A stretch of 64,000 nucleotides of DNA. It comes from Urechis unicinctus. Taxonomy: Eukaryota > Annelida > Polychaeta > Xenopneusta > Urechidae. Of the stretch, positions 1-64,000 are shown piece by piece (position 1 is the stretch's first letter; each line of letters begins with the position of its first letter). Location of the stretch: NCBI GenBank assembly GCA_034190875.2, contig CM067353.1, positions 31,014,559 through 31,078,558 of the forward strand. The letters run 5' to 3'. A model generated the notes under the pieces. The model worked only from the letters and a program-made list of their open reading frames with translations. It was not told the DNA's origin and made no database searches. Made by a program: the position numbers and the translations under genes.

Positions 1-689
1 TGTGGATGCCGCTTATGTCTTAGCCGTGGACATGCTACACCCGTATAAATCTTCACTAGCTCTGAGCACCTTCCTTGTTATTCGTCGTTCTACGATCGAT
101 ATACACATAATACGATCTCATGATTGATTTTGATCGTCAACTCTTCTGCATAGTTACGCGGCAATCGCTAGATTCAACCATTTTCCACACAGGCGGCTTT
201 CTTTCACCAAAAGAATAAGAAATTATCAATCAAAAGACAAAGGGGAAAAACGTACATATGCGGTGCTACGTTACGTGTCATTACAAAAGGGGTTCTGGGT
301 ATAACCAGCTCGTGCATACATCTAGAAACGGGCCTACGGTTTTAGGGTTGGGATACATTGAGTGGGTACCTGTTGTAAACAGCCTACCCATCCGCAAGTG
401 AACCACTAGGATCGCTAGGATGAGGAATCTCTTTTGAAGCAAATATCGGAGGCAGAAAGAATCATTGGAATCCCTGCGTGGTGTAAAAGAGCTGTGGGCG
501 TCATCGGGATTAATACCCGCCGTGTGAACGAGATGATTTGCGCGGCTTGATGTTCCCGTGGCCATTATTGGATAAGGAAATGGTATGATTTGATGAATCA
601 GTTATCTCAGCTACTCTAAGCGGTAGTATCATTGTTCGCGCCGACATGTAGCAGTCAGCTAAACTCATCCCTTTACTAATGCAAACTGT
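1..689. other. Unassigned sequence, no gene recognised
   Basis: Short open frames occur on both strands but none shows a domain I recognise, and none recurs in the other copies of the neighbouring element. I see no RNA gene or repeat here. It may be flank of, or a lost terminal part of, the Polinton-like element that becomes recognisable from about 690. Confidence 0.5.
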
Positions 690-849
690 GCAATGGTGAA
701 ACATCGGCCAAATGCTTAGCGTTAGCGTCAAAAACTTTCGCGTTTGGCATCAGTCAATCAAGTTCCCAAGTGCGCCGCCGAACTATATTCGCCAACCCGC
801 AACAGAAGTACACCGATTGAGGGCACCCCGCCTAACCTGTGGCGTCATG

Positions 850-1165
850 GCATATGAGGTTATACGGGCGGGTATTCCAGCTGAAAGCTCCTGTTGAACT
901 GCGCGCTCTTCATTGAGCTCATCAGCGGCGTGTTTGATTGTGTTTTCTACCAATGCGTCTTGTGTTTTGCTTCCTCTATGCAAAGACGAGCTTCGTTCTT
1001 TACAGTATTAAGTGCATGCAGCACGTCGGACGTCTCTGATTTTAGCTTTCTTGCCATGATATCGGTTTGCATACTCCGTCGTTTTGACCGTTCCGATTCC
1101 GTTTGTATCTGACTGTACGCATTGGAGGCATATGTTGTAATTTGGAGAGCTACAGAGCGGATGCA
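850..1165 (-). pseudogene. Coiled-coil protein gene fragment (copy C)
   Basis: On the minus strand two reading frames joined by a frameshift near 970 together match the intact 149-residue frame at 35098-35547. The first part begins with a short hydrophobic segment followed by a Q/E/S/K-rich heptad-like region (SQIQTESERSK). The second contains the shared segment ADELNEERAVQQ. The end is lost into unrelated frame. The family is not one I can name. Its fixed position at one end of a Polinton-like element suggests an element-encoded accessory or structural protein, which is inference. Confidence 0.5.
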
Positions 1166-1639
1166 TACTGCCAAAGCCACCTTTCTATTCCCGTACTAAT
1201 AACAAATATAATCACGGATCCCAGGTGCTATGAGTACACTCTGCGGTCATTTACGCGGTCTATATGACAGAGCGTGTTAATTCCAATCATGGTTTACTGA
1301 CCCGCCACGAATGGTGCTAATTACTGCTCCCATGCTGTGGCAAATAACAATCACAGGCGTTATTCCTAATGCGTAGACGCGAATTCAATAGGAAAACGAG
1401 ATCGTTTCGATACACAAAATCCAATTCATTATAATAAAGGGAGCTGGATTCAATCAATTGTCATATACTCATACAAAGCATTGTGCACATTAATGCTGCT
1501 GCTCTAATAGGCTATTCACAAACATATAATATACGCAATATAACTGGTGAGCGGTATATAACATGCCTCTCATCTAGGTTACTAAAATCTGATGCAGGCT
1601 TTGGGTTTTCAAGTCAAGTTCCGTACCGTTTGAAATCGA

Positions 1640-1965
1640 AAACGAAATCAGCATTGCGACTTATGTTGAATACCAAGGTCCCCGCATGTAATGTTCGCTA
1701 TGATATGTTCTAGACAAATATATCTCCCATCTGCAGGTTTCACGATAAGCGTAGGTAAGCAAGTTAAATAAATAATAAAAATTAGCCCTCTAGACATACA
1801 CCGACAATTTCGACTGTCACCCTCAGCTATAACCACGTTGCGGTTATGTGGCGTCAGCAACAAGGCAAATTTCCACTCCCGCCCAGTGTGAGGAGTAGGA
1901 TTATGGACAGGGCTTGGTCAGTATCGATTACTGCTCCATCCATCATATGTTACCGCTGAACATTC
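1640..1965 (-). pseudogene. Unknown exon family, copy C
   Basis: Read on the minus strand in two frames, this region matches the exon at 37334-37580: an upstream part with the SIIL core, then (after a frameshift) RNVVIAEGDSRNCRCMSRG corresponding to NREVVTVEDEPRQCRWRSRG in the tandem copies at 36.1-36.5 kb. The splice-donor-like end seen in the other copies is not preserved here. The gene is of unknown function. Confidence 0.4.
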
Positions 1966-2705
1966 CAGACAAGCGCTTCTTGTCAGGGTGTTTAGGATTC
2001 GGCGTGCGGTTATGCACATGGCGTCAATGTACTACGATTGGACTACGTCAACTTTGCATGGTTCAAGTGACCGTCTGAAATGTTCGTCATACAGGCACAG
2101 TCATGTTATTATTTAACACCCCCACACAATTGTGTAAGGTAGCTGGGTCATTTGTGAGGTCATCCTCAATGAAGCGCCCAATGAGAACATCGGTAATTGA
2201 GATGAAACCGAGCGTGACTAAGCAGTAAAAGCGATTCTTGCTTCCCTGATGTACATATTTTATTAAGAAACATGTGTCAATATGGTGCCAAAGCCGATTG
2301 GCCCTCATGCTGATTGCATCTGCGCGTCGTAGTGTTTATTGCTTCAGCTGAGTTTATGCGTACAATCTGATTTGAATGGCTCGAATGTGCGTCTGTCAAA
2401 AGGCCGTGGTTGTAAAATTCCCTTTACATTACCTTGCCCGACACGATGAGATTTTGCGTGTACTAGAAGTCGATGACTCATAACAACATGAATGGGAAAA
2501 CCCACTGAAGTTAAACCAGGGATCGACCACGTGCACTGTGTGCGCACCAAGTGCTGATAGCAGCTGGAATGACTGCAGCATGGAAAGAACACTTTGCCCA
2601 GAGTATCACTTTTCTATGCAGCTCATGTGTCATTCTCGTCTCGCGTACTTTGAATTCATGAATATGTTGATTCTTTCGGCTGTATCGGAATATATACCAG
2701 CGCGA

Positions 2706-2722
2706 TATATGCCGGGTATATA
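2706..2722. promoter_or_regulatory. Conserved TATA-like segment
   Basis: The segment ATGCCGGGTATATATAG contains a TATATATA core. The same sequence stands at about 37730-37746 in the paralogous copy D although the surrounding DNA has diverged. It is a plausible core promoter of the ancestral element. The direction of transcription is unknown because the core is nearly palindromic. Confidence 0.3.
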
Positions 2723-2845
2723 TAGACTCATTCTTGAGTATAAAGAAGCATGCCAGTAGTATAGAACCTGGGGGTTCTGGTCCACTCCAGTGATCTACAT
2801 TATTCTCTCAGAAACAGCATATACAGGATTTTGCCCAACCTATGT

Positions 2846-2870
2846 CGGACCCGACCCCTAAACGGGTCCG
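2846..2870 (-). terminator. Hairpin just past the polymerase 3' end
   Basis: CGGACCCG (2846-2853) and CGGGTCCG (2863-2870) form a perfect 8-bp stem with a 9-base loop. It lies just beyond the last recognisable codons of the DNA polymerase on the minus strand. A degraded version with broken pairing is at 38255-38280 after the second polymerase copy. A role in 3'-end formation is only a guess. Confidence 0.3.
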
Positions 2871-2879
2871 AGTTCACCA

Positions 2880-4398
2880 TGGTAGCTTGTAGGTAAATAA
2901 GTGTGTCCATAGGCCAAGGCGTTTGAGCCGTTCGCGGCTATCCACCGCTTTGAGTCAAATGGAGAGAGTGACACCTAACTAAAGTGTAGCCCTTATATCT
3001 TGTGAACATCACTGCGTAGCATGATCATTCCATGACGGAACTGCTTCTTTGTGAATAGACCACAACCTTCTGCACTCCCTTGGCCCTTTTAATCTCGCCC
3101 TTGTCAGTCATTGGGATCGAGTACATCTTTGGGTGCAGACCAACATACTCCTTGATTGGCACAGCGGCACACTCATCTTTCATCTTTTCTAGCACCTTAT
3201 TTTTTAAGTAAGCGAACAAGGGATGAGAAAGATCATAATTGCTGGTATCAAAGAGATCCACCTGCATGTCTGCATACACGTCAGCTGTGCAGATCTCCGT
3301 AAGCAGTGAGTCAATGTCTGTGTATAACAAGCCAAGGTTACTACCATATCTTGACTTAATTGTGTTATAATAGAAGTCTGCCTGGTCCTCTTCTGCCCAG
3401 CGCACAATCTTGACGTCGACTCACCTTCTGAGATTCTCCATGGTTGTTCATCAGCTTGTACAGGTTCTGCTCAAAGTCGCTCGTAGCCACCTTAAGCAGG
3501 CATGTGTTCATGCGAATGCAAGGCTCCATCCAGGGGCTCTGATTGAAAACAAGTGCACGGTGTATCTTGGTCAGCCTCATTCCCAGCGATAGGTAGAGCT
3601 TGAGATTTCTATAGTGGACCACATACTTTTCTTTATTGAGCAGGTTGGGTACCAGCTTCTCAACTCCATTTCCGTTGCTACTCAATGCACCTAGTAGATT
3701 CTTCTGGTAGTCTGACAACCACTCATTCTACACAGACATTGACTCTGGTGCAGTTGGATAATCATTGTGATCAGCATGTAACTCTGCAGGGTATTCCAGA
3801 TCAACTTCGAGTGTATATCCGGTTTCAGGATTGTCCGGATAGTCTTGTATCTGTAGATCGGCCGGCTGATTCACTTACTCAATACCCGCAGTAGGTAAAG
3901 GTTGACTCATCGCCCACCCATACAGGTTGTTAGCGTCAAGGTACTGGATATAAATCCCTGGCTTATCCTGCTCAAAGCCCTCCAAGAACGGGTTATCATC
4001 TTTAGCGTGGCGACGTGATACCATGCTTATGCCACTGCGCACCTTCTTTATGAATAAGTGTTTGTCATAGTCGGTAAGATACTCCAATTCCACCCCTGTA
4101 CTCTAAAGAAGCGCATCCAAAGAAGGGCCAGGATTGGTATAGTAGTGATCTGGGTCCAGACTGGGTACTGTTTAGGACAGGTGTTGCGGAATATCTCAAA
4201 TACATCACCGAAGAGTAGTACATCTGTGCGGAGGTACAGGTTATGTGAGTCGCCCATATTATTACACCCGAACACGTTCCAGACCTTCTGTGCATGTTCA
4301 TAGTCTGCAGCAGATACACCTTGCTCAGTGAGCTGGCTGTAGAACTCCTGAGAGGCATTAAATTTATCCCAGCCATCCAAAGACTCATAGAGCTTCAA
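2880..4398 (-). pseudogene. Protein-primed DNA polymerase B, broken (copy C)
   Basis: Replicative polymerase of Polinton/adintovirus-type elements, read on the minus strand in several frames. In order I see the exonuclease-to-palm region with MGDSHNLYLRTDVLLFGDVF (about 4250-4200), the YLDANNLYGWAMSQPLP block (about 3960-3900), the palm region with LYKLMNN (about 3465), the metal-binding motif as YTDIDS (about 3315; the family norm is YTDTDS, so one position is changed but both aspartates remain), and the C-terminal block SPFDSKRWIAANG...ALAYGH (about 2960-2890). The family motif with NSVFGKT expected after LMNN is deleted. An in-frame TGA at 3421-3423 is shared with the copy at 38.3-39.05 kb. 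The N-terminal half is missing and the frame abuts capsid sequence near 4390. It is certainly non-functional. Confidence 0.8.
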
Positions 4399-5155
4399 CC
4401 TGCAGTAGGATGCCTTTTATGCTGCGAGCCGGCATGTTCAGGTTGATGTTCCACACTGTATCCTTGGTATTGTATACAAGCTTCCTGTGACGAAGCACAC
4501 GCTCATACAGAATCGAGAGCCGACCTGTGTAATGGGAGCATATCAAACGGGCCAGCTCTGGTTGGGTAACCATGTCATACTCTAAGGAGATCCCATCAAA
4601 TTTGTAGCTGGCGTCGGTGTAGCCCGTTGCGTGAACCACACTTCTGTAGTCATTAATTTTGAGCTCGTATTCCAGTCTGTCACTATGTACACTCTAGTAG
4701 AATGGCATGTGGCTTTCGAGGAGTTCAAACTCAAGCGGAACGTAGAACCTGTTAACATAGACATCGGCTATGGCCTTGCCCTTTTCCTCAGTTTCTTTCC
4801 TTGTCTCCTTCCCCCACTCGTATCTTAGTTGCGTTTCTGTCATCTGATGTGTCAATGCCCTGATACTGGAGGCCATGTTTCTCCTGTGGAGTCCGCCACA
4901 AGTCGTGGTAACAGTGGTACACATCGCTGACATCGATGGGCATGACCTCATTGCCAGAATTCTTGATTGTCGTTTTCTTAACCACGGCGTGACCAAGGTT
5001 TTGCAAGACGCTGTGGTTAGCATCAATCGAGATCAGCGTGATTTTAAAGGCCAGCCGTGCTGTCCCTAGGACAATGATGTCGTCTGCACTTAGATTGGGG
5101 AAGCGGACCAGCAGTTGTTGGTTCTTGTCAATAGTGCTTGGATTGTTTGAAATAA
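4390..5155 (-). pseudogene. Major capsid protein-like gene, C-terminally truncated
   Basis: The minus-strand frame, with a few frameshifts, contains LLVRFPNLSADDIIVLG, QNLGHAVVKKTTIKNSGNEV, DVSDVYHCYHDLW, AIADVYVNRFYVPLEFELL, YKFDGISLEYDMVTQPELA and NINLNMPARSIKGIL. I recognise this as the hexon-like double jelly-roll major capsid protein found in Polinton-type elements of cnidarians and other invertebrates. It forms the icosahedral shell in related viruses. The frame ends near 4390, well short of a full double jelly roll, and polymerase sequence begins immediately. A deletion therefore removed the capsid C-terminus and the polymerase N-terminus. The start lies near 5155, divergent from the gene beginning at 5277. 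The family assignment is from memory and needs a profile search. Confidence 0.65.
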
Positions 5156-5276
5156 CTACAAACTGTCACGCGCCCTTTAACCCTAGGGGTTCGCGTATCC
5201 AGCGGTATTGATTTAGTTTGCGTCCGTAAGTACTCGTCATGTTGAATAATGGTGAGTATATCTTTAACACAATAAC
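5156..5276. promoter_or_regulatory. Intergenic region between divergent capsid and proline-rich genes
   Basis: The capsid gene runs left from about 5155 and the next gene runs right from ATG 5277. The 120 bases between them should have held two back-to-back promoters. I see no clear TATA box. Confidence 0.25.
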
Positions 5277-6590
5277 ATGGAAGTGATTAATAACCCAAAA
5301 TTTGAAGATGACGTAGTGGAAGACACTGGAAGAGAGTATGAGGTACTACCAAGAGGCCCCTCTCCTAGAGGCCCCTCTTAGGGAGGCCACTCTCCCAGAG
5401 GCCCCTCTCCCAGATGCCCCTCTCCCAACTCAAGCTGCCATAGGAGGGGACATTGAGATAAGTTTTTACCACAGGGAGGCCGTCTCGTTATAGGCGATGT
5501 CAATTACTATTACGATGCATTAACATGTAAAGGTCACAAATCACCCCTCGGCCGCGATTAAACAAAGTTTGAACTTGTTGGAGGAGAGTTACTTTTGAAG
5601 GACTACCCTGGCATGAGTATTACAAATTTTCGTACCAAAAAGACGCTTTTTCTTGGAACAATAGTTAAATATATAGGGGGCCTAAGGCCGTCCGTGATGG
5701 ATTGGGGTTCACTGAATCGTCCCGACAAGCTGTGTCACAAAAGGGAGCAAAAGCCCTCCAAGCTGCTGCCAAAGCGGAAGCTGCACTTCCTGAGACGTCA
5801 AGAATGAGCAGCCCCAGAGCCGTGACAGAGCGAGGTGGTGTAGATGAAAAAAGCTTCATAGAGGGCGTTCATAACGCTATAGAAGACCTAGGTACACTAA
5901 CAGACAACGAACTACCACTCAACGAGCTTATAGGGCTTGACGAGGCTATAAAGACCATGAGGGTGAACTGGTCAACAACCTAGCTAAGATAACTGAGCTA
6001 GAAGGGGAGATAAAACAGCGAGAAGCTAAAATGGCAAGCCTTGAGGAGGATGGGAGGGGTGATAGTCGAGCATAGAAGTTTCAAGCAAATGAGCTGTCAG
6101 GGCTGAAGGATCTACGCCGTATTGAGGCTGCCTCTGTAAACTAAAAAATCCTACGGACTCAAATCAACCGCATCACGGAAATGATCAACAGTTTTTTAAC
6201 TAGCAAAATGCTAGCTGAGCGTGTACGCAGCCTGTTCCGGGAGCAAGGGGTTACAAACGCCGCTACTCACTGCAATGGGACTGAAAATCTCGATCCTGGT
6301 ACTTGCTTTGACAGGTGGAGGGGGTAGTTGTGCCACCACCGACGCCAGCTGACAAGCCCGGTGTAAAGGAATGGATTAAAAACAGCTGATCTCCTTGGAA
6401 AACGTCCTGAAGAGCCTAGACGTAAAGGCAGCAGCTGCCCTTCCAGGGATTATTGGATCCATCCTATCATAGTTGCTTAAGTCGGGCTGCAAAGGTGGCT
6501 GGTTGAATGGCAGAACATGTATGGGCGGAAGCTGTGGCGGTGAGGGGAGTTATCCTTCTGATAATCAGTGACCTTCTACGTGGCAAGCCA
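5277..6590 (+). pseudogene. Proline-rich, coiled-coil, membrane-associated element protein (broken)
   Basis: The plus-strand frame starts with ATG 5277 (MEVINNPKFEDDVVEDTG), runs into proline-rich repeats of the form EAPLP (5340-5430), then, after frameshifts, KDYPGMSITNFRTKKTLFLG (5597 onward), VKYIGG, an acidic helical region (ELPLNELIGLDEAIKTMR, about 5920), a coiled-coil-like stretch (LAKITELEGEIKQREAKM, 5980-6040), RTQINRITEMINSFL, RSLFREQGV, and a small hydrophobic C-terminal block AAAALPGIIGSI (6428-6466). Stops and frameshifts interrupt it at several points (for example near 6075 and 6140). I recall this architecture next to the capsid gene in invertebrate Polinton-like elements; its role is not established. 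It converges on the frame at 6597-7830. Confidence 0.55.
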
Positions 6591-6596
6591 GAGCAC

Positions 6597-7830
6597 AGCT
6601 AAGCCTATTTCAATTTCGTGCGCATTTCCTATGGGGGTGGTCGCGATTGTAATCAGATTGTTGTACCCAACGACTTTTCCAACAGCGAGGCTACAGTCTG
6701 ACGTCGCCATGTAAAGGCACGTTCCAAACACATAATCAACCTTTGAGGAAGCATTCTTGAGCAGGTTTTAATGCCTACCAATGGATGTGGGAATATCAAC
6801 TGGTGAGTTGGTAGAATCCTCAATATTAGCCTGAGACTGCATTTGGGTGTCAAAGGATGTGCCTGTATACCTAGTATCTCTGAGCGGGTCTGCGCCTGAA
6901 CACCAAGAATAGCCCAAACATAGGTTCAAATACTGTCGTTAATCCGTGAGATACCTGGGGATGTGAATCCTTCAGATTTTTCCAGTATGTAAGTACTCCA
7001 GGAGGTGCTTGTATCCGCTCGGTATTGCTTTATATAATCAATATTTAGCTTGCCACCCTGGAAAACAAAATATCCAACGCAGATACACCGCAGCTGGAGG
7101 TTGCGCACCATACAACAAAATTTACCTGGTTCTGCCAGAATTGCATGTGGTTGGTTCTCCAGCAAACTACAAGTTTATCGTCGCTTATGTTTGGCACTAG
7201 TGCTCAAACAGGTTAGAGAACTCCACATTAAACGCCTCTGTACTGTCGTCTGCTTGCACTTGGATGAGGAGATGTGTCAGCTGCTCAGCTGCTATATGGT
7301 GTGGGTACAGCGGGCCCAGTTTGTATGTTCCATTTCTATTGAATCTAAAGGCTTATTTATCCAAAATGCAATGTATCAAACTCTGACCAATGTTCAAAGC
7401 GGCGGACAAAAAGGTCACCAAATTGCACATTTAATAAGACGCTCGGCTGGGTGCTAGCACAAAACGCGCTTTTGGTTAGGCAGTTTAACAGCTGTACCCA
7501 GGTGTTGCTGGTATGTTTCTCCCGCTTCCACTAGAACACCAGCCAAGGCTAGTTGCAGACCTCAAGGCCGACCTGTTTGTTGGGCGCGCTTTAAGCAATG
7601 AGCTTAATCTCCACTATGTGAGCTTTATCACCACCTATGGCATGTACTAAGCCTGCCCGCCGCGGCATTAACAACAGCCAAGCACTGTCACTTTGGACAC
7701 AGCCGGACATTGGTACCAGGTTCTTTCTATTTGTGCCAATCGATTGGATTTTGAATAACATGCGCAGAGGGCAGCCAATCACCAAGGCAATTTGTATTGT
7801 TCCACAACCCATCCACTGACACAATGGGCT
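6597..7830 (-). pseudogene. Unidentified element gene, decayed
   Basis: The best-preserved part is at the 3' end: on the minus strand one frame runs from about 6900 to 6597 with a single stop and reads through segments such as DTRYTGTSFDTQMQSQANIE, KVDYVFGTCLYMATSD and NNLITIATTPIGNAHEIEIG. Upstream the frame can be followed only in pieces, for example FVFQGGKLNIDYIKQYRADT near 7060 and fragments around 7600-7800. Position and convergent orientation make it part of the Polinton-like element, possibly a second virion protein, but I cannot assign a family. Confidence 0.4.
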
Positions 7831-8019
7831 ATATTGATGTTATTGGTCATATTGGTTGATATGGTGAGAAAATGTCGGGTTATTAATAAGAAAAGAGCTT
7901 GTTTATTGCTTGATCGACCGATAATTCTTTAACCAGACATGAAAGTTCCATTGTACATTATAACCTTTTACTATTAATTTCCCTTTATCTATATGTGAAT
8001 TCGTTCCAGATTACCTTAC

Positions 8020-8710
8020 ATGCAGCGTTTGTGGCGAGATTTGTGGTTTGTAGAAGCAACACTCAGCTACTCCATTCGCGTATCTTGGATCTCCGGGATA
8101 CATGATAAACTTCTCGATCACCTTACAGCAGGCACTTGTCGCCTTACCATCAATTCGACCTCCACCGGTTATCCACCCAAATTATTTCCCCATCTCCTTC
8201 TCAGTGCTTCCCTTCCAGGCGTCTCATCCGATTTAGCTCAGATCGACTACGACGTTGCCCTGATTAAAAACAGCGTCTTTGCTTCACAAACAACAGCCAA
8301 TTTAGCATCTCAGGGGCAAGTTTGGCGCTTAATACGGACTGACTCCTATTCCTGTCGTTACATCGCTTACTTGTGCAGATCACTCAGCTCAAACCAATCG
8401 ATCAAGAACTTTTTTTTAATTTTTGCATGCTTCATTCTCGTTTCGCTATCACCTTCATCGGCCTATCGCATTTCGACATAAAGCTAATGCTACAATCGGT
8501 TAAGAAGTCTCTCGGAAATACACCCTTCGTGAAACTTCCCATCGAACATTGGATGCTCGCTGCCTTCATGCGTAACACCAAAGAAAGGAAAAGACAAGCT
8601 TCGACCATCGTCGACATTTGTTGCGGACTCGAGCTTCAGTTACAACACTCAAAGATCGTGACTCATCTCTCACAGTCACCACAGCCTCCATCCCTCACAT
8701 CCTAGACCCT
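8020..8710 (+). pseudogene. Tyrosine recombinase relic (Crypton/DIRS/Ngaro-like N-terminal domain)
   Basis: Two overlapping plus-strand frames give pieces that resemble the SAM-like core-binding domain of eukaryotic tyrosine recombinases: YIAYLCRSLSSNQSIKNFF in the first frame (about 8360-8415), then LMLQSVKKSLGNTPFVKLPI in the second (about 8485-8545). The order and spacing of these two blocks match the family as I know it. The catalytic R...HxxR...Y domain is not visible downstream, so the copy is truncated. Nearby sequence is C/T-rich. The assignment rests on two short blocks. Confidence 0.4.
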
Positions 8711-11069
8711 ACGTCTTGTTCCCGCTCCCGTATCCTCTTCTGCATTGTTTACCTCGACGTGCACGGTTTGCCTCATCACACTCACCCACGGCACGTTTCT
8801 CATCCGCCTCAAACTTCTACGGTCTTCCTCTCACTTAGCTTCCTCGCTTTTGCATATTCCGAAGTCATCTCTTTCTATATTGCTTCTTCAACTTGCTAAA
8901 CGTATGTAATGTCACATAACAGCTTCTTCCTCTTTAATAGCTCATAATGTTCTTGATGTAAAAACACCATTTAATGTTTGCCCCAGTTACTTTTAGCCCA
9001 ATGAGGGGTGTGTTTGAACCGGCCCTGCTCAGTTTCCTTGTGCGGTTTGGGGATAATCATCAAGTCAGCCTCCTGGATACAATCATTATATGTTGATTGG
9101 ACAAATAAGAGCTCCAATCAGAGCTCGCGATTCCCCCCCCCCCCCCCTGGTGGCAAAATGTGCTCTTATTAATGCAATCAACGACAATTTTGTCATTTAT
9201 TACCAGGCACAACAATTTGCCCCTGGCAAACGTGGTGGTACTACACTTTGAGATGGACACCTAACATCTGTCCATCCTCACTACTGCCTACTTTAACTTA
9301 TGCTTGCTACGATGTTATCGTAAAGATGAAAACGTTTCACAACTACAGCGTGCCTCGAATACAATGACTGTCGTTTCGCTCAAACTCTTCTGTCATCACC
9401 AAGTTAAATAACATTGTCTTCTTTTCGTGGACATTTGTTGTCAATGTGGCCAGCCTTACTTCCTATCCAATTACCATGTGGTATCAAAGCAGAACCAGCC
9501 GATATGTCTGGAATCACCAAGTTAGATCCAAACACATGTTACGCTTCCTTCACCTGCGTGCATAGGTAGCTTCCAATACCAATCAAGGTGGCGCCTCTTC
9601 GGTTGATGTTGTGGGTAGTTGTCTTGGGGCATAGATGACAATCAAATTACTCACAAGAAGTAAACACACTGGATGATTGTTATGTGGTGTCATGTAGCAC
9701 GTGAGTGCTTTTTCTTTGCAAGTCTAACGTCGCTGTTAGTTGACGATTCCTGAGAGGGGCTTCACATTGGCATCTCATTGATCGGCGTGATGTAATAAAT
9801 CACATAGTATTGTTAAGTGAGGGATAAACATAATCACATAGCGTCCTTTCATTACGTAGGAGTAAGGCGGTGAAAGCGCTATAAACGGTAGATAGTTCGA
9901 GCGAGTGAAATGGGAAGATATCCCGATCATCGATAGATTGCTGTATAATGGATGACATGATATGGAAAAGTGGATCAATGGTGATGTTTATATTACGATG
10001 ATATACCACGGGCTGTGCTTGTTTTACCTGCCAGAGTAAGGACACGACAGGCGAGATACCTTCCCTGGTACCATTTCAGAATGCTACAAGAGCAAGGGCA
10101 TTTCAACAAATCGGTCCCCCGCGTCGTTTTCGGCGCTTTATTGCGCTCAGCCGCGTTCGATTTGAGGGGGTCAAACTCGCGATAAACAGTCGCGATATGC
10201 CTGTGACACGCTTAACCCAAAAGCACAACAACCGATTACATAGGGTCTTTTGTTGCCTTTTGAAAAACATGATACACAGTAGATGCAATGGAAAGCATTA
10301 AATAAAATATATCTACCACATGCTACACTGGCGCCTTTCTATGAATATAGCTTCATAGTAAATTTGAACGAGACGCGAGATACATAAACATTCCATCTTA
10401 TAATGTAGACACGGAACCACAGGTCACTTATTCACTGACATGTATTTGAGAGGAGGGGGGGGGGGGGTTTAGAGGCAAAACGCAGGTCCTGTCGGAGCAT
10501 ATAATAAGAGTTGCTACATTCTGTAATTTAACATGGTTATGTCTCCTACACAGTTCAAATACTAAGATCAGTGAACACTAGCATATTCTTTTTTTATATA
10601 GCTTCCAATAGTAAATCTCAAGATAACAATGTTAATAGGAGCAGGACGCGAAGGGAAGCGATGTGTCGTTCATACTGAAGAATTCCGCACTGCAACAAGG
10701 GAAAGGTCGTCCATCACCACAAAGACGATAACCGCGTTATGAGGTTAGGGTTTAGGTCGATCATCAGTTCGATGATTGATGACGAGCATTCTGTCACGAA
10801 GATAGCTTTATACATTCCAGAAATGCTAAATGATCCATTTCTTATCCACGCAAATATGATAATATCAACTTTGCCTAATATATATCTTTTACTAGCGGTA
10901 AATCGCTCCGTAAAGGCTGTAGTGTAGTGTGCCATTCTTAAGAATGTGGGCGATAATAACGAAGCGTTTATCACGCACTCCATACCGTTCAGGGTTGAAA
11001 AAACCATGAGAGCGCTTGCGGTTTGACTGTTTATGTGCTGATTGTCCTCGATAGAAGCAAACGTATAAA
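8711..11069. other. Unassigned sequence with homopolymer tracts
   Basis: I see no convincing gene. It holds a 15-C run at 9133-9147 and a 13-G run at 10455-10467. The segment AATAAGAGCTCCAATCAGAG near 9105 recurs at about 44623, suggesting a small shared repeat. The longest frames show no recognisable domain or compositional bias. Confidence 0.5.
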
Positions 11070-11301
11070 CATATATATACACACATGTATTATATATATT
11101 TATATATATAAATATATTTGGTATATATATATATACATATGTATATATGTGAATATATATGTGAATATATATATATATATAAATATATGCGTATATATAT
11201 ATATGTGTATATATATATGTATATAGATATATATGTATATATATATATATTGTTTATATGTATATATGTATATAAATATATATATTTGTATTATATATAT
11301 A

Positions 11302-11350
<49 letters not shown>
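11070..11350. repeat. Compound TA-rich microsatellite
   Basis: About 280 bases of (TA)n interrupted by TATG, TGAA and TTTG variants, ending in a purer (AT)n tract of about 45 bases. Apparent frames rich in I and Y across it are artefacts of the repeat. Confidence 0.95.
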
Positions 11351-11353
<3 letters not shown>

Positions 11354-13058
11354 CCATTTGAATGCTGTTTGAATGTTATTTTATAGGGTGTAAACAGTAT
11401 TGGTAAAATAAGGGGCCTGTGCCAATCGATGACGGCGTTTGGATCACCCTTCGTAATGGACTCGCATTCAAACCTTATTAGCTAGAGTGTCCAGGAACCA
11501 ATTTTGTTTCACCTATTTGCAACCCTTTGGAATATACTTGAACCATAGGGCACGTATTTAGTACGCCGTGTGGTTGTCATCCACAAATGTCTTCTTGCAA
11601 ACTCTTTCTTGGCAATACCGATGACCCGATTGTATGGATTTATCAAATTTTATCCTTGAAAGCGTTCATTTTGTACAACCATCTGTGTTTTTCCTGATGG
11701 TGCATATGAACGCTTTTGCCTGATATATCTACCTAATGAAGTATACGAGAGAGTGCGATACATGCAAGGGAAATGGTTGTTGTCATGTGATATGTATCCC
11801 CATTTTCACCTTCTTCACCGCTCTGGTGCCGAACTAGAAGCCCACTGTCTTGTTCAAATGTTATTTGCAGTAAAGCAGCACTCGTATAACTGAATCGCGG
11901 TATGACTTTTGTAGCTATCTTAAATGCCATAAAAAGAGTTGCGGCCCAAATTAAGCAATACATATCGAGCTTTGACAAACCACAATCCTTGTAAATTCAT
12001 TCGCCGGGTTGACGAATATCGCTAGGTAGAACTAATATGAGTAAATTATGTCATCAGCTGTATCAAATATTTAACGCAGTTTCGGAGTATGCTGTATTAA
12101 TCTTTATTGGCCCTAAAACAGCTTGCCGTCTATATCATTATTCAGCCAAATGCTATCTATAATATAAGCTATCGCATTGAATGCATGATTTATAAATTGT
12201 TGTTATGATGTTTATAATGTTGCATAAAATCGAATAAATGACCTGAGTATTACTTGACTTATAGCAGCGGCGTTGTAATGCAGAGGCGATGAATATGTCA
12301 CACTGAAAGGTGGAGCTTAATTGTACGCTGAATTGGGAAGTGTAATGTCCTAATACATGAATCAGATTGAGACGAAAGTATTGACAGCAAATGATACATT
12401 TGCATGGTAAATATGCAAATCAAACTAAGCATAATATGTTTCGGATAACGGAAGTCTTTCGTCCGTGAATAATTAACATAGGCGCATATTATTGGTAACT
12501 TATCATCGATTTATTCCTTTATATGATTCGGCTATTTCCTCCAGACAAAATATCGCCCTAAAAGCTCAGTAAGAAAACTGTCTAAATTACCTGTGCAAAT
12601 GTAGATTACTATGGATCAATAGATATGTAGGCCACTCCTTTTCTGGTGGCACTTTACGTGGGTATTTTCAGATTTTCACCGGGGTTAACGACGCACTCAT
12701 TCGGTTGTGCTGTGCGGTGTTGAAGAGGCTTCAATCTCGAGCATGTGGCGACTGCTTGGCTGTTTATAGTTTACACTCGCATAGAGCCATGGTGCATATA
12801 TCGTCACCATCATTCAATGACTCATAATTTAGTTTTCAGCGGGTTAGCTATGATTCAGTCGCATAGCACTGTAATAAATGTTATTAACTTTGTATATATA
12901 TATCATCAATTAATGAATCAGAATTTAAATTTCAGTGAGGTAGCTAAACATATGGTTAGCATTTAACTTCATACGGTCGCGTAGGTATGTAAATGTAATA
13001 GGTTTATGGTCCCATAATATCCATAAAATACATGATTGCAAGCCACACCAATTATATT
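11351..13058. other. Unassigned AT-rich sequence
   Basis: No gene recognised. A diverged tandem duplication of about 95 bases is visible at 12806-12960: CATCATTCAATGACTCATAA and CATCAATTAATGAATCAGAA begin the two halves, each followed by TTTCAG and GAGGTAGCTA-like sequence. The segment ends at the assembly gap. Confidence 0.45.
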
Positions 13059-13158
13059 NNNNNNNNNNNNNNNNNNNNNNNNNNNNNNNNNNNNNNNNNN
13101 NNNNNNNNNNNNNNNNNNNNNNNNNNNNNNNNNNNNNNNNNNNNNNNNNNNNNNNNNN
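13059..13158. other. Assembly gap, 100 N
   Basis: Exactly 100 N. Together with the second 100-N run it isolates a separate contig that has been scaffolded into place. The true distance and even the adjacency are unknown. Confidence 0.99.
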
Positions 13159-13559
13159 AATCTTTTATCGCCAAACTAGATGTCACATCTATCAACACGA
13201 AATGAGTCAAACATAGCATACCCGTTTGAAAGAACTAGTCCTTTATGTTCTGTTTTTTGTAATAAAACATGTTCTCGTGACTTCAAAAATTGCTTCATGG
13301 TACATTGGCCAATTAGTCTAGATTTTCAGCCAGTGTATGGAGAAGTCTTTGTTATGATTTTATACCAACCACCTTTTAACAATTCATTAGCATTAGTTTA
13401 AAGCATTATATATGATGAATGAATATCATGTTCAAACTTAGTATTAATTGACCTAATGAACACCCCTGAAGTTGTGAATATTACCATGCATTCACTTCAT
13501 ATCAGGAATAAAATATCTCTTATCTCTTCACACTTTTATTCAAGAATGAAAGATTTAAA

Positions 13560-13830
13560 AATTCGGGCGGTCCGTTAGAATCGTTGACAACTCGCAAAGA
13601 TCAAAGCGAGCGTCTGCGATTGATCCCAGTGCGATTGAAAGCGTCATGAATGCTCCGCGCATACGTCCATAGGGACAGATATCCAAGGAGACGCAAACAT
13701 CAAAGAATTAACGCGAGGGACTTAGACGTGACGTGAGGGAAAAAGACGTCCCGTTCCGACGTTACTCGTCAAAGATCACATGAAGGGTACAACTCTACGA
13801 TCGCACGATTTGGTTTTTTTTTTCATTATG
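13560..13830. promoter_or_regulatory. ACGTCA/TGACG-rich cluster of sub-repeat A
   Basis: A cluster of ACGTC, GACGT and CGTCA half-sites is repeated in all units, for example GGACGTCAC at about 24956-24963 in unit 4. These are the core of ATF/CREB and related bZIP sites. It may be an enhancer between successive homeobox genes. This is inferred from motif density only. Confidence 0.35.
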
Positions 13831-14274
13831 TCTAGATATAGGGAGTTGAGGCGACTATAAAGATCGGCGGGAAAACAAGTCGAATGACATTTTCAATGTT
13901 TTATTGACCTAGATGTCACCTCGGTGAGACCATAGAATGGCATCGATCGATTAGATTCGTAAACCTGTCTTCACTTTTGGAACCACGTTACTAGGGCAAA
14001 TTAATCATGACGTTACAACAGCTGGTAACATGGAAAGACCAAAAAAGATAGGATATATAGTTGACACAAATTTGTCAATTATGGCTCTGTTTTGTAATCA
14101 CTTGACAATTCAGGTAGCATTATTTTAAAGGCATATATAATGATCACGAATTATTGACTCTTGAATGTGACTAGTAAAACCCTAAAGTTGTCAATATAAC
14201 AATGCAGTAATGCATATCAAGAATAAAAGATATCTTCAAGCTTTTATAAAGTGTTAAAGGTTTAAAATACTATG

Positions 14275-14490
14275 TCCGTTCGTACGTTGACAACTCGGAA
14301 AGATCATAGCTGGGTGTCGCCGATTGATCGCAGTGGCCTTGAAGCGTCATGATGCTCCACGCATACGTCATAGGGACAGGGATCACAGGAGACGGAACAT
14401 CAAAGACGTGACGCGTAGGAACTACAGACGTGAGGTAGGCAACGACGTCACGTCCCATCGTTACTTGTCTAAAGATCACGTGAAAGAAAC
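14275..14490. promoter_or_regulatory. CRE-like and E-box cluster of sub-repeat B
   Basis: Each unit has ATACGTCATAGGG, GACGTGACGCG, a full or near-full CRE and CACGTG about 30 bases further on. Perfect TGACGTCA stands at 18191-18198 (unit 2), 25643-25650 (unit 4) and 29268-29275 (unit 5). CACGTG follows near 14477, 18226 and 25679. Conservation of these words in noisy sequence is notable, but no binding is shown. Confidence 0.4.
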
Positions 14491-14876
14491 TACATCTAAG
14501 ATCGACGCGGTTTCGGCTGTTTATTAATGTCTAGATATCAGAGGAGTTTAGTAATACCACAGATCGGTGCTTGTGATTTACAGAGCTTTCAACAAAGCAA
14601 ATCGTGCACTGCATACATATATAATTCCAATCAGAAGGATATTGTGTGTTATGATACGTTATTACTGAAATGGCTATATTGTACCATCACCTGGATCTGA
14701 AAATCCGAAGAACCTTTCCTGGAACAATGAATGCTTTGATGCTGTGAGATTAGCATCAAAGCAAAGTGGCCATCAATTGAGTTTGAAATAACAGAATTGG
14801 TCTGACTTATATTGCTGCTAAATGATATGTGATTTACAAAAGACACCGAAAACAAAACGGAATGACATTTCCATGT

Positions 14877-14882
14877 TTTATT
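14877..14882 (-). terminator. Polyadenylation signal of homeobox gene copy 1
   Basis: AATAAA on the minus strand, about 190 bases past the predicted stop. Equivalent signals are at 18649-18654 (unit 2) and 22400-22405 (unit 3), in the shared context ATCAATAAAACATGGAA. Confidence 0.6.
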
Positions 14883-15071
14883 GATAATAATCATACCATA
14901 ACAGATAATGCCCAAAAACATAAAAGCATCAACTCCAAAAAATGCTGATAAAATGTTGTAGATTCGCACCATATATTGTTAGCACCCAGGTTTGACAACA
15001 GTGGGGTACAGTATAACACGAGGTGAGTTTATTGACGATGCTTCTTGCTGGCAAGCTCATGAAATCCATGA

Positions 15072-16369
15072 TCAGAGCGTTGACGCTTGTTACTGACCCC
15101 TTGCGTGGCAAATTTTCCCGATGGTCCCTTTTTTGTTAAACCCAGGGTTTCTGTGATTAAACAAACCCCTTCTTTAACCTGCTCCACAGTTTTATTTGGC
15201 CAGCGGGGGGCGATACCTCACAGGTGTCCTAGGAGGGGGAGGGATGTCCCCTTTTTCGCTCGTCCAGTTCGTCATGATTTGTAAAAAGCTAGTGGAGAAG
15301 GAGTTTAGGTGGGGACTTGGAGTTTTCCCGAGACTGGGATGTAAAAAAATTGGGTGGGTTTTACAAGTGGACATTTAGGCGCCGTTCTATGGACATCAGC
15401 CTGTGGAGACATTCCTGGGGCACAGGCTTTTTTTCCTGATGTCCTTGATCATAGGGATTGGCAGGGACCCTCTGAGGCTTAGGTGCCCTCCTGTAGGGAA
15501 ATGCTTTCTTCTGCTTTCTAGTGCTAAGACTAGCAGCGTGTGCCCCCCAGGCTTCCAAGGACTTCCCACACGATTGAGGGAGCTCGTGATGAATTGGTGT
15601 GGTAGCTGTTATACCAGCATGCTGCCAAGGCGCCATGGCGAATCTCGCAGGGCTCGGTTGCGAGCGCTCTCCATGTCGCCAGCCGCATGCAGTAGAAGGT
15701 ATTGAGTTCTGTCACCTTTTGCTGTTGCTAGATTGCAGCACAGAAAGCGGATCTGAAGTAACTGGTGCGGCCAGTGAGCGAGGCTGATTTGTTCCATTTG
15801 TGGTTCTTGTTTCATCAAATCCCCCCGTGGGCCCCGGAGTGTGAAGGTCGCGAAATCACAGTTGAGTGCGGATTGGGAACTGGGACGAATGGACGAGGCA
15901 TACCACAGGTTGTAAGTGTAAATTTGTTTGTAGAAGGAGTGTATGCATAACTGCTGGGAAACATGAGATGCAGATTCCCGTTGTGTACCAAATTGTCATT
16001 CCGTGTGTTAAAGGGTGTCCAGGTTGTCAACCCCCCTGGCAGCGGTGGGAGTAAAAGCAGTCAAAGTGGGGTTTTGACGCCTCTCGTGGGGAACCTTTGG
16101 CTTATGGAACTGCTTTTGGGGAATGGTGGTGTCCTGGGACATTTCTGGGATGCTGCCTCATAGTCTTGTTGCTTGGGTGACAGCTAGGGCCCCAAGAACT
16201 TATTTTTCCAAACAACTTTGCTTCAGTGGGCAATCGATCAGTGGCGCAGTATCCCCCTTTTAAAAAGTGGGGGTTGGAGGAAGCCTCAAGCTCTGGGAAA
16301 TTTTTCAGGTCGCCAACTTAAGTTCCTCCCGCCGATATCAAACAAGCCACCACAGCTTCCCGTAGCCAT
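15072..16369 (-). pseudogene. TALE-class homeobox gene, array copy 1 (frame broken by indels)
   Basis: Minus-strand gene with the same layout as the other copies: candidate ATG 16369, an acidic N-terminal segment, a probable intron, then a long exon whose C-terminus is a homeodomain (about 15330-15110). Recognisable pieces are SLEAWGAHAASLSTRKQK (about 15560-15510) and TVEQV before helix 3. The copy is interrupted by many short insertions, for example extra C and T runs in the homeodomain at 15130-15240. These lie where the other units have intact codons, so some or all are likely sequencing errors. The stop TGA is at 15074-15072. Confidence 0.6.
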
Positions 16370-16499
16370 GACGAATATATGCCAAAATAGAGCCACCTTT
16401 GATTCGTTTGGGGAAGATAATGTCTAGAGATTTGTGATTCTAAAAAAAGTTTGAAATCTGTTAAGTTCAAGACTGGGAAAGATAATCCTTTACTCTAGC

Positions 16500-16566
16500 C
16501 CCGCTTATATGTACCGTCTAGTGCGGAAAACTGCTAAACCAAACAACGGGGCCTGTTCCTGATTGG
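16500..16566 (-). promoter_or_regulatory. Core promoter of homeobox gene copy 1
   Basis: On the minus strand, CCAAT (16566-16562) lies about 55 bases upstream of TATAAG (16509-16504), a classical spacing. The same pair can be traced in the other units, for example the inverted ATTGG at about 24058 in unit 3. Confidence 0.5.
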
Positions 16567-16919
16567 TTGAGGTAAAAGGTGTGAAGGAATTCAGTTCCCT
16601 TATTGGACTTATCCGTCATGTGCGTCTTCAGGGGCCTGTGCGTCGTTGACTAGCAAAGAAAACAAAACGGGGTTTGGGGGTAACGTCTCAAACCCTGTGA
16701 TCCAACTTTCACCTAACGTACAACCATACTAAAGTGACGTTTAAAAGAAAGGTGTTGAACTCAAAAAGCAAAAACTTCTTTGAAAGGAAAATCAAAGAGA
16801 AAAGAAAGGAAACCGATAAGCTCTTGTTGAATTTGGTAATGACCTTCAAGGGGATGAAAATATGGTAATTTAAATGTTCATTCCCAAAGTAAGAACTCCC
16901 CGCAAATCCTTTTCTCAGC

Positions 16920-19900
16920 AATCTTTTTATCCCCCAAACTAAGATGTCACCGCTATCAAAAACGAAATGAGTTTAAACATAGCATAAACAGTTGAAAGAA
17001 AAATGTCATTTATGGTTCTGTTTTGTAATAAAAAATGTTCATCTGAACTTAAAAAATTTCTTCATGGTACATTGGGCCCAAATTTGCCTAATTTCAGCCA
17101 GTGTAGGAGAAGTCTTTGTTATGATTTTATACCCCCTTTACAATTCCCTTAGCATTATTTTAAAGCATTTATAATGAATAATGAATGGGATGTTCAACTT
17201 TAAAATGAATTGGGCTAATGAAAACCCCATAAGTGTGAATTACCATGCATTCATGCCTATCAGGAATAAAATATTCTCCACAGCTTTTTTATCAAGAATG
17301 AAAGATTTAAAATTCGCGGTCCGTTAGTTTTCGTTTACAACTCGCAAAGATCAAAGCTGACCCTCCCCCATTGTCCCAGGCATTGAAGCGTCATGATGCG
17401 TCGCGCATACGTCATAGGACAAAATATCAAAGGAGAACGCAAACACAAGAAATAACGCTTTGGGACTTAACGTGACGTGAGGAAAAAGGGAAAAAGGGCG
17501 TCACAGTTCCGACGGGCTTCGTCAAAAAATCACATGAGGGTAAAAATTCTACGATCGACCCATTTCGGGGTTTTTTTATTAGTGTCTAGATATTAGAGGT
17601 TTAGCCCATATCAAAGATCGGCGGGAAAACAAGTCGAAATGACATTTCAAGTTTTATTGACACCTAGATGTCACCCTCGGTGAGACCAGAGAATGGCATC
17701 ATCGATAGATCTGTAAAACCCGTCTTCCATTTTGAACCCCAAAGTTACTAGGCAAAATTAATCATGACGTTACAGCTGGGTTTCATGAAATGACCAAAAA
17801 CATAGGCATATATAGTATGAACAAAATTGGGTTTAAATTTTGGGTCTGTTTTGTAATAACTTGCATTCGTAGCAAATTTTTTTAAGGCATTAAAATAAAG
17901 ATGAACGATGTCATTTACTTGAAATTTACTAGTAAAAACCCATAAAGTTGTCAATTACATGTCATTAATGCATATCAAGAATAAAAATTCTTTAGCTTTA
18001 TAAAGTAGTTAAAGGTTTAAAAATATGTCCGTTAGTAACGTTGACAAATCGGAAAGATCATAGCTGGGTTTCGCCGATTGATCGCATGCATTAAGCGTCA
18101 TATGCCCCCGCATACGCATAGGGACAGGATCACAGGAGACGCGAAAATCAAAGACGTGACGCGTAGGAAAATCAACGTGAGGAAGGGAACTGACGTCACA
18201 GGGCCCACGTTTACTTGTCTAAAGATCACGTGAAAGGAAACTAAATCTACAGATCGACGACGTTTCGGCTGTTTATTAAATTTCTAGATATCAGAGGATT
18301 TTTTAATACCACAGATCGGTTGCTTGTTGATTTTACAGAGCTTTTCAACAAAGCAATCGTGGCACTTGCATACATATATAATTCCAATGCGAAGAGATAT
18401 TGTGTGTTTATGATCGTTAATTACTGAAATGCTAATATTGTACCATCACCTGGATCCTGAATCGACGAACCTTTCTCTGGAAGCATGAAGGCTTTGAGTT
18501 TATGCTGTGAGTTAGCCAAATCAAGCAGTAATGTGGCCATCACTTGAGGTTTGAAATACAGAATTGGTCTGACTTATATTGCGTGCTAACATGATTATGT
18601 GATTTACAAAAGACAACCGAGAAACAAAACGGAATGACATTCCATGTTTTTATTGATAATACTCATACATAACAGATAATGCAAAAAGCATAAAAGCATC
18701 AAATCAAAACATGCTATAAAATTGTTAGAATTCGCACCATTAATTGTTAGCCACACGAGGGATTGACACAAACGATGGATACCAGGAATAACACGAGGTG
18801 AGTATATTGACGAGCTTCTTGCTGGCAAGATGCTGAAATCACCTGAATGCAGAGCGTTTGAAGCTGTTACTGACTCTGCGTTTGGCAATTTCCTGGATGG
18901 TCCTTGTGTACCACCCCCCCCCCCCCCACCTTAAGCGGTTTCTGTCTGATTAGCAAACACTTCGTTACCTGCTCCCCATTTATGTTGCCAGCGCGGGCGA
19001 TAACCTCACAGGTGTCATTGGAGGGGTAGGGATGCTCCTTGTTGCGCTCTACCGTTCGTCTGATTTGACAGCTAGTGAGAAGGAGTTCATGGGACTTGGA
19101 GGTTTCAGAGACTGGTGATGTATGATTGGGTGGCTTTGACCAGTGGACATCTGAGGCGCCGTTTCTATGGACTCAGCCTGGTGGAACTTCCTGAGACACA
19201 GTGGGCGTTTGTCCTGATGTCCTTGATGCCAAGGCATGCCGTACCATCTGAGGCTTGAGTGACGTCCTGTAAAGGGAAATGTTTCTGCTTTCTAGTGCTA
19301 AGTAGCAGCGTGTTTCCCCAAAGGGATTCCAAAGGGCTTCTCCACACGATTGAGCAGCTCGTATAATATGGTCGTGGTAGCTGTTTTTTACCAGCATGCC
19401 CGCCAAGGCGCCATGGCAGAAACTCGCAGGGCTCGGTAGGCGCCTCTCCATGTCGCCAGCCTGCATGCATAGAAGGTATTGAGTTCTGTTTACCTTCTTG
19501 CTGTTGCTAATTTTCAGCCTAGAAAGCGGATCTGAAGTAGCTGGCCACAGTGAGCGGAGGCTGATTTGTTTCCATTTTTGGTTCTTGTTTCCCAAACCCT
19601 GCCCAGGAGTGGGGAAGGGTAAAGCTGGAAGAGTCACAGTTGAGTGGGATTGCAATGGAGAAACGATGGACGAGGCATACACACAGGTTTTAGATGTAAA
19701 TTTTTTTGTAGAAAGGGGGTGTATGCATAACTGCTGAAGCTAGAAGCAGATTCAATTGGTGATCACAATTTGCATTCCGGGGGTGTTATAAATGGCTGTC
19801 CCCCGTTGTCAAACCCACTGCAGCGGGGGAGAAAAGCAGTCGAAAGTGGTAGACCCCCTCTTCGTGGTAAAAAAAACCCTTTGGGTTAATGGAACTGGCT

Positions 19901-20709
19901 TTTGGTAGAATGGTGGTGTCCTGGGACATTTGGGATGCTTGGCCTCATAGTCGTGTTTTCTTTGGGGGGCAGCTGAGCCTCAAAAGAACTTATTTTTTTC
20001 CCCAAACAAAATTTGCTTCGGGGGACCATCGATCGTGGACGCAGTAAAACCCTTTTAAAAAATGGGTTGGAGGAAGTCCTCAAACTCTGGGAATTTTTCA
20101 GGTCGCCACTTAGAGTTCCTCCCGACTCGTATCAAAAAAGCCACCAAAAGCTTTTAGTAGCCATGACGAAATGATGCACAAAATATGAGCACACTTTGGG
20201 TTCTTTGGCAGATAAAGTCTAGAGATTTTTTGATCTATCTAATGATTTGGGAAAACTGTTAATTCAGAGACTGAATGATAATCCTTCACTCTAGCTACTT
20301 ATTGTACCGTCTAGTGTCTTTAAAACTGCTGACCAGCAACGGGGCCTGTTCCGATTTGGGTTTGGGGAACAGGTGTGGGAAAAGGGAAAGCAGTTCCCTT
20401 ATTGGACTTTTTTCCGTCATGTGCGTATTCAGGCGCCTGTGCGTCGTTGACTAGCAAGAAGAACAAACGGTTTTTCGTAACGTCTCAAACCCTGTGATCC
20501 ACGTCACGCTAACGTACAACCAAAACTAAAGTGACGTTTTTAAAAAAAAGGTGTTGAACTCATAAAGCCAAGACTTCTTTGAAGGAAAAACAAAGAGATG
20601 AAAAGGAAAACCGATAAGCTCTTTTGGGAATTGGTAATGACCTTCCCGGTGATTAAAATATGGGGAATGAATGGTATCAACGTAAGAACTCAGCAAATCA
20701 GTTGCTCAC
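16920..20709 (-). repeat. Array unit 2
   Basis: Second unit, about 3.79 kb. Same order of parts as unit 1. It carries a 14-C run at 18914-18927, inside the homeodomain-coding region, that is absent from the other units and is probably an error. Confidence 0.85.
18850..20164 (-). pseudogene. TALE-class homeobox gene, array copy 2 (frame broken by indels)
   Basis: This copy shows the loop between homeodomain helices 1 and 2 without error: codons for HPYPSNDT at 19034-19011 on the minus strand, continuing as CEVIARAG. The PYP motif, with the W of helix 1 eight residues before its first proline, is the spacing of three-amino-acid-loop-extension (TALE) homeodomains such as MEIS. In SIX proteins that W is five residues away. 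Upstream, frames with SDPLSRL, SNSKKV, CMQAGDMER and SYHDHI correspond to the long second exon. The ATG at 20164 and the stop region near 18850 are set by comparison with the other units. Confidence 0.65.
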
Positions 20710-23700
20710 AATCTTTTAATCTCCCCCACTAGGGTGTCACAGCTATCAACACAAATGAGTCAAACCCTAGCATAAACAGTTGAAAGAACCCGTCATTTAT
20801 GGTTCTGTTTTGTAATAAAACATGTTCTCTGACTTAAAATTTCTTCATGGTACTTGGCCAAATTTGCCTGATTTCAGCAGTGTAGGGAGATTTTTTGTTT
20901 GATTTATACCACCTTTACAATTCATTAGCATATTTTTTAAAACTTATATAAAGATAAATGAATACATGTTCAACTTATTGAATTGACTAATGAAAAACCC
21001 CTGAAATTGTGAATATTACCATGCATTCATGCATATCGGATAAAATATCTCCCCAGCTTTTCTAAGAGTGAAAGATTAAAATTCGCGGTCCGTTAGTAAA
21101 CGTTGACAACTCGCAAAAATCAAAGCGGAGCGTCGGCCGTTGATCCCAAATGCATTGAAAACGTCATGAGCGTCGCGCATACGTCCAAGGGGCAGATCTC
21201 AAAGGAGACGCCAACATCAAAGAAATAAAGCGTAGGGACTTAGACGGACGTAGGGAAAAGGACGTCACATTTCCGACGTTAAATCGGCAAAGAAACACAT
21301 GAGGGTAACAAATTCTACGATCGACACGATTTCGGGTTTTTTCATTAGTTCTAGATATTAGGGAGTTTTAGCGATATCAAGATCGGCGGGAAAAAACAAG
21401 TCGAAATGAATTTCAATGTTTATTGACACCCAGATTCACCTCGGTGAGACCAGAGAATGGGATCATCGATAGATCTGTAAACCTGTCTTTCCCTTTTGAA
21501 CCACGTTACTAGGCAAAATTAATCATGACGTTCAAGCTGTTAACATGAATGACCAAAAACATAGCATATTTTAGTGAACCCAAAATTTTTAATTATGGCC
21601 CGTTTTGTTTAAAAACTTGACATTCACGTAGCATTAATTTAAGGCTTATATATGATGAACGAATGTCATTTAAATGAATGACTAGTAAAAACCCATAAAG
21701 TTTTTTCATTTTTACAATGATTAAAGCATTCAAAAATAAAATCTTCAGCTTTTTAAAATAGTTAAAGGTTTAAAAAACCCATGTCCTTAGTAACGTTTTA
21801 CAACCGGAAAGATCATAGTGGTGTCGCCGTTGGTCGCAGTGCATTGAGCGTCATGATGCGCCCACGCATACGTCATAGGGACAGGGATCACAGGAGACGC
21901 GAACATCAAAGACTTTACGCGTGGAAACTCAACGTGAGGTAAGGCAACTGACGTCCCCAAGTCCCATCTTACTTGTCTAAAGATCACGTGAAAGAAACTA
22001 AATCTAAGATCGACGCGGTTTTCGGCTGTTTATTAATGTCTAGATTAAACAGAGGAGTTTAAGTAATACCACGATCGGTGCTTGTGATTTAAAAGAGCTT
22101 TTAACAAAGCAAATCGTGCACTGCATACATATATAATTCCAATGCAGAAGGATATTGTGGTTTATGAAAACGTTTATTTACTGAATGCTAAATTTGTTAC
22201 CACACCTGGGTCTGAATCGAAGAACCTTTCTCTTTGGGAACAATGAATGCTTTGAGGCTGTGGTTAGCAATCAAAGCAAATGTGGCCCTCAAATTGGGGT
22301 TTGAAATAACAGAATTGGTCCCGACTTATTTGGCGTGCTAAAAAAAGATTTTGTGATTTACAAAAGAACCGAGAAAAAAACGGAATGACATTTCCATGTT
22401 TTATTGATAATAATCATACCTAACAGATAATCAAAAGCATAAAACATCAACTCAAACATCTGATAAAATGTTGGGAGATTCGCACCTATATTGTTAGCAC
22501 ACGAGGTATTGACAACATGGGGTACAGATATACCGAGGGATGTTATGACGAGCTTCTTGCTGGCAAGCTGCTGAAAAACACATGAATCAGAGCGTTTGAC
22601 GCTTGTTCTTCCCGCTCTGCGTTTGGCAATTTCCTGGATTGTCTTTGTGTTCCCCGACGGGTTTTTTGTGATTAGCAAACCACTTCTTTCCTGCTTCCCC
22701 CATTTTTTGTTGCCAGCGGGGGCGATAACCTCACAGGGGTCATAGGGGGGAGGGGTGCTCCCCTTTTTCCTCTTTCCAGTTCGTCATATTTTTACAGCTA
22801 GTGAGAAGGGGTTTCAGGGGGGGACTTGGAGGTTTCAGAGACTGGTGATGTATGAGTGGGTGTTTGACAAGTGGACACTGAGGCGGGGCCCCCTTCATGG
22901 ACAAACAGCCTGTGGAGACTTCCTGGGGGACACAGGCGTTTGTCCTGATGTCCTTGTGCCATAGGGATGCCAGTACCATCGAGGCTTGAGGTGACGTCCT
23001 GTAGGGAAATGTTTTCTGCTTTCTAGTTCTAAGACTAGCAGCGTGTGCCTCAGGCATTCCAAGGACTTTTCCACACGATTGAGCAGCTCGTGATGAATTG
23101 GTCGTGGTAGCTGTTTATACCAGCATGCTGCCAGCGCCATGGCGAATCTCGCAGGGGTCGGTAGCGAGCGCTCCCATGTCGCCAGCCTGCATCAGTAGAA
23201 GGTATTGAGTTCTGTCCCCCTTCTTTCTGTTCTAGATTGCAGCCTAAAAGCGGAATCTGAAGTAGACTGGTGGCGCACGTGAGCGGAGGCTGATTTGTTT
23301 TCCCTTTGGGGTTCTTTTTTCTCACCGTGCCCCGGAGGGGTGAGGGTACGCTGGAAGAGTCCCCAGTTGAGTGCGGATTGCAACTGGGAGACAATGCGAT
23401 CAAACTCCACAGGTTGTAAGTGTAATTTGTTTGTAGAAGGAGTGTATTCAAAAACTGCGAAGCTATGATAGCAGATTCAGATTGGTGATCACAAGTTGCA
23501 TTCCCCTGTTTTTATAATGGCTGCCCGGTTGTCAAACCCACTGGCAGCGTTTGGGAGTAAAAGCAGTCGAAAGTGTAAGTTAGACGCCTCTTCGTGGTAA
23601 CCTTGGCTTAATGGAACTGGCTTGGGAGAAAGGTGGTGTCCCGGGACATTTTTGGGATGCTTTGCCTCATAGTCGTGTTGCTTGGGGAAGCTGAGCCCCC

Positions 23701-24391
23701 AAGAGAATTAGTTTTTCCAAACAACTTTGCTCCGTGACAATCGATCAGTGGAACCAGATCCTTTACAAGTGTGGGTTGGGGAAGTCCTCAAGCTCTGGGA
23801 ATTCTTCAGGTCGCCAACTTAGAGTTCCTCCGACTCGAATCAAACAAGCCCCAACAGCTTCAGTAGCCATGACGCAATGATGCACAAGATATGAGCACAT
23901 TTGATTCGTTTGGCAAAGGGTAATGTCCCCAGAGATTTTGTGATTCTAATGATTTGAATCTGTTAATTCAGAGACTGATGATATCCTTTACCTCTAGCTA
24001 GCTTATTGTACCGTCTAGTGTCTTTAATACTGCTAGACCAGCACGGGGCCTGTTCCTATTGGTTTAGTAAAGGTGTGAAAAGGAAAGCAGTTCCCTTATT
24101 GGACTTATCCGTCATGTGCGGATCCGGCGCCTGTGCGTCGTTGACTAGTCAAAGAAGAACAACGGTTTGCGTAAAGCTCAAACCCCGTACCAACGTACAA
24201 AGCAACGTACAACCAACTAAGTACGTGTTAAAAAAAGGTGTTGGAACTCATAAAAGCAAGCTTCTTTGAAAGGAAATCAAGAGATGAAAGGAAAACCGAT
24301 ACCTTTGTTGAATTTGGTAATGACCTTCAGGTGATGAAATAGGTAAGGGAAAAGGTATAAACGTAAGAAACTCCCCAAATCAGTTGCTCAG
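20710..24391 (-). repeat. Array unit 3
   Basis: Third unit, about 3.68 kb, with the same parts in the same order. Confidence 0.85.
22587..23870 (-). pseudogene. TALE-class homeobox gene, array copy 3 (frame broken by indels)
   Basis: The minus-strand candidate start ATG 23870 reads MATEAVG before a one-base loss. The second exon includes EAHAASLRTRKQKTFPYRTS, SLKPPSP, LLTSC and NMTNWKEEKGEHPSPL (helix 1 and loop of the homeodomain with errors), showing that helix 1 is continuous with the upstream exon. The C-terminal part TIQEIAKRRAG lies at about 22650-22610. The stop TGA is at 22589-22587. Function is inferred as a DNA-binding transcription factor. Confidence 0.6.
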
Positions 24392-27300
24392 CCCAAACTT
24401 TTCATCGCAAACAAAGATGTCCCCAGCTTCAACACGAAATGAGTCAACCATAGCATAAACAGTTGAAAGAACCCGTCCCTTTATGGTTCTGTTTTGTAAT
24501 AAAACATGTTTCCCCTGACTTTAAAATTCTTCATGGTACATTGGCCAAATTTGCCTAGATTTTTAGCCAGTGTAGGAGAAGTCTTGTTATGTTTTATTTC
24601 CACCTTTAAAAATTCATTAGCATTATTTTTTAAAGCAGTATATAATTTATGAAAAGAAAAGCTGTTCAATTTTAAAAATTGACTAATAAAACCCATGAAG
24701 TTGTGAATATTACCATGCCTCATGCATATCAGGAATAAAATATCTCCCCCCAGCTTTTTTCAAAAAGTGAAAGATTTAAAAATTTGCGGTCTTTAGTATC
24801 GTTGACAATCGCAAGTCAAACTAGCGTCGCCCATTGATCCCAGTTTCATTGAAGCGGTATGATGCGTCGCGCATACGTCATAGGGACAGATATCAAAAGG
24901 GGACGCAACAAACATAATTAACGCGTAGGGGCTTGACGTGACGTGAGGGAAAAAGGACGTCACAGTTCCGACGTTACTCGTCAAAAGATCACATGAGGGT
25001 AAAAAATTCTACACGACGACCGATTTCGGGGTTTTTTTTATTTTTGTCTAGATATTTGAGGAGTGAGCGATATCAAGATCGGCGGAAAACAAGTCGAAAT
25101 GACATTCAATGTTTTTGACACCTAGATGTCACCTCGGTGAGAACAGAGAATGGCTCATCGATAGATTTTGTAAACCTTCTTCCATTTTGAACCACGTTTA
25201 CTAGGGAAAATTAAACATGAGTTACAGCATGTTAACATAAATGGCCAAAAACTAGCATATATAGTTGAAAAAATGTTTTAAATTTTGGCTCTGTTTTGTA
25301 ATAACTTGACAAATTTAGTAGCATTTTTAAGGCATTATATAATGATGAACGAAAGGCATTTACTTGAATTGACCCAGTAAAAACCCATTAAAATTGTCAA
25401 TATTTCAATGCATTATGCTATCAAAAATAAAAAATATCTTCAGCTTTTATAAAATAGTTAAGGTTTAAAAACTATGTCCCCTTAGTAACGTTGACACTCG
25501 GAAAGATCATGCTGGGTGGCGCCATTGATCGCAGTGCATTGAAGCGTCTGATGCGCCACGCATACGTCATAGGGACAGGGATCACAGGAGCGCGAACATC
25601 AAAGACGTGACGCTTTGGAACTCAGACGTGAGGGAAGGCAACTGACGTCACAGTCCCATCGTTACTTTTTCTAAAGATCACGTGAAAGAAAATAATCTAA
25701 GATCGACGCGGTTTTGGCTGTTATTAGTCTAGATATCAGAGGATTTAGTAATACCACAGATCGGTGCTTGTGATTTACAGAGCTTTCAAAACAAATCGTG
25801 CACTCATACATATAATCAATGCAGGATATTTGTGTATATAGTTATTCGAAATCTAATATTGTCCATCACCTGGATCTGATCGAAGAACCTTTCTCGGAAG
25901 CAAGATGCTTGATCTGTGAATTCAAACAAACAAGGGCATCATTGATTGAAAACAGAATTGGTCTGACTTATATTTCGTGCTAAAATGATTATGTGATTTA
26001 CAAAAGAACCGAGAAAACAAAAGGAAGACATTTCCCCTGTTATTGATAAATTTATACAAACAGATAATGCAAAAGCATAAAAGATAACTCCCAAAACATG
26101 CTGATAAAAAGTTGTAGATTGCACCATTATTGTTAGCCCCACGAGGTATTGAAAACAGTGGGATACAGGATATAACGAGGTGGTTTATTTACGAGCTTTT
26201 GCTGGCAAGCTTTCATGAAAACACATGAATCAGAGCGTTTGACTGACGCTTGTTACTGATCGCGTTTGGCAATTTCCGGATTTGGGCTTTTGGTACCGAG
26301 CGGTTGTTTCTGTGATTAGCAAACCACTTCTTTACCTGCTCCACAGTTATGTTGCAGCGGGGCATAACCCCACAGGTGTATAGGGGGGTAGGGATGCTCC
26401 TGGGTTCGTCGTACCAGTTGTCAGATTTGTACAGTAGTGAGAAAGGGGTTCAGTGGGGATTGGAGGTTTTGAGAAGGTGAGTATGAGTTGGGTGTTTGAC
26501 CCAAATGGACATCGAGGCGCCGTTTATGGACATCAGCCTGTGGAGAAAATTCCGAGCACAGGGTTTGTCCCGAGTCCTTGATGCCATAGGCATGGCAGTA
26601 CCATTGAGGCTTGAGGGACGTCCTTTGGGAAATGCTTTCTGCTTTCTAGTGCTAAGAATAGCAGGTGTGCCTCAAGGAAATTCAAGGACTTCCACACGAT
26701 GAGAGTCGTGATGAATATGTTTGTTTGGGAGCTGTTTATACCAGCATGCTGCCAAGGCGCCATGGCAGAATCCGCAGGGCTCGGTAGCGAGCGCTTCCAT
26801 GTCGCCAAAACCCGCATGCAGTAGAAGGGTTTGAGTTCTGTCACCTTCTGCCTGTTGTGGGTAATTGCAGCACAAAAAAGGCGGATTTAGTTTGACTGGT
26901 GCGAAGGGAGGGGGCTGATGTTTTTCCATTTTGGGTTATTGTTTTCACCGTGCCCAGGGGTGAAGGGTAAAGTGGGGAAAAGCAAGTTGAGTGCGGTTGC
27001 AACGGGAGACAGATTTGGGCGAGCATACCCAGGTTGTTAGAGTGTTTAATTTTTTGTTTTTAGAAGGAAATGTATGCATAACTGCGGGAAACTATGTATT
27101 TCAATTCAGATTGGTGATCACAGTTGCATTCCGTGTGTTATAATGGTGTCCAGGTTGTCAAACCCATGGCAGCGTGGAGTAAAAGAGTCGAAAGTGAAAT
27201 TTGACGCCTCTTCGTGTAACCTTGGGTTAATGGGAAATGGCTTTGGGTAAATGGGGTGTCCTGGGACATTTCTGGGATGGTTGCCTCATAGTCGTGTTGT

Positions 27301-28034
27301 TGGGTGAAAAGCTGAGCCTCAAGAGAAAAATTAGTTTTCCAAACAACTTTGCTTTTTGACAATCGATCAGTGGACGCAGGATCCTTTCAAGGTGGGGTGG
27401 AGGAAGTCCCTCAAGCTCTGGGAAAATTTTCAGGTCGCCAAATTAGAGTTCCTCCCCGACTCGTATCAAACAAGCCAAAAAACAGCTTCAGTAGCCATGA
27501 CGAATATGACAAGATAGAGCACACTTTGATTTGTTTGGCAAGATAATGTCTAGAAGATTTGTGTTTTAATGATTTGAAAAATTTTTTAAGTTCAGGACTG
27601 AATGATAAAAAAACTTCACTTAGCTAGTTATTGTAAAGTTAGTGTCGTGAATATGCTAGGCCAGCAACGGGGCCCGTTCCTGATTGGTTTAGGGGAAAAG
27701 GTTTTTGAAAGGAATGCAGTTTTCCCTATTGGAATCCGTAATGTGCGTATTCCGGCGCCGGGGCGGCGTTTACTAGCAAAGGGAAAAAAAACGGGTTTTC
27801 GGGACGTTCTCAAACCCCGGGATCCAAGTACACGCAACGTACAACCATACTTTAAAAGGGGGCGGGTAAAAGAAAGGGGGTTTGACTCATAAAAGCAAAG
27901 ACTTCTTTTAAGGAAAATCAAAGAGATGAAAAGGAAAACCCTAAGCTCTTGTTTAATTTGGGAATGACCTTTAGTGATGAAAAAATGGTAAGGGAAATGG
28001 TACAACGTAAGAACTCAGCAATCAGTGCTCAGAC
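24392..28034 (-). repeat. Array unit 4
   Basis: Fourth unit, about 3.64 kb. It contains perfect TGACGTCA (25643-25650). Confidence 0.85.
26230..27498 (-). pseudogene. TALE-class homeobox gene, array copy 4 (frame broken by indels)
   Basis: The minus-strand candidate start ATG 27498 begins MATEAV. The loop codons HPYPP are visible at about 26400-26385. Much of the second exon is scrambled by short indels. The stop TGA is at 26232-26230 in the same context (CGCTCTGATTCATGTG) as copy 3. Confidence 0.55.
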
Positions 28035-31000
28035 AATCTTTTCATCGCCAACTTGATTTTTCACAGCTATCAACACGAAAGAGTCAAACATAGAATTTAA
28101 AAAAGTTGAAAGAATGCATTAGGGTTTTGTTTTGTAATAAACAGTTCTCGACTTAAAATTTCTTCATGGAATTGGCCAATTAAACCTAGAAATTTTAGCC
28201 AGTGTAGGAGAAGTCTTTGTTATGATTTTTACCACCTTTTCAATTCATTAGCATTATTTTAAAGCATTATAAATGATGAATAAACATGTTCAATTATGAA
28301 TTGCAAAGAAACCCATGAAGTTGTGAATCTTACCATGAATTCCTGCATACAGGAATAAAAATCTCCACACTTTTATCAAGAAATGAAAGATTTTTAAAAA
28401 TTTGCGGTCCGTTAGTATCGTTGACAACTCGCCCAAAAATCAAAAATGAGCGTCGCCGATGATCCCAGTGCATTGAAGCGTCTGATGCGCGCGATAAAGT
28501 TTATAGGGGCAGATTCAAAGGAGACGCAAACATCAGAAGTAACGCGTAGGGAAATTAGCCCTGATGAGGGAAAAAGGACGTCACAGTTTTCCCACCCTTA
28601 CTCTTTAAAAAATCACATGAGGGTAACAATTCTACGATCGACACGATTCGGGTTTTTTTTATTTGTGTTTTAGTATAGGGGTTTAGCGGGTATCAAAAAT
28701 GGCGGGAAAAAAAGTCGAAATGGGCTTTCAATGTTTTATTGACACCTAGATTTTCACCTCGGTGAGACCAGAGAATGGCACATCGATAGATCTGTAACCT
28801 GTTTCCATTAACCACGTTACTAGGCAAAATTATAAAGACGTTACAGCTGTTTTAAAATGAAGGCCAAAACATAGCATATATAGGTTTAAAAATTGTTAAT
28901 TAGGCTCTGTTTTGTAATAACTTACCCAAATTTAGTAGCATTTTTTTAAGGATTTTTAAAGGGTGAACGAATGCATTTTCTTGAATTGACTAGTAAAAAC
29001 CAAAAAGTTGTCAATATACAAAGCATTAATGCATATCAAGAATAAAAGATATCTTTAGCTTTTATAAAGTAGTTTAAAGGTTTTAAAAAACTATGTCCGG
29101 GTTGTAACGTTGACAACTCGGAAAGATCATAGCTGGGTGTCGCCGATTTATCGCAGGCATTTGAAGCGTCATGATGCGCCACGCATACGTCATAGGGAAG
29201 GGATCAAGGAGACGCGGGAAAATCAAAGACGTGACGGTAGGAAAAAGACGTGAGGTTTAAAGGGAACTGACGTCACGTCCCATCTTACTTGTCCTTTAAA
29301 AATCACGTGGGAAAGAAATAAACTAAGATGACGCGGTTTCGTCGCTGTTTATTAAGTCTAGATATCAGAGGAGTTTAGTAATACCACAATCGGTGTTGTG
29401 ATTTACAGAGTTTCAACAACGCAAATCGTGCACGGCATACAGATATAATTCCAATCAGGGAAAGGATTGTGTGGTATGATACGTTTATTACTAAAGATAA
29501 TATACATCACCTGGGTCTGAAACAAGAACTTTCTGGAAGCAAGAATTTGATGCTGTGAGATAGCAAAACAAAGCAAATTTTGGCCATCATGAGTTTGAAA
29601 TAAAAAGAATTGGTTTGAAATATTGCGTGCTAAAATGATTAATGTGATTTACAAAGACACGGAGAAAACAAAACGGAATGACATTCCATGTTTTAATGAT
29701 AAATATCTCATAACAGATAATGCCCCAAAAAAATAAAAGCATTTAACTCAAAACATGCTGATAATGTTGTAGTTCGCACCCTATATTGTTAGCACACGGG
29801 GGTTTGACAACAGTGGGATACAGGATATACACGAGGTGATTTATTGACGATGCTTCTTGCTGGCAGCTGCATGAAAACACATGAAACAGAGCGTTGACGC
29901 TTTTTACTGACTACTTTCGTTTGGCAATTTTTCCCGGATGGTCTTTGTGTTACCTGAGCGGTTTCTGTGATTAGCAAACCACTTCTTTACCTGCTCCACA
30001 GTTATGTTGCCAGCGCGGGCGATAACCTCAAAGGTGTCAAGGGGTGGTAGGGATGCCCTTGTTTGCGCCTCGTACCAGTTCGTCATGTTTTTACAGCCTA
30101 GTGAGAAGGAGTTCAGTGGGACTTGGAGGTTTCAGAGACTGGTGATGTATGAGTGGGTTTTTTGACAAGTGGACATCTGAGGCGGGCCCTTCTATGGACA
30201 TCAGCCTGTGGAGACATTCCCGGAACACAGGCGTTTGTCCTGATGTCCTTGGATGCCATAGGCATGCCAGTACCATCTGAGGCTTGAGGTGACGTCCGTA
30301 GGGAAAGCTTTCTGCTTTCTAGTGCAAGACTAGCAGCGTGTGCCTCAAGGCATTCCAAGGACTTCTCCACACGATTGAGCAGCTCGTGATGAATATGGTC
30401 GTGGTAGCTGTTTATACCCGCATCTGCCAAGGCCCATGGCAGAATCCGCAGGGCCGTAGCGAGCGCTCTCCATGTCGCCAGCCTGCATGCATGAAGGTAT
30501 TGAGTTCTGTCACCTTCTTGCTGTTTCTAGATTGCAGCATAAAAGCGATCTGAAGTAGACTGGTGCGCACAGTGAGCGGAGGCTGATTTGTTTTCCCTTT
30601 GTGGTTCTTGTTTCATTCACCGTGCCCAGGAGGGTGAAGGGTACGCTGGGAAAAGTCACAGTTGAGTGCGGATTGCAACTGGGAGACAGATGGACGAGGC
30701 ATACCACAGGTTGTAGAGTGTATTTGTTTGTAGAAGGAGGTATGCATAATCTGCTGAAGCTATATATGCAGATTCAGATTGGTGATCACAATTTGCATTC
30801 CGTGTGTTATAATGGCTGTCCGGTTGTCAAACCACTGGCAGCGGTGGGATAAAAAGCAGTCGAAAGTGAGTAAGACCTCTTCGTGGAACCTTGGCTTAAT
30901 GGAACTGGCTTGGTAGAATGGTGGGTCTGGGACATTTCCTGGGATTGCTTTGCCTCATAGTCGTGTTCTGGGTGACAGCTGAGCCTCAAGAACTTAGTTT

Positions 31001-31654
31001 TTCCAACCAACTTTGCTTCGGATGACATCGATCAGTGGACGCAGTATCCTTTACAGTGTGGGTGAGGAAGTCCTCAAGCTCTGGGAATTCTTCAGGTCGC
31101 CAACTTAGAGTTCCTCCCGACTCGATATCAAACAACCACCAACAGCTTCATAGCCATGACGAAATGACAAAATTTACCATTTTATTCGTTTGGAAAAATT
31201 GCTAGAATTTGATTCTAAAATTTGAAATCGTTAATTCAGAGACTGAATGAAACCTTCATTAGCTAGTTTTTGTACCGCTAGGTCGTGAAAACTGTAGCCA
31301 CAACGGGCCGTTCCTGATTGTTGATAAAAATTGAAGAACGTCCCTTTTTGGGTTATCCGTCAGTGCGATTAGGCCCTGTGCCTCGTTTTCTACAAAAAAG
31401 AAAAAACGTTTTTTTTTCGTAACGTCTAAACCCCTTGATCCAACGTACACGCAAAGTAAACCTCTAAAAATGGACGTGTTAAAAGAAAAGGTGTTTTAAC
31501 TATAAAAGCAAAGACTTTCTTTGAAAGGGAAAAACAAAAAGATGAAAGGAAAACCGATAAACTCTTGTTGAATTTTTTGGGAAGACCTTCAGGGGATGAA
31601 AATTGGTAATGAAAAAGGTATAACGTAAGAACTCAGCAAAACATTTTTCCAAAA
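28035..31654 (-). repeat. Array unit 5
   Basis: Fifth unit, about 3.62 kb. The part 29900-31100 is among the cleaner stretches of the array and gives the best view of the gene. Confidence 0.85.
29887..31157 (-). pseudogene. TALE-class homeobox gene, array copy 5 (best homeodomain)
   Basis: This is the clearest copy. On the minus strand, a frame from 30086 carries the second half of a homeodomain: EVIARAGNITVEQVKK followed by the recognition helix WFANHRNR (29981-29958) and SGNTKT. W, F, N and R stand at the invariant homeodomain positions 48, 49, 51 and 53, with alanine at 50. Upstream in the same exon are ELLNRVEKSLECLEAHAAS and SPVSETSKS (30400-30115), and further upstream LLGTVNETRTT (about 30630). 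A probable splice acceptor lies near 30646. A TATA/initiator promoter precedes candidate ATG 31157. Comparison of copies indicates a protein of roughly 280-300 residues with an acidic N-terminus and a C-terminal TALE homeodomain, a likely nuclear DNA-binding regulator. One-base differences still break the frame. Confidence 0.75.
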
Positions 31655-33426
31655 ATCTTTTCATCGCAAAACTATATGTCACAGCTACAACACGAAATGA
31701 GTCAAAAAAGCAAAAAATTTTTAAAAACGTCATTTATGGTTCTGTTTTTTTAATAAAACATGTTCTTTGACTTAAAATTCTTTCATGGTACATTTGGCCA
31801 ATTTTGCCCAGATTTACCAGTGAGGAGAAAATTTTGTTATATTTTATACCACCTTTACAATTCATTAGCTTAAATTTTTAAAAAATATAAAGATGAAGAA
31901 ATCGTTCAACTTATAATGACTAAAAAAAAACCCCTGAAGTTGTGAATTACCATTCAATGCATACAGGAATAAAATACTCCCCAGCTTTTTCAAAAAGTGA
32001 AAGATTTAAAAATTTCCGGTCCGTTTTTGTACGTTGACAACTCGAAAGATCAAAAATGGCGTCGCCGATTGATCCCCGGCATTTAGCGTCAATGGTCGCG
32101 CATAGTCAAAAGGGCAGATATCAAAGGGGAACGCAAACATCAAAGAAGAACGCGTAGGGGCTTGACTGAGGAGGGGAAAAAGGGCTCACAGTTCCGCGTT
32201 ACTGTCAAAAGATCACTGAGGGTAAAAAATTTTACGATCGACCCATTTCGGGTTTTTTCATTAGTTTCTAGATTTAAGGGGGTTTAGCGATCAAAAATCG
32301 GCGGGAAAAACAAGTCGAAAGAATTTTAATGTTTTATTGACACCCAGATTCCCCGGTTTAAACCCAAAAATGGATCATCGATGATCTGTAAAACCCGTCT
32401 TCATTTTTAACCACTTTTAGGCAAAAAATTAACATGACGTTAAAAAAGTTTAAAAGAAATGGCCAAAACATAGCAATATAGTTAAAAATTTTAATTATGG
32501 TCTGTTTTGTAATAACTTGACAAATTTTAGCATTTTTTTAAGCATTATATAAAAGATGAACGAATCATTTCTTAATTACTAGTAAAAACCTTAAGTTGTC
32601 AATTTACAAAGCATTAAGTACAAGAAAAAAAATATCTTTACTTTTATAAAAAGTTTTAAAGGTTTTTAAAAACATGCCGTTTTGTAACGTTTTACCTCGG
32701 GAAAATATGTGGGTGTCCGATTGAGGCAGTGCAATTTAAGCGTCATGATTCGCCACGCATAGTCAAGGACAGGGATCAGGAGACCGAACATCAAAAGACT
32801 GACGCGTAGGGAAACCGACGGAGGTAAGGCAATGACGCACGCCCATCGTTACTTTTCTAAAGATCAGTGAAAAAACTAAAACTAAGTCGACGCGGTTTTT
32901 GGCGTTTATTAATGTCTAGTACAAGGATTTAGTAATACCACAATCGGGTTGTATTTTCGAGCTTTTAAAAAAGCAAATCGTGCACTGCATCATATATAAT
33001 TCCAAAGAAGGAATTTGTTTATATACGTTTTTTTCAAATGCTAATATTTTACCAAACACCTGATCTGAATCGAAGAACCTTTTTGGAAGCAATGAACTTT
33101 TATCTGTGAGATTAGCAATCAAAGAAATGTGGCCATCAAATTTAGTTTTAAATAAAAAGAAATTTGGTCTGATTTATTGGTGCTAAAAAAATTTGTGATT
33201 TTCAAAAAACCCCAGAAAAAAAAAGGAAAAGACATTTTCCCGGTTTATTTATAATAAACAACCCTAACAGATAATGCAAAAGCATAAAATCAATCAAAAA
33301 ATGCTGATAAATGTTGTAGATTTTGCACCCAAAATTTTTTTTGCCACAGGTATTGGGAAAAAGTGGGTACGGTTTTCAAGGGGATTTATTTACGATGCTT
33401 TTTGCTGGGAAACTCATAAATCAATA

Positions 33427-34744
33427 AACAGAGCGTTACGTTGTTTTCACTTGCGTTTTTCAATTTTCCTGGATGGGTTTTTTGTTACCCGAGGGTTTTG
33501 TGATTACAAACCACTTTTTTTACCTCTCCCCCATTATTGCCACGCGGGCGTAACCCCACGGGGTTAAAAAGGGGGGTGGGATGCTCCTTGTTCGCTCTAC
33601 CAGTTCGTCATTTGTACGCTAGTGAAAGGGGTTTAGTGGGGATTTGGGGGGTTTCAAGATGGGTTTAGTATGATGGGGGTTTTTTTAAAAGTGGAATCTG
33701 GGGGGGCCGTTTTATGGACAACCTGTGGGGACATTCCGGAGCACGGTTTTTTGATTCTTGATGCCATAGGCATGCCTACCATTGAGTTTAGGGGACGTCC
33801 GTAGGGGAAAGCTTTCTGCTTTCTAGTGCTAAAACTAGCAGCGTGTGCCTCAAGGCATTCCAACTTCTCCACACGATTGAGCACTCGTGATATATGGGCG
33901 TGGTAGCGTTTTTATACCAGCATGCTGCCAAGGGGCCATGGGAGAATCTCGCAGGGGTCGGGTTGCGAGCGCTCTCCATGTCGCCAGCCTGCCATGCAGT
34001 AAGGTATTAATTCTGATCTGGACCTTCTTGAGCGGTAAAGTTTCTAGATATAGCAGCGACTAGAAAATCGGGATCTGTGAAGGATAAGGACTGTGGGGTG
34101 GCGCACATTGAGCGGAGGCTGATTTATTTCCATTATGTGGTTCTGGTTTCACCGTGCGCTTCGTAAAAAAATGTGAGAGGGGTGTAAACGCGTGGGGAAA
34201 GAGTTGCACAGTGGTCGACAAGTGGCTCAGATTGCAACTTGTGTGAGAACGATTGTGGGGGGGAGCGAAGGCATACCACAGGTTGTAGAGTGTAATTTGT
34301 TTGTAGAGGAGTGTATGCATAACTGCTGAAGCTATGATATGCAGATTCAGATTGGTGATCACAAGTTGCATTCCGTGTGTTATATGGCTGTCCAGGTTGT
34401 CAAACCCACTGGCAGCGGTGGGTAAAAAGCAGTCGAAAGTGAGTAAGACGCCTCTTCGTGGTAACCTTGGCTTAATGGAACTGGCTTGGTAGAATGGTGG
34501 TGTCCTGGGACATTTCTGGGATGCTTGCCTCATAGTCGTGTTGCTTGGGTGACAGCTGAGCCTCAAGAGAACTTAGTTTTTTCCAAACAACTTTGCTTCA
34601 GGTGACAATCGATCAGTGGACGCAGTATCCTTTACAAGTGTGGGTTGGAGGAAGTCCTCAAGCTCTGGGAATTCTTCAGGTCGCCAACTTAGAGTTCCTC
34701 CCGACTCGATATCAAACAAGCCACCAACAGCTTCAAGTAGCCAT
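33427..34744 (-). pseudogene. TALE-class homeobox gene, array copy 6 (clean first exon)
   Basis: The first-exon region is clean here. A minus-strand frame at 34773-34573 reads LLEAVGGLFDIESGG, TLSWRPEEFPELEDFLQ and ASTDRLSPEAKLFG, an acidic, proline-containing segment with hydrophobic residues spaced like a transactivation domain (inference). In copies 3 and 4 the candidate ATG joins this frame as MATEAVGG. Here, one extra A gives ATGGCTACTTGA, so either this copy has a null start or the start is further upstream. A donor-like CTT|GTAAAG lies at about 34640. The homeodomain end (33640-33455) is heavily corrupted. Confidence 0.6.
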
Positions 34745-34846
34745 GACGAATATGATGCACAAGATATGAGCACACTTTGATTCGTTTGGCAAGATAATGT
34801 CTAGAGATTTGTGATTCTAATGATTTGAAATCTGTTAACGTTCAGA

Positions 34847-34883
34847 GACTGAATGATAATCCTTCACTCTAGCTAGCTTATAT
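34847..34883 (-). promoter_or_regulatory. TATA box and initiator of homeobox gene copy 6
   Basis: On the minus strand, TATAAG (34882-34877) is followed by TCAGTC (34852-34847), an initiator whose A (34850) lies 32 bases from the TATA start. This is the spacing of a focused RNA polymerase II promoter. The implied 5' UTR to the candidate ATG at 34744 is about 105 bases. Confidence 0.55.
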
Positions 34884-34922
34884 GTACCGTCTAGTGTCGT
34901 GAATACTGCTAGACCAGCAACG

Positions 34923-35022
34923 NNNNNNNNNNNNNNNNNNNNNNNNNNNNNNNNNNNNNNNNNNNNNNNNNNNNNNNNNNNNNNNNNNNNNNNNNNNNNN
35001 NNNNNNNNNNNNNNNNNNNNNN
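34923..35022. other. Assembly gap, 100 N
   Basis: Exactly 100 N, closing the array contig. The sequence to the right starts inside copy D of the dispersed element, with no array sequence. Confidence 0.99.
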
Positions 35023-35097
35023 GAACAGATCCAAGTATATTGATTGTGCCCTTGATGCCATGATCTGTTATTTAATCCAAGTTAACACAGTTGTGAT

Positions 35098-35547
35098 CTA
35101 TTCGTTGCTCATCATCAGTCCTGCAATCTCGTTCTCCAGTTCGCGTATTCCAGCTAAAAGCGCCTGTTGAACCGCACGTTCTTCATCGAGCTCCTCCGCA
35201 GCTTGTTTCATTGTGCTGTCTACCAATGCGTCAGCCTTGCGTTTTGCTTCAGTTAGTTCACGACGAGCTTCTCTTTCTGTCCGTTTTACTGAGGCATTAA
35301 GTGCACGCAGCTCGTCGGACGTCTTTGATTTTAGCTGTCTTGCCTTGATATGGGTTTGCCTCTTTACTTCCTGTGCATATTCCAGGCGCTTTGACTGCTC
35401 CGATTCAGTTTGGCTCTGATTGTATGCATTTATAGTAAATGTCGCGATTCGGAGAGCTATAGGAAGGATATCTGCTGCCGAAACCATCATCGAATTCCTG
35501 CGGCAAAAACAAATAGCATCACGAATATGAGTACCTCCCGTGGTCAT
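35098..35547 (-). CDS. Coiled-coil protein of the Polinton-like family, open frame
   Basis: A 149-residue open frame, the only uninterrupted member of this gene family in the window. It begins at ATG 35547; a second ATG after 19 residues (MMVSAADILPIALRI) may be the real start, because similarity with the other copies begins there with a short hydrophobic stretch. From about residue 50 it is highly charged and helical (QSKRLEYAQEVKRQ, KTSDELRALNASVKRTE, KRKADALVDSTMKQAAEELD), ending in ELENEIAGLMMSNE. This pattern predicts a long coiled coil with a possible N-terminal membrane-contacting segment. I recognise no named family. The open frame may mean recent function or chance survival. Confidence 0.6.
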   Translation of the reverse strand: MTTGGTHIRDAICFCRRNSMMVSAADILPIALRIATFTINAYNQSQTESEQSKRLEYAQEVKRQTHIKARQLKSKTSDELRALNASVKRTEREARRELTEAKRKADALVDSTMKQAAEELDEERAVQQALLAGIRELENEIAGLMMSNE

Positions 35548-36002
35548 TTACACGATCGATATCATAGAGCGTGTACACATGCAATCATTGCGGACTCACC
35601 CGCCACTTGGGCCCGACGTGGTGCTCATTTTGGCTCCCATGCTGTTGCAAAAACACCAATCAAATGTGTTACTTCTGTTGCGTAGACTCTTATGCAGCAA
35701 TAATATATGTTGTCGCGTGGCGGAGCAGTTGACTTACTCCATATGAGATTGAGAGCATGCAATATAAACGATTGTTTCGGTATGCAAAATCAAATTCATT
35801 TTTGAGGAGCTGGATGCGAGCAATTGTAATCAACTCACACTATACATTAAGAGCGTTAATGCTGCTGCTCTGATAGTGTATTTACAAGCATAAAATATGC
35901 GCAACCAAACTGATGATCGATTAATAACATAAACCTAAACTAGGTCACTATTTTCATTGTAGTTTTTTGTTGGACTCTTCACAATTATAACCCATGCTCA
36001 GT

Positions 36003-36620
36003 ACTGTGTGAAATCGAAAGTGAAATCGAGTTATGTTGAATACCACGGTCCCCATATGTAATCCTCGCGGAATAAGATTCGGAAGAAATGTATCTCCCAT
36101 ATGTAGGGTGCGTGATAAGCGTAGGTAAGACTCACCTTAAACAAGTAACAGAATTTAGCCCTCTAGACCTCCACCGACATTGTCGAGGTTCGTCTTCCAC
36201 AGTAACCACTTCGCGGTTATTACACGTCAGACCTAAGCCCCATGCTCAGTACCGTTTGAAATCGAAAGCGAATTCGAGTTATGTTGAATACCACAGTCAC
36301 CTGTGTAATTCTCGCCGAATAAGATTCGTTAGAAATGTATCTCCCATATGTAGGCGCGTGATAAGCGTAGGTAAGACTCACCTTAAACAGAAATTAGCCC
36401 TCTAGACCTCCACCGACATTGTCGAGGTTCGTATTCCAAAGTAACCACTTCGCGGTTATTATACGTCACAGCTAAGCCCCGGGTTCACTACCGTTTGAAA
36501 TCGAAAGTGAATTCGAGTTATGTTGAATACCACAGTCACCTTCTCGTAGAATAAGATTAGGAAGAAATGTATCTCCCATATGTAAGCGCGTGATAAGCGT
36601 AGGTAAAGACTAACATAAGA
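36003..36620 (-). repeat. Tandem 240-bp exon repeat, about 2.6 copies
   Basis: Units begin at about 36003, 36251 and 36490 with GTGAAATCGAAAG/TTTGAAATCGAAAG and recur every 239-248 bases. On the minus strand two units encode NNREVVT(V/L)E(D/Y)EPRQCRWRSRGL and end at a splice-donor sequence AAG|GTGAG (exon ends at 36136 and 36382). In the third unit the donor is lost. Copies C, E and the exon at 37334 hold single diverged versions, so this is a local exon multiplication. Confidence 0.65.
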
Positions 36621-37333
36621 CAAGTAACCTGTTAGCCTTAGCGTATTGTCATAGCGTCTTGTCATAGCGTCCATAAAACCCATATGGAATTCTCTGTTTA
36701 ATTTGGAGCTGTTATCGCCTCGACCCTCCAGATGACTCATATCGTCAACAGCCGCCGAGCCCCAAGACGTGGGACCAACAGTCTTAGGTTCTTTTGTTAA
36801 TTTCATGGTATCGTCGCCTTATGACGGGGGTGTTTTTTTGTGTCATTTCATAATCGTCACGCAGCTTAGCGTAGCTATAAACTCTTCGCTCGAGACTTCC
36901 ACATGCCCCTGACATGCCAAAAAATGTTAATGTAGACCCCATGCGAGCCCCATGCCACTTCCCTCGCTCCAGACAGTTATTGACTGTCTAAAACAACCAT
37001 CCACATTGCGGACATGAAAGATCGAGGATCGTAAACTGCATGTACGCTATTAGAGGCGAACTATTTTCGATAGGTGTACCCCAGACCGGGTCATTGATCA
37101 AGTTGACTATTATAAAATAGTGTACTTTTGTTTGTGTCACGGTAGCCTCAACTTACGACTGTAATGTATTATAATCAGGGTAGCGATCACCGCAGAGCCA
37201 TTCAAAATGAGCCCTCTTAGCGTAGCTATAGACTGCTAGTTAAGTTGAATACAATGGTCGTTAGATGAAATATGATTTGGAAGGAATATTTCTCCCACCG
37301 GTAGGGTTAATTATAAGCGTATTTACAACTCAC

Positions 37334-37580
37334 CTGAGACAAGTAAAAGGAATAAGCCTTCTAGCCCTCCACCGTCGATATCGAATGTCGCCCTCCAGGA
37401 TAGTCCGTAGTGGCAATGACCAGTAGTGCTGACGCTCGATAACCACTTCGTGGTTATCTAGCTTCAGCACTAAGCGGGAATTTCCATTCCGCACGGTCCT
37501 ATCGATTCTAATGGGTAGGATTATGGAAGGCACTCTGTCAGTAGGGACTCTTGCTCCATCCGCCAAATGTTACCGCTGGA
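37334..37580 (-). CDS. Unknown coding exon with conserved splice donor
   Basis: Minus-strand frame from about 37566 reads GARVPTDRVPSIILPIRID, SRLVLKLDNHEVVIERQHYW and RARRLIPFTCLR, then reaches CAG|GTGAGT, a consensus donor (last exon base 37334). Related sequences keep the protein pattern while diverging in DNA: GAEVPSERVPSIIL at 45.8-45.6 kb, AEVPSDRIPFIFLPLK at about 47560 and a broken version at 1965-1640. Conservation at protein level plus the donor argues for a real spliced gene of the element family. No known domain is recognised. Confidence 0.5.
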
Positions 37581-38284
37581 CATTCCAAAGAGATACATCT
37601 TGTTAACGGTGTGTAGAGTTTGGCGTACAATTGCGCACATGAAGTCAATGAACATCTCGTCTCGCGTACTTTGTGTGTATGAATTTATAGATCATTCGGC
37701 TCTATCGGAATATATACCAGTATAACATATGCCGGGTATATATGAATGCATTCTTGATTATGGAGATGCATGCCACATTTTAGCGCTCTTTGCTTTATTT
37801 GGCACCATTTCAATTATTCTTCTAGCATGGTAATTAAGCTCTTGGGCAAGCAACAAAGCCCACATTGCGGGGATACATAGACAGCAGAGATATATATAGA
37901 AGATTTATCTTACGTCTTGCTTGCCAGTTTTGACGGGATATCTGGGAACAAGTAAGACACAGGTGTGTAAAATAATGTCAATCGTTAGGTATTGGTCATT
38001 GCCACTACGGACTATCCATTATGATGTGATGGGTTACTCGAAGCAGGGCAGTCATGGTGATCACAAGATGACCTTCACCATGATGTAAGACTTCTGGCTG
38101 AGTAGAGTCTACGGTGATAAAACTATTGATCATTTTGCCAAATCATATGGAGTAGTATAGCGAGTGGCGATTCTGGCGCACCACCCTCATCTTTATTATT
38201 TGTTTAATTACAGTTCCCCTTATACAGGATTTTTGCTCCCTCTAAGTTACCCGACCCCTATAATGGGTCCCACTTCACCATGCT

Positions 38285-39050
38285 AGTTTGTAGATAAACT
38301 AGTGTGTCCGTAGGCCAAGGTGTCTACACCGTTTGTGGCTATCCAACTCTGTGAATCAAATAAAGAGAGAAACACCTTTGTAACGTGTAGCCCATATATC
38401 TTATGACCATCACTGCGTAGCATGTTCATTCCATGCCGGAACTGTTTTTAAAAAAGATAGAGACTCCATGTACTGGGCTTGGCGTAGGTGGTTCTTGACC
38501 ACAACCTTGTTCACTCACTTAGCTCTTTTAATGTCGCCCTTTTCAGACATCAGGATCAAGTACATCTTGGGGAACAGACCAACATACTCCTTGATGGGCA
38601 CACTCATCTTTCATCTTTCCTAGCACTTTTTTGTTTACGTTACTGAACAAGGGAAGAGAAGGGTCATAATTGCTGGTATCAAAGAGGTGACTATCTTCTT
38701 TTGTGTCTGCATACATGTCAGCTGTTCGGATCTTTATAAGCAGCGAGACAGTGCCTGTGCCAAGGTTACTACCATATCTTGACATCATTGCATCTTAATA
38801 GAAGTCGTACATCAGGTGCTTTCGCTAAATCATCATCGAATTCTTTATGTCGACCAAAGGCAGGACTGGCCACAAGTCTGAGTATTTTTTCCTCTTCTAC
38901 CGATCGCACAATCTTGACGTCGACTCACCTTCGGAGATTATGTATTGTCTTTCCAAACACGGAGTTATCCATCAGCGAGTACAGGACCTTCTCAAAGTCG
39001 CTGGTGGCTACCGTGGCTCTTCTTTCACAGCTGAAGCTATTTTCAATCAG
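38285..39050 (-). pseudogene. DNA polymerase B, broken (copy D)
   Basis: Minus-strand pieces match the polymerase at 2880-4398. The palm block SDFEKVLYSLMDNSVFGKT (39000-38950) includes the NSxFGKT motif that copy C has lost. Then VDVKIVRSVEEEKILRLVAS and KEFDDDL follow, then SRYGSNLG, DLFDTSNYD-like sequence, KMKDECA and the C-terminal WIATNGVDTLAYGH (about 38350-38300). The metal-binding YTDxDS motif is destroyed: the corresponding place reads GTGTVSLL. The TGA at 38927-38925 lies at the same codon as the TGA at 3423-3421 in copy C. Confidence 0.75.
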
Positions 39051-39289
39051 TGCGTAAAATAACCAGTCAGGCTGGAGCTAGTCTTCATTTTAAGCCCAAC
39101 AAAATTTAATAATTGATGATACAAAGACTTCAAGAAGTATGGTCGGCTATTTGTGTAACTAAACTAGGATCATACTAGAAAAAAGATGCATATTTCAAAT
39201 AATTTCGAATAATTTCAACTTAAAATTTGGATATAGAAGCGAATAATTGAAGTATTCCATACCATAGCCAGCAACATTCATCGGTCATC

Positions 39290-41080
39290 CCGATTTACCA
39301 TGGCATGGTCGTTGTCATCGGCTGAAGATGCAGAGCTGCATCTTAAGGATGAGGATATCCGTCAGGTGATGAACTCAGTTGATGTGGATGATGGTAGGGT
39401 ACTACCAGACTGTAAACTTGCAGGGGAGCTGCTGGTGTCCTTTTCTGCAGTTACCTGTGATGAAGTCATTGCCTTGATCAAGAAGTGTCCCACGAAATCC
39501 TGCTCTCTTGACCCATTGCCTACTTGGCTGCTGAAGGATGAGAAAGTCTTGCAGGTACTGGCTCCGGTGATGACTAGATGTGTAAATGCGTCTCTCATGT
39601 CAGGGACAGCACTGACTAGTCTTTAAAAAGGGATTGTCACTCCTCTGCTCAAAAAGCATGGTCTAGACACTAGCATCTTAAAGAACTACAGACCAGTGTC
39701 GAACCTGGCATTCCTGGGGAAGCTTATTGAGAGGATAGTTGCTAGTCGTCTAACTGAGCACATGACCAGGAATGGTCTGTTTGATCCCTTTCAGTCGGCC
39801 TACAGGAGAGGTCATTGCGTGGAGACGGCCCTGCTCCGAGTGAAGGATGACATTGATGTCGCACTGGATGAAGGTAAAGGGGTTCTCCTGCTGTTGATGG
39901 ACCTGTCGGCAGCGTTCGACACTGTAGACCACTCCATCCTTATTGACCGGCTATTCGCCATCATCGGTCTGCGGGGAACAGCTCTCAGCTGGATTAAGAG
40001 CTATCTTGAAGACAGATCACAGAGTGTCGCAGTTTTCGGAGAAGAATCGGATGTGATCGCCTTGAAAACTGGCGTGCCACAGGGCAGTGTCCTAGGCCCG
40101 CTACTCTTCCTGTGTTATGTCTTGCCTTTAGCCTGTGTCATTCACAGCCACTCTCTGCTCAGACATGTCTACACAGACGACACGCAGGTCTACACAAGGT
40201 TCAGGCTCGGTGATCAGCTGTCTCTTCGGCAGGCCATTAGATCCCTTGAATTATGCGCTAGCGACGTTAGAGTGTGGAAGTCACGCAATAAACTCATGCT
40301 CAACGATGGGAAGACTGAGCTTCTGGCTGTGGCCCCTGAGCACTACATCAATAGTGTACTAGACTTTGACCCATGTGTCAGTGTAAGTGACGCATCGATA
40401 CGCGCTTCGGAATGTGTGAGAAACCTTGGTGCTATGTTTGATCGTTCCATGCGCATGGACACTCAGGTGGCGCAGGTAACGCGAGCGATGTACTGCAAAC
40501 CTCAGAAAAAATCAGCAGAATCCGGCCAATACTGGATAAGGAGACGTACAAGCGAGTGGTGGACGCTCTCGTTACCTCACGACTCGACTTCAACAATGCA
40601 CTTCTTCTTGGGGTTCCTGCCTCTCTTCTCAACCGTTTCCGCCAGAGTGGTTACCCGCACCAGGAAATCTGATCACATCAGCCCCATACTGAAGACCCTT
40701 CACTGGCTCCCCTTGCATGTAAGGATTGTGTATAAGGTGCTCCTGGTGGTGTTTAGGGTCATACACAATCTTGGTGCACCGAAGTACCTCGCAACCCACC
40801 TCAACCCGCATGTTCCAGTGCGAGCACTCTGTTCTGCAAGCGCAACAGCACTCTTGACAGTCCCGCGGGCGAGAAGGGTTTACGGCGAAAGATCTTTCAG
40901 TACTGTTGCACCACGGCTGTGGAACAATCTTGATGACAGCCTCCGCCAGGCGCAATCCATCGAGGCGTTCAAGAAAAATCTTAAAACACACCTATTCCCA
41001 AAAGAACGTGCATGAACTCTCAAGCGCATAGAAATGCATATAATGTTGCACTCCCTAAATAAATGACATTATTATTATTA
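39290..41080 (+). mobile_element. 5'-truncated CR1/L2-like LINE
   Basis: Non-LTR retrotransposon fragment holding most of the reverse transcriptase and the C-terminal domain, followed by a short 3' UTR and an (ATT)n tail (41068-41080) typical of this clade. The endonuclease domain is absent, as expected for 5' truncation during insertion. I could not find a convincing target duplication. Confidence 0.85.
39300..41015 (+). pseudogene. LINE reverse transcriptase, nearly complete frame
   Basis: One frame with a single in-frame TAA (39624-39626) early on. It reads KNYRPVSNLAFLGKLIERIV, FQSAYRRGHCVETALLRV, LLMDLSAAFDTVDH, GVPQGSVLGPLLF and VYTDDTQVY (40167-40190). The YTDD replaces the usual YADD but keeps both catalytic aspartates. 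From about 40500 to 40640 the correct frame is shifted (KISRIRPILDKETYKRVVDA) and then returns to TRTRKSDHISPILKTLHWLP and the end LKTHLFPKERA. One stop and a pair of frameshifts make this copy inactive though not very old. Confidence 0.85.
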
Positions 41081-42597
41081 AGGCGCCAAGGCATTAGCAT
41101 GATGAAAGGCTGAATCGGGGTATCGCTACATATTCATTTACTAAATGAAGGGTGCCAGCCTAATTTAGTCGACTGTGCAATGGTGAAACGTCAGTGATAG
41201 TCACATTTTTAGCTTGAGCGTTGGTACAACCAAGTTCCCAGGTGCACCGTTGATGAATAAATGTCTTGACCTGCGTCAGGAGACATTGTCTTGTGAAATA
41301 AGGTTCCAAGGAATTGCAGAAATAAATTGATGACAAGTCTCATTGAGTTCTAATACCACAGCACCATCAACTTCCAAGGTGTGGCAATTAACAACACATC
41401 AAACGAAATACCATATGCAAGCTTCAGATCGTTATCAAATTCATATTGTACGATATGCTACTATACCTATGAAGCAAAGAGTCCAGGCTATACCGAAATT
41501 GCATCGAATGCGTATAAATGACAGGTGTTTTCATCTCCCATATCATAAGAAAGAGATAGGCAAACGGTTTATCATACGGGTTCCACTTCGTTCGAAAAAG
41601 AAATTAGGTGACAGCGCTACTGATTACTTACTATGGATACCGAATGGATCGAGGGGAACTGGATAATGTGGCTACGTAAATGGGTTGGGTCCTCATGTTT
41701 ATTGCTGGCACTTTTTTGTGCGAAAAGTTTACCAGTATAGAATGAAATGTTGCGAGGATTTCAAATTCATGAACTAATGAGACCGACTACATTGCTGGTA
41801 TTCTGTAGCGACAGGTCTGGTTGGGCTCTCGTTGTAATTGGCTTAAAAACATCTTGTACAATGAAATGCAGTTCTGATAATGTCTCTGCCATTTCATATA
41901 TATTTAGATAGAACTATTCTTTAAAAAGGCATAGCGTGTTATATACATTGTATTTATTGTTCGACATATGTTGGTCAATCCAAGACATACTTACCATCAG
42001 TCAAGAAATAGCTATTCACTTGTATTTGTGATCATCTGAAGAGGTCAGCCAGTCAAAGGATGTTTGATCAGCACGCTATACAGTTTTAGAAAAGACCCGC
42101 TGTTGCGTCTGGAGGTTCGTTGACAGTGCCACAATTTAATGAGAAATTAGCAGTATTTTGTACCCTCGCTGTGCTTTGGTGAATATACGGAAGCAAGCTA
42201 TTTAAACATCAAGTAGGAGAAGCATGTTTAACAATGTTCATTTAATATAAAACGCGTTATCTAGAATATAATCAATATTAACAAACTACAAAACGGTATT
42301 AAACTCGAGTGGATATCTTTCAATTTCTTTCGCCTATTTTGTAGTTGATGTTCCACATTGAAAACATTTTTCAAATTGTAACACCGGTAAGAGCCAGAAC
42401 CAATAAAAATCATTAACCTTTGTTAAGTTCTTGCCTAAAAAGCGTTTTATTTGGTAATCTACGCGTACTAACAGTTAAGTAGCATACATGGACATAAATT
42501 AAGTCAGTGTTATTGCTTGCCATAGGTATGGACATCATCTGCCGTTCGCAAATATATTTCCTATTTTCATTTCTGCGCTATCGTGCGGTGTTCATTT
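41081..42597. other. Mostly unassigned; short family fragment
   Basis: 41175-41265 matches 687-780 of copy C (GACTGTGCAATGGTGAAACG and CCAAGTTCCCAGGTGCACC). An open frame of about 107 codons at 41343-41666 (plus) lacks an ATG and resembles nothing I know. The rest is AT-rich with no gene. Confidence 0.5.
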
Positions 42598-43195
42598 TCA
42601 AATATAAAAAATAATAAACATTCAGTATAGGGTAACTGCTACGATGCTAGTAATCAATACTAAACAATAAAGGTTGAATAGGCCAATTTTAAGTTCCGCA
42701 ATTTTCTCCTCCAACTCCTGATGCTGCAACCATATTTCACTCTTCCTGACTCTTAATATCAGCCTTGCGCGTAACTGAGTCTATTTGACTTCAGCATCGA
42801 ATTGTATTTGATACATCTTCAGTATTGATTCGGCTTTCCCAAGCTGCTGTTCTTTCCTAGCCCGAATCGCTTCTGTCCGTAGTTGTATGTCCATTACATG
42901 TTTTTTCCGTTTCAGCATGTTCTCTTATGGCTGACTGGGCGGCAGAATAGTTGCAATAAATGCTAACCATAGAAACAGTACAGTTCAATACGTCGGGTGC
43001 AAGATCAAGAATATCCGTTTTAGCCTTGGCGGGTGAATTGTTACAATAACTACTAACAAGAGTACCATCACAGTTCAATGGGTCGGGTGCAAGATCCAGA
43101 AGATCCAGATCACTCCTTTCCCTAGACAGGGGATTTCCCATGGAGTGTCCGACGCTCTGTCTCTCGTCCCAGTTGTCGTTCTTCCTACTCGCCAT
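42598..43195 (-). pseudogene. Tail-anchored coiled-coil protein gene with internal duplication
   Basis: From ATG 43195 (MASRKNDNWDERQSVGHSMG) the minus-strand frame contains an imperfect duplication, DLAPDPLNCDGTLVSSYCNN followed by DLAPDVLNCTVSMVSIYCNY. After a frameshift near 42900 and one stop near 42785 it continues as a charged helix (RTEAIRARKEQQLGKAES; LQHQELEEKIAELK) and ends in a hydrophobic segment FNLYCLVLITSIVAVTLY directly before the stop at about 42609. This predicts a tail-anchored membrane protein with a cytoplasmic coiled coil. It sits between copies of the Polinton-like family and may be one of its accessory genes; the family is unknown. Confidence 0.45.
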
Positions 43196-43784
43196 CGTCT
43201 GAAAATATCCCATATCATTTATTGTTAATCTGTAGCCTGCATTGATGCCATCCAAGTAATATCGGAGCTACTACAAAACATGTATTATATTGTCATACAA
43301 GCCCTGACGCAAGTTGATGATTGGCGTTGTTGAGATAGTAGCTTCAATGTTACTGAGTGCCCTATCTATATGTGTAGTGGGTATGCTCGATTTAAACGGC
43401 CTCTGGTCATGACAAGCTATTCATTGACCTGCGTTCAGATAATGTATACCCGTATTAAGTCATTGATCATGCAGACAATCTTTATACATTCTCAATAATG
43501 CTAATTCCAGCCGACTTATTATATGTCTTACGCTAATGTTGCATGCACAAATTATTAAACAAACTGATGGCGCACCAGAGACTGTTAAAAATGCAGGTTG
43601 TACAATATATAGGTGAACACATTGAGCAGCCAAAGTGATTTTACTTCCTCCACATAGTTACAAATCGGTGATTGTGCGATTTATTCTTGCTACAGCTTAT
43701 ATGACGCACGTCAGCACTCATAACAGCGCCTCTAAAAGGGTAAGCAATTGTGTCACTATAGCTTGACAAATGACTAAGTAATTA
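43196..43784. other. Unassigned sequence
   Basis: I see no gene, repeat or RNA signal. Confidence 0.45.
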
Positions 43785-43865
43785 GCGTGAACAGCTTCAA
43801 GTATATAGATTATGCCCTTGAGACCATGAACCATAGTTTAATCCAGAAGTTAACATTGTTGTTAT

Positions 43866-44240
43866 CTATTCGTTGTTCATCATGAGCCCTGCAATCTCGT
43901 CCTCCAGTACACGTACTCCAGATAAAAGCGCCAGTTGAACCGCACGCTCGTCATCGAGCTTGTTTCATTGTGCTGTCTACCAATGTGTCAGCCTTGCGTT
44001 TTGCTTCATCTAGTTCAAGACGAGCTTCTGTTTTCGTCCTTTCTACTGAAGTATTAAGTGCACGCAGCTCGTCAAACGTATTTCATTTGACGTCTCTTGC
44101 CTTGATATCGGTTTGCTTCTTAACTTCCTGTGCATAATCCCAGCGCTTTGACTGCTCCGATTCAGTTTGGCTCTGATTGTACGCATTGTTGGCAAATTTC
44201 GTGATTCAGAGAGCTATAAGAAAGATATCTGGTGCCAAAG
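43866..44240 (-). pseudogene. Coiled-coil protein gene fragment (copy E)
   Basis: Clear nucleotide match to the open frame at 35098-35547, including the C-terminal region at 43870-43940 and the Q/S-rich region at 44150-44190. A deletion of several codons near 43960 and other indels disrupt the frame. Confidence 0.55.
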
Positions 44241-45596
44241 CGTGAGACATAAACAAATAAAATCACTGATATGGGTACCACCCGGGTCATTCAATCGATC
44301 GATATCATAGAGCTTGTTTTATGCAACCTAGATTGACTAAACCGCCACTGTTGCAAAAACACTAATCAAATGTGTTACTCTTGTTGCTAGACTCTAGTGC
44401 AATACTAACATTTATTATGACATTGCTGATTGGTTAGATTGACACAGAGCAATTGGAAAAGAAGGACATTTTGGCACAGGGATTTGCATTGGCCGGCTGG
44501 CCGCTATCTTCTAAGTATATATAAATCCAAGGGGGACAACGATTTCGCCACCAGCACACAAAATATCTCAACCATCGTATGTCCCGTATATGAGGCTGTC
44601 GCGCCCCCTTGTGGATAATCTTAATAAGAGCTCCAATCAGAGCTAGTGATTTCTTTGCCCGGACCAAGGGCAGATGATCAATGAGCTTCCAGGGACAGCA
44701 AAGTTGCTAATCAGTTAAAATCGCGTTTGAACACGAATAAAGTACCCTTTGGGGTGGCAAATATCGGGGCAGATGGTTTTATCAGGTCGAATGTCGTGTT
44801 CTCACTGAATATGGGGCGCGACAGGCTCGCAAACGGTGCTTGAGATAGTTAAGGTGAAAATTTTGGTGAGCTGGTGGCGAAATGGTTGTCCCCAATGGGT
44901 TTATGTAAACATAGAAGATACCGTCCGCTCGGATTATGCAAATCCCTGTGTGGTTCGGTATGCAAATTCCACATCACTATAGCGACGACGGATTCGAGCT
45001 ATTGTCATACACTCGATATTCACAAGCATACTAAAGACTATAATGAGAACCGCAAGTTCTGTACCGTTGAAATCCATAGTGAAATTACCACAAAAGAGTT
45101 AACAGCTTTGCTAACAGCGCGCACCCAAGCATTCCGCCCAACGAAATACGTGAAGTCGCCACACGTTAGCTGAAGCGTATTGTCATAGCGTCAAAGGCGA
45201 ACTGGTTTCGATAGGTATACCCCAGACCCGGTAATTTATAAAGTTGATATTTATTAGATAGTGTACTTGTTATCTTCGCTATTCATAAGCTGATCGTGTG
45301 TGGGGTTTTGTGGCGGCGGCAAGGCTCTGCGAAATGACATTTTTCCCGCTCTCATCAACCACAGTATTCCCATGTGCGTTTGTTTGTGTCATGGTAGAGT
45401 GACCTTACGATTGCAATGTATTATATTAAGAGAAGCGATCACCGCAGAGCATCTCGAAGTGAACCCCCAGCGTAGCTATAAACTCTATGTTACCACTGCG
45501 AGTTAAGTTGAATACAATGGTCGTTAGATGGAATAAGTTTAGGAAGGAATATTTCTCCCATCGGTAGGATTCATGATAAGGGTTGTTGTAACTCAC

Positions 45597-45800
45597 CTGA
45601 GACAAGTAAAATGAACAAGCCTTCTAGCCCTCTACTGTCAATGTCGACTGTCGCCCACCAATGTAATCACTTTGCAGTTATCTAGCGTCAGCACTAAGCT
45701 GGAACTTACACTACGCACGGGCCCGTATATTCTGAGGATAAGTATTATGGAAGGCACTCTCTCAGAGGGGACTTCTGCTCCTATCCACCAAATGATACCG
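45597..45800 (-). pseudogene. Unknown exon family, copy E1
   Basis: Minus-strand frame GAEVPSERVPSIIL followed by LVLTLDNCKVITLVGDSRH, then a stop and the preserved donor CAG|GTGAGT (last exon base 45597). It is a diverged counterpart of the exon at 37334. A second, shorter member with an AAG|GTGAGT donor lies at about 46020-46095. Confidence 0.45.
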
Positions 45801-46552
45801 CTGAACATTCAAAACAGAATATTTTGTCAAGGTGTATAGAATGTGGTGTACAATTGGTCACATGACGTCCATGAACAACGCCTGCACCACAACAATGCAC
45901 ATGTTTCATTGCAGTGGCAGATACGGCAAACATCACCAATCATATGCGTTAATTCGAAGAAATATACCTCCAACCTGTGGTGTTCGTGGTTAGAGAAGGT
46001 AAGACTCACCTTAGACAAGTTAAAGAAATTAGCTCTCTAGACTAACTACAATTTGGCCTGCCACCTTCCACTGTTAACACGTTACGGTTATGTGTGAATA
46101 CGTATAATAACCAGTTTAGTCTTTGTGTACTATCTTCTTTGAATGGTTTTATTGTGAGCTAGATGGATAATTCAAATCACGTTGCCAATCCCACCCCCGA
46201 CACGACGTGGTTGTTCGTGTATGAGAAGTACTCATGAGATCAACAACGGAAACGCCCACTTAGGTTAAACCAGGCATAGAGTCCACTTGCACGGAGTGCG
46301 CACCAAGTGCTGACTGCAGCAAGGCCAGAAGACTTTGTCCAGAGTATCGATCTGCTTAGCTGCCAACGTGCTATTCTCGTCTCGCTTACTTTAAGTGTAT
46401 GTATTTATAAATTCATTCGGCTATATCGGAATAAATATCAGTGGAATATGGCCGTTTGTTTCTCAGTGGAGTGCATTATCTGTGGTTCACGGTTGCCCGC
46501 TTCACAAACAAACTACACCTTGATAATTCTGTCATATTGTACCTGAGAGAAA

Positions 46553-46860
46553 TAATGTCAAGATTTTGGGCATTACTTCGTCGGATAACGACATAAATAG
46601 CTGCCATCATCCTGATTTTGCTTTAATTAACTTTCTAAATGTGACGAACTGTGTCAAGGTGGTCTTAGTAAGTATTTCAATTTATAGCAATAACAGGAGA
46701 CGGCACGTTGTACCCGGCAACCATGGGAACGACGGGTAGTTTCCCTATTTCGCCCAAATATTCACAGCATGTTGTTTACCTGCTTCTATATTTGTTTCGT
46801 TACCGTTTGGGTAACAAAAGGACTGAATAGTTTTATTGCTCTCGGCAAGAGGGGTAAATT
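46553..46860 (+). repeat. Diverged copy of the 48365 element terminus
   Basis: TAATGTCAAGATTTTGGGCA begins about 290 bases that match the left end of the inverted-repeat element (48363-48665), including GCAGCTATTT-type and GGGAACGAC segments. The upstream 240 bases also match the upstream flank of that element, so this is an older, truncated paralogous site. Confidence 0.6.
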
Positions 46861-47504
46861 TTCAGCATTCTGTATTGGCGCGCTGCAATAAATCCAGTTG
46901 TGCAAAGCTCGAAACCACTCAAAGCCTTAAAGAAACATGGTGAATAGGTCTGAACTGTCAAATCCATTATCCCCACTACATGATTAAGCGATATTATATA
47001 AAGTTTTTGCATACCTAGTATGAATGATTTGCGTCCGTATCGGATGCTCGCCCTAGAGACAGATACGGTGATTGAACAGGCTCGAGCTCTTATCCTTTAC
47101 CCAGAAACAGATGACGGGGGTTACTCCACCTCCCGCAGAATATTTCAAAATTAAACGTCACTGGACTTAACCAGTTGTACTGTCCCATAACGTTAGAAGC
47201 AATCGATACGAGAAAAATGCAGACAGTGATAATGTCATGAATGGTATCATTTATTTCAGTACTAAAGCCCTGAAAGATGACACCTTACCACAGTGAGTTC
47301 CACTCCCAGTTGAGAGCCGTCGCGCACACGAAACTATTGATAAGCATAGCCCAATAAAAAAATAATCAAACAAACATGATGCAGCTTTTCAGAAACCGAT
47401 AGTGTGGGTCGCTGGTGTATCGGTTGTCGCTTCGACGTGCTAAGAATAAACCTGGAGAAATCCTAGCAAGGTCATCGCTATGGTGCTCATAGCTGCGGTG
47501 GAAT
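46861..47504. other. Unassigned sequence
   Basis: No gene or repeat recognised. Confidence 0.4.
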
Positions 47505-48362
47505 TGTCACTCCTCGCGGGTCCGTCTATTTGAGGGGTAGGAATATGAAAGGGATTCTGTCAGAAGGGACTTCAGCTTCCTCCGCCTAATGCTACCACTG
47601 GCTGCTAATGCAATAATAATATATGTTACCGCATGGCGGAGCTGTTGGCTTACTCCACACGGAAGTGACAGCGAGCAATATGAAACGAAGAACGTTTCTG
47701 TATTAATTATAGAGGAGCTGGATTCAAGCAATGGTCGTCAACCCACATTTAGAGCATTAATGCTGCTGCTCTGATAGTGTATTTACAAGCATAACACATA
47801 CGCAACCACACTGATGATCGATAAATAACAAACACCTAAACTAGGTCACTATTTCAATTGGAGTTTTGGTTTTGCTCTTGATAATGAGGACACTAGGTCC
47901 CACCACAATATGGGCTGCCATCTCCACTTTTACCACGTTGCGAAATGCAGAATAACCACTTTATTCTTTGTGTACAATCTGATTTGAATGGGTTTTATTG
48001 TGCGTCTGTCAAAAAGACCATAGTTGGAAAATTCGCATAACGTAGCCCTATTCCCCACCCCGACATAATGTAGTTGTTCGCGTATGAGAGGTAGATGACG
48101 CATGGGAAGAACAACGGAAAAACCCACTAATGTTACACAATGGATAGATCACGTGAACAGACTGCAGTGTGGAAAGATGACTTCGTCTAAAGTATCGATC
48201 TGCTAAGATACCAATGTGTCATTCTCGTATCGCGTACTTTGCATGTATGAATTTATAAATCTATATAGTTTCTCAGTGGTGTACATTATCTGTGGTTCAC
48301 GGTTGCCCACAACCCAGACATACAACACCATGATAACTCTGTCATATTATAACTGAAAGCCA
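47505..48362 (+). repeat. Dispersed repeat family, copy F
   Basis: 47606-47860 matches 35698-35950 of copy D (ATATATGTTACCGCATGGCGG; TTAATGCTGCTGCTCTGATA). 47940-48360 matches 46090-46550 of copy E and 2340-2690 of copy C. A minus-strand trace of the unknown exon (AEVPSDRIPFIFLPLK) is at about 47560. The inverted-repeat transposon begins directly after it. Confidence 0.55.
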
Positions 48363-48364
48363 TA

Positions 48365-50020
48365 ATGTCAAGATGTTTGGCATTACTTCGTCGATCACGA
48401 CATAAATAGCTGCCATCATCCTGATTTTGCGTTAATTCACTTTCAATATGTGACGAACTGTGTCAATGTGGTCATTGTAAGTATTTCAAATGAATACACT
48501 AACAGGAGACGGCCCATTGTAGCTGGCAACAATGGGAACGACGCAGAGACGGGTAGTTTCCCTATTTCGCCAAAACATTCGCAGCGTGTCGTTTCCCTGC
48601 TTCTATATTTGAGTGGTTACCGTTGGGATAGCAGTAGGAACTGAGGAGTTCTATTGCTATCGGCATTAGTCCTGACAAGCTGCTCATATTCATGTATCAT
48701 GCTACTTTGATTATGATTATCGATTTTTGCTATCAAGTAAGTTAAGAAAACTGCATACCTCCTATTTTGGGTGTCATATCCACCTTATTACAAATCCGTG
48801 TATAAAGTTTGTCATTACGTCTGTTGGGCTGGCGTTCCTAGCAATCAGTAAATACACATGCAAACCAAACACGCAGTTTGATTTATAGTATAGTATACTA
48901 GAATAATAGAGAGGATTATTAAAACAAAATAAGACACTGTTTTTGTTTGGTAAATAATGACATTTGACGTTGTTGTAGGTGCGTGCAATTATGTTAAGAA
49001 ACGCGCATGTGCTTTTTGGGCCACGTGTGGTGACGAAAATGGTAGTGATTTAAATAACAATTATGTTCTCCTTCGACTGCGTCACTTTCTATTTATGCAC
49101 TTGCTACAAATGCATTTTATGCATTGGGGTGATGCGAAAATGATCCTCATGCATGTTGATGTTCTGGTAACTAGGGTAAGTCGTAATATAATTAATCAAA
49201 TGGACTAAATTCCCAATGCTATGACCAGCAGACATCAGTCACTCACAGCTCATGGATAAAGTGTATTCCGCGCAATGTCCCGGTCACATGCTCTGAAATA
49301 CCGCCATTTCTAGGGTGGGCTTCTTCGAACGGCTCTATACAAAGGTGATCAGCATTTGAAAAGACAATTTATTTAATCACATTCATGGGCTGGTCTATGC
49401 TCTGCCTCGTATGGCTTCATTATACATTGATCCGTTAATATTGGAAATGCACAGCGGCGCTCTCCTGATTCTTATCTATTGTCACATAACATTATCCATC
49501 ACATATTAGCAGTTAATGACGCTTAAAGGCACTGTGCTATCATCATAATAGGCAGCTAGAGCTGCCTTTTTATTTACTTAATGCAATAACTGCTGCAGAA
49601 ACACAGTTTGAAGCTATGGTTGCTATATGATATTGCAAACAATGCCCGTTTACATCAATTGAATTATTCAGTGCATTATTGGTCCTCGTTGGTTTAGTAG
49701 GGAGCACTACATTGCCAATATTAGAAGCAAAGCCCTCCCCAAAACGACGATTAGAAGATCAATGCAGATCCAAGTTGGCAAGAGTTCTAAGCGCGATAGC
49801 ATATGAGGCGATAAGCGCGTATTATTTAGCACTCTTAAAACATCTTTATCGCCACTGTCAGATAACTTGCCATATGATCACATTTTGACGTGGTAATTGC
49901 CTACTTGGAATTGTTCAACATCGGCAATTAGGATTAATAACAACGCATTTCATAGTGCTTTGTCATATTGTTACAAGCTTTTACTGGCACCACGAAGTTC
50001 TGTGTAATTAGTATAGGCTT
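48365..50020 (+). repeat. Left inverted arm
   Basis: 1656 bases, paired with 51321-52977 in reverse complement. Both arms retain two modest frames, MTNCVNVVIVSISNE at 48450-48644 (mirrored at 52698-52892) and MTFDVVVGACNYVKKRAC at 48957-49208 (mirrored at 52146-52385). I recognise neither and they may be chance frames kept by arm identity. Confidence 0.85.
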
Positions 50021-50104
50021 TATTGAAAGAACTACAAGAAGTCGAACACTGTTAAGTTCATTGTTGCCATTTCTCTTAATTGGATAATAAACTTAATTTC
50101 TCAT

Positions 50105-50386
50105 TTCTTTGGAGGGCGAGCCGCGGATCAGCACAACCCAAGTTATGTTTTTATGGAGAAGATTAGGTATGGAGATGTTGTCATTGCAGACAGAGGTTAT
50201 TTGATACAGAGTGAATTGCTGTTCAGAGGCGCCACTCTAAAATTATCACCACCTGGCCATGGTGTAGAACAAAATGTTGTCAAGACCGAACAAATTAACA
50301 ATGCCCGGATACATGTTGAACGTGCAATCTTGCCTACCCCACTCAGTGCTCATGACACAATATGCTCGACGACTGCCCTCGTGTAG
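50105..50386 (+). pseudogene. DDE transposase fragment (ISL2EU/DDE_Tnp_4 type)
   Basis: Open frame reading FFGGRAADQHNPSYVF, then GDVVIADRGYLI and ARIHVERAI. The G-x-x-x-x-ADRG block holds the second catalytic aspartate and RIHVERAI the catalytic glutamate of the DDE_Tnp_4 fold as found in ISL2EU/IS4EU-type transposases. The N-terminal part (with the first aspartate and any THAP or helix-turn-helix domain) and the end after HVERAI are missing, so it cannot be active. Confidence 0.75.
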
Positions 50387-50680
50387 CAACTTCCAAACTT
50401 TCAACCTGTCAACCGGATGATATCTTAAAGCTCAATTCAAATTAGAAATAAACATTATGAAAGCAAGACTATTGACAGAGCACTATCTAGATCTTAATCT
50501 TCTGTAGTGGGTCCGAGGCACATTCAGAGTGACAGCAGCGTTTGCAAAACTCTTACGTTTTTTTTTAAACCGCGACACCGCAAAGTATATTCTAGAGTCG
50601 GCATTTGCATGCTTTCAAATTTATTACATATGTCCAACTGCTGTAGTCGACATTTGACATACCAAAAGTTACTAAAATCG

Positions 50681-50824
<144 letters not shown>

Positions 50825-51320
50825 TATTTAAATAACAGCTGACCGCTGTTTACGTTGCTAACGACCAATGACTCGAGATTATTGTCCAGATTGACCTTTG
50901 ACCGATTTCCCACCATGCCCTTTGTGCAAGATACCGAACTCGCTTATACCGCACATATCAGCGATGTTTACTATGCCTAGATCGAGAACCCGGATAAACT
51001 TGGAGAGGTCAATTTATGGCTAGTCAAACAATGGTATAGGAAGCGAAAGGCAAAAAACTATGTGGTGTTAATTTATAGTAGAAATGCATAGCATATTACC
51101 AAGCTGCGTAGCATCGTCTTACGAAGTAGCCATTTTCATAGTTCTAACTGGTTGGACTTAATATAGATATATACATTATATATATGCGTTTGACTATAAC
51201 GCTGGGTTTGGAACCTCGAAAACAACTTATATCAAGAGCCTGTGAAAAAATATGTCACATCGCACCAAAACCTTACCACCGATCGATACGTTACGATGTG
51301 CGTTTCAGCGTATTAAACCT

Positions 51321-52977
51321 AAGCCTATACTAATTACACAGAACTTCGTGGTGCCAGTAAAAGCTTATAACAATAAGACAAAGCACTATGAAATGCGTTG
51401 TTATTAATCCAAATTGCCGATGTTGAACAATTCCAAGTAGGCAATTACCACGTCAAAATGTGATCATATGGCAAGTTTTCTGACAGTGGCGATAAAGATG
51501 TTTTAAGAGTGCTAAATAATACGCGCTTATCGCCTCATATGCTATCGCGCTTAGAACTCTTGCCAACTTGGATCTGCATTGATCTTCTAATCGTCGTTTT
51601 GGGGAGGGCTTTGCTTCTAATATTGGCAATGTAGTGCTCCCTACTTAACTAACGAGGACCAATAATGCACTGAATAATTCAATTGATGTAAACGGGCATT
51701 GTTTGCAATATCATATAGCAACCATAGCTTCAAACTGTGTTTCTGCAGCAGTTATTGCATTAAGTAAATAAAAAGGCAGCTCTAGTTGCCTATTATGATG
51801 ATAGCACATTGCCTTTAAGCGTAATTAACTGCTAATATGTGATGGATAATGATATGTGACAATAGATAAGAATCAGGAGAGCGCCGCTGTGCATTTCTAA
51901 TATTAACGGATCAATGTATAATGAAGCCATACGAGGCAGAGCATAGACCAGCCCATGAATGTGATTAAATAAATTGTCTTTTCAAATGCTGATCACCTTT
52001 GTATAGAGCCGTTCGAAGAAGCCCACCCTAGAAATGGCGGTATTTCAGAGCATGTGACCGGGACATTGCGCGGAATACACTTTATCCATGAGCTGTGAGT
52101 GACTGATGTCTGCTGGTCATAGCATTGGGAATTTAGTCCATTTGATTAAAATATATTACGACTTACCCTAGTTACCAGAACATCAACATGCATGAGGATC
52201 ATTTTCGCATCACCCCAATGCATACACTGCATTTGTAGCAAGTGCATAAATAGAAAGTGACGCAGTCGAAGGAGAACATAATTGTTATTTAAATCACTAC
52301 CATTTGCGTCACCACACGTGGCCCAAAAAGCACATGCGCGTTTCTTAACATAATTGCACGCACCTACAACAACGTCAAATGTCATTATTTACCAAACAAA
52401 AACAGTGTCTTATTTTTTTTTAATAATCCTCTCTATTATTCTAGTATACTATACTATAAATCAAACTGCGTGTTTGGTTTGCATGCGTATTTACTGATTG
52501 CTAGGGACACCAGCCCAACAGACGTAATGACAAACTTTATACACGGATTTGTAATAAGGTGGATATGACACCCAAAATAGGAGGTATGCAGTTTTCTAAA
52601 CTTACTTGATGGCAAAAATCGATAATCATAATCAAAGTAGCATGATACATGAATATGAGCAGCTTGTCAGGACTAATGCCGATAGCAGTAGAACTCCTCA
52701 GTTCCTACTGCTATCCCAACGGTAACCACTCAAATATAGAAGCAGGGAAACGACACGCTGCGAATGTTTTGGCGAAATAGGGAAACTACCCGTCTCTGCG
52801 TCGTTCCCATTGTTGCCAGGTACAATGGACCGTCTCCTGTTAGTGCATTCATTTGAAATACTTACTATGACCACATTGACACAGTTCGTCACATATTGAA
52901 AGTGAATTAACGCAAAATCAGGATGATGGCAGCTATTTATGTCGTGATCGACGAAGTAATGCCAAACATCTTGACAT
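51321..52977 (-). repeat. Right inverted arm
   Basis: Reverse complement of 48365-50020. Small differences (for example AAAATATATTACG at 52148-52160 against CGTAATATAATTAATC at the matching place on the left) show the arms are separate sequences, not an assembly mirror. Confidence 0.85.
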
Positions 52978-53029
52978 TACTGGTGTTACTTATGTGATTT
53001 ATTACCGCGGTTGTGCTCATGAGTCATTA

Positions 53030-53160
53030 ACCTCCAATACACAAACTACTACGTCGTGTCGGGGAGGGCGTTGGAAAGGGATTTTGCAACCAGGGTCTTT
53101 CGACAGGCAATAATGCCATTCAAATCACACAGTACATATGGACTCAACTGCCGCAACAAA
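53030..53160 (-). repeat. Inverted fragment of the dispersed family
   Basis: Reverse complement matches 2340-2460 of copy C and 47960-48080 of copy F (CGTGTCGG...GGGATTTT.CAACCA and GCCATTCAAATCA). It is in opposite orientation to the other copies, just right of the inverted-repeat element. Confidence 0.55.
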
Positions 53161-55015
53161 CTCAACGACGAAATATACAAGACACGCAATTATTACATGT
53201 TCCACACTTATTGGGATATGTTGTCTCTGAGATAAGTTGTCAATAAATGCATGTATTCCATAGGGTTATATTTATAAGCCCAGTCGGTGGAGGGGGCCTC
53301 GTTAATAAAATTTTCTTTACACTATTGTAGTTTACAATTACATGTTTATTTGATCGTAGAAGACTGAAGCACAAACTAAAATGCTCGGAAAACAACATGC
53401 ATCATACCATTGTATTCCAAGAGCTGATATATAGGTATTGCATGAATTAATATCCTTGTTTGCCATCTGCCTTTGCATACGACCCTATGCCAAATCTAGC
53501 ATTCGTAGTATCTGTTTCAGAGTAATATTCTATCTGCTAACCACAACTCAATACCACATGTTTCACTTTGTCATTGATGTTATGATAGAAGCAGCACTGC
53601 GGCAATGTGGTTGTTTACATTAAGACACATTTCATCTTGAGTAATAAATGGGCCCATTTTAGGTCTCAAGCAGGGAGAAATACTAACTCTGAGAAATACT
53701 TTCTAATTTTTAGAATAAATTCTAATTTTTACTTGTCCGGTCGAAAAACCTCATTGCCCGGTCATAGTCAAAAATGCTGTCCTCGATGTCGAACATTTAA
53801 TTTGATGGATAAGGTTCAACAGTGATAGACTAAGCGTAGACTAACGCGGAATTTAGCGGGAATCGCCGATCACACGCTTATGAGTTCACGAGTCTCGCAA
53901 CAGAGTTAGTTTGAGCTCGTATACGGACGATTGGGGTTTTCTTTCTCTGTAAACGCACGATCGATCTTAATATGCTTCGCTTAAGACGAAAACAACACGA
54001 CTTGTCCCGTCGGGCAAGTTAGATGGCAGCTTCACTTGTCCAACGGCATCACCTACTCGACAATCGGGCGATAGTTAATGTTTTTATCCCTGATAAGCTT
54101 CAAATTATAACAATAGCAAGCAACAGCGATTGATATTCATATCGAACTTATCTATGACATTGATATTGATGTATGCCAACCGTCAAATTCTTAATAAATC
54201 ATTAACTCTACTGCAAAATCAACCTTCTCTTTCAGCGTGAAATAGACATTATTAAATTAATGCAATTGTTTCACAAATGATCACAAGTGTTACATGTCTA
54301 CTGGCCTGTGTTCGGTGTAAATTTCGAAAAGGTTCTGATACGTAATCTGCTCTTTTTTATTTTTCATATATATCAGCCAAACAGCATTCCATTGCAGCAG
54401 ACGATCTATGGACTCAGCTGTCCTCGGACTCAAAGCGACAGCTTTACTCGTCCTCTTGCTGCAACCTGGGAATAAGTACTCTCTTATGTATTGCATTGAA
54501 ATGAAAAATGGTGTCATTTGTATTCATTACATTGATTTAATACCGCTTTTATCTAAGCGGTTGATGAATATATATATGGTCCTGCGTCAGACAAAAGTGT
54601 AGAGGTGAACAGGGCACCACAAGAGGTTGAATACGAAATAGCAGACATCAATTAATGACAAGTACCACTGAGTTCTTATTTTGATGTTCTCCGTAAACGT
54701 ATAGATCAACTGTGAGAAACTAAGCTTTATTGAATATGGTAAATTATGACAGGGGGCAAGCTGCCCATTGTCCGATGTAAATTGTAGCTCTCAGCCCAAA
54801 GATCTTCGAATGCGAATAACCCGATTATTAATCCGAATAAAAAACGTTACAGTAGTTAGCAATTGACAAATGTACATCAATATGGTTTCTATAAGTCAAA
54901 TGAACAATGTTACCTGAAGAAGTTTTGATCATATAACTGTACTGATATTACATGTTCAAAATAAGATATGTGTTATCGTAGAAACAAGTGGGTAGCATCG
55001 TGATGAGATCTGCAT
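53161..55015. other. Unassigned sequence
   Basis: AT-rich with short frames on both strands, none with a recognised domain. No RNA gene seen. Confidence 0.4.
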
Positions 55016-55019
55016 GGTC

Positions 55020-55385
55020 CTTATATCATCGTAGTACAGTCGGCATCAGATTGTGTTCCTGGCCACTCTGAAACTGCACATGAGGATTGGGTATTTGTCC
55101 CCTGAAGCGATATCTTTGATTGTGATGTCCCGTTCACGACTGGTTCAAAGCCTTTCGCCATCGAGTATTTATCTCTCTTTGAAGCAGGTCGTCGAACGTC
55201 TCAGGTTGCATCCATATGCGATCGAAGATAGATGTCGTGTCGTCCATTCTGAGCTCTCTGTGCAGTCTATCGTAATGCCCAAACTGGAGCCTCCTGTCTG
55301 CAGCCAGCCACGGCCCAACCCAATATATTTTTGATCTCCTTCTACTCCGCTTAATAATATCGTCCATCTGGACTTCCGCCAGCAT
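55020..55385 (-). pseudogene. Harbinger (HARBI1-like) transposase N-terminal fragment
   Basis: Minus-strand frame reads SRRRSKIYWVGPWL, QFGHYDRLHRELRMDD, DRIWMQPETFDDLLQREI and TRWRKALNQS, then, after a frameshift near 55135, RERDITIKDIASGDKY and FRVARNTI. These are the N-terminal helices of PIF/Harbinger transposases (the pattern R-W-V-R-PWL, Y..L..EL, F...LRM....FD.LL, and SFRV..NTI). The catalytic DDE domain is absent. It is a different copy and subgroup from the 50105-50386 fragment. Confidence 0.75.
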
Positions 55386-57291
55386 CTGTTCTATAGAATT
55401 GCAAACTGTAACTTATCGGCTCTATGAGTGAATTAACAATTTTTTTGTAATATAATCGGTCGTAGATAAATCGCAGTACAGCGTCGAGCAGTCACTCAGT
55501 GAAAGATAATTATCAATTTTCAGTTGGTTCACCTGGCATTTTAACCTCTCATCTTGGCATTTGTATGTGGTGTTCATTATTCCTGGTAGGACACTCGTAC
55601 GGTGCGGCTGTAGAATGTGGTGCGACACAAATTTCTAAACATATCACCATCAAAGTTTTTTGATGGCTCTGAAAGCCATTCTGAAAATATACATCGACGA
55701 TATATCTACGCTATAGCTATTGCTTAGTTTATTCGTTATGTTGATGGTTTATATTGTCCGCGTCAATCAGCCCATTGCGCTTTATATTTAGAGTTAGAAT
55801 CATTTAACCTATAATATGCAGTCATGTAGGAGAAACTTGCGAGCGTCCATTGAGGTGTTCAACCTCACAGCCAGTTGTCTGAATGAGAGGATAGAGACAT
55901 GTGTTTCAACTCGTCACGCAATCTATTATGTAAGAATTGTACAATGCTATTGACTCGCTTTTCTAACTAAAACCTGATCTACTATACATGGTTCGCTAAG
56001 GACACATCTCATTGAAGATATGTTTGCGGCTTCTAGTTGCTCTTTCGCTTTCCATTACGTCACACTACAGTCATATGACGATCGGAGCTTTTCTTACAGT
56101 CCACCAGCCCCGCAGATCCTTCTGGCCCCTAACTTATACTCTCTCAGCTTCATCATACCATTTGCCTTTGTTGTATATTAACGCAATCCATCACCGTGCC
56201 TTAGACCTGATGCGTCCCATTCACTGCTCCAAATGGAATATGTACTCGCGTAAACCTCGTTCACGGCTCTGCTGCACCTATTGTTATCAGTGACAAATGG
56301 GAACACGCTGGTAATTCCTTCTGTCTTGTGACCTTGAACAAGACTAGGGAATCAGAGGAACGAAAAGAAAGTTACAGTGCCATCCAATGACATTAGTTCA
56401 CGTTATATTTCCAGGTTATAATAACACATAGATTACCTCTGTAGCTGAGAATGTATCAGACAATGCCACACAACCAAGGAGAAGTTGGTCACGAGCTCTG
56501 AGCATCTTACCAAGTATGTGTTTTGGCCTTCTGCGAGCAACACATCTTTCTTTCCATCACTGAATGTCTATACAGCTACGATGTCTTTGCACATTCTACC
56601 CATAAGCAAACCGAAAGCTTTTGTCCATTGATACATTGACGTAATATGCAATCAGTGGCCAAAAGTGGTTGTGCTACGCTAGATGGTATTACAAATGGGT
56701 CCAAAGGCGCACCTAGTCGTGCAACCTGCCGATGTTTTGAATTAAAACATATCAGCAATGACCGCCATGGTTGCATAACTTTTGCGTTCCCACTAATAAT
56801 TCGCCAAAACATACTATGTTTTGGTCAGAACCATAGGCTTTAATGCAAATCAGTAAGAACGACAACGCGTATACTGATATTGAGAGCCACAATGTAGTGG
56901 GCGTATAACTAAGAAAGTGAACAACTTGTTCACTGAGAAAGGTTTGTGTACAACTTTGCTATAAAACGTTGTTATATATCACATCTTTATCTATATAATG
57001 TTCAACTGGGTTAAGCCATAAGACCAGTTCCTTACAACAAAAAGCTCATTTTTGTTTATTCTGGTCCTCGCAATGATAATGTGATAATACCCTAGATTTT
57101 AATTAAGTTAGCCTATTGTTACGATATGCTCCCTACATAGCCGACGGTAATAACATAGGCTCCCATGGTTGTTAGTACACGAGCGCGCTGAATAAAACGA
57201 TCACCAGTCTCTGCTCTTCTTTCCTCGATATCGACAGTGGCTCAACAAATCCAAGCACTCCAAAATGAAATACAGGCTGTGAGAACTGAAA
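55386..57291. other. Unassigned sequence
   Basis: No gene recognised. The segment just before 57292 (VAQQIQALQNEIQAVRTEND in one frame) may be upstream gag sequence in another frame. I could not identify a long terminal repeat or primer-binding site. Confidence 0.4.
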
Positions 57292-57816
57292 ATGACAACC
57301 GGAGCCACACCCACTGCTTCTCATAACAGTTTCCAAGAACACCCTAGTAGACCGCCTACTCATCTAGCAGGTGTAAATCCTCCTGCCCCTCTCAATCTTG
57401 ACACTGGCAAGAAAGTCGAAAACTGGAAACTGTGGAAGCAACAATGGACTAATTACACGAAGCCCTCTGACCTCCGCAATCTAGACTCAGAGATCCAGCA
57501 TGCTTTGTTTGAGAACTGCTTAGGACAAACAGCCCTGAAGACATACAACCAAATAGACATCCCTGAAGGGGCCACATTGGAACAAGTCGTACATGGCATG
57601 GGGTCTCTGATAGTCGGAGAGCTGAACGAAACGTATGAACGTTATTGTTTCAATCTCCGATCTCAACCTACTGATGAATCCATTGATGACTTCATAACTG
57701 ACCTACGTAACCTGGCTAGGACCTGTGGGTTCTGTGATTGTATTCACGACTCTGTTCTCGGAAATTTACGATATCGGAATTGTTTAGCCGAATATAAAAG
57801 AATAATAAGCTGCTGA
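57292..57816 (+). pseudogene. Ty3/gypsy-type gag fragment
   Basis: Open frame of 174 residues. It reads PPAPLNLDTGKKVENWKLWK, QQWTNYTKPSDL, IQHALFENCLGQTALKTYNQ and ESIDDFITDLRNLARTCGFC. This is the retrotransposon gag (capsid N-terminal-like) fold common in gypsy elements of invertebrates, where it packages element RNA. The frame diverges from the family directly after CIHDSVL. Zinc knuckle, protease and polymerase are absent, so it is a fragment. Confidence 0.7.
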
Positions 57817-60620
57817 TATATAGCTCAACATACGCCCATGTAACACACACTTTCAAAGAAATTGATCACTAATGGAACTACAAAACATTATAAGCTAACA
57901 AGTTACCGAGCTGAATGTTTCGAATTAAACTCAAAAAGATAAAGCTAAGATTATTTTTTTACGATTTACTTTTATTGCAATGGAATTCATCAAACAGAAC
58001 ATTTGGATGATATGTCGCCTTACGCAGCAATCTGGTGTGACGAGGGGAGATAATTCAATATGTTGGTTCCATAGAATACCTTTTTTGGTCGGAAACAAGT
58101 GAAAGCATCCACGCTACACGCTATATGAGACATCATTGGCTTAGAATTCGTCGATATTGGCGTGAAACGCAATGATCGTGCATGACGTATGAGGGTTTTT
58201 GATCAACCAGGGCCACAGTGAGATACATTCCCGCGTATGGTGTCAAATTGCTGTGCCTAATGTTACTTATTGTACAGTACTTTGCATGGATTTACATGCC
58301 CCAATGCTCTGAATATGCATGATGCTTCAATCACTGTACAGAAGGATAGAGTGAATTGCCACAAATATTAGATAGTAGTTATCTAGTAGCTAGGAACTGG
58401 TGGTTTGCGACGAAATAGACATAAACGACACACTGTCACTAAATCACTCATGGTAAGGTAACTTTTGAGCCATTTTATGTTAGTGCGTGTAGTACTGTCT
58501 TATTTGCCACTAACAATAGATTTTGAACAGGCTGCGACACCGGTAGTCAGTGAAAAATAGTGCATTTCACTCAGCGATTATCACATAAGTTGGAAATCCT
58601 TGACAACCTTCCTTATCATCATTTACCGACGAATATTTATGGTAAAAGGAAGGCGACGCCAGGTCCCGTGGGGGCGCTGATGCATGCTAATGTCTGAATG
58701 CGGCACGACAGATGAGGCAGTTGAGTTCACTTTATTCCCGTGGCAATTATTCACCACTGCAGCTGTATATTACTGTAACATATGAAATAATTTACACACC
58801 TTAGCTTCACAAGATGGAAAATAATATATTTAGTGGGTTTGGAATGTGCCATGTATAAAGCTATCATTATGATAACTGACTGAACCCGGACCACTTACCG
58901 CGGTTATCTTATTCATGCTGATGAATGGCCATTTCCTTTGTACAGTGCGTGTGTCTTATGTATGAACAACGCATCGCGTACCAGAAATTCAGCGAATACT
59001 GCCCCTTACTTTGATACTAACAATTGACAGCTATATATAAAAATAATGTGCTAGTATTCCCGGATCTTTGTATATTAACTGTCTAGGGGGAAAAACTCGT
59101 TTATCTTCCTATGAATACTAAATTTGAACAGCCACTGATATCTCAATGAAGTTAAACATGACGTTTTACTTGATTTAATTGAGTTGATCGGGGCCTAGTA
59201 AAAGCACATGTATTTCGTCAATTACAAAATATAGCAATATTATTATATTATCAGATTTGAAGCATAAACATGACCTGCCATAACCTGTCCCGCTAAAAAT
59301 TTTTTAGTGAATGAGTTATTCAATGCAGCGAGAACATATCGAATCTACATAGAATGTAACCAGTGCAGCATATGGCAGATGTTCCACTTAATTTATATAA
59401 CATGCTTTCAAACAGACAACAAAAATACCCATAATAATCAGTTAGTATGATTCTTTATCAAGCGTTTTTCACGCGACATAAAACGATTGTCAATCGCTGG
59501 TTCAGCCCCCTTCAAATGGAACGTGGTTGAGCACTTAATTAACGACCAGTAATACACCGACGACGACACGGGCGACTTGATTGTGAAGCTAATCCTGCTC
59601 TGGTAGCCTTGTAAACTGGTACCGGTGAGGCATCTCGCCTGTCTGTAACACCATTCATCAAACACCTTTTCCAAATTATGTCATCCATCATACTACTACC
59701 TGTCGCTGATTGGGATATCTTCATACATCACTTGGTCGAGTTGACATTGGATACAATGCAATGTTAACGTTTGCAGAGTGCTTCAATTGCCTTCTATTTA
59801 TCAAAACAACTATCCACATCAACGATCAAGGAGCAGCCGAAACCAGGTCCACAAGCTTTAATTGGTGTTAGAAGTTATTTATGCGCACAGGCGAAGGAAG
59901 CCTAACACGTCTTTGGATTTAGCTTGGTGCCAGGACATTGCTGGTTCCAGACATGTCATCTGGTTCGGCGTTGATACCAAATCTTAATTGGGAATTTAAT
60001 AACGTTTGGAACGTTTTCCCCGATATCCGCGAAAATTGGAAAATGTTATTAAGCTTTGGGATACCCGAAATGTTAATGCAAATCCACATTCATTGTATAT
60101 GTGAAATAATGTAGACTACAATAAACACATAACTAGAGAAAACCTCACAGCTAGCAAGCGTTGGAGTAGTGAGGATCACAAACCGCAGTAATGGAAGAGG
60201 ATGGATAGATATTAGTTGTCGATCTCAAACGAGAGTACCAACACAAATATGTCAAAATGTGTAGCAAATTGAAGAAATAAAGCTCATACCTGAATTAAAA
60301 CCACTATGTGTTTGAGGGAGGAATAAACCTATGCTGTCCACATATCGATGATGACCGAGCCAAGGGGCTAAAACAGATACCTAGTATGACATGATAAGCC
60401 TGTCTGTATCGTTCACTTCGAAGATGCCGATATCATAATGTTAACTACGTTACAACAATATGTGTCGTTCTGTCGTTATGTGCCCTCTATCGATCAAAAT
60501 GAAACATTTATTGTTTGCAAAATTACCATGCCGCATTCAGAGGACTTTTTGCAAGCTGCAAGCAGAGGTGCCCTTGTCAAAGAGCGATGAAACAATTTCT
60601 AACACTTGGAGGCAAGTTTT
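57817..60620. other. Unassigned sequence
   Basis: No recognisable gene; a minus-strand frame at 59438-59674 shows no known domain. AT-rich, with no repeat structure that I can see. Confidence 0.4.
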
Positions 60621-60866
<246 letters not shown>

Positions 60867-60896
60867 ACAAGTCCGACCATTATGGTACAATTCACC

Positions 60897-60951
60897 GACT
60901 ATTTTGGCCCATACTTACATTTTGGTCGACGATCATGGGGCCAAAATAGTC
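60897..60951. repeat. Inverted repeat, 14-bp arms
   Basis: GACTATTTTGGCCC (60897-60910) pairs perfectly with GGGCCAAAATAGTC (60938-60951) across a 27-base loop, directly next to the TA microsatellite. It could be the end of a small transposable element. Confidence 0.7.
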
Positions 60952-61326
60952 AGCGTCATCTCATAGGCTTACACAACTGCGCTTCCTCACCAAATTGTAT
61001 CTTTGTTTGCTACTACTCCGCCTAAGGTTGGAATCTTATTATTAGGGGTAACTATCCACTTTTTCTTGGCGTTAAATGCCTTTGCCTGAATTTACATCTT
61101 GGCCCCAACGACCATTTTGTCCATGTTGAATAATCGGTCATTATATGGCTTTGTTCGATGTATATTTGCTTCAAACTTAGATTCATGATTTGTGTGACTT
61201 TTAACTTCAATGAACAATTCTTTGTTTTAAATTATCGCTTGAAATGAAGAACATACAAATTTTGAATGAATATATAAATCAGTATACATGTGCCGCGCGA
61301 CCGGGTATGTTTTTTCGGCCTCTCGT

Positions 61327-61425
61327 CTTGTACGACGGTTTATACATTCGCATAATACCTTGTACGACGGGGTATACTTTTTGCCATTCTCAACTTGTAC
61401 AACAGGTACGGGTTTTCGAGGTCCC
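61327..61425 (+). repeat. Three imperfect 32-35 bp tandem units
   Basis: CTTGTACGACGG at 61327 and 61359 and CTTGTACAACAG at 61394, each followed by TATAC- or TACGGG-type sequence and a TTTT tract. A 13-C run follows at 61459-61471. Confidence 0.6.
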
Positions 61426-61499
61426 GCGGCACACCCCTATCCGAGTTAGGGTTAAGTGCCCCCCCCCCCCCGGGATACTAAGGCAATGCAAATGAGGCG

Positions 61500-62384
61500 G
61501 CGGTAAATCACGCGACACAACATTTTTTCAAAATGGCGATCATGGTATCTTGACTTTTCGGAAATGATGTATCGATGGCATTTCTTGAAGAATAGCGTCG
61601 AGTTGTTATAAGTATTTTGGACCGTGAAGATTGTTTGTTGTACAGGCTCTTGATATATGTTATTTTTTGGAAGCGTATTGGAGCACCCAAAATCGTGAAG
61701 ACCAAAACGTGTGCTTTAATGAAGCGCGAAAACCGTCGTATCGTAACGGTATAAATTCATGTTACCGTTACGACCGGAGCTAATATAAACAAAGCCTTTC
61801 AATTCTCAAAGGCGATCGGTCAGTCATGACCATTTTACACGCTCTGTTTCCATGTGATTCACGCTCTGTCAGTATGATTCCAACGTTTATAGATTGAATA
61901 TCATTCATGTGACAATGAACGTTATTTTTGCGCAAGAAATTTCATGTACGACAAATTATGAAATACCCGTAATTTACAGTGGTTAGCGAGCTTCACCGGG
62001 CTGTTCCGCACGTGGGCTCTGCGGTTCACACTCACACTTACCGATCACTAACACTATTCCAACGGCGACACGTTAATATTACTAGATGCCTGCAGCTTGG
62101 TAAGACAGATCTACCGATTACCATTGATTTAAAAAAAAAATGTATTTCCTAACGTTCATTTAACGTATTGACTATTGCCATTGGCCATTTTAGCGAACGG
62201 CTTTTGCCCCATCTGTCAGATGTAAACATTGTCTGATCTTGACAGCAGACATGCGTTCCGGTATCACAATAACCCAAACGCTCCAATTCGGTTGTTGAGT
62301 AAGGTAGGGGATCCTGATTCCAGGATCATCGATCCCACTCGTCTTCAGACTTTATGCCCTGTAACTCACAATGTTGTATGGTGG
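61500..62384. other. Unassigned sequence
   Basis: No gene recognised; short frames only. Confidence 0.4.
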
Positions 62385-62432
62385 ACTATGACACTAGCCA
62401 CCACTAGCCACTAGGATGGCTAGTGTCATAGT
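62385..62432. repeat. Perfect 16-bp inverted repeat
   Basis: ACTATGACACTAGCCA (62385-62400) and TGGCTAGTGTCATAGT (62417-62432) form a perfect stem with a 16-base loop that itself contains CACTAGCCACTAG. Weaker complementarity extends outward (GTTGTATGGTG against CACTATATAACAAC), suggesting a larger imperfect palindrome of about 75 bases. Confidence 0.75.
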
Positions 62433-62449
62433 ACACTATATAACAACTC

Positions 62450-64000
62450 TGGTGGTACTGCGTTAGTGGGGGTGGGGTTACTCTTTCAAATGTGAATTTT
62501 TTTGTCCAAAGGTTGAAGATTGATATTTTGCTTTGGACATCCTTGAATTATATACTTGCATCAGTAATGTTACCCTTAACCTTCCTTTTAAAGTACTTTT
62601 ATTGGACATGGAAATATTATGTATCATTGTAATACACTAAAACATGAGTTCTTTATTACATTCCTATAAGTTTGATTATACGTTACATGATAGTTCAGTC
62701 ATGGACAGTGTCAAACTTCTGCCATCAATTAGTCAGGAAAGTGATCCTTTTGATTTCAACAGAAGCTTTCAAAAAAAATGTTCAATGCTTGAAATCCAAT
62801 TCTTTAATAGAACAATCACCTCATTTTAATCTATCAGATGTAGGCTATTAATGCCATGATTAAAATCTGTTCATCTGGTCTAGTTTTGATTGTGGTATTA
62901 AGCATATTTGAAACCCCAAATCACATGAGGCCTTTTCAGGACAGTGCTGTTCCCAAGATGTAACAAACTGACTGGTTATGCATGACTTGGATGGTCCCTT
63001 TGATTAGTTTCCATCCCGGGCATGTTGCATGCCACTTATAACGTAATATTTATGGACCATTAGGCAGGAACCATTGATAGTTATGCTCCTCAGCACAGTT
63101 TTGCCTTGTCAATCTGTCTGCTTTTAAACTTTTGGTATCACATTTTGTTAATAATACAAGCCACTGTTATATTGATTGTCACTTACAAACAAAATATCAG
63201 CCCTTTGTGACCTTATTATTGAAAAATAATCTCTTAGCTATGTTAACCAAATAGGGAATACCAGTCTCAAATTAATCATGAACCACTCTTATATTGACCA
63301 TTACTTACAAAGTAAATATCAGCTCTCCTTTTGTTCCTGAGAGATTTACATAATGGGGAATAATTCTTGATGGCACATTTTCTTATAATACAAGCTAGCA
63401 ACTCCTCATTGACCAAATCTTCCTGCATAACCTTTGACCCCTGGATTATTATTGAATAATATCCTGTGCCTATAAGCCCAATGGGGTATTAAAAGTTTTG
63501 ATGTCACATTTTGTTATGAATTAAGCTAGTGATCTCAAATCCTACAAAGGGCCTTCTCATGTCAGTATCTCTTTGCTAACTAGAAATCAGATCTGTATGG
63601 TCCTTGACCTCAGCCAAAATGTTAGGATTATTATCAATTATACTGGTCAAGTGAAAAATGGGGTTTATCATGTCCTTATCTTCTGGCAAACTTTAACTTA
63701 TAGCTTTATGTCTTTTGACCTCTGACGTGCTAAATTAAAGCAAATTAAAATTTCTTGTTCCAGGAAAAATGTTATTAATTGCTCATGGGTGTTTGGGTGA
63801 ATCATTTCTAAAAAACTTAAATTGTTTGGCTTAAATGCTAAAACTATTTGCAAAACTACTTGGCGATGGACTATTGATGCCAGACAAGTGGGTTTGGGGG
63901 TTATTGTTCAGCCCTGGTGTATCATTGAATACAATGTTATGCTATAAAAGCTATGATAAAATGCTGTCATACCTTGTTAATACAAATCGTGCCAAAAGAA
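62450..64000. other. Unassigned AT-rich sequence with diverged internal repeats
   Basis: No gene seen. Related phrases recur, such as TATATTGATTGTCACTTACAA (63170) and TATATTGACCATTACTTACAA (63290), and GTCACATTTTGTTA-type segments near 63137, 63380 and 63505, each near TTGACC or TGACCT. It looks like an old low-copy repeat or intronic DNA. It differs in texture from the rest of the window. Confidence 0.45.

Follow-up and report, generated by a model that had tools for sequence, protein, structure and literature searches.

A tandem array in the genome of Urechis unicinctus is, on sequence grounds, probably a macrosatellite built from a functional TALE homeobox gene that is specific to spiralians and of the SPILE A/C type, with a homeodomain and an upstream PADRE-like region. 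We analyzed a 64,000-nucleotide stretch (CM067353.1, positions 31,014,559–31,078,558, hereafter the window), in which the array occupies positions 13159–34922.

Array Structure and Sequence Quality

The array region is one entire contig, bounded by 100-N gaps at 13059–13158 and 34923–35022. Self-comparison yields full-length off-diagonals in ∼3.6–3.8-kb steps, with 76–79% identity and roughly 10% gaps. Alignment to the polished unit found elsewhere in the genome (see below) divides the contig into a 1.87-kb gene-less part of a unit, five units, and a 1.54-kb gene-bearing piece; this confirms the nearly six head-to-tail units described in a first-pass annotation. The contig contains six copies of the gene, each on the minus strand. 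Since the array reaches the gap at either end of the contig, the window shows neither its borders nor its copy number.

The first partial unit (13159–15028, unit positions 1876–3727) holds spacer and upstream sequence only. Unit 1 (15029–18804) carries gene copy 1 at 15029–16369 (homeodomain 15098–15292, PADRE-like region 15496–15758, by alignment to the polished ORF), the frame of which is broken by base errors. Copy 2 (18805–20164; homeodomain 18875–19075, PADRE-like region 19272–19537) lies in unit 2 (18805–22545), copy 3 (22546–23870; 22616–22801 and 23004–23262) in unit 3 (22546–26184), copy 4 (26185–27498; 26259–26438 and 26627–26891) in unit 4 (26185–29840), and copy 5 (29841–31157; 29912–30101 and 30301–30555) in unit 5 (29841–33385). 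Partial unit 6 (33386–34922, unit positions 1–1512) contains copy 6 (33386–34744; 33451–33622 and 33804–34091) and ends short of the candidate promoter block. This block, CCAAT / TTCACACC / CCAAT on the minus strand, is matched exactly at copy 1 (16560–16606) and with base errors at copies 2 (20353–20405), 3 (24057–24102), and 4 (27681–27732); its place in unit 5 (31315–31350) is corrupted beyond recognition. A minus-strand AATAAA at 18649–18654 follows the gene copy starting at 18805, 146 nt past the stop as measured in the polished unit. The spacer contains an internal duplication, for example two ∼490-bp copies at 17125–17621 and 17849–18319 (83% alike in the polished unit).

The window pieces disagree with the polished unit by 14–22%, which bears out an earlier call for polishing; the sequence is almost unpolished, and the longest open frame among the raw copies is at most 188 amino acids. 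Decay was rejected as the cause of the differences between window units because polished units differ by ∼0.3%. This reading is further countered by the transition:transversion ratio (1093:1765, seven window pieces summed against the polished unit), by runs of five or more A, which are 4.8 times commoner in the window than in six polished units, and by a consensus of the six window segments, the identity of which climbs to 95.8%.

We searched the window, translated in six frames into 2,824 fragments, with an HMM trained exclusively on 19 database relatives; it recovered the homeodomain in four of the six copies (E values 6e-25, 1e-13, 2e-11, and 0.002). Copies 1 and 6 gave sub-threshold fragments only (6.9 and 4.7 bits), and the best window fragment outside the array scored no better than E 0.66. 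When the polished protein was searched against the window with tblastn (E up to 1e-3), all 12 matches fell inside the six copies. The homeodomain segment reported for unit 5 is found as NITVEQVKKWFANHRNRSGNTKT in one frame at 30008–29940. Rfam returned no match within the window at gathering thresholds.

Polished Units in the Same Genome

Polished copies of the 3.73-kb unit are located on C2 and on three small contigs. Mean substitution identity among the 11 full polished units is 99.74% (range 99.5–99.97%), and the assembly holds at least 25 gene copies of this C2 type. The proposed layout of one homeobox gene per unit is upheld, the units being of kilobase size, head-to-tail, near-identical, and present in many copies, as in a macrosatellite.

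The first-pass annotation had named polished units without an open homeodomain frame as an outcome that would speak against it, and on this point the polished units favor it. An intact, intronless ORF of 444–445 amino acids is present in 8 of the 15 copies that cover the ORF region, and the frame is broken in the other 7. None of the 15 substitution differences shared by at least 2 of the 11 units falls in the ORF, which makes up 36% of the unit (P 0.0013). No indel column common to two units lies in either the C2-type ORF or that of the sister array described below; unshared ORF indels fit both leftover read error and private decay of copies.

The Encoded Protein

The polished protein matches Homeobox_KN with 38.4 bits (cut-off 24) and has the three-residue loop extension with PYP, in agreement with the earlier assignment to the TALE class. 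The motif read as HPYPSNDT at 19034–19011 is correctly placed, but polished copies have HPYPSYDT, so that the N is a base error. Sequence identity of the homeodomain is 63–79% to 39 of 40 database relatives and 35% to a gene on C16, which we take to be a canonical-looking TALE gene; the orphan TALEs of spiralians are thus its closer kin, with the canonical TALE classes more distant, as expected for SPILE A/C. The four relatives with a named organism come from an annelid, two molluscs, and a flatworm (three of them reached only by the relatives' profile), which supports the suggested link to spiralian TALE genes.

A conserved region of ∼88 columns, also found in the relatives, precedes the homeodomain at the place expected for PADRE; it is identified by position, and the literal letters PADRE occur in none of the 40 relatives. 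In relative P0023 the region is predicted to form three long helices (pLDDT ∼96). A homeodomain tree (64 columns, no named SPILE rows) groups the array gene with relatives that bear the PADRE-like region, apart from two-homeodomain genes, but at low resolution, and it does not separate out the SPILE subclade (30 of 49 inner branches are drawn open). With its TALE homeodomain and upstream ∼88-residue PADRE-like region, the array gene fits the spiralian SPILE A/C-type genes.

A Sister Array and a Common Candidate Promoter Block

A second array, on C13, consists of 2.75-kb units with 17 copies of a sister gene's homeodomain; the 14 other full units are 98.5–99.8% alike to the first. The C13 and C2-type homeodomains are 89% alike, with a pS of 0.94 versus a pN of 0.054, and given these saturated silent sites the two sister genes are old. 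Intact C13-type copies encode 425 amino acids, and the frame is broken in 12 of 15 units. One of five shared substitution differences lies in the 265-amino acid ORF analyzed (29% of the unit, P 0.55), 24 of 39 private differences do so, more than expected, and 19 of the ORF deviations are concentrated in three of the 15 units. Constraint on the C13 gene is thus not shown by this polymorphism test of 15 units.

Apart from coding DNA, both arrays have in common a 48-bp block upstream of their genes in which a T-box-like site, TTCACACC, is flanked by CCAAT motifs. All 31 exact matches in 1.19 Gb lie inside the arrays, and the reversed control has none. The block aligns between the arrays with a score of 48, compared with a maximum of 34 over 500 shuffles. 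Splice signals and AATAAA are likewise retained in the array genes.

Discussion

Each unit resembles a self-contained transcription unit, with a putative promoter block, a short, intronless ORF of 444 amino acids, and AATAAA, together with ∼2.4 kb of DNA in the upstream part and the spacer. Unequal exchange or gene conversion may maintain the near-identity of the units, and the signs of constraint suggest that selection may hold protein and promoter constant.

The location of the array is a separate matter. We lean slightly toward a scaffolding artifact, in which the unit is real but the window contig has been misplaced on C12 and its array has its true position on C2 or elsewhere, an explanation compatible with a macrosatellite. 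The window contig is flanked by gaps of fixed length, C2 holds a gap-free array piece with degraded matches at its left edge (86 and 81%) and, at a distance of 1.15 Mb, relics of the unit, and four further small contigs consist of array, except for 382 bp of other sequence in one; true dispersal of the array to C12 would yet be possible.

A serious competitor, which we place somewhat below even, is an ordinary recent tandem duplication like the SPILE clusters of limpets and chitons, in which near-identity would reflect youth and unequal crossing-over, with no dosage role. Both arrays are very homogeneous, and near-identical clustered SPILE A/C genes are reported from several molluscs (PMC8524836): Lottia gigantea has eight tandem homeodomains that are nearly identical, and in the chiton Acanthopleura granulata seven such genes share a single scaffold, so that the earlier statement that no equivalent had been described does not hold. 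However, the sister genes are old, yet both form arrays of whole units. The same fate reached twice, together with one common promoter block, is suggestive of amplification that was favored rather than neutral.

That the repeat is satellite DNA of a dead homeobox gene, homogenized by turnover and unexpressed, is unlikely. Frames are broken in the 7 C2-type and 12 C13-type copies noted above, and private substitutions are no rarer in the C13 ORF, but intact copies exist in both arrays, the C2-type ORF is free of shared differences, differences between the two homeodomains are nearly all silent, and the genes keep their splice signals, AATAAA, and promoter block. A transposable element or contaminant carrying a homeobox, an outcome also raised at first pass, is highly improbable: mobile-element remains do occur in the flanks (e.g. 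a reverse-transcriptase ORF at 39627–41015), but a Pfam comparison of nine other frames (51–96 amino acids) surrounding the polished ORF and its spacer gave nothing above cut-off, the arrays lie within the chromosome-size contigs C2 and C13, homeodomains more than 70% alike are confined to the arrays and one lone C13-type copy (a whole-unit DNA search could miss dispersed pieces), and the named relatives are all spiralian.

Homeobox macrosatellites are known mainly from mammals. The primate DUX4/D4Z4 repeat resembles the macrosatellite proposed here in having one homeobox gene per ∼3-kb unit, arranged head-to-tail, and acts in the early embryo; in mammals DUX4 copy number and silencing bear on disease. 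DUX4, however, has a double homeodomain of another homeobox class, whereas the array protein has a single TALE homeodomain; in addition, each array unit has its own AATAAA, and the distance to the nearer scaffold end is 21 Mb for the C2 array and 8.7 Mb for the C13 array. Histone gene repeats, which are tandem, short, self-contained genes with bulk early expression, offer a model for a dosage role, although they encode structural proteins and not a transcription factor.

Our comparisons with SPILE and other TALE genes draw on PMC8524836, PMC6118893, PMC5322547, PMC8848322, and PMC7566022. Mollusc SPILE A/C genes (PMC8524836; TALE clades VI, VII, XV, and XVII in PMC6118893 and PMC5322547) share with the array genes a TALE homeodomain, a conserved upstream region of ∼87–90 amino acids, and lineage-specific, near-identical clustered copies (PMC8524836). 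In contrast to those clusters, the U. unicinctus arrays repeat whole 3.73-kb and 2.75-kb units, spacer included, with at least 25 and at least 17 gene copies in two arrays that have a common promoter block. In a full-text search of the open-licence literature, neither macrosatellite-type units nor paired arrays nor the block turned up. Genes shaped like the two-homeodomain TALE-IV/SPILE-B genes (PMC6118893) are multiplied locally on C5 in this genome, but they have two homeodomains per protein, their copies are 13–29 kb apart, and their homeodomains are 24–46% like that of the array.

According to PMC8524836, zygotic expression of SPILE A/C genes starts at the 4–16-cell stage in limpet and mussel, and in the limpet the fates of blastomeres are specified by SPILE genes (Morino et al. 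2017, cited therein); early expression in limpet, mussel, and oyster concerns the family and not the array copies. The most likely role of the arrays would be the rapid supply of one embryonic transcription factor in large amounts: if each of many short, identical copies has its own promoter, a fast burst could be achieved within short cleavage cycles, as in histone arrays. We regard as possible, but on the doubtful side, the broader proposal that DUX4-like homeobox macrosatellites arose independently in spiralians, and did so twice in this genome, as a means of amplifying copy number so that a zygotic transcription factor is made in a burst at the first cleavages. With all units driven by one ancient, array-specific promoter block, the dose of a blastomere-fate regulator in the embryo would be tuned through the length of the array.

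Such arrays may collapse or stay unpolished in assemblies, which possibly helps to account for SPILE counts that vary between surveys. The common promoter block offers a concrete way into the activation of SPILE genes. A second lineage with a DUX4-like layout, built from another homeobox class that likewise acts in the early embryo, would suggest that tandem amplification has served more than once as a solution for regulators of early development.

Results

The genome to which the window belongs (1.19 Gb in 926 contigs, with the window at C12:31014559-31078558) gave 58 matches to the homeodomain, some of which are two pieces of a single copy. Clean copies of the window's unit are located on contig C2 (C2:52613217-52622593), and three small contigs (C485, C542 and C809) carry more; C448 is a second noisy contig with window-type units. 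The assembly contains at least 25 gene copies of this C2 type: three on C2, four on C809, five on C485, three on C542, four on C448 and six in the window, the latter counted by alignment to the polished ORF (the genome-wide search found four of them). Eleven full polished units share a mean substitution identity of 99.74%; their 3,798-column alignment contains 33 columns with substitutions and 77 with indels.

The array in the window occupies the whole of one contig (13159-34922) with a 100-N gap on each side, and TRF did not detect it because of its period limit of 500. Six segments first cut from the array are 3.27-3.79 kb long and share 76-79% mutual identity with ∼10% gaps. Compared with their own consensus, they show 981 transitions and 1531 transversions, mainly 1-base indels, and differences in clustered runs; the differences among them look like raw-read error. 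No open frame longer than 188 aa is present in the gene region of any window copy. The first-pass annotation had cautioned that the array needs polishing, and rightly so: seven window pieces disagree with the polished unit by 14.3-21.6%, and the consensus of the six segments is 95.8% identical to it.

The C2-type ORF is intronless, encodes 444 aa (445 in two copies) and is intact in 8 of the 15 copies that contain the ORF region. The polished protein carries the homeodomain LAVQIMTNWYERNKEHPYPSYDTCEVIARAGNITVEQVKKWFANHRNRSGNTKTIQEIAKRR and matches Homeobox_KN (Pfam) with 38.4 bits (cut-off 24). Its best relatives among PDB sequences are PKNOX1, PBX1/Exd and MEIS (E 3e-6 to 3e-5, using a query hand-joined from the noisy consensus). 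Database searches returned 19 relatives with the hand-joined query, 31 with the polished protein and at least 67 with a profile built from 36 relatives. An organism is named for four of the listed relatives: one from the annelid Paralvinella (polished-protein and profile searches), and two from Mytilus mussels and one from the flatworm Dicrocoelium (profile search only). None of the 15 substitution differences common to two or more of the 11 polished units falls in the ORF (binomial P 0.0013); 4 of the 18 private ones do. All 18 ORF indel columns are private to a single unit. This pattern speaks for constraint acting on the C2-type protein.

A region of ∼88 columns upstream of the homeodomain is conserved among the relatives. 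It resembles the PADRE domain in place and size; PADRE characterizes mollusc TALE clades VI and VII (PMC5322547) and is carried by the SPILE A/C clade (PMC8524836). In one database relative (P0023, residues 153-233), the region is predicted with high confidence to form three long helices (pLDDT about 96). Its structural matches are at chance level only, and we therefore claim no fold.

A second SPILE-type macrosatellite is located at C13:70793380-70842969, with 2,754-bp units and a two-exon gene. Homeodomain copies number 17, and the array includes a run of 4,500 N; a single isolated copy of this type lies 400 kb away. The first exon is 63 nt long (62 in one unit); the intron measures 127-133 bp, in most units 132, and is bordered by GTAAGT and TTGCAG. 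The gene encodes 425 aa and is intact in 3 of the 15 full units compared. Constraint is not seen in the polymorphism among these 15 units: the 265-aa ORF holds one of five substitution differences shared between units (P 0.55), and of the 39 private ones it holds 24, although it makes up 29% of the unit. No ORF indel column is common to two units. Sequence quality may be the cause, since 19 of the ORF deviations are concentrated in three units, two of which are indel-rich as well.

The two array genes have three parts in common: a WRPE-PEL-FLQP stretch at the N-terminus, the PADRE-like region and the homeodomain (89% alike). Silent sites are saturated between them (homeodomain pS 0.94, pN 0.054), and the DNAs of the two units match, at E up to 1e-3, in two coding pieces only (249 and 117 bp). 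Two old sister genes have thus each been made into an array of their own.

The two genes share a conserved promoter block ahead of their ATGs (-235 to -187 in one, -230 to -183 in the other), CCAATAAGG-N12-TTTCACACC-N4to5-CCTCAACCAATCA, whose local alignment score is 48 (500 dinucleotide shuffles reach 34 at most). The pattern has 31 matches in the whole genome, all within the two array types (C13, 16; C542, 4; C809, 4; C2, 3; C485, 3; window, 1), and the reversed-pattern control has none. The window match to this 48-bp CCAAT/TTCACACC/CCAAT block lies at 16560-16606; the remaining window copies lack it because of base errors. A looser pattern yields 38 matches, namely the 31 exact ones, six in a minisatellite on contig C11 and a lone site on C7 (control, one match). 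TTCACACC looks like a T-box half-site and CCAAT like an NF-Y site. C2-type units also contain CATATAA at -139, and AATAAA follows the stop codon after 146 nt (C2-type) or 118 nt (C13-type). Each unit accordingly has the look of a complete transcription unit.

Other elements were noted in the genome and in the window's flanks. Four closely similar two-homeodomain TALE genes (TALE-IV/SPILE-B-like) lie 13-29 kb apart at C5:61593893-61652775; in one of them (L030) the second homeodomain is split across frames. Window positions 39627-41015 hold an open reverse-transcriptase frame of 462 aa (RVT_1, 6.7e-30), which suggests that the flanking contig is better in quality than the array contig. Broken frames at 3025-5165, without Pfam match, have a motif like that of protein-primed DNA polymerase B and adjoin a Capsid_N match that stays below threshold (16.7 bits, cut-off 24); they are perhaps the remains of a Polinton/Maverick-like element. 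A diverged repeat family (35023-36628, 43789-44317 and 869-1847) has a 149-aa frame with no Pfam match above cut-off and is adjoined by a 239-bp tandem repeat.

Discussion

The placement of the window's array contig on C12 depends on gaps. The C2 array piece is gap-free, has degraded matches at its left edge (86% and 81%), and lies 1.15 Mb from relic unit pieces of mostly 90-92% identity (C2:51414724-51463448). We see about even chances that C2 is the array's home and the C12 placement perhaps a scaffolding error. The repeat breaks or ends at nearly equal unit positions (1512, 1511 and 1500) at window 34922, C485:1 and C809:15251; C809 then has 382 bp of non-array sequence, which may mark a genuine edge of the array.

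Clustering of near-identical SPILE A/C homeodomains is already known: Lottia has a tandem of eight, a chiton has seven on a single scaffold, and smaller groups occur elsewhere (PMC8524836). In the open-licence PMC literature we found no description of macrosatellite-type SPILE units, of two such arrays within one genome, or of a SPILE-array promoter block.

In limpet and mussel, zygotic SPILE A/C expression begins at the 4-16-cell stage and some of the signals turn over quickly; SPILE genes specify the limpet quartets (PMC8524836). With two exceptions, the novel oyster TALE genes show expression from egg through blastula (PMC5322547). Many self-contained copies of one short gene would be well suited to a rapid burst of expression when cell cycles are short.
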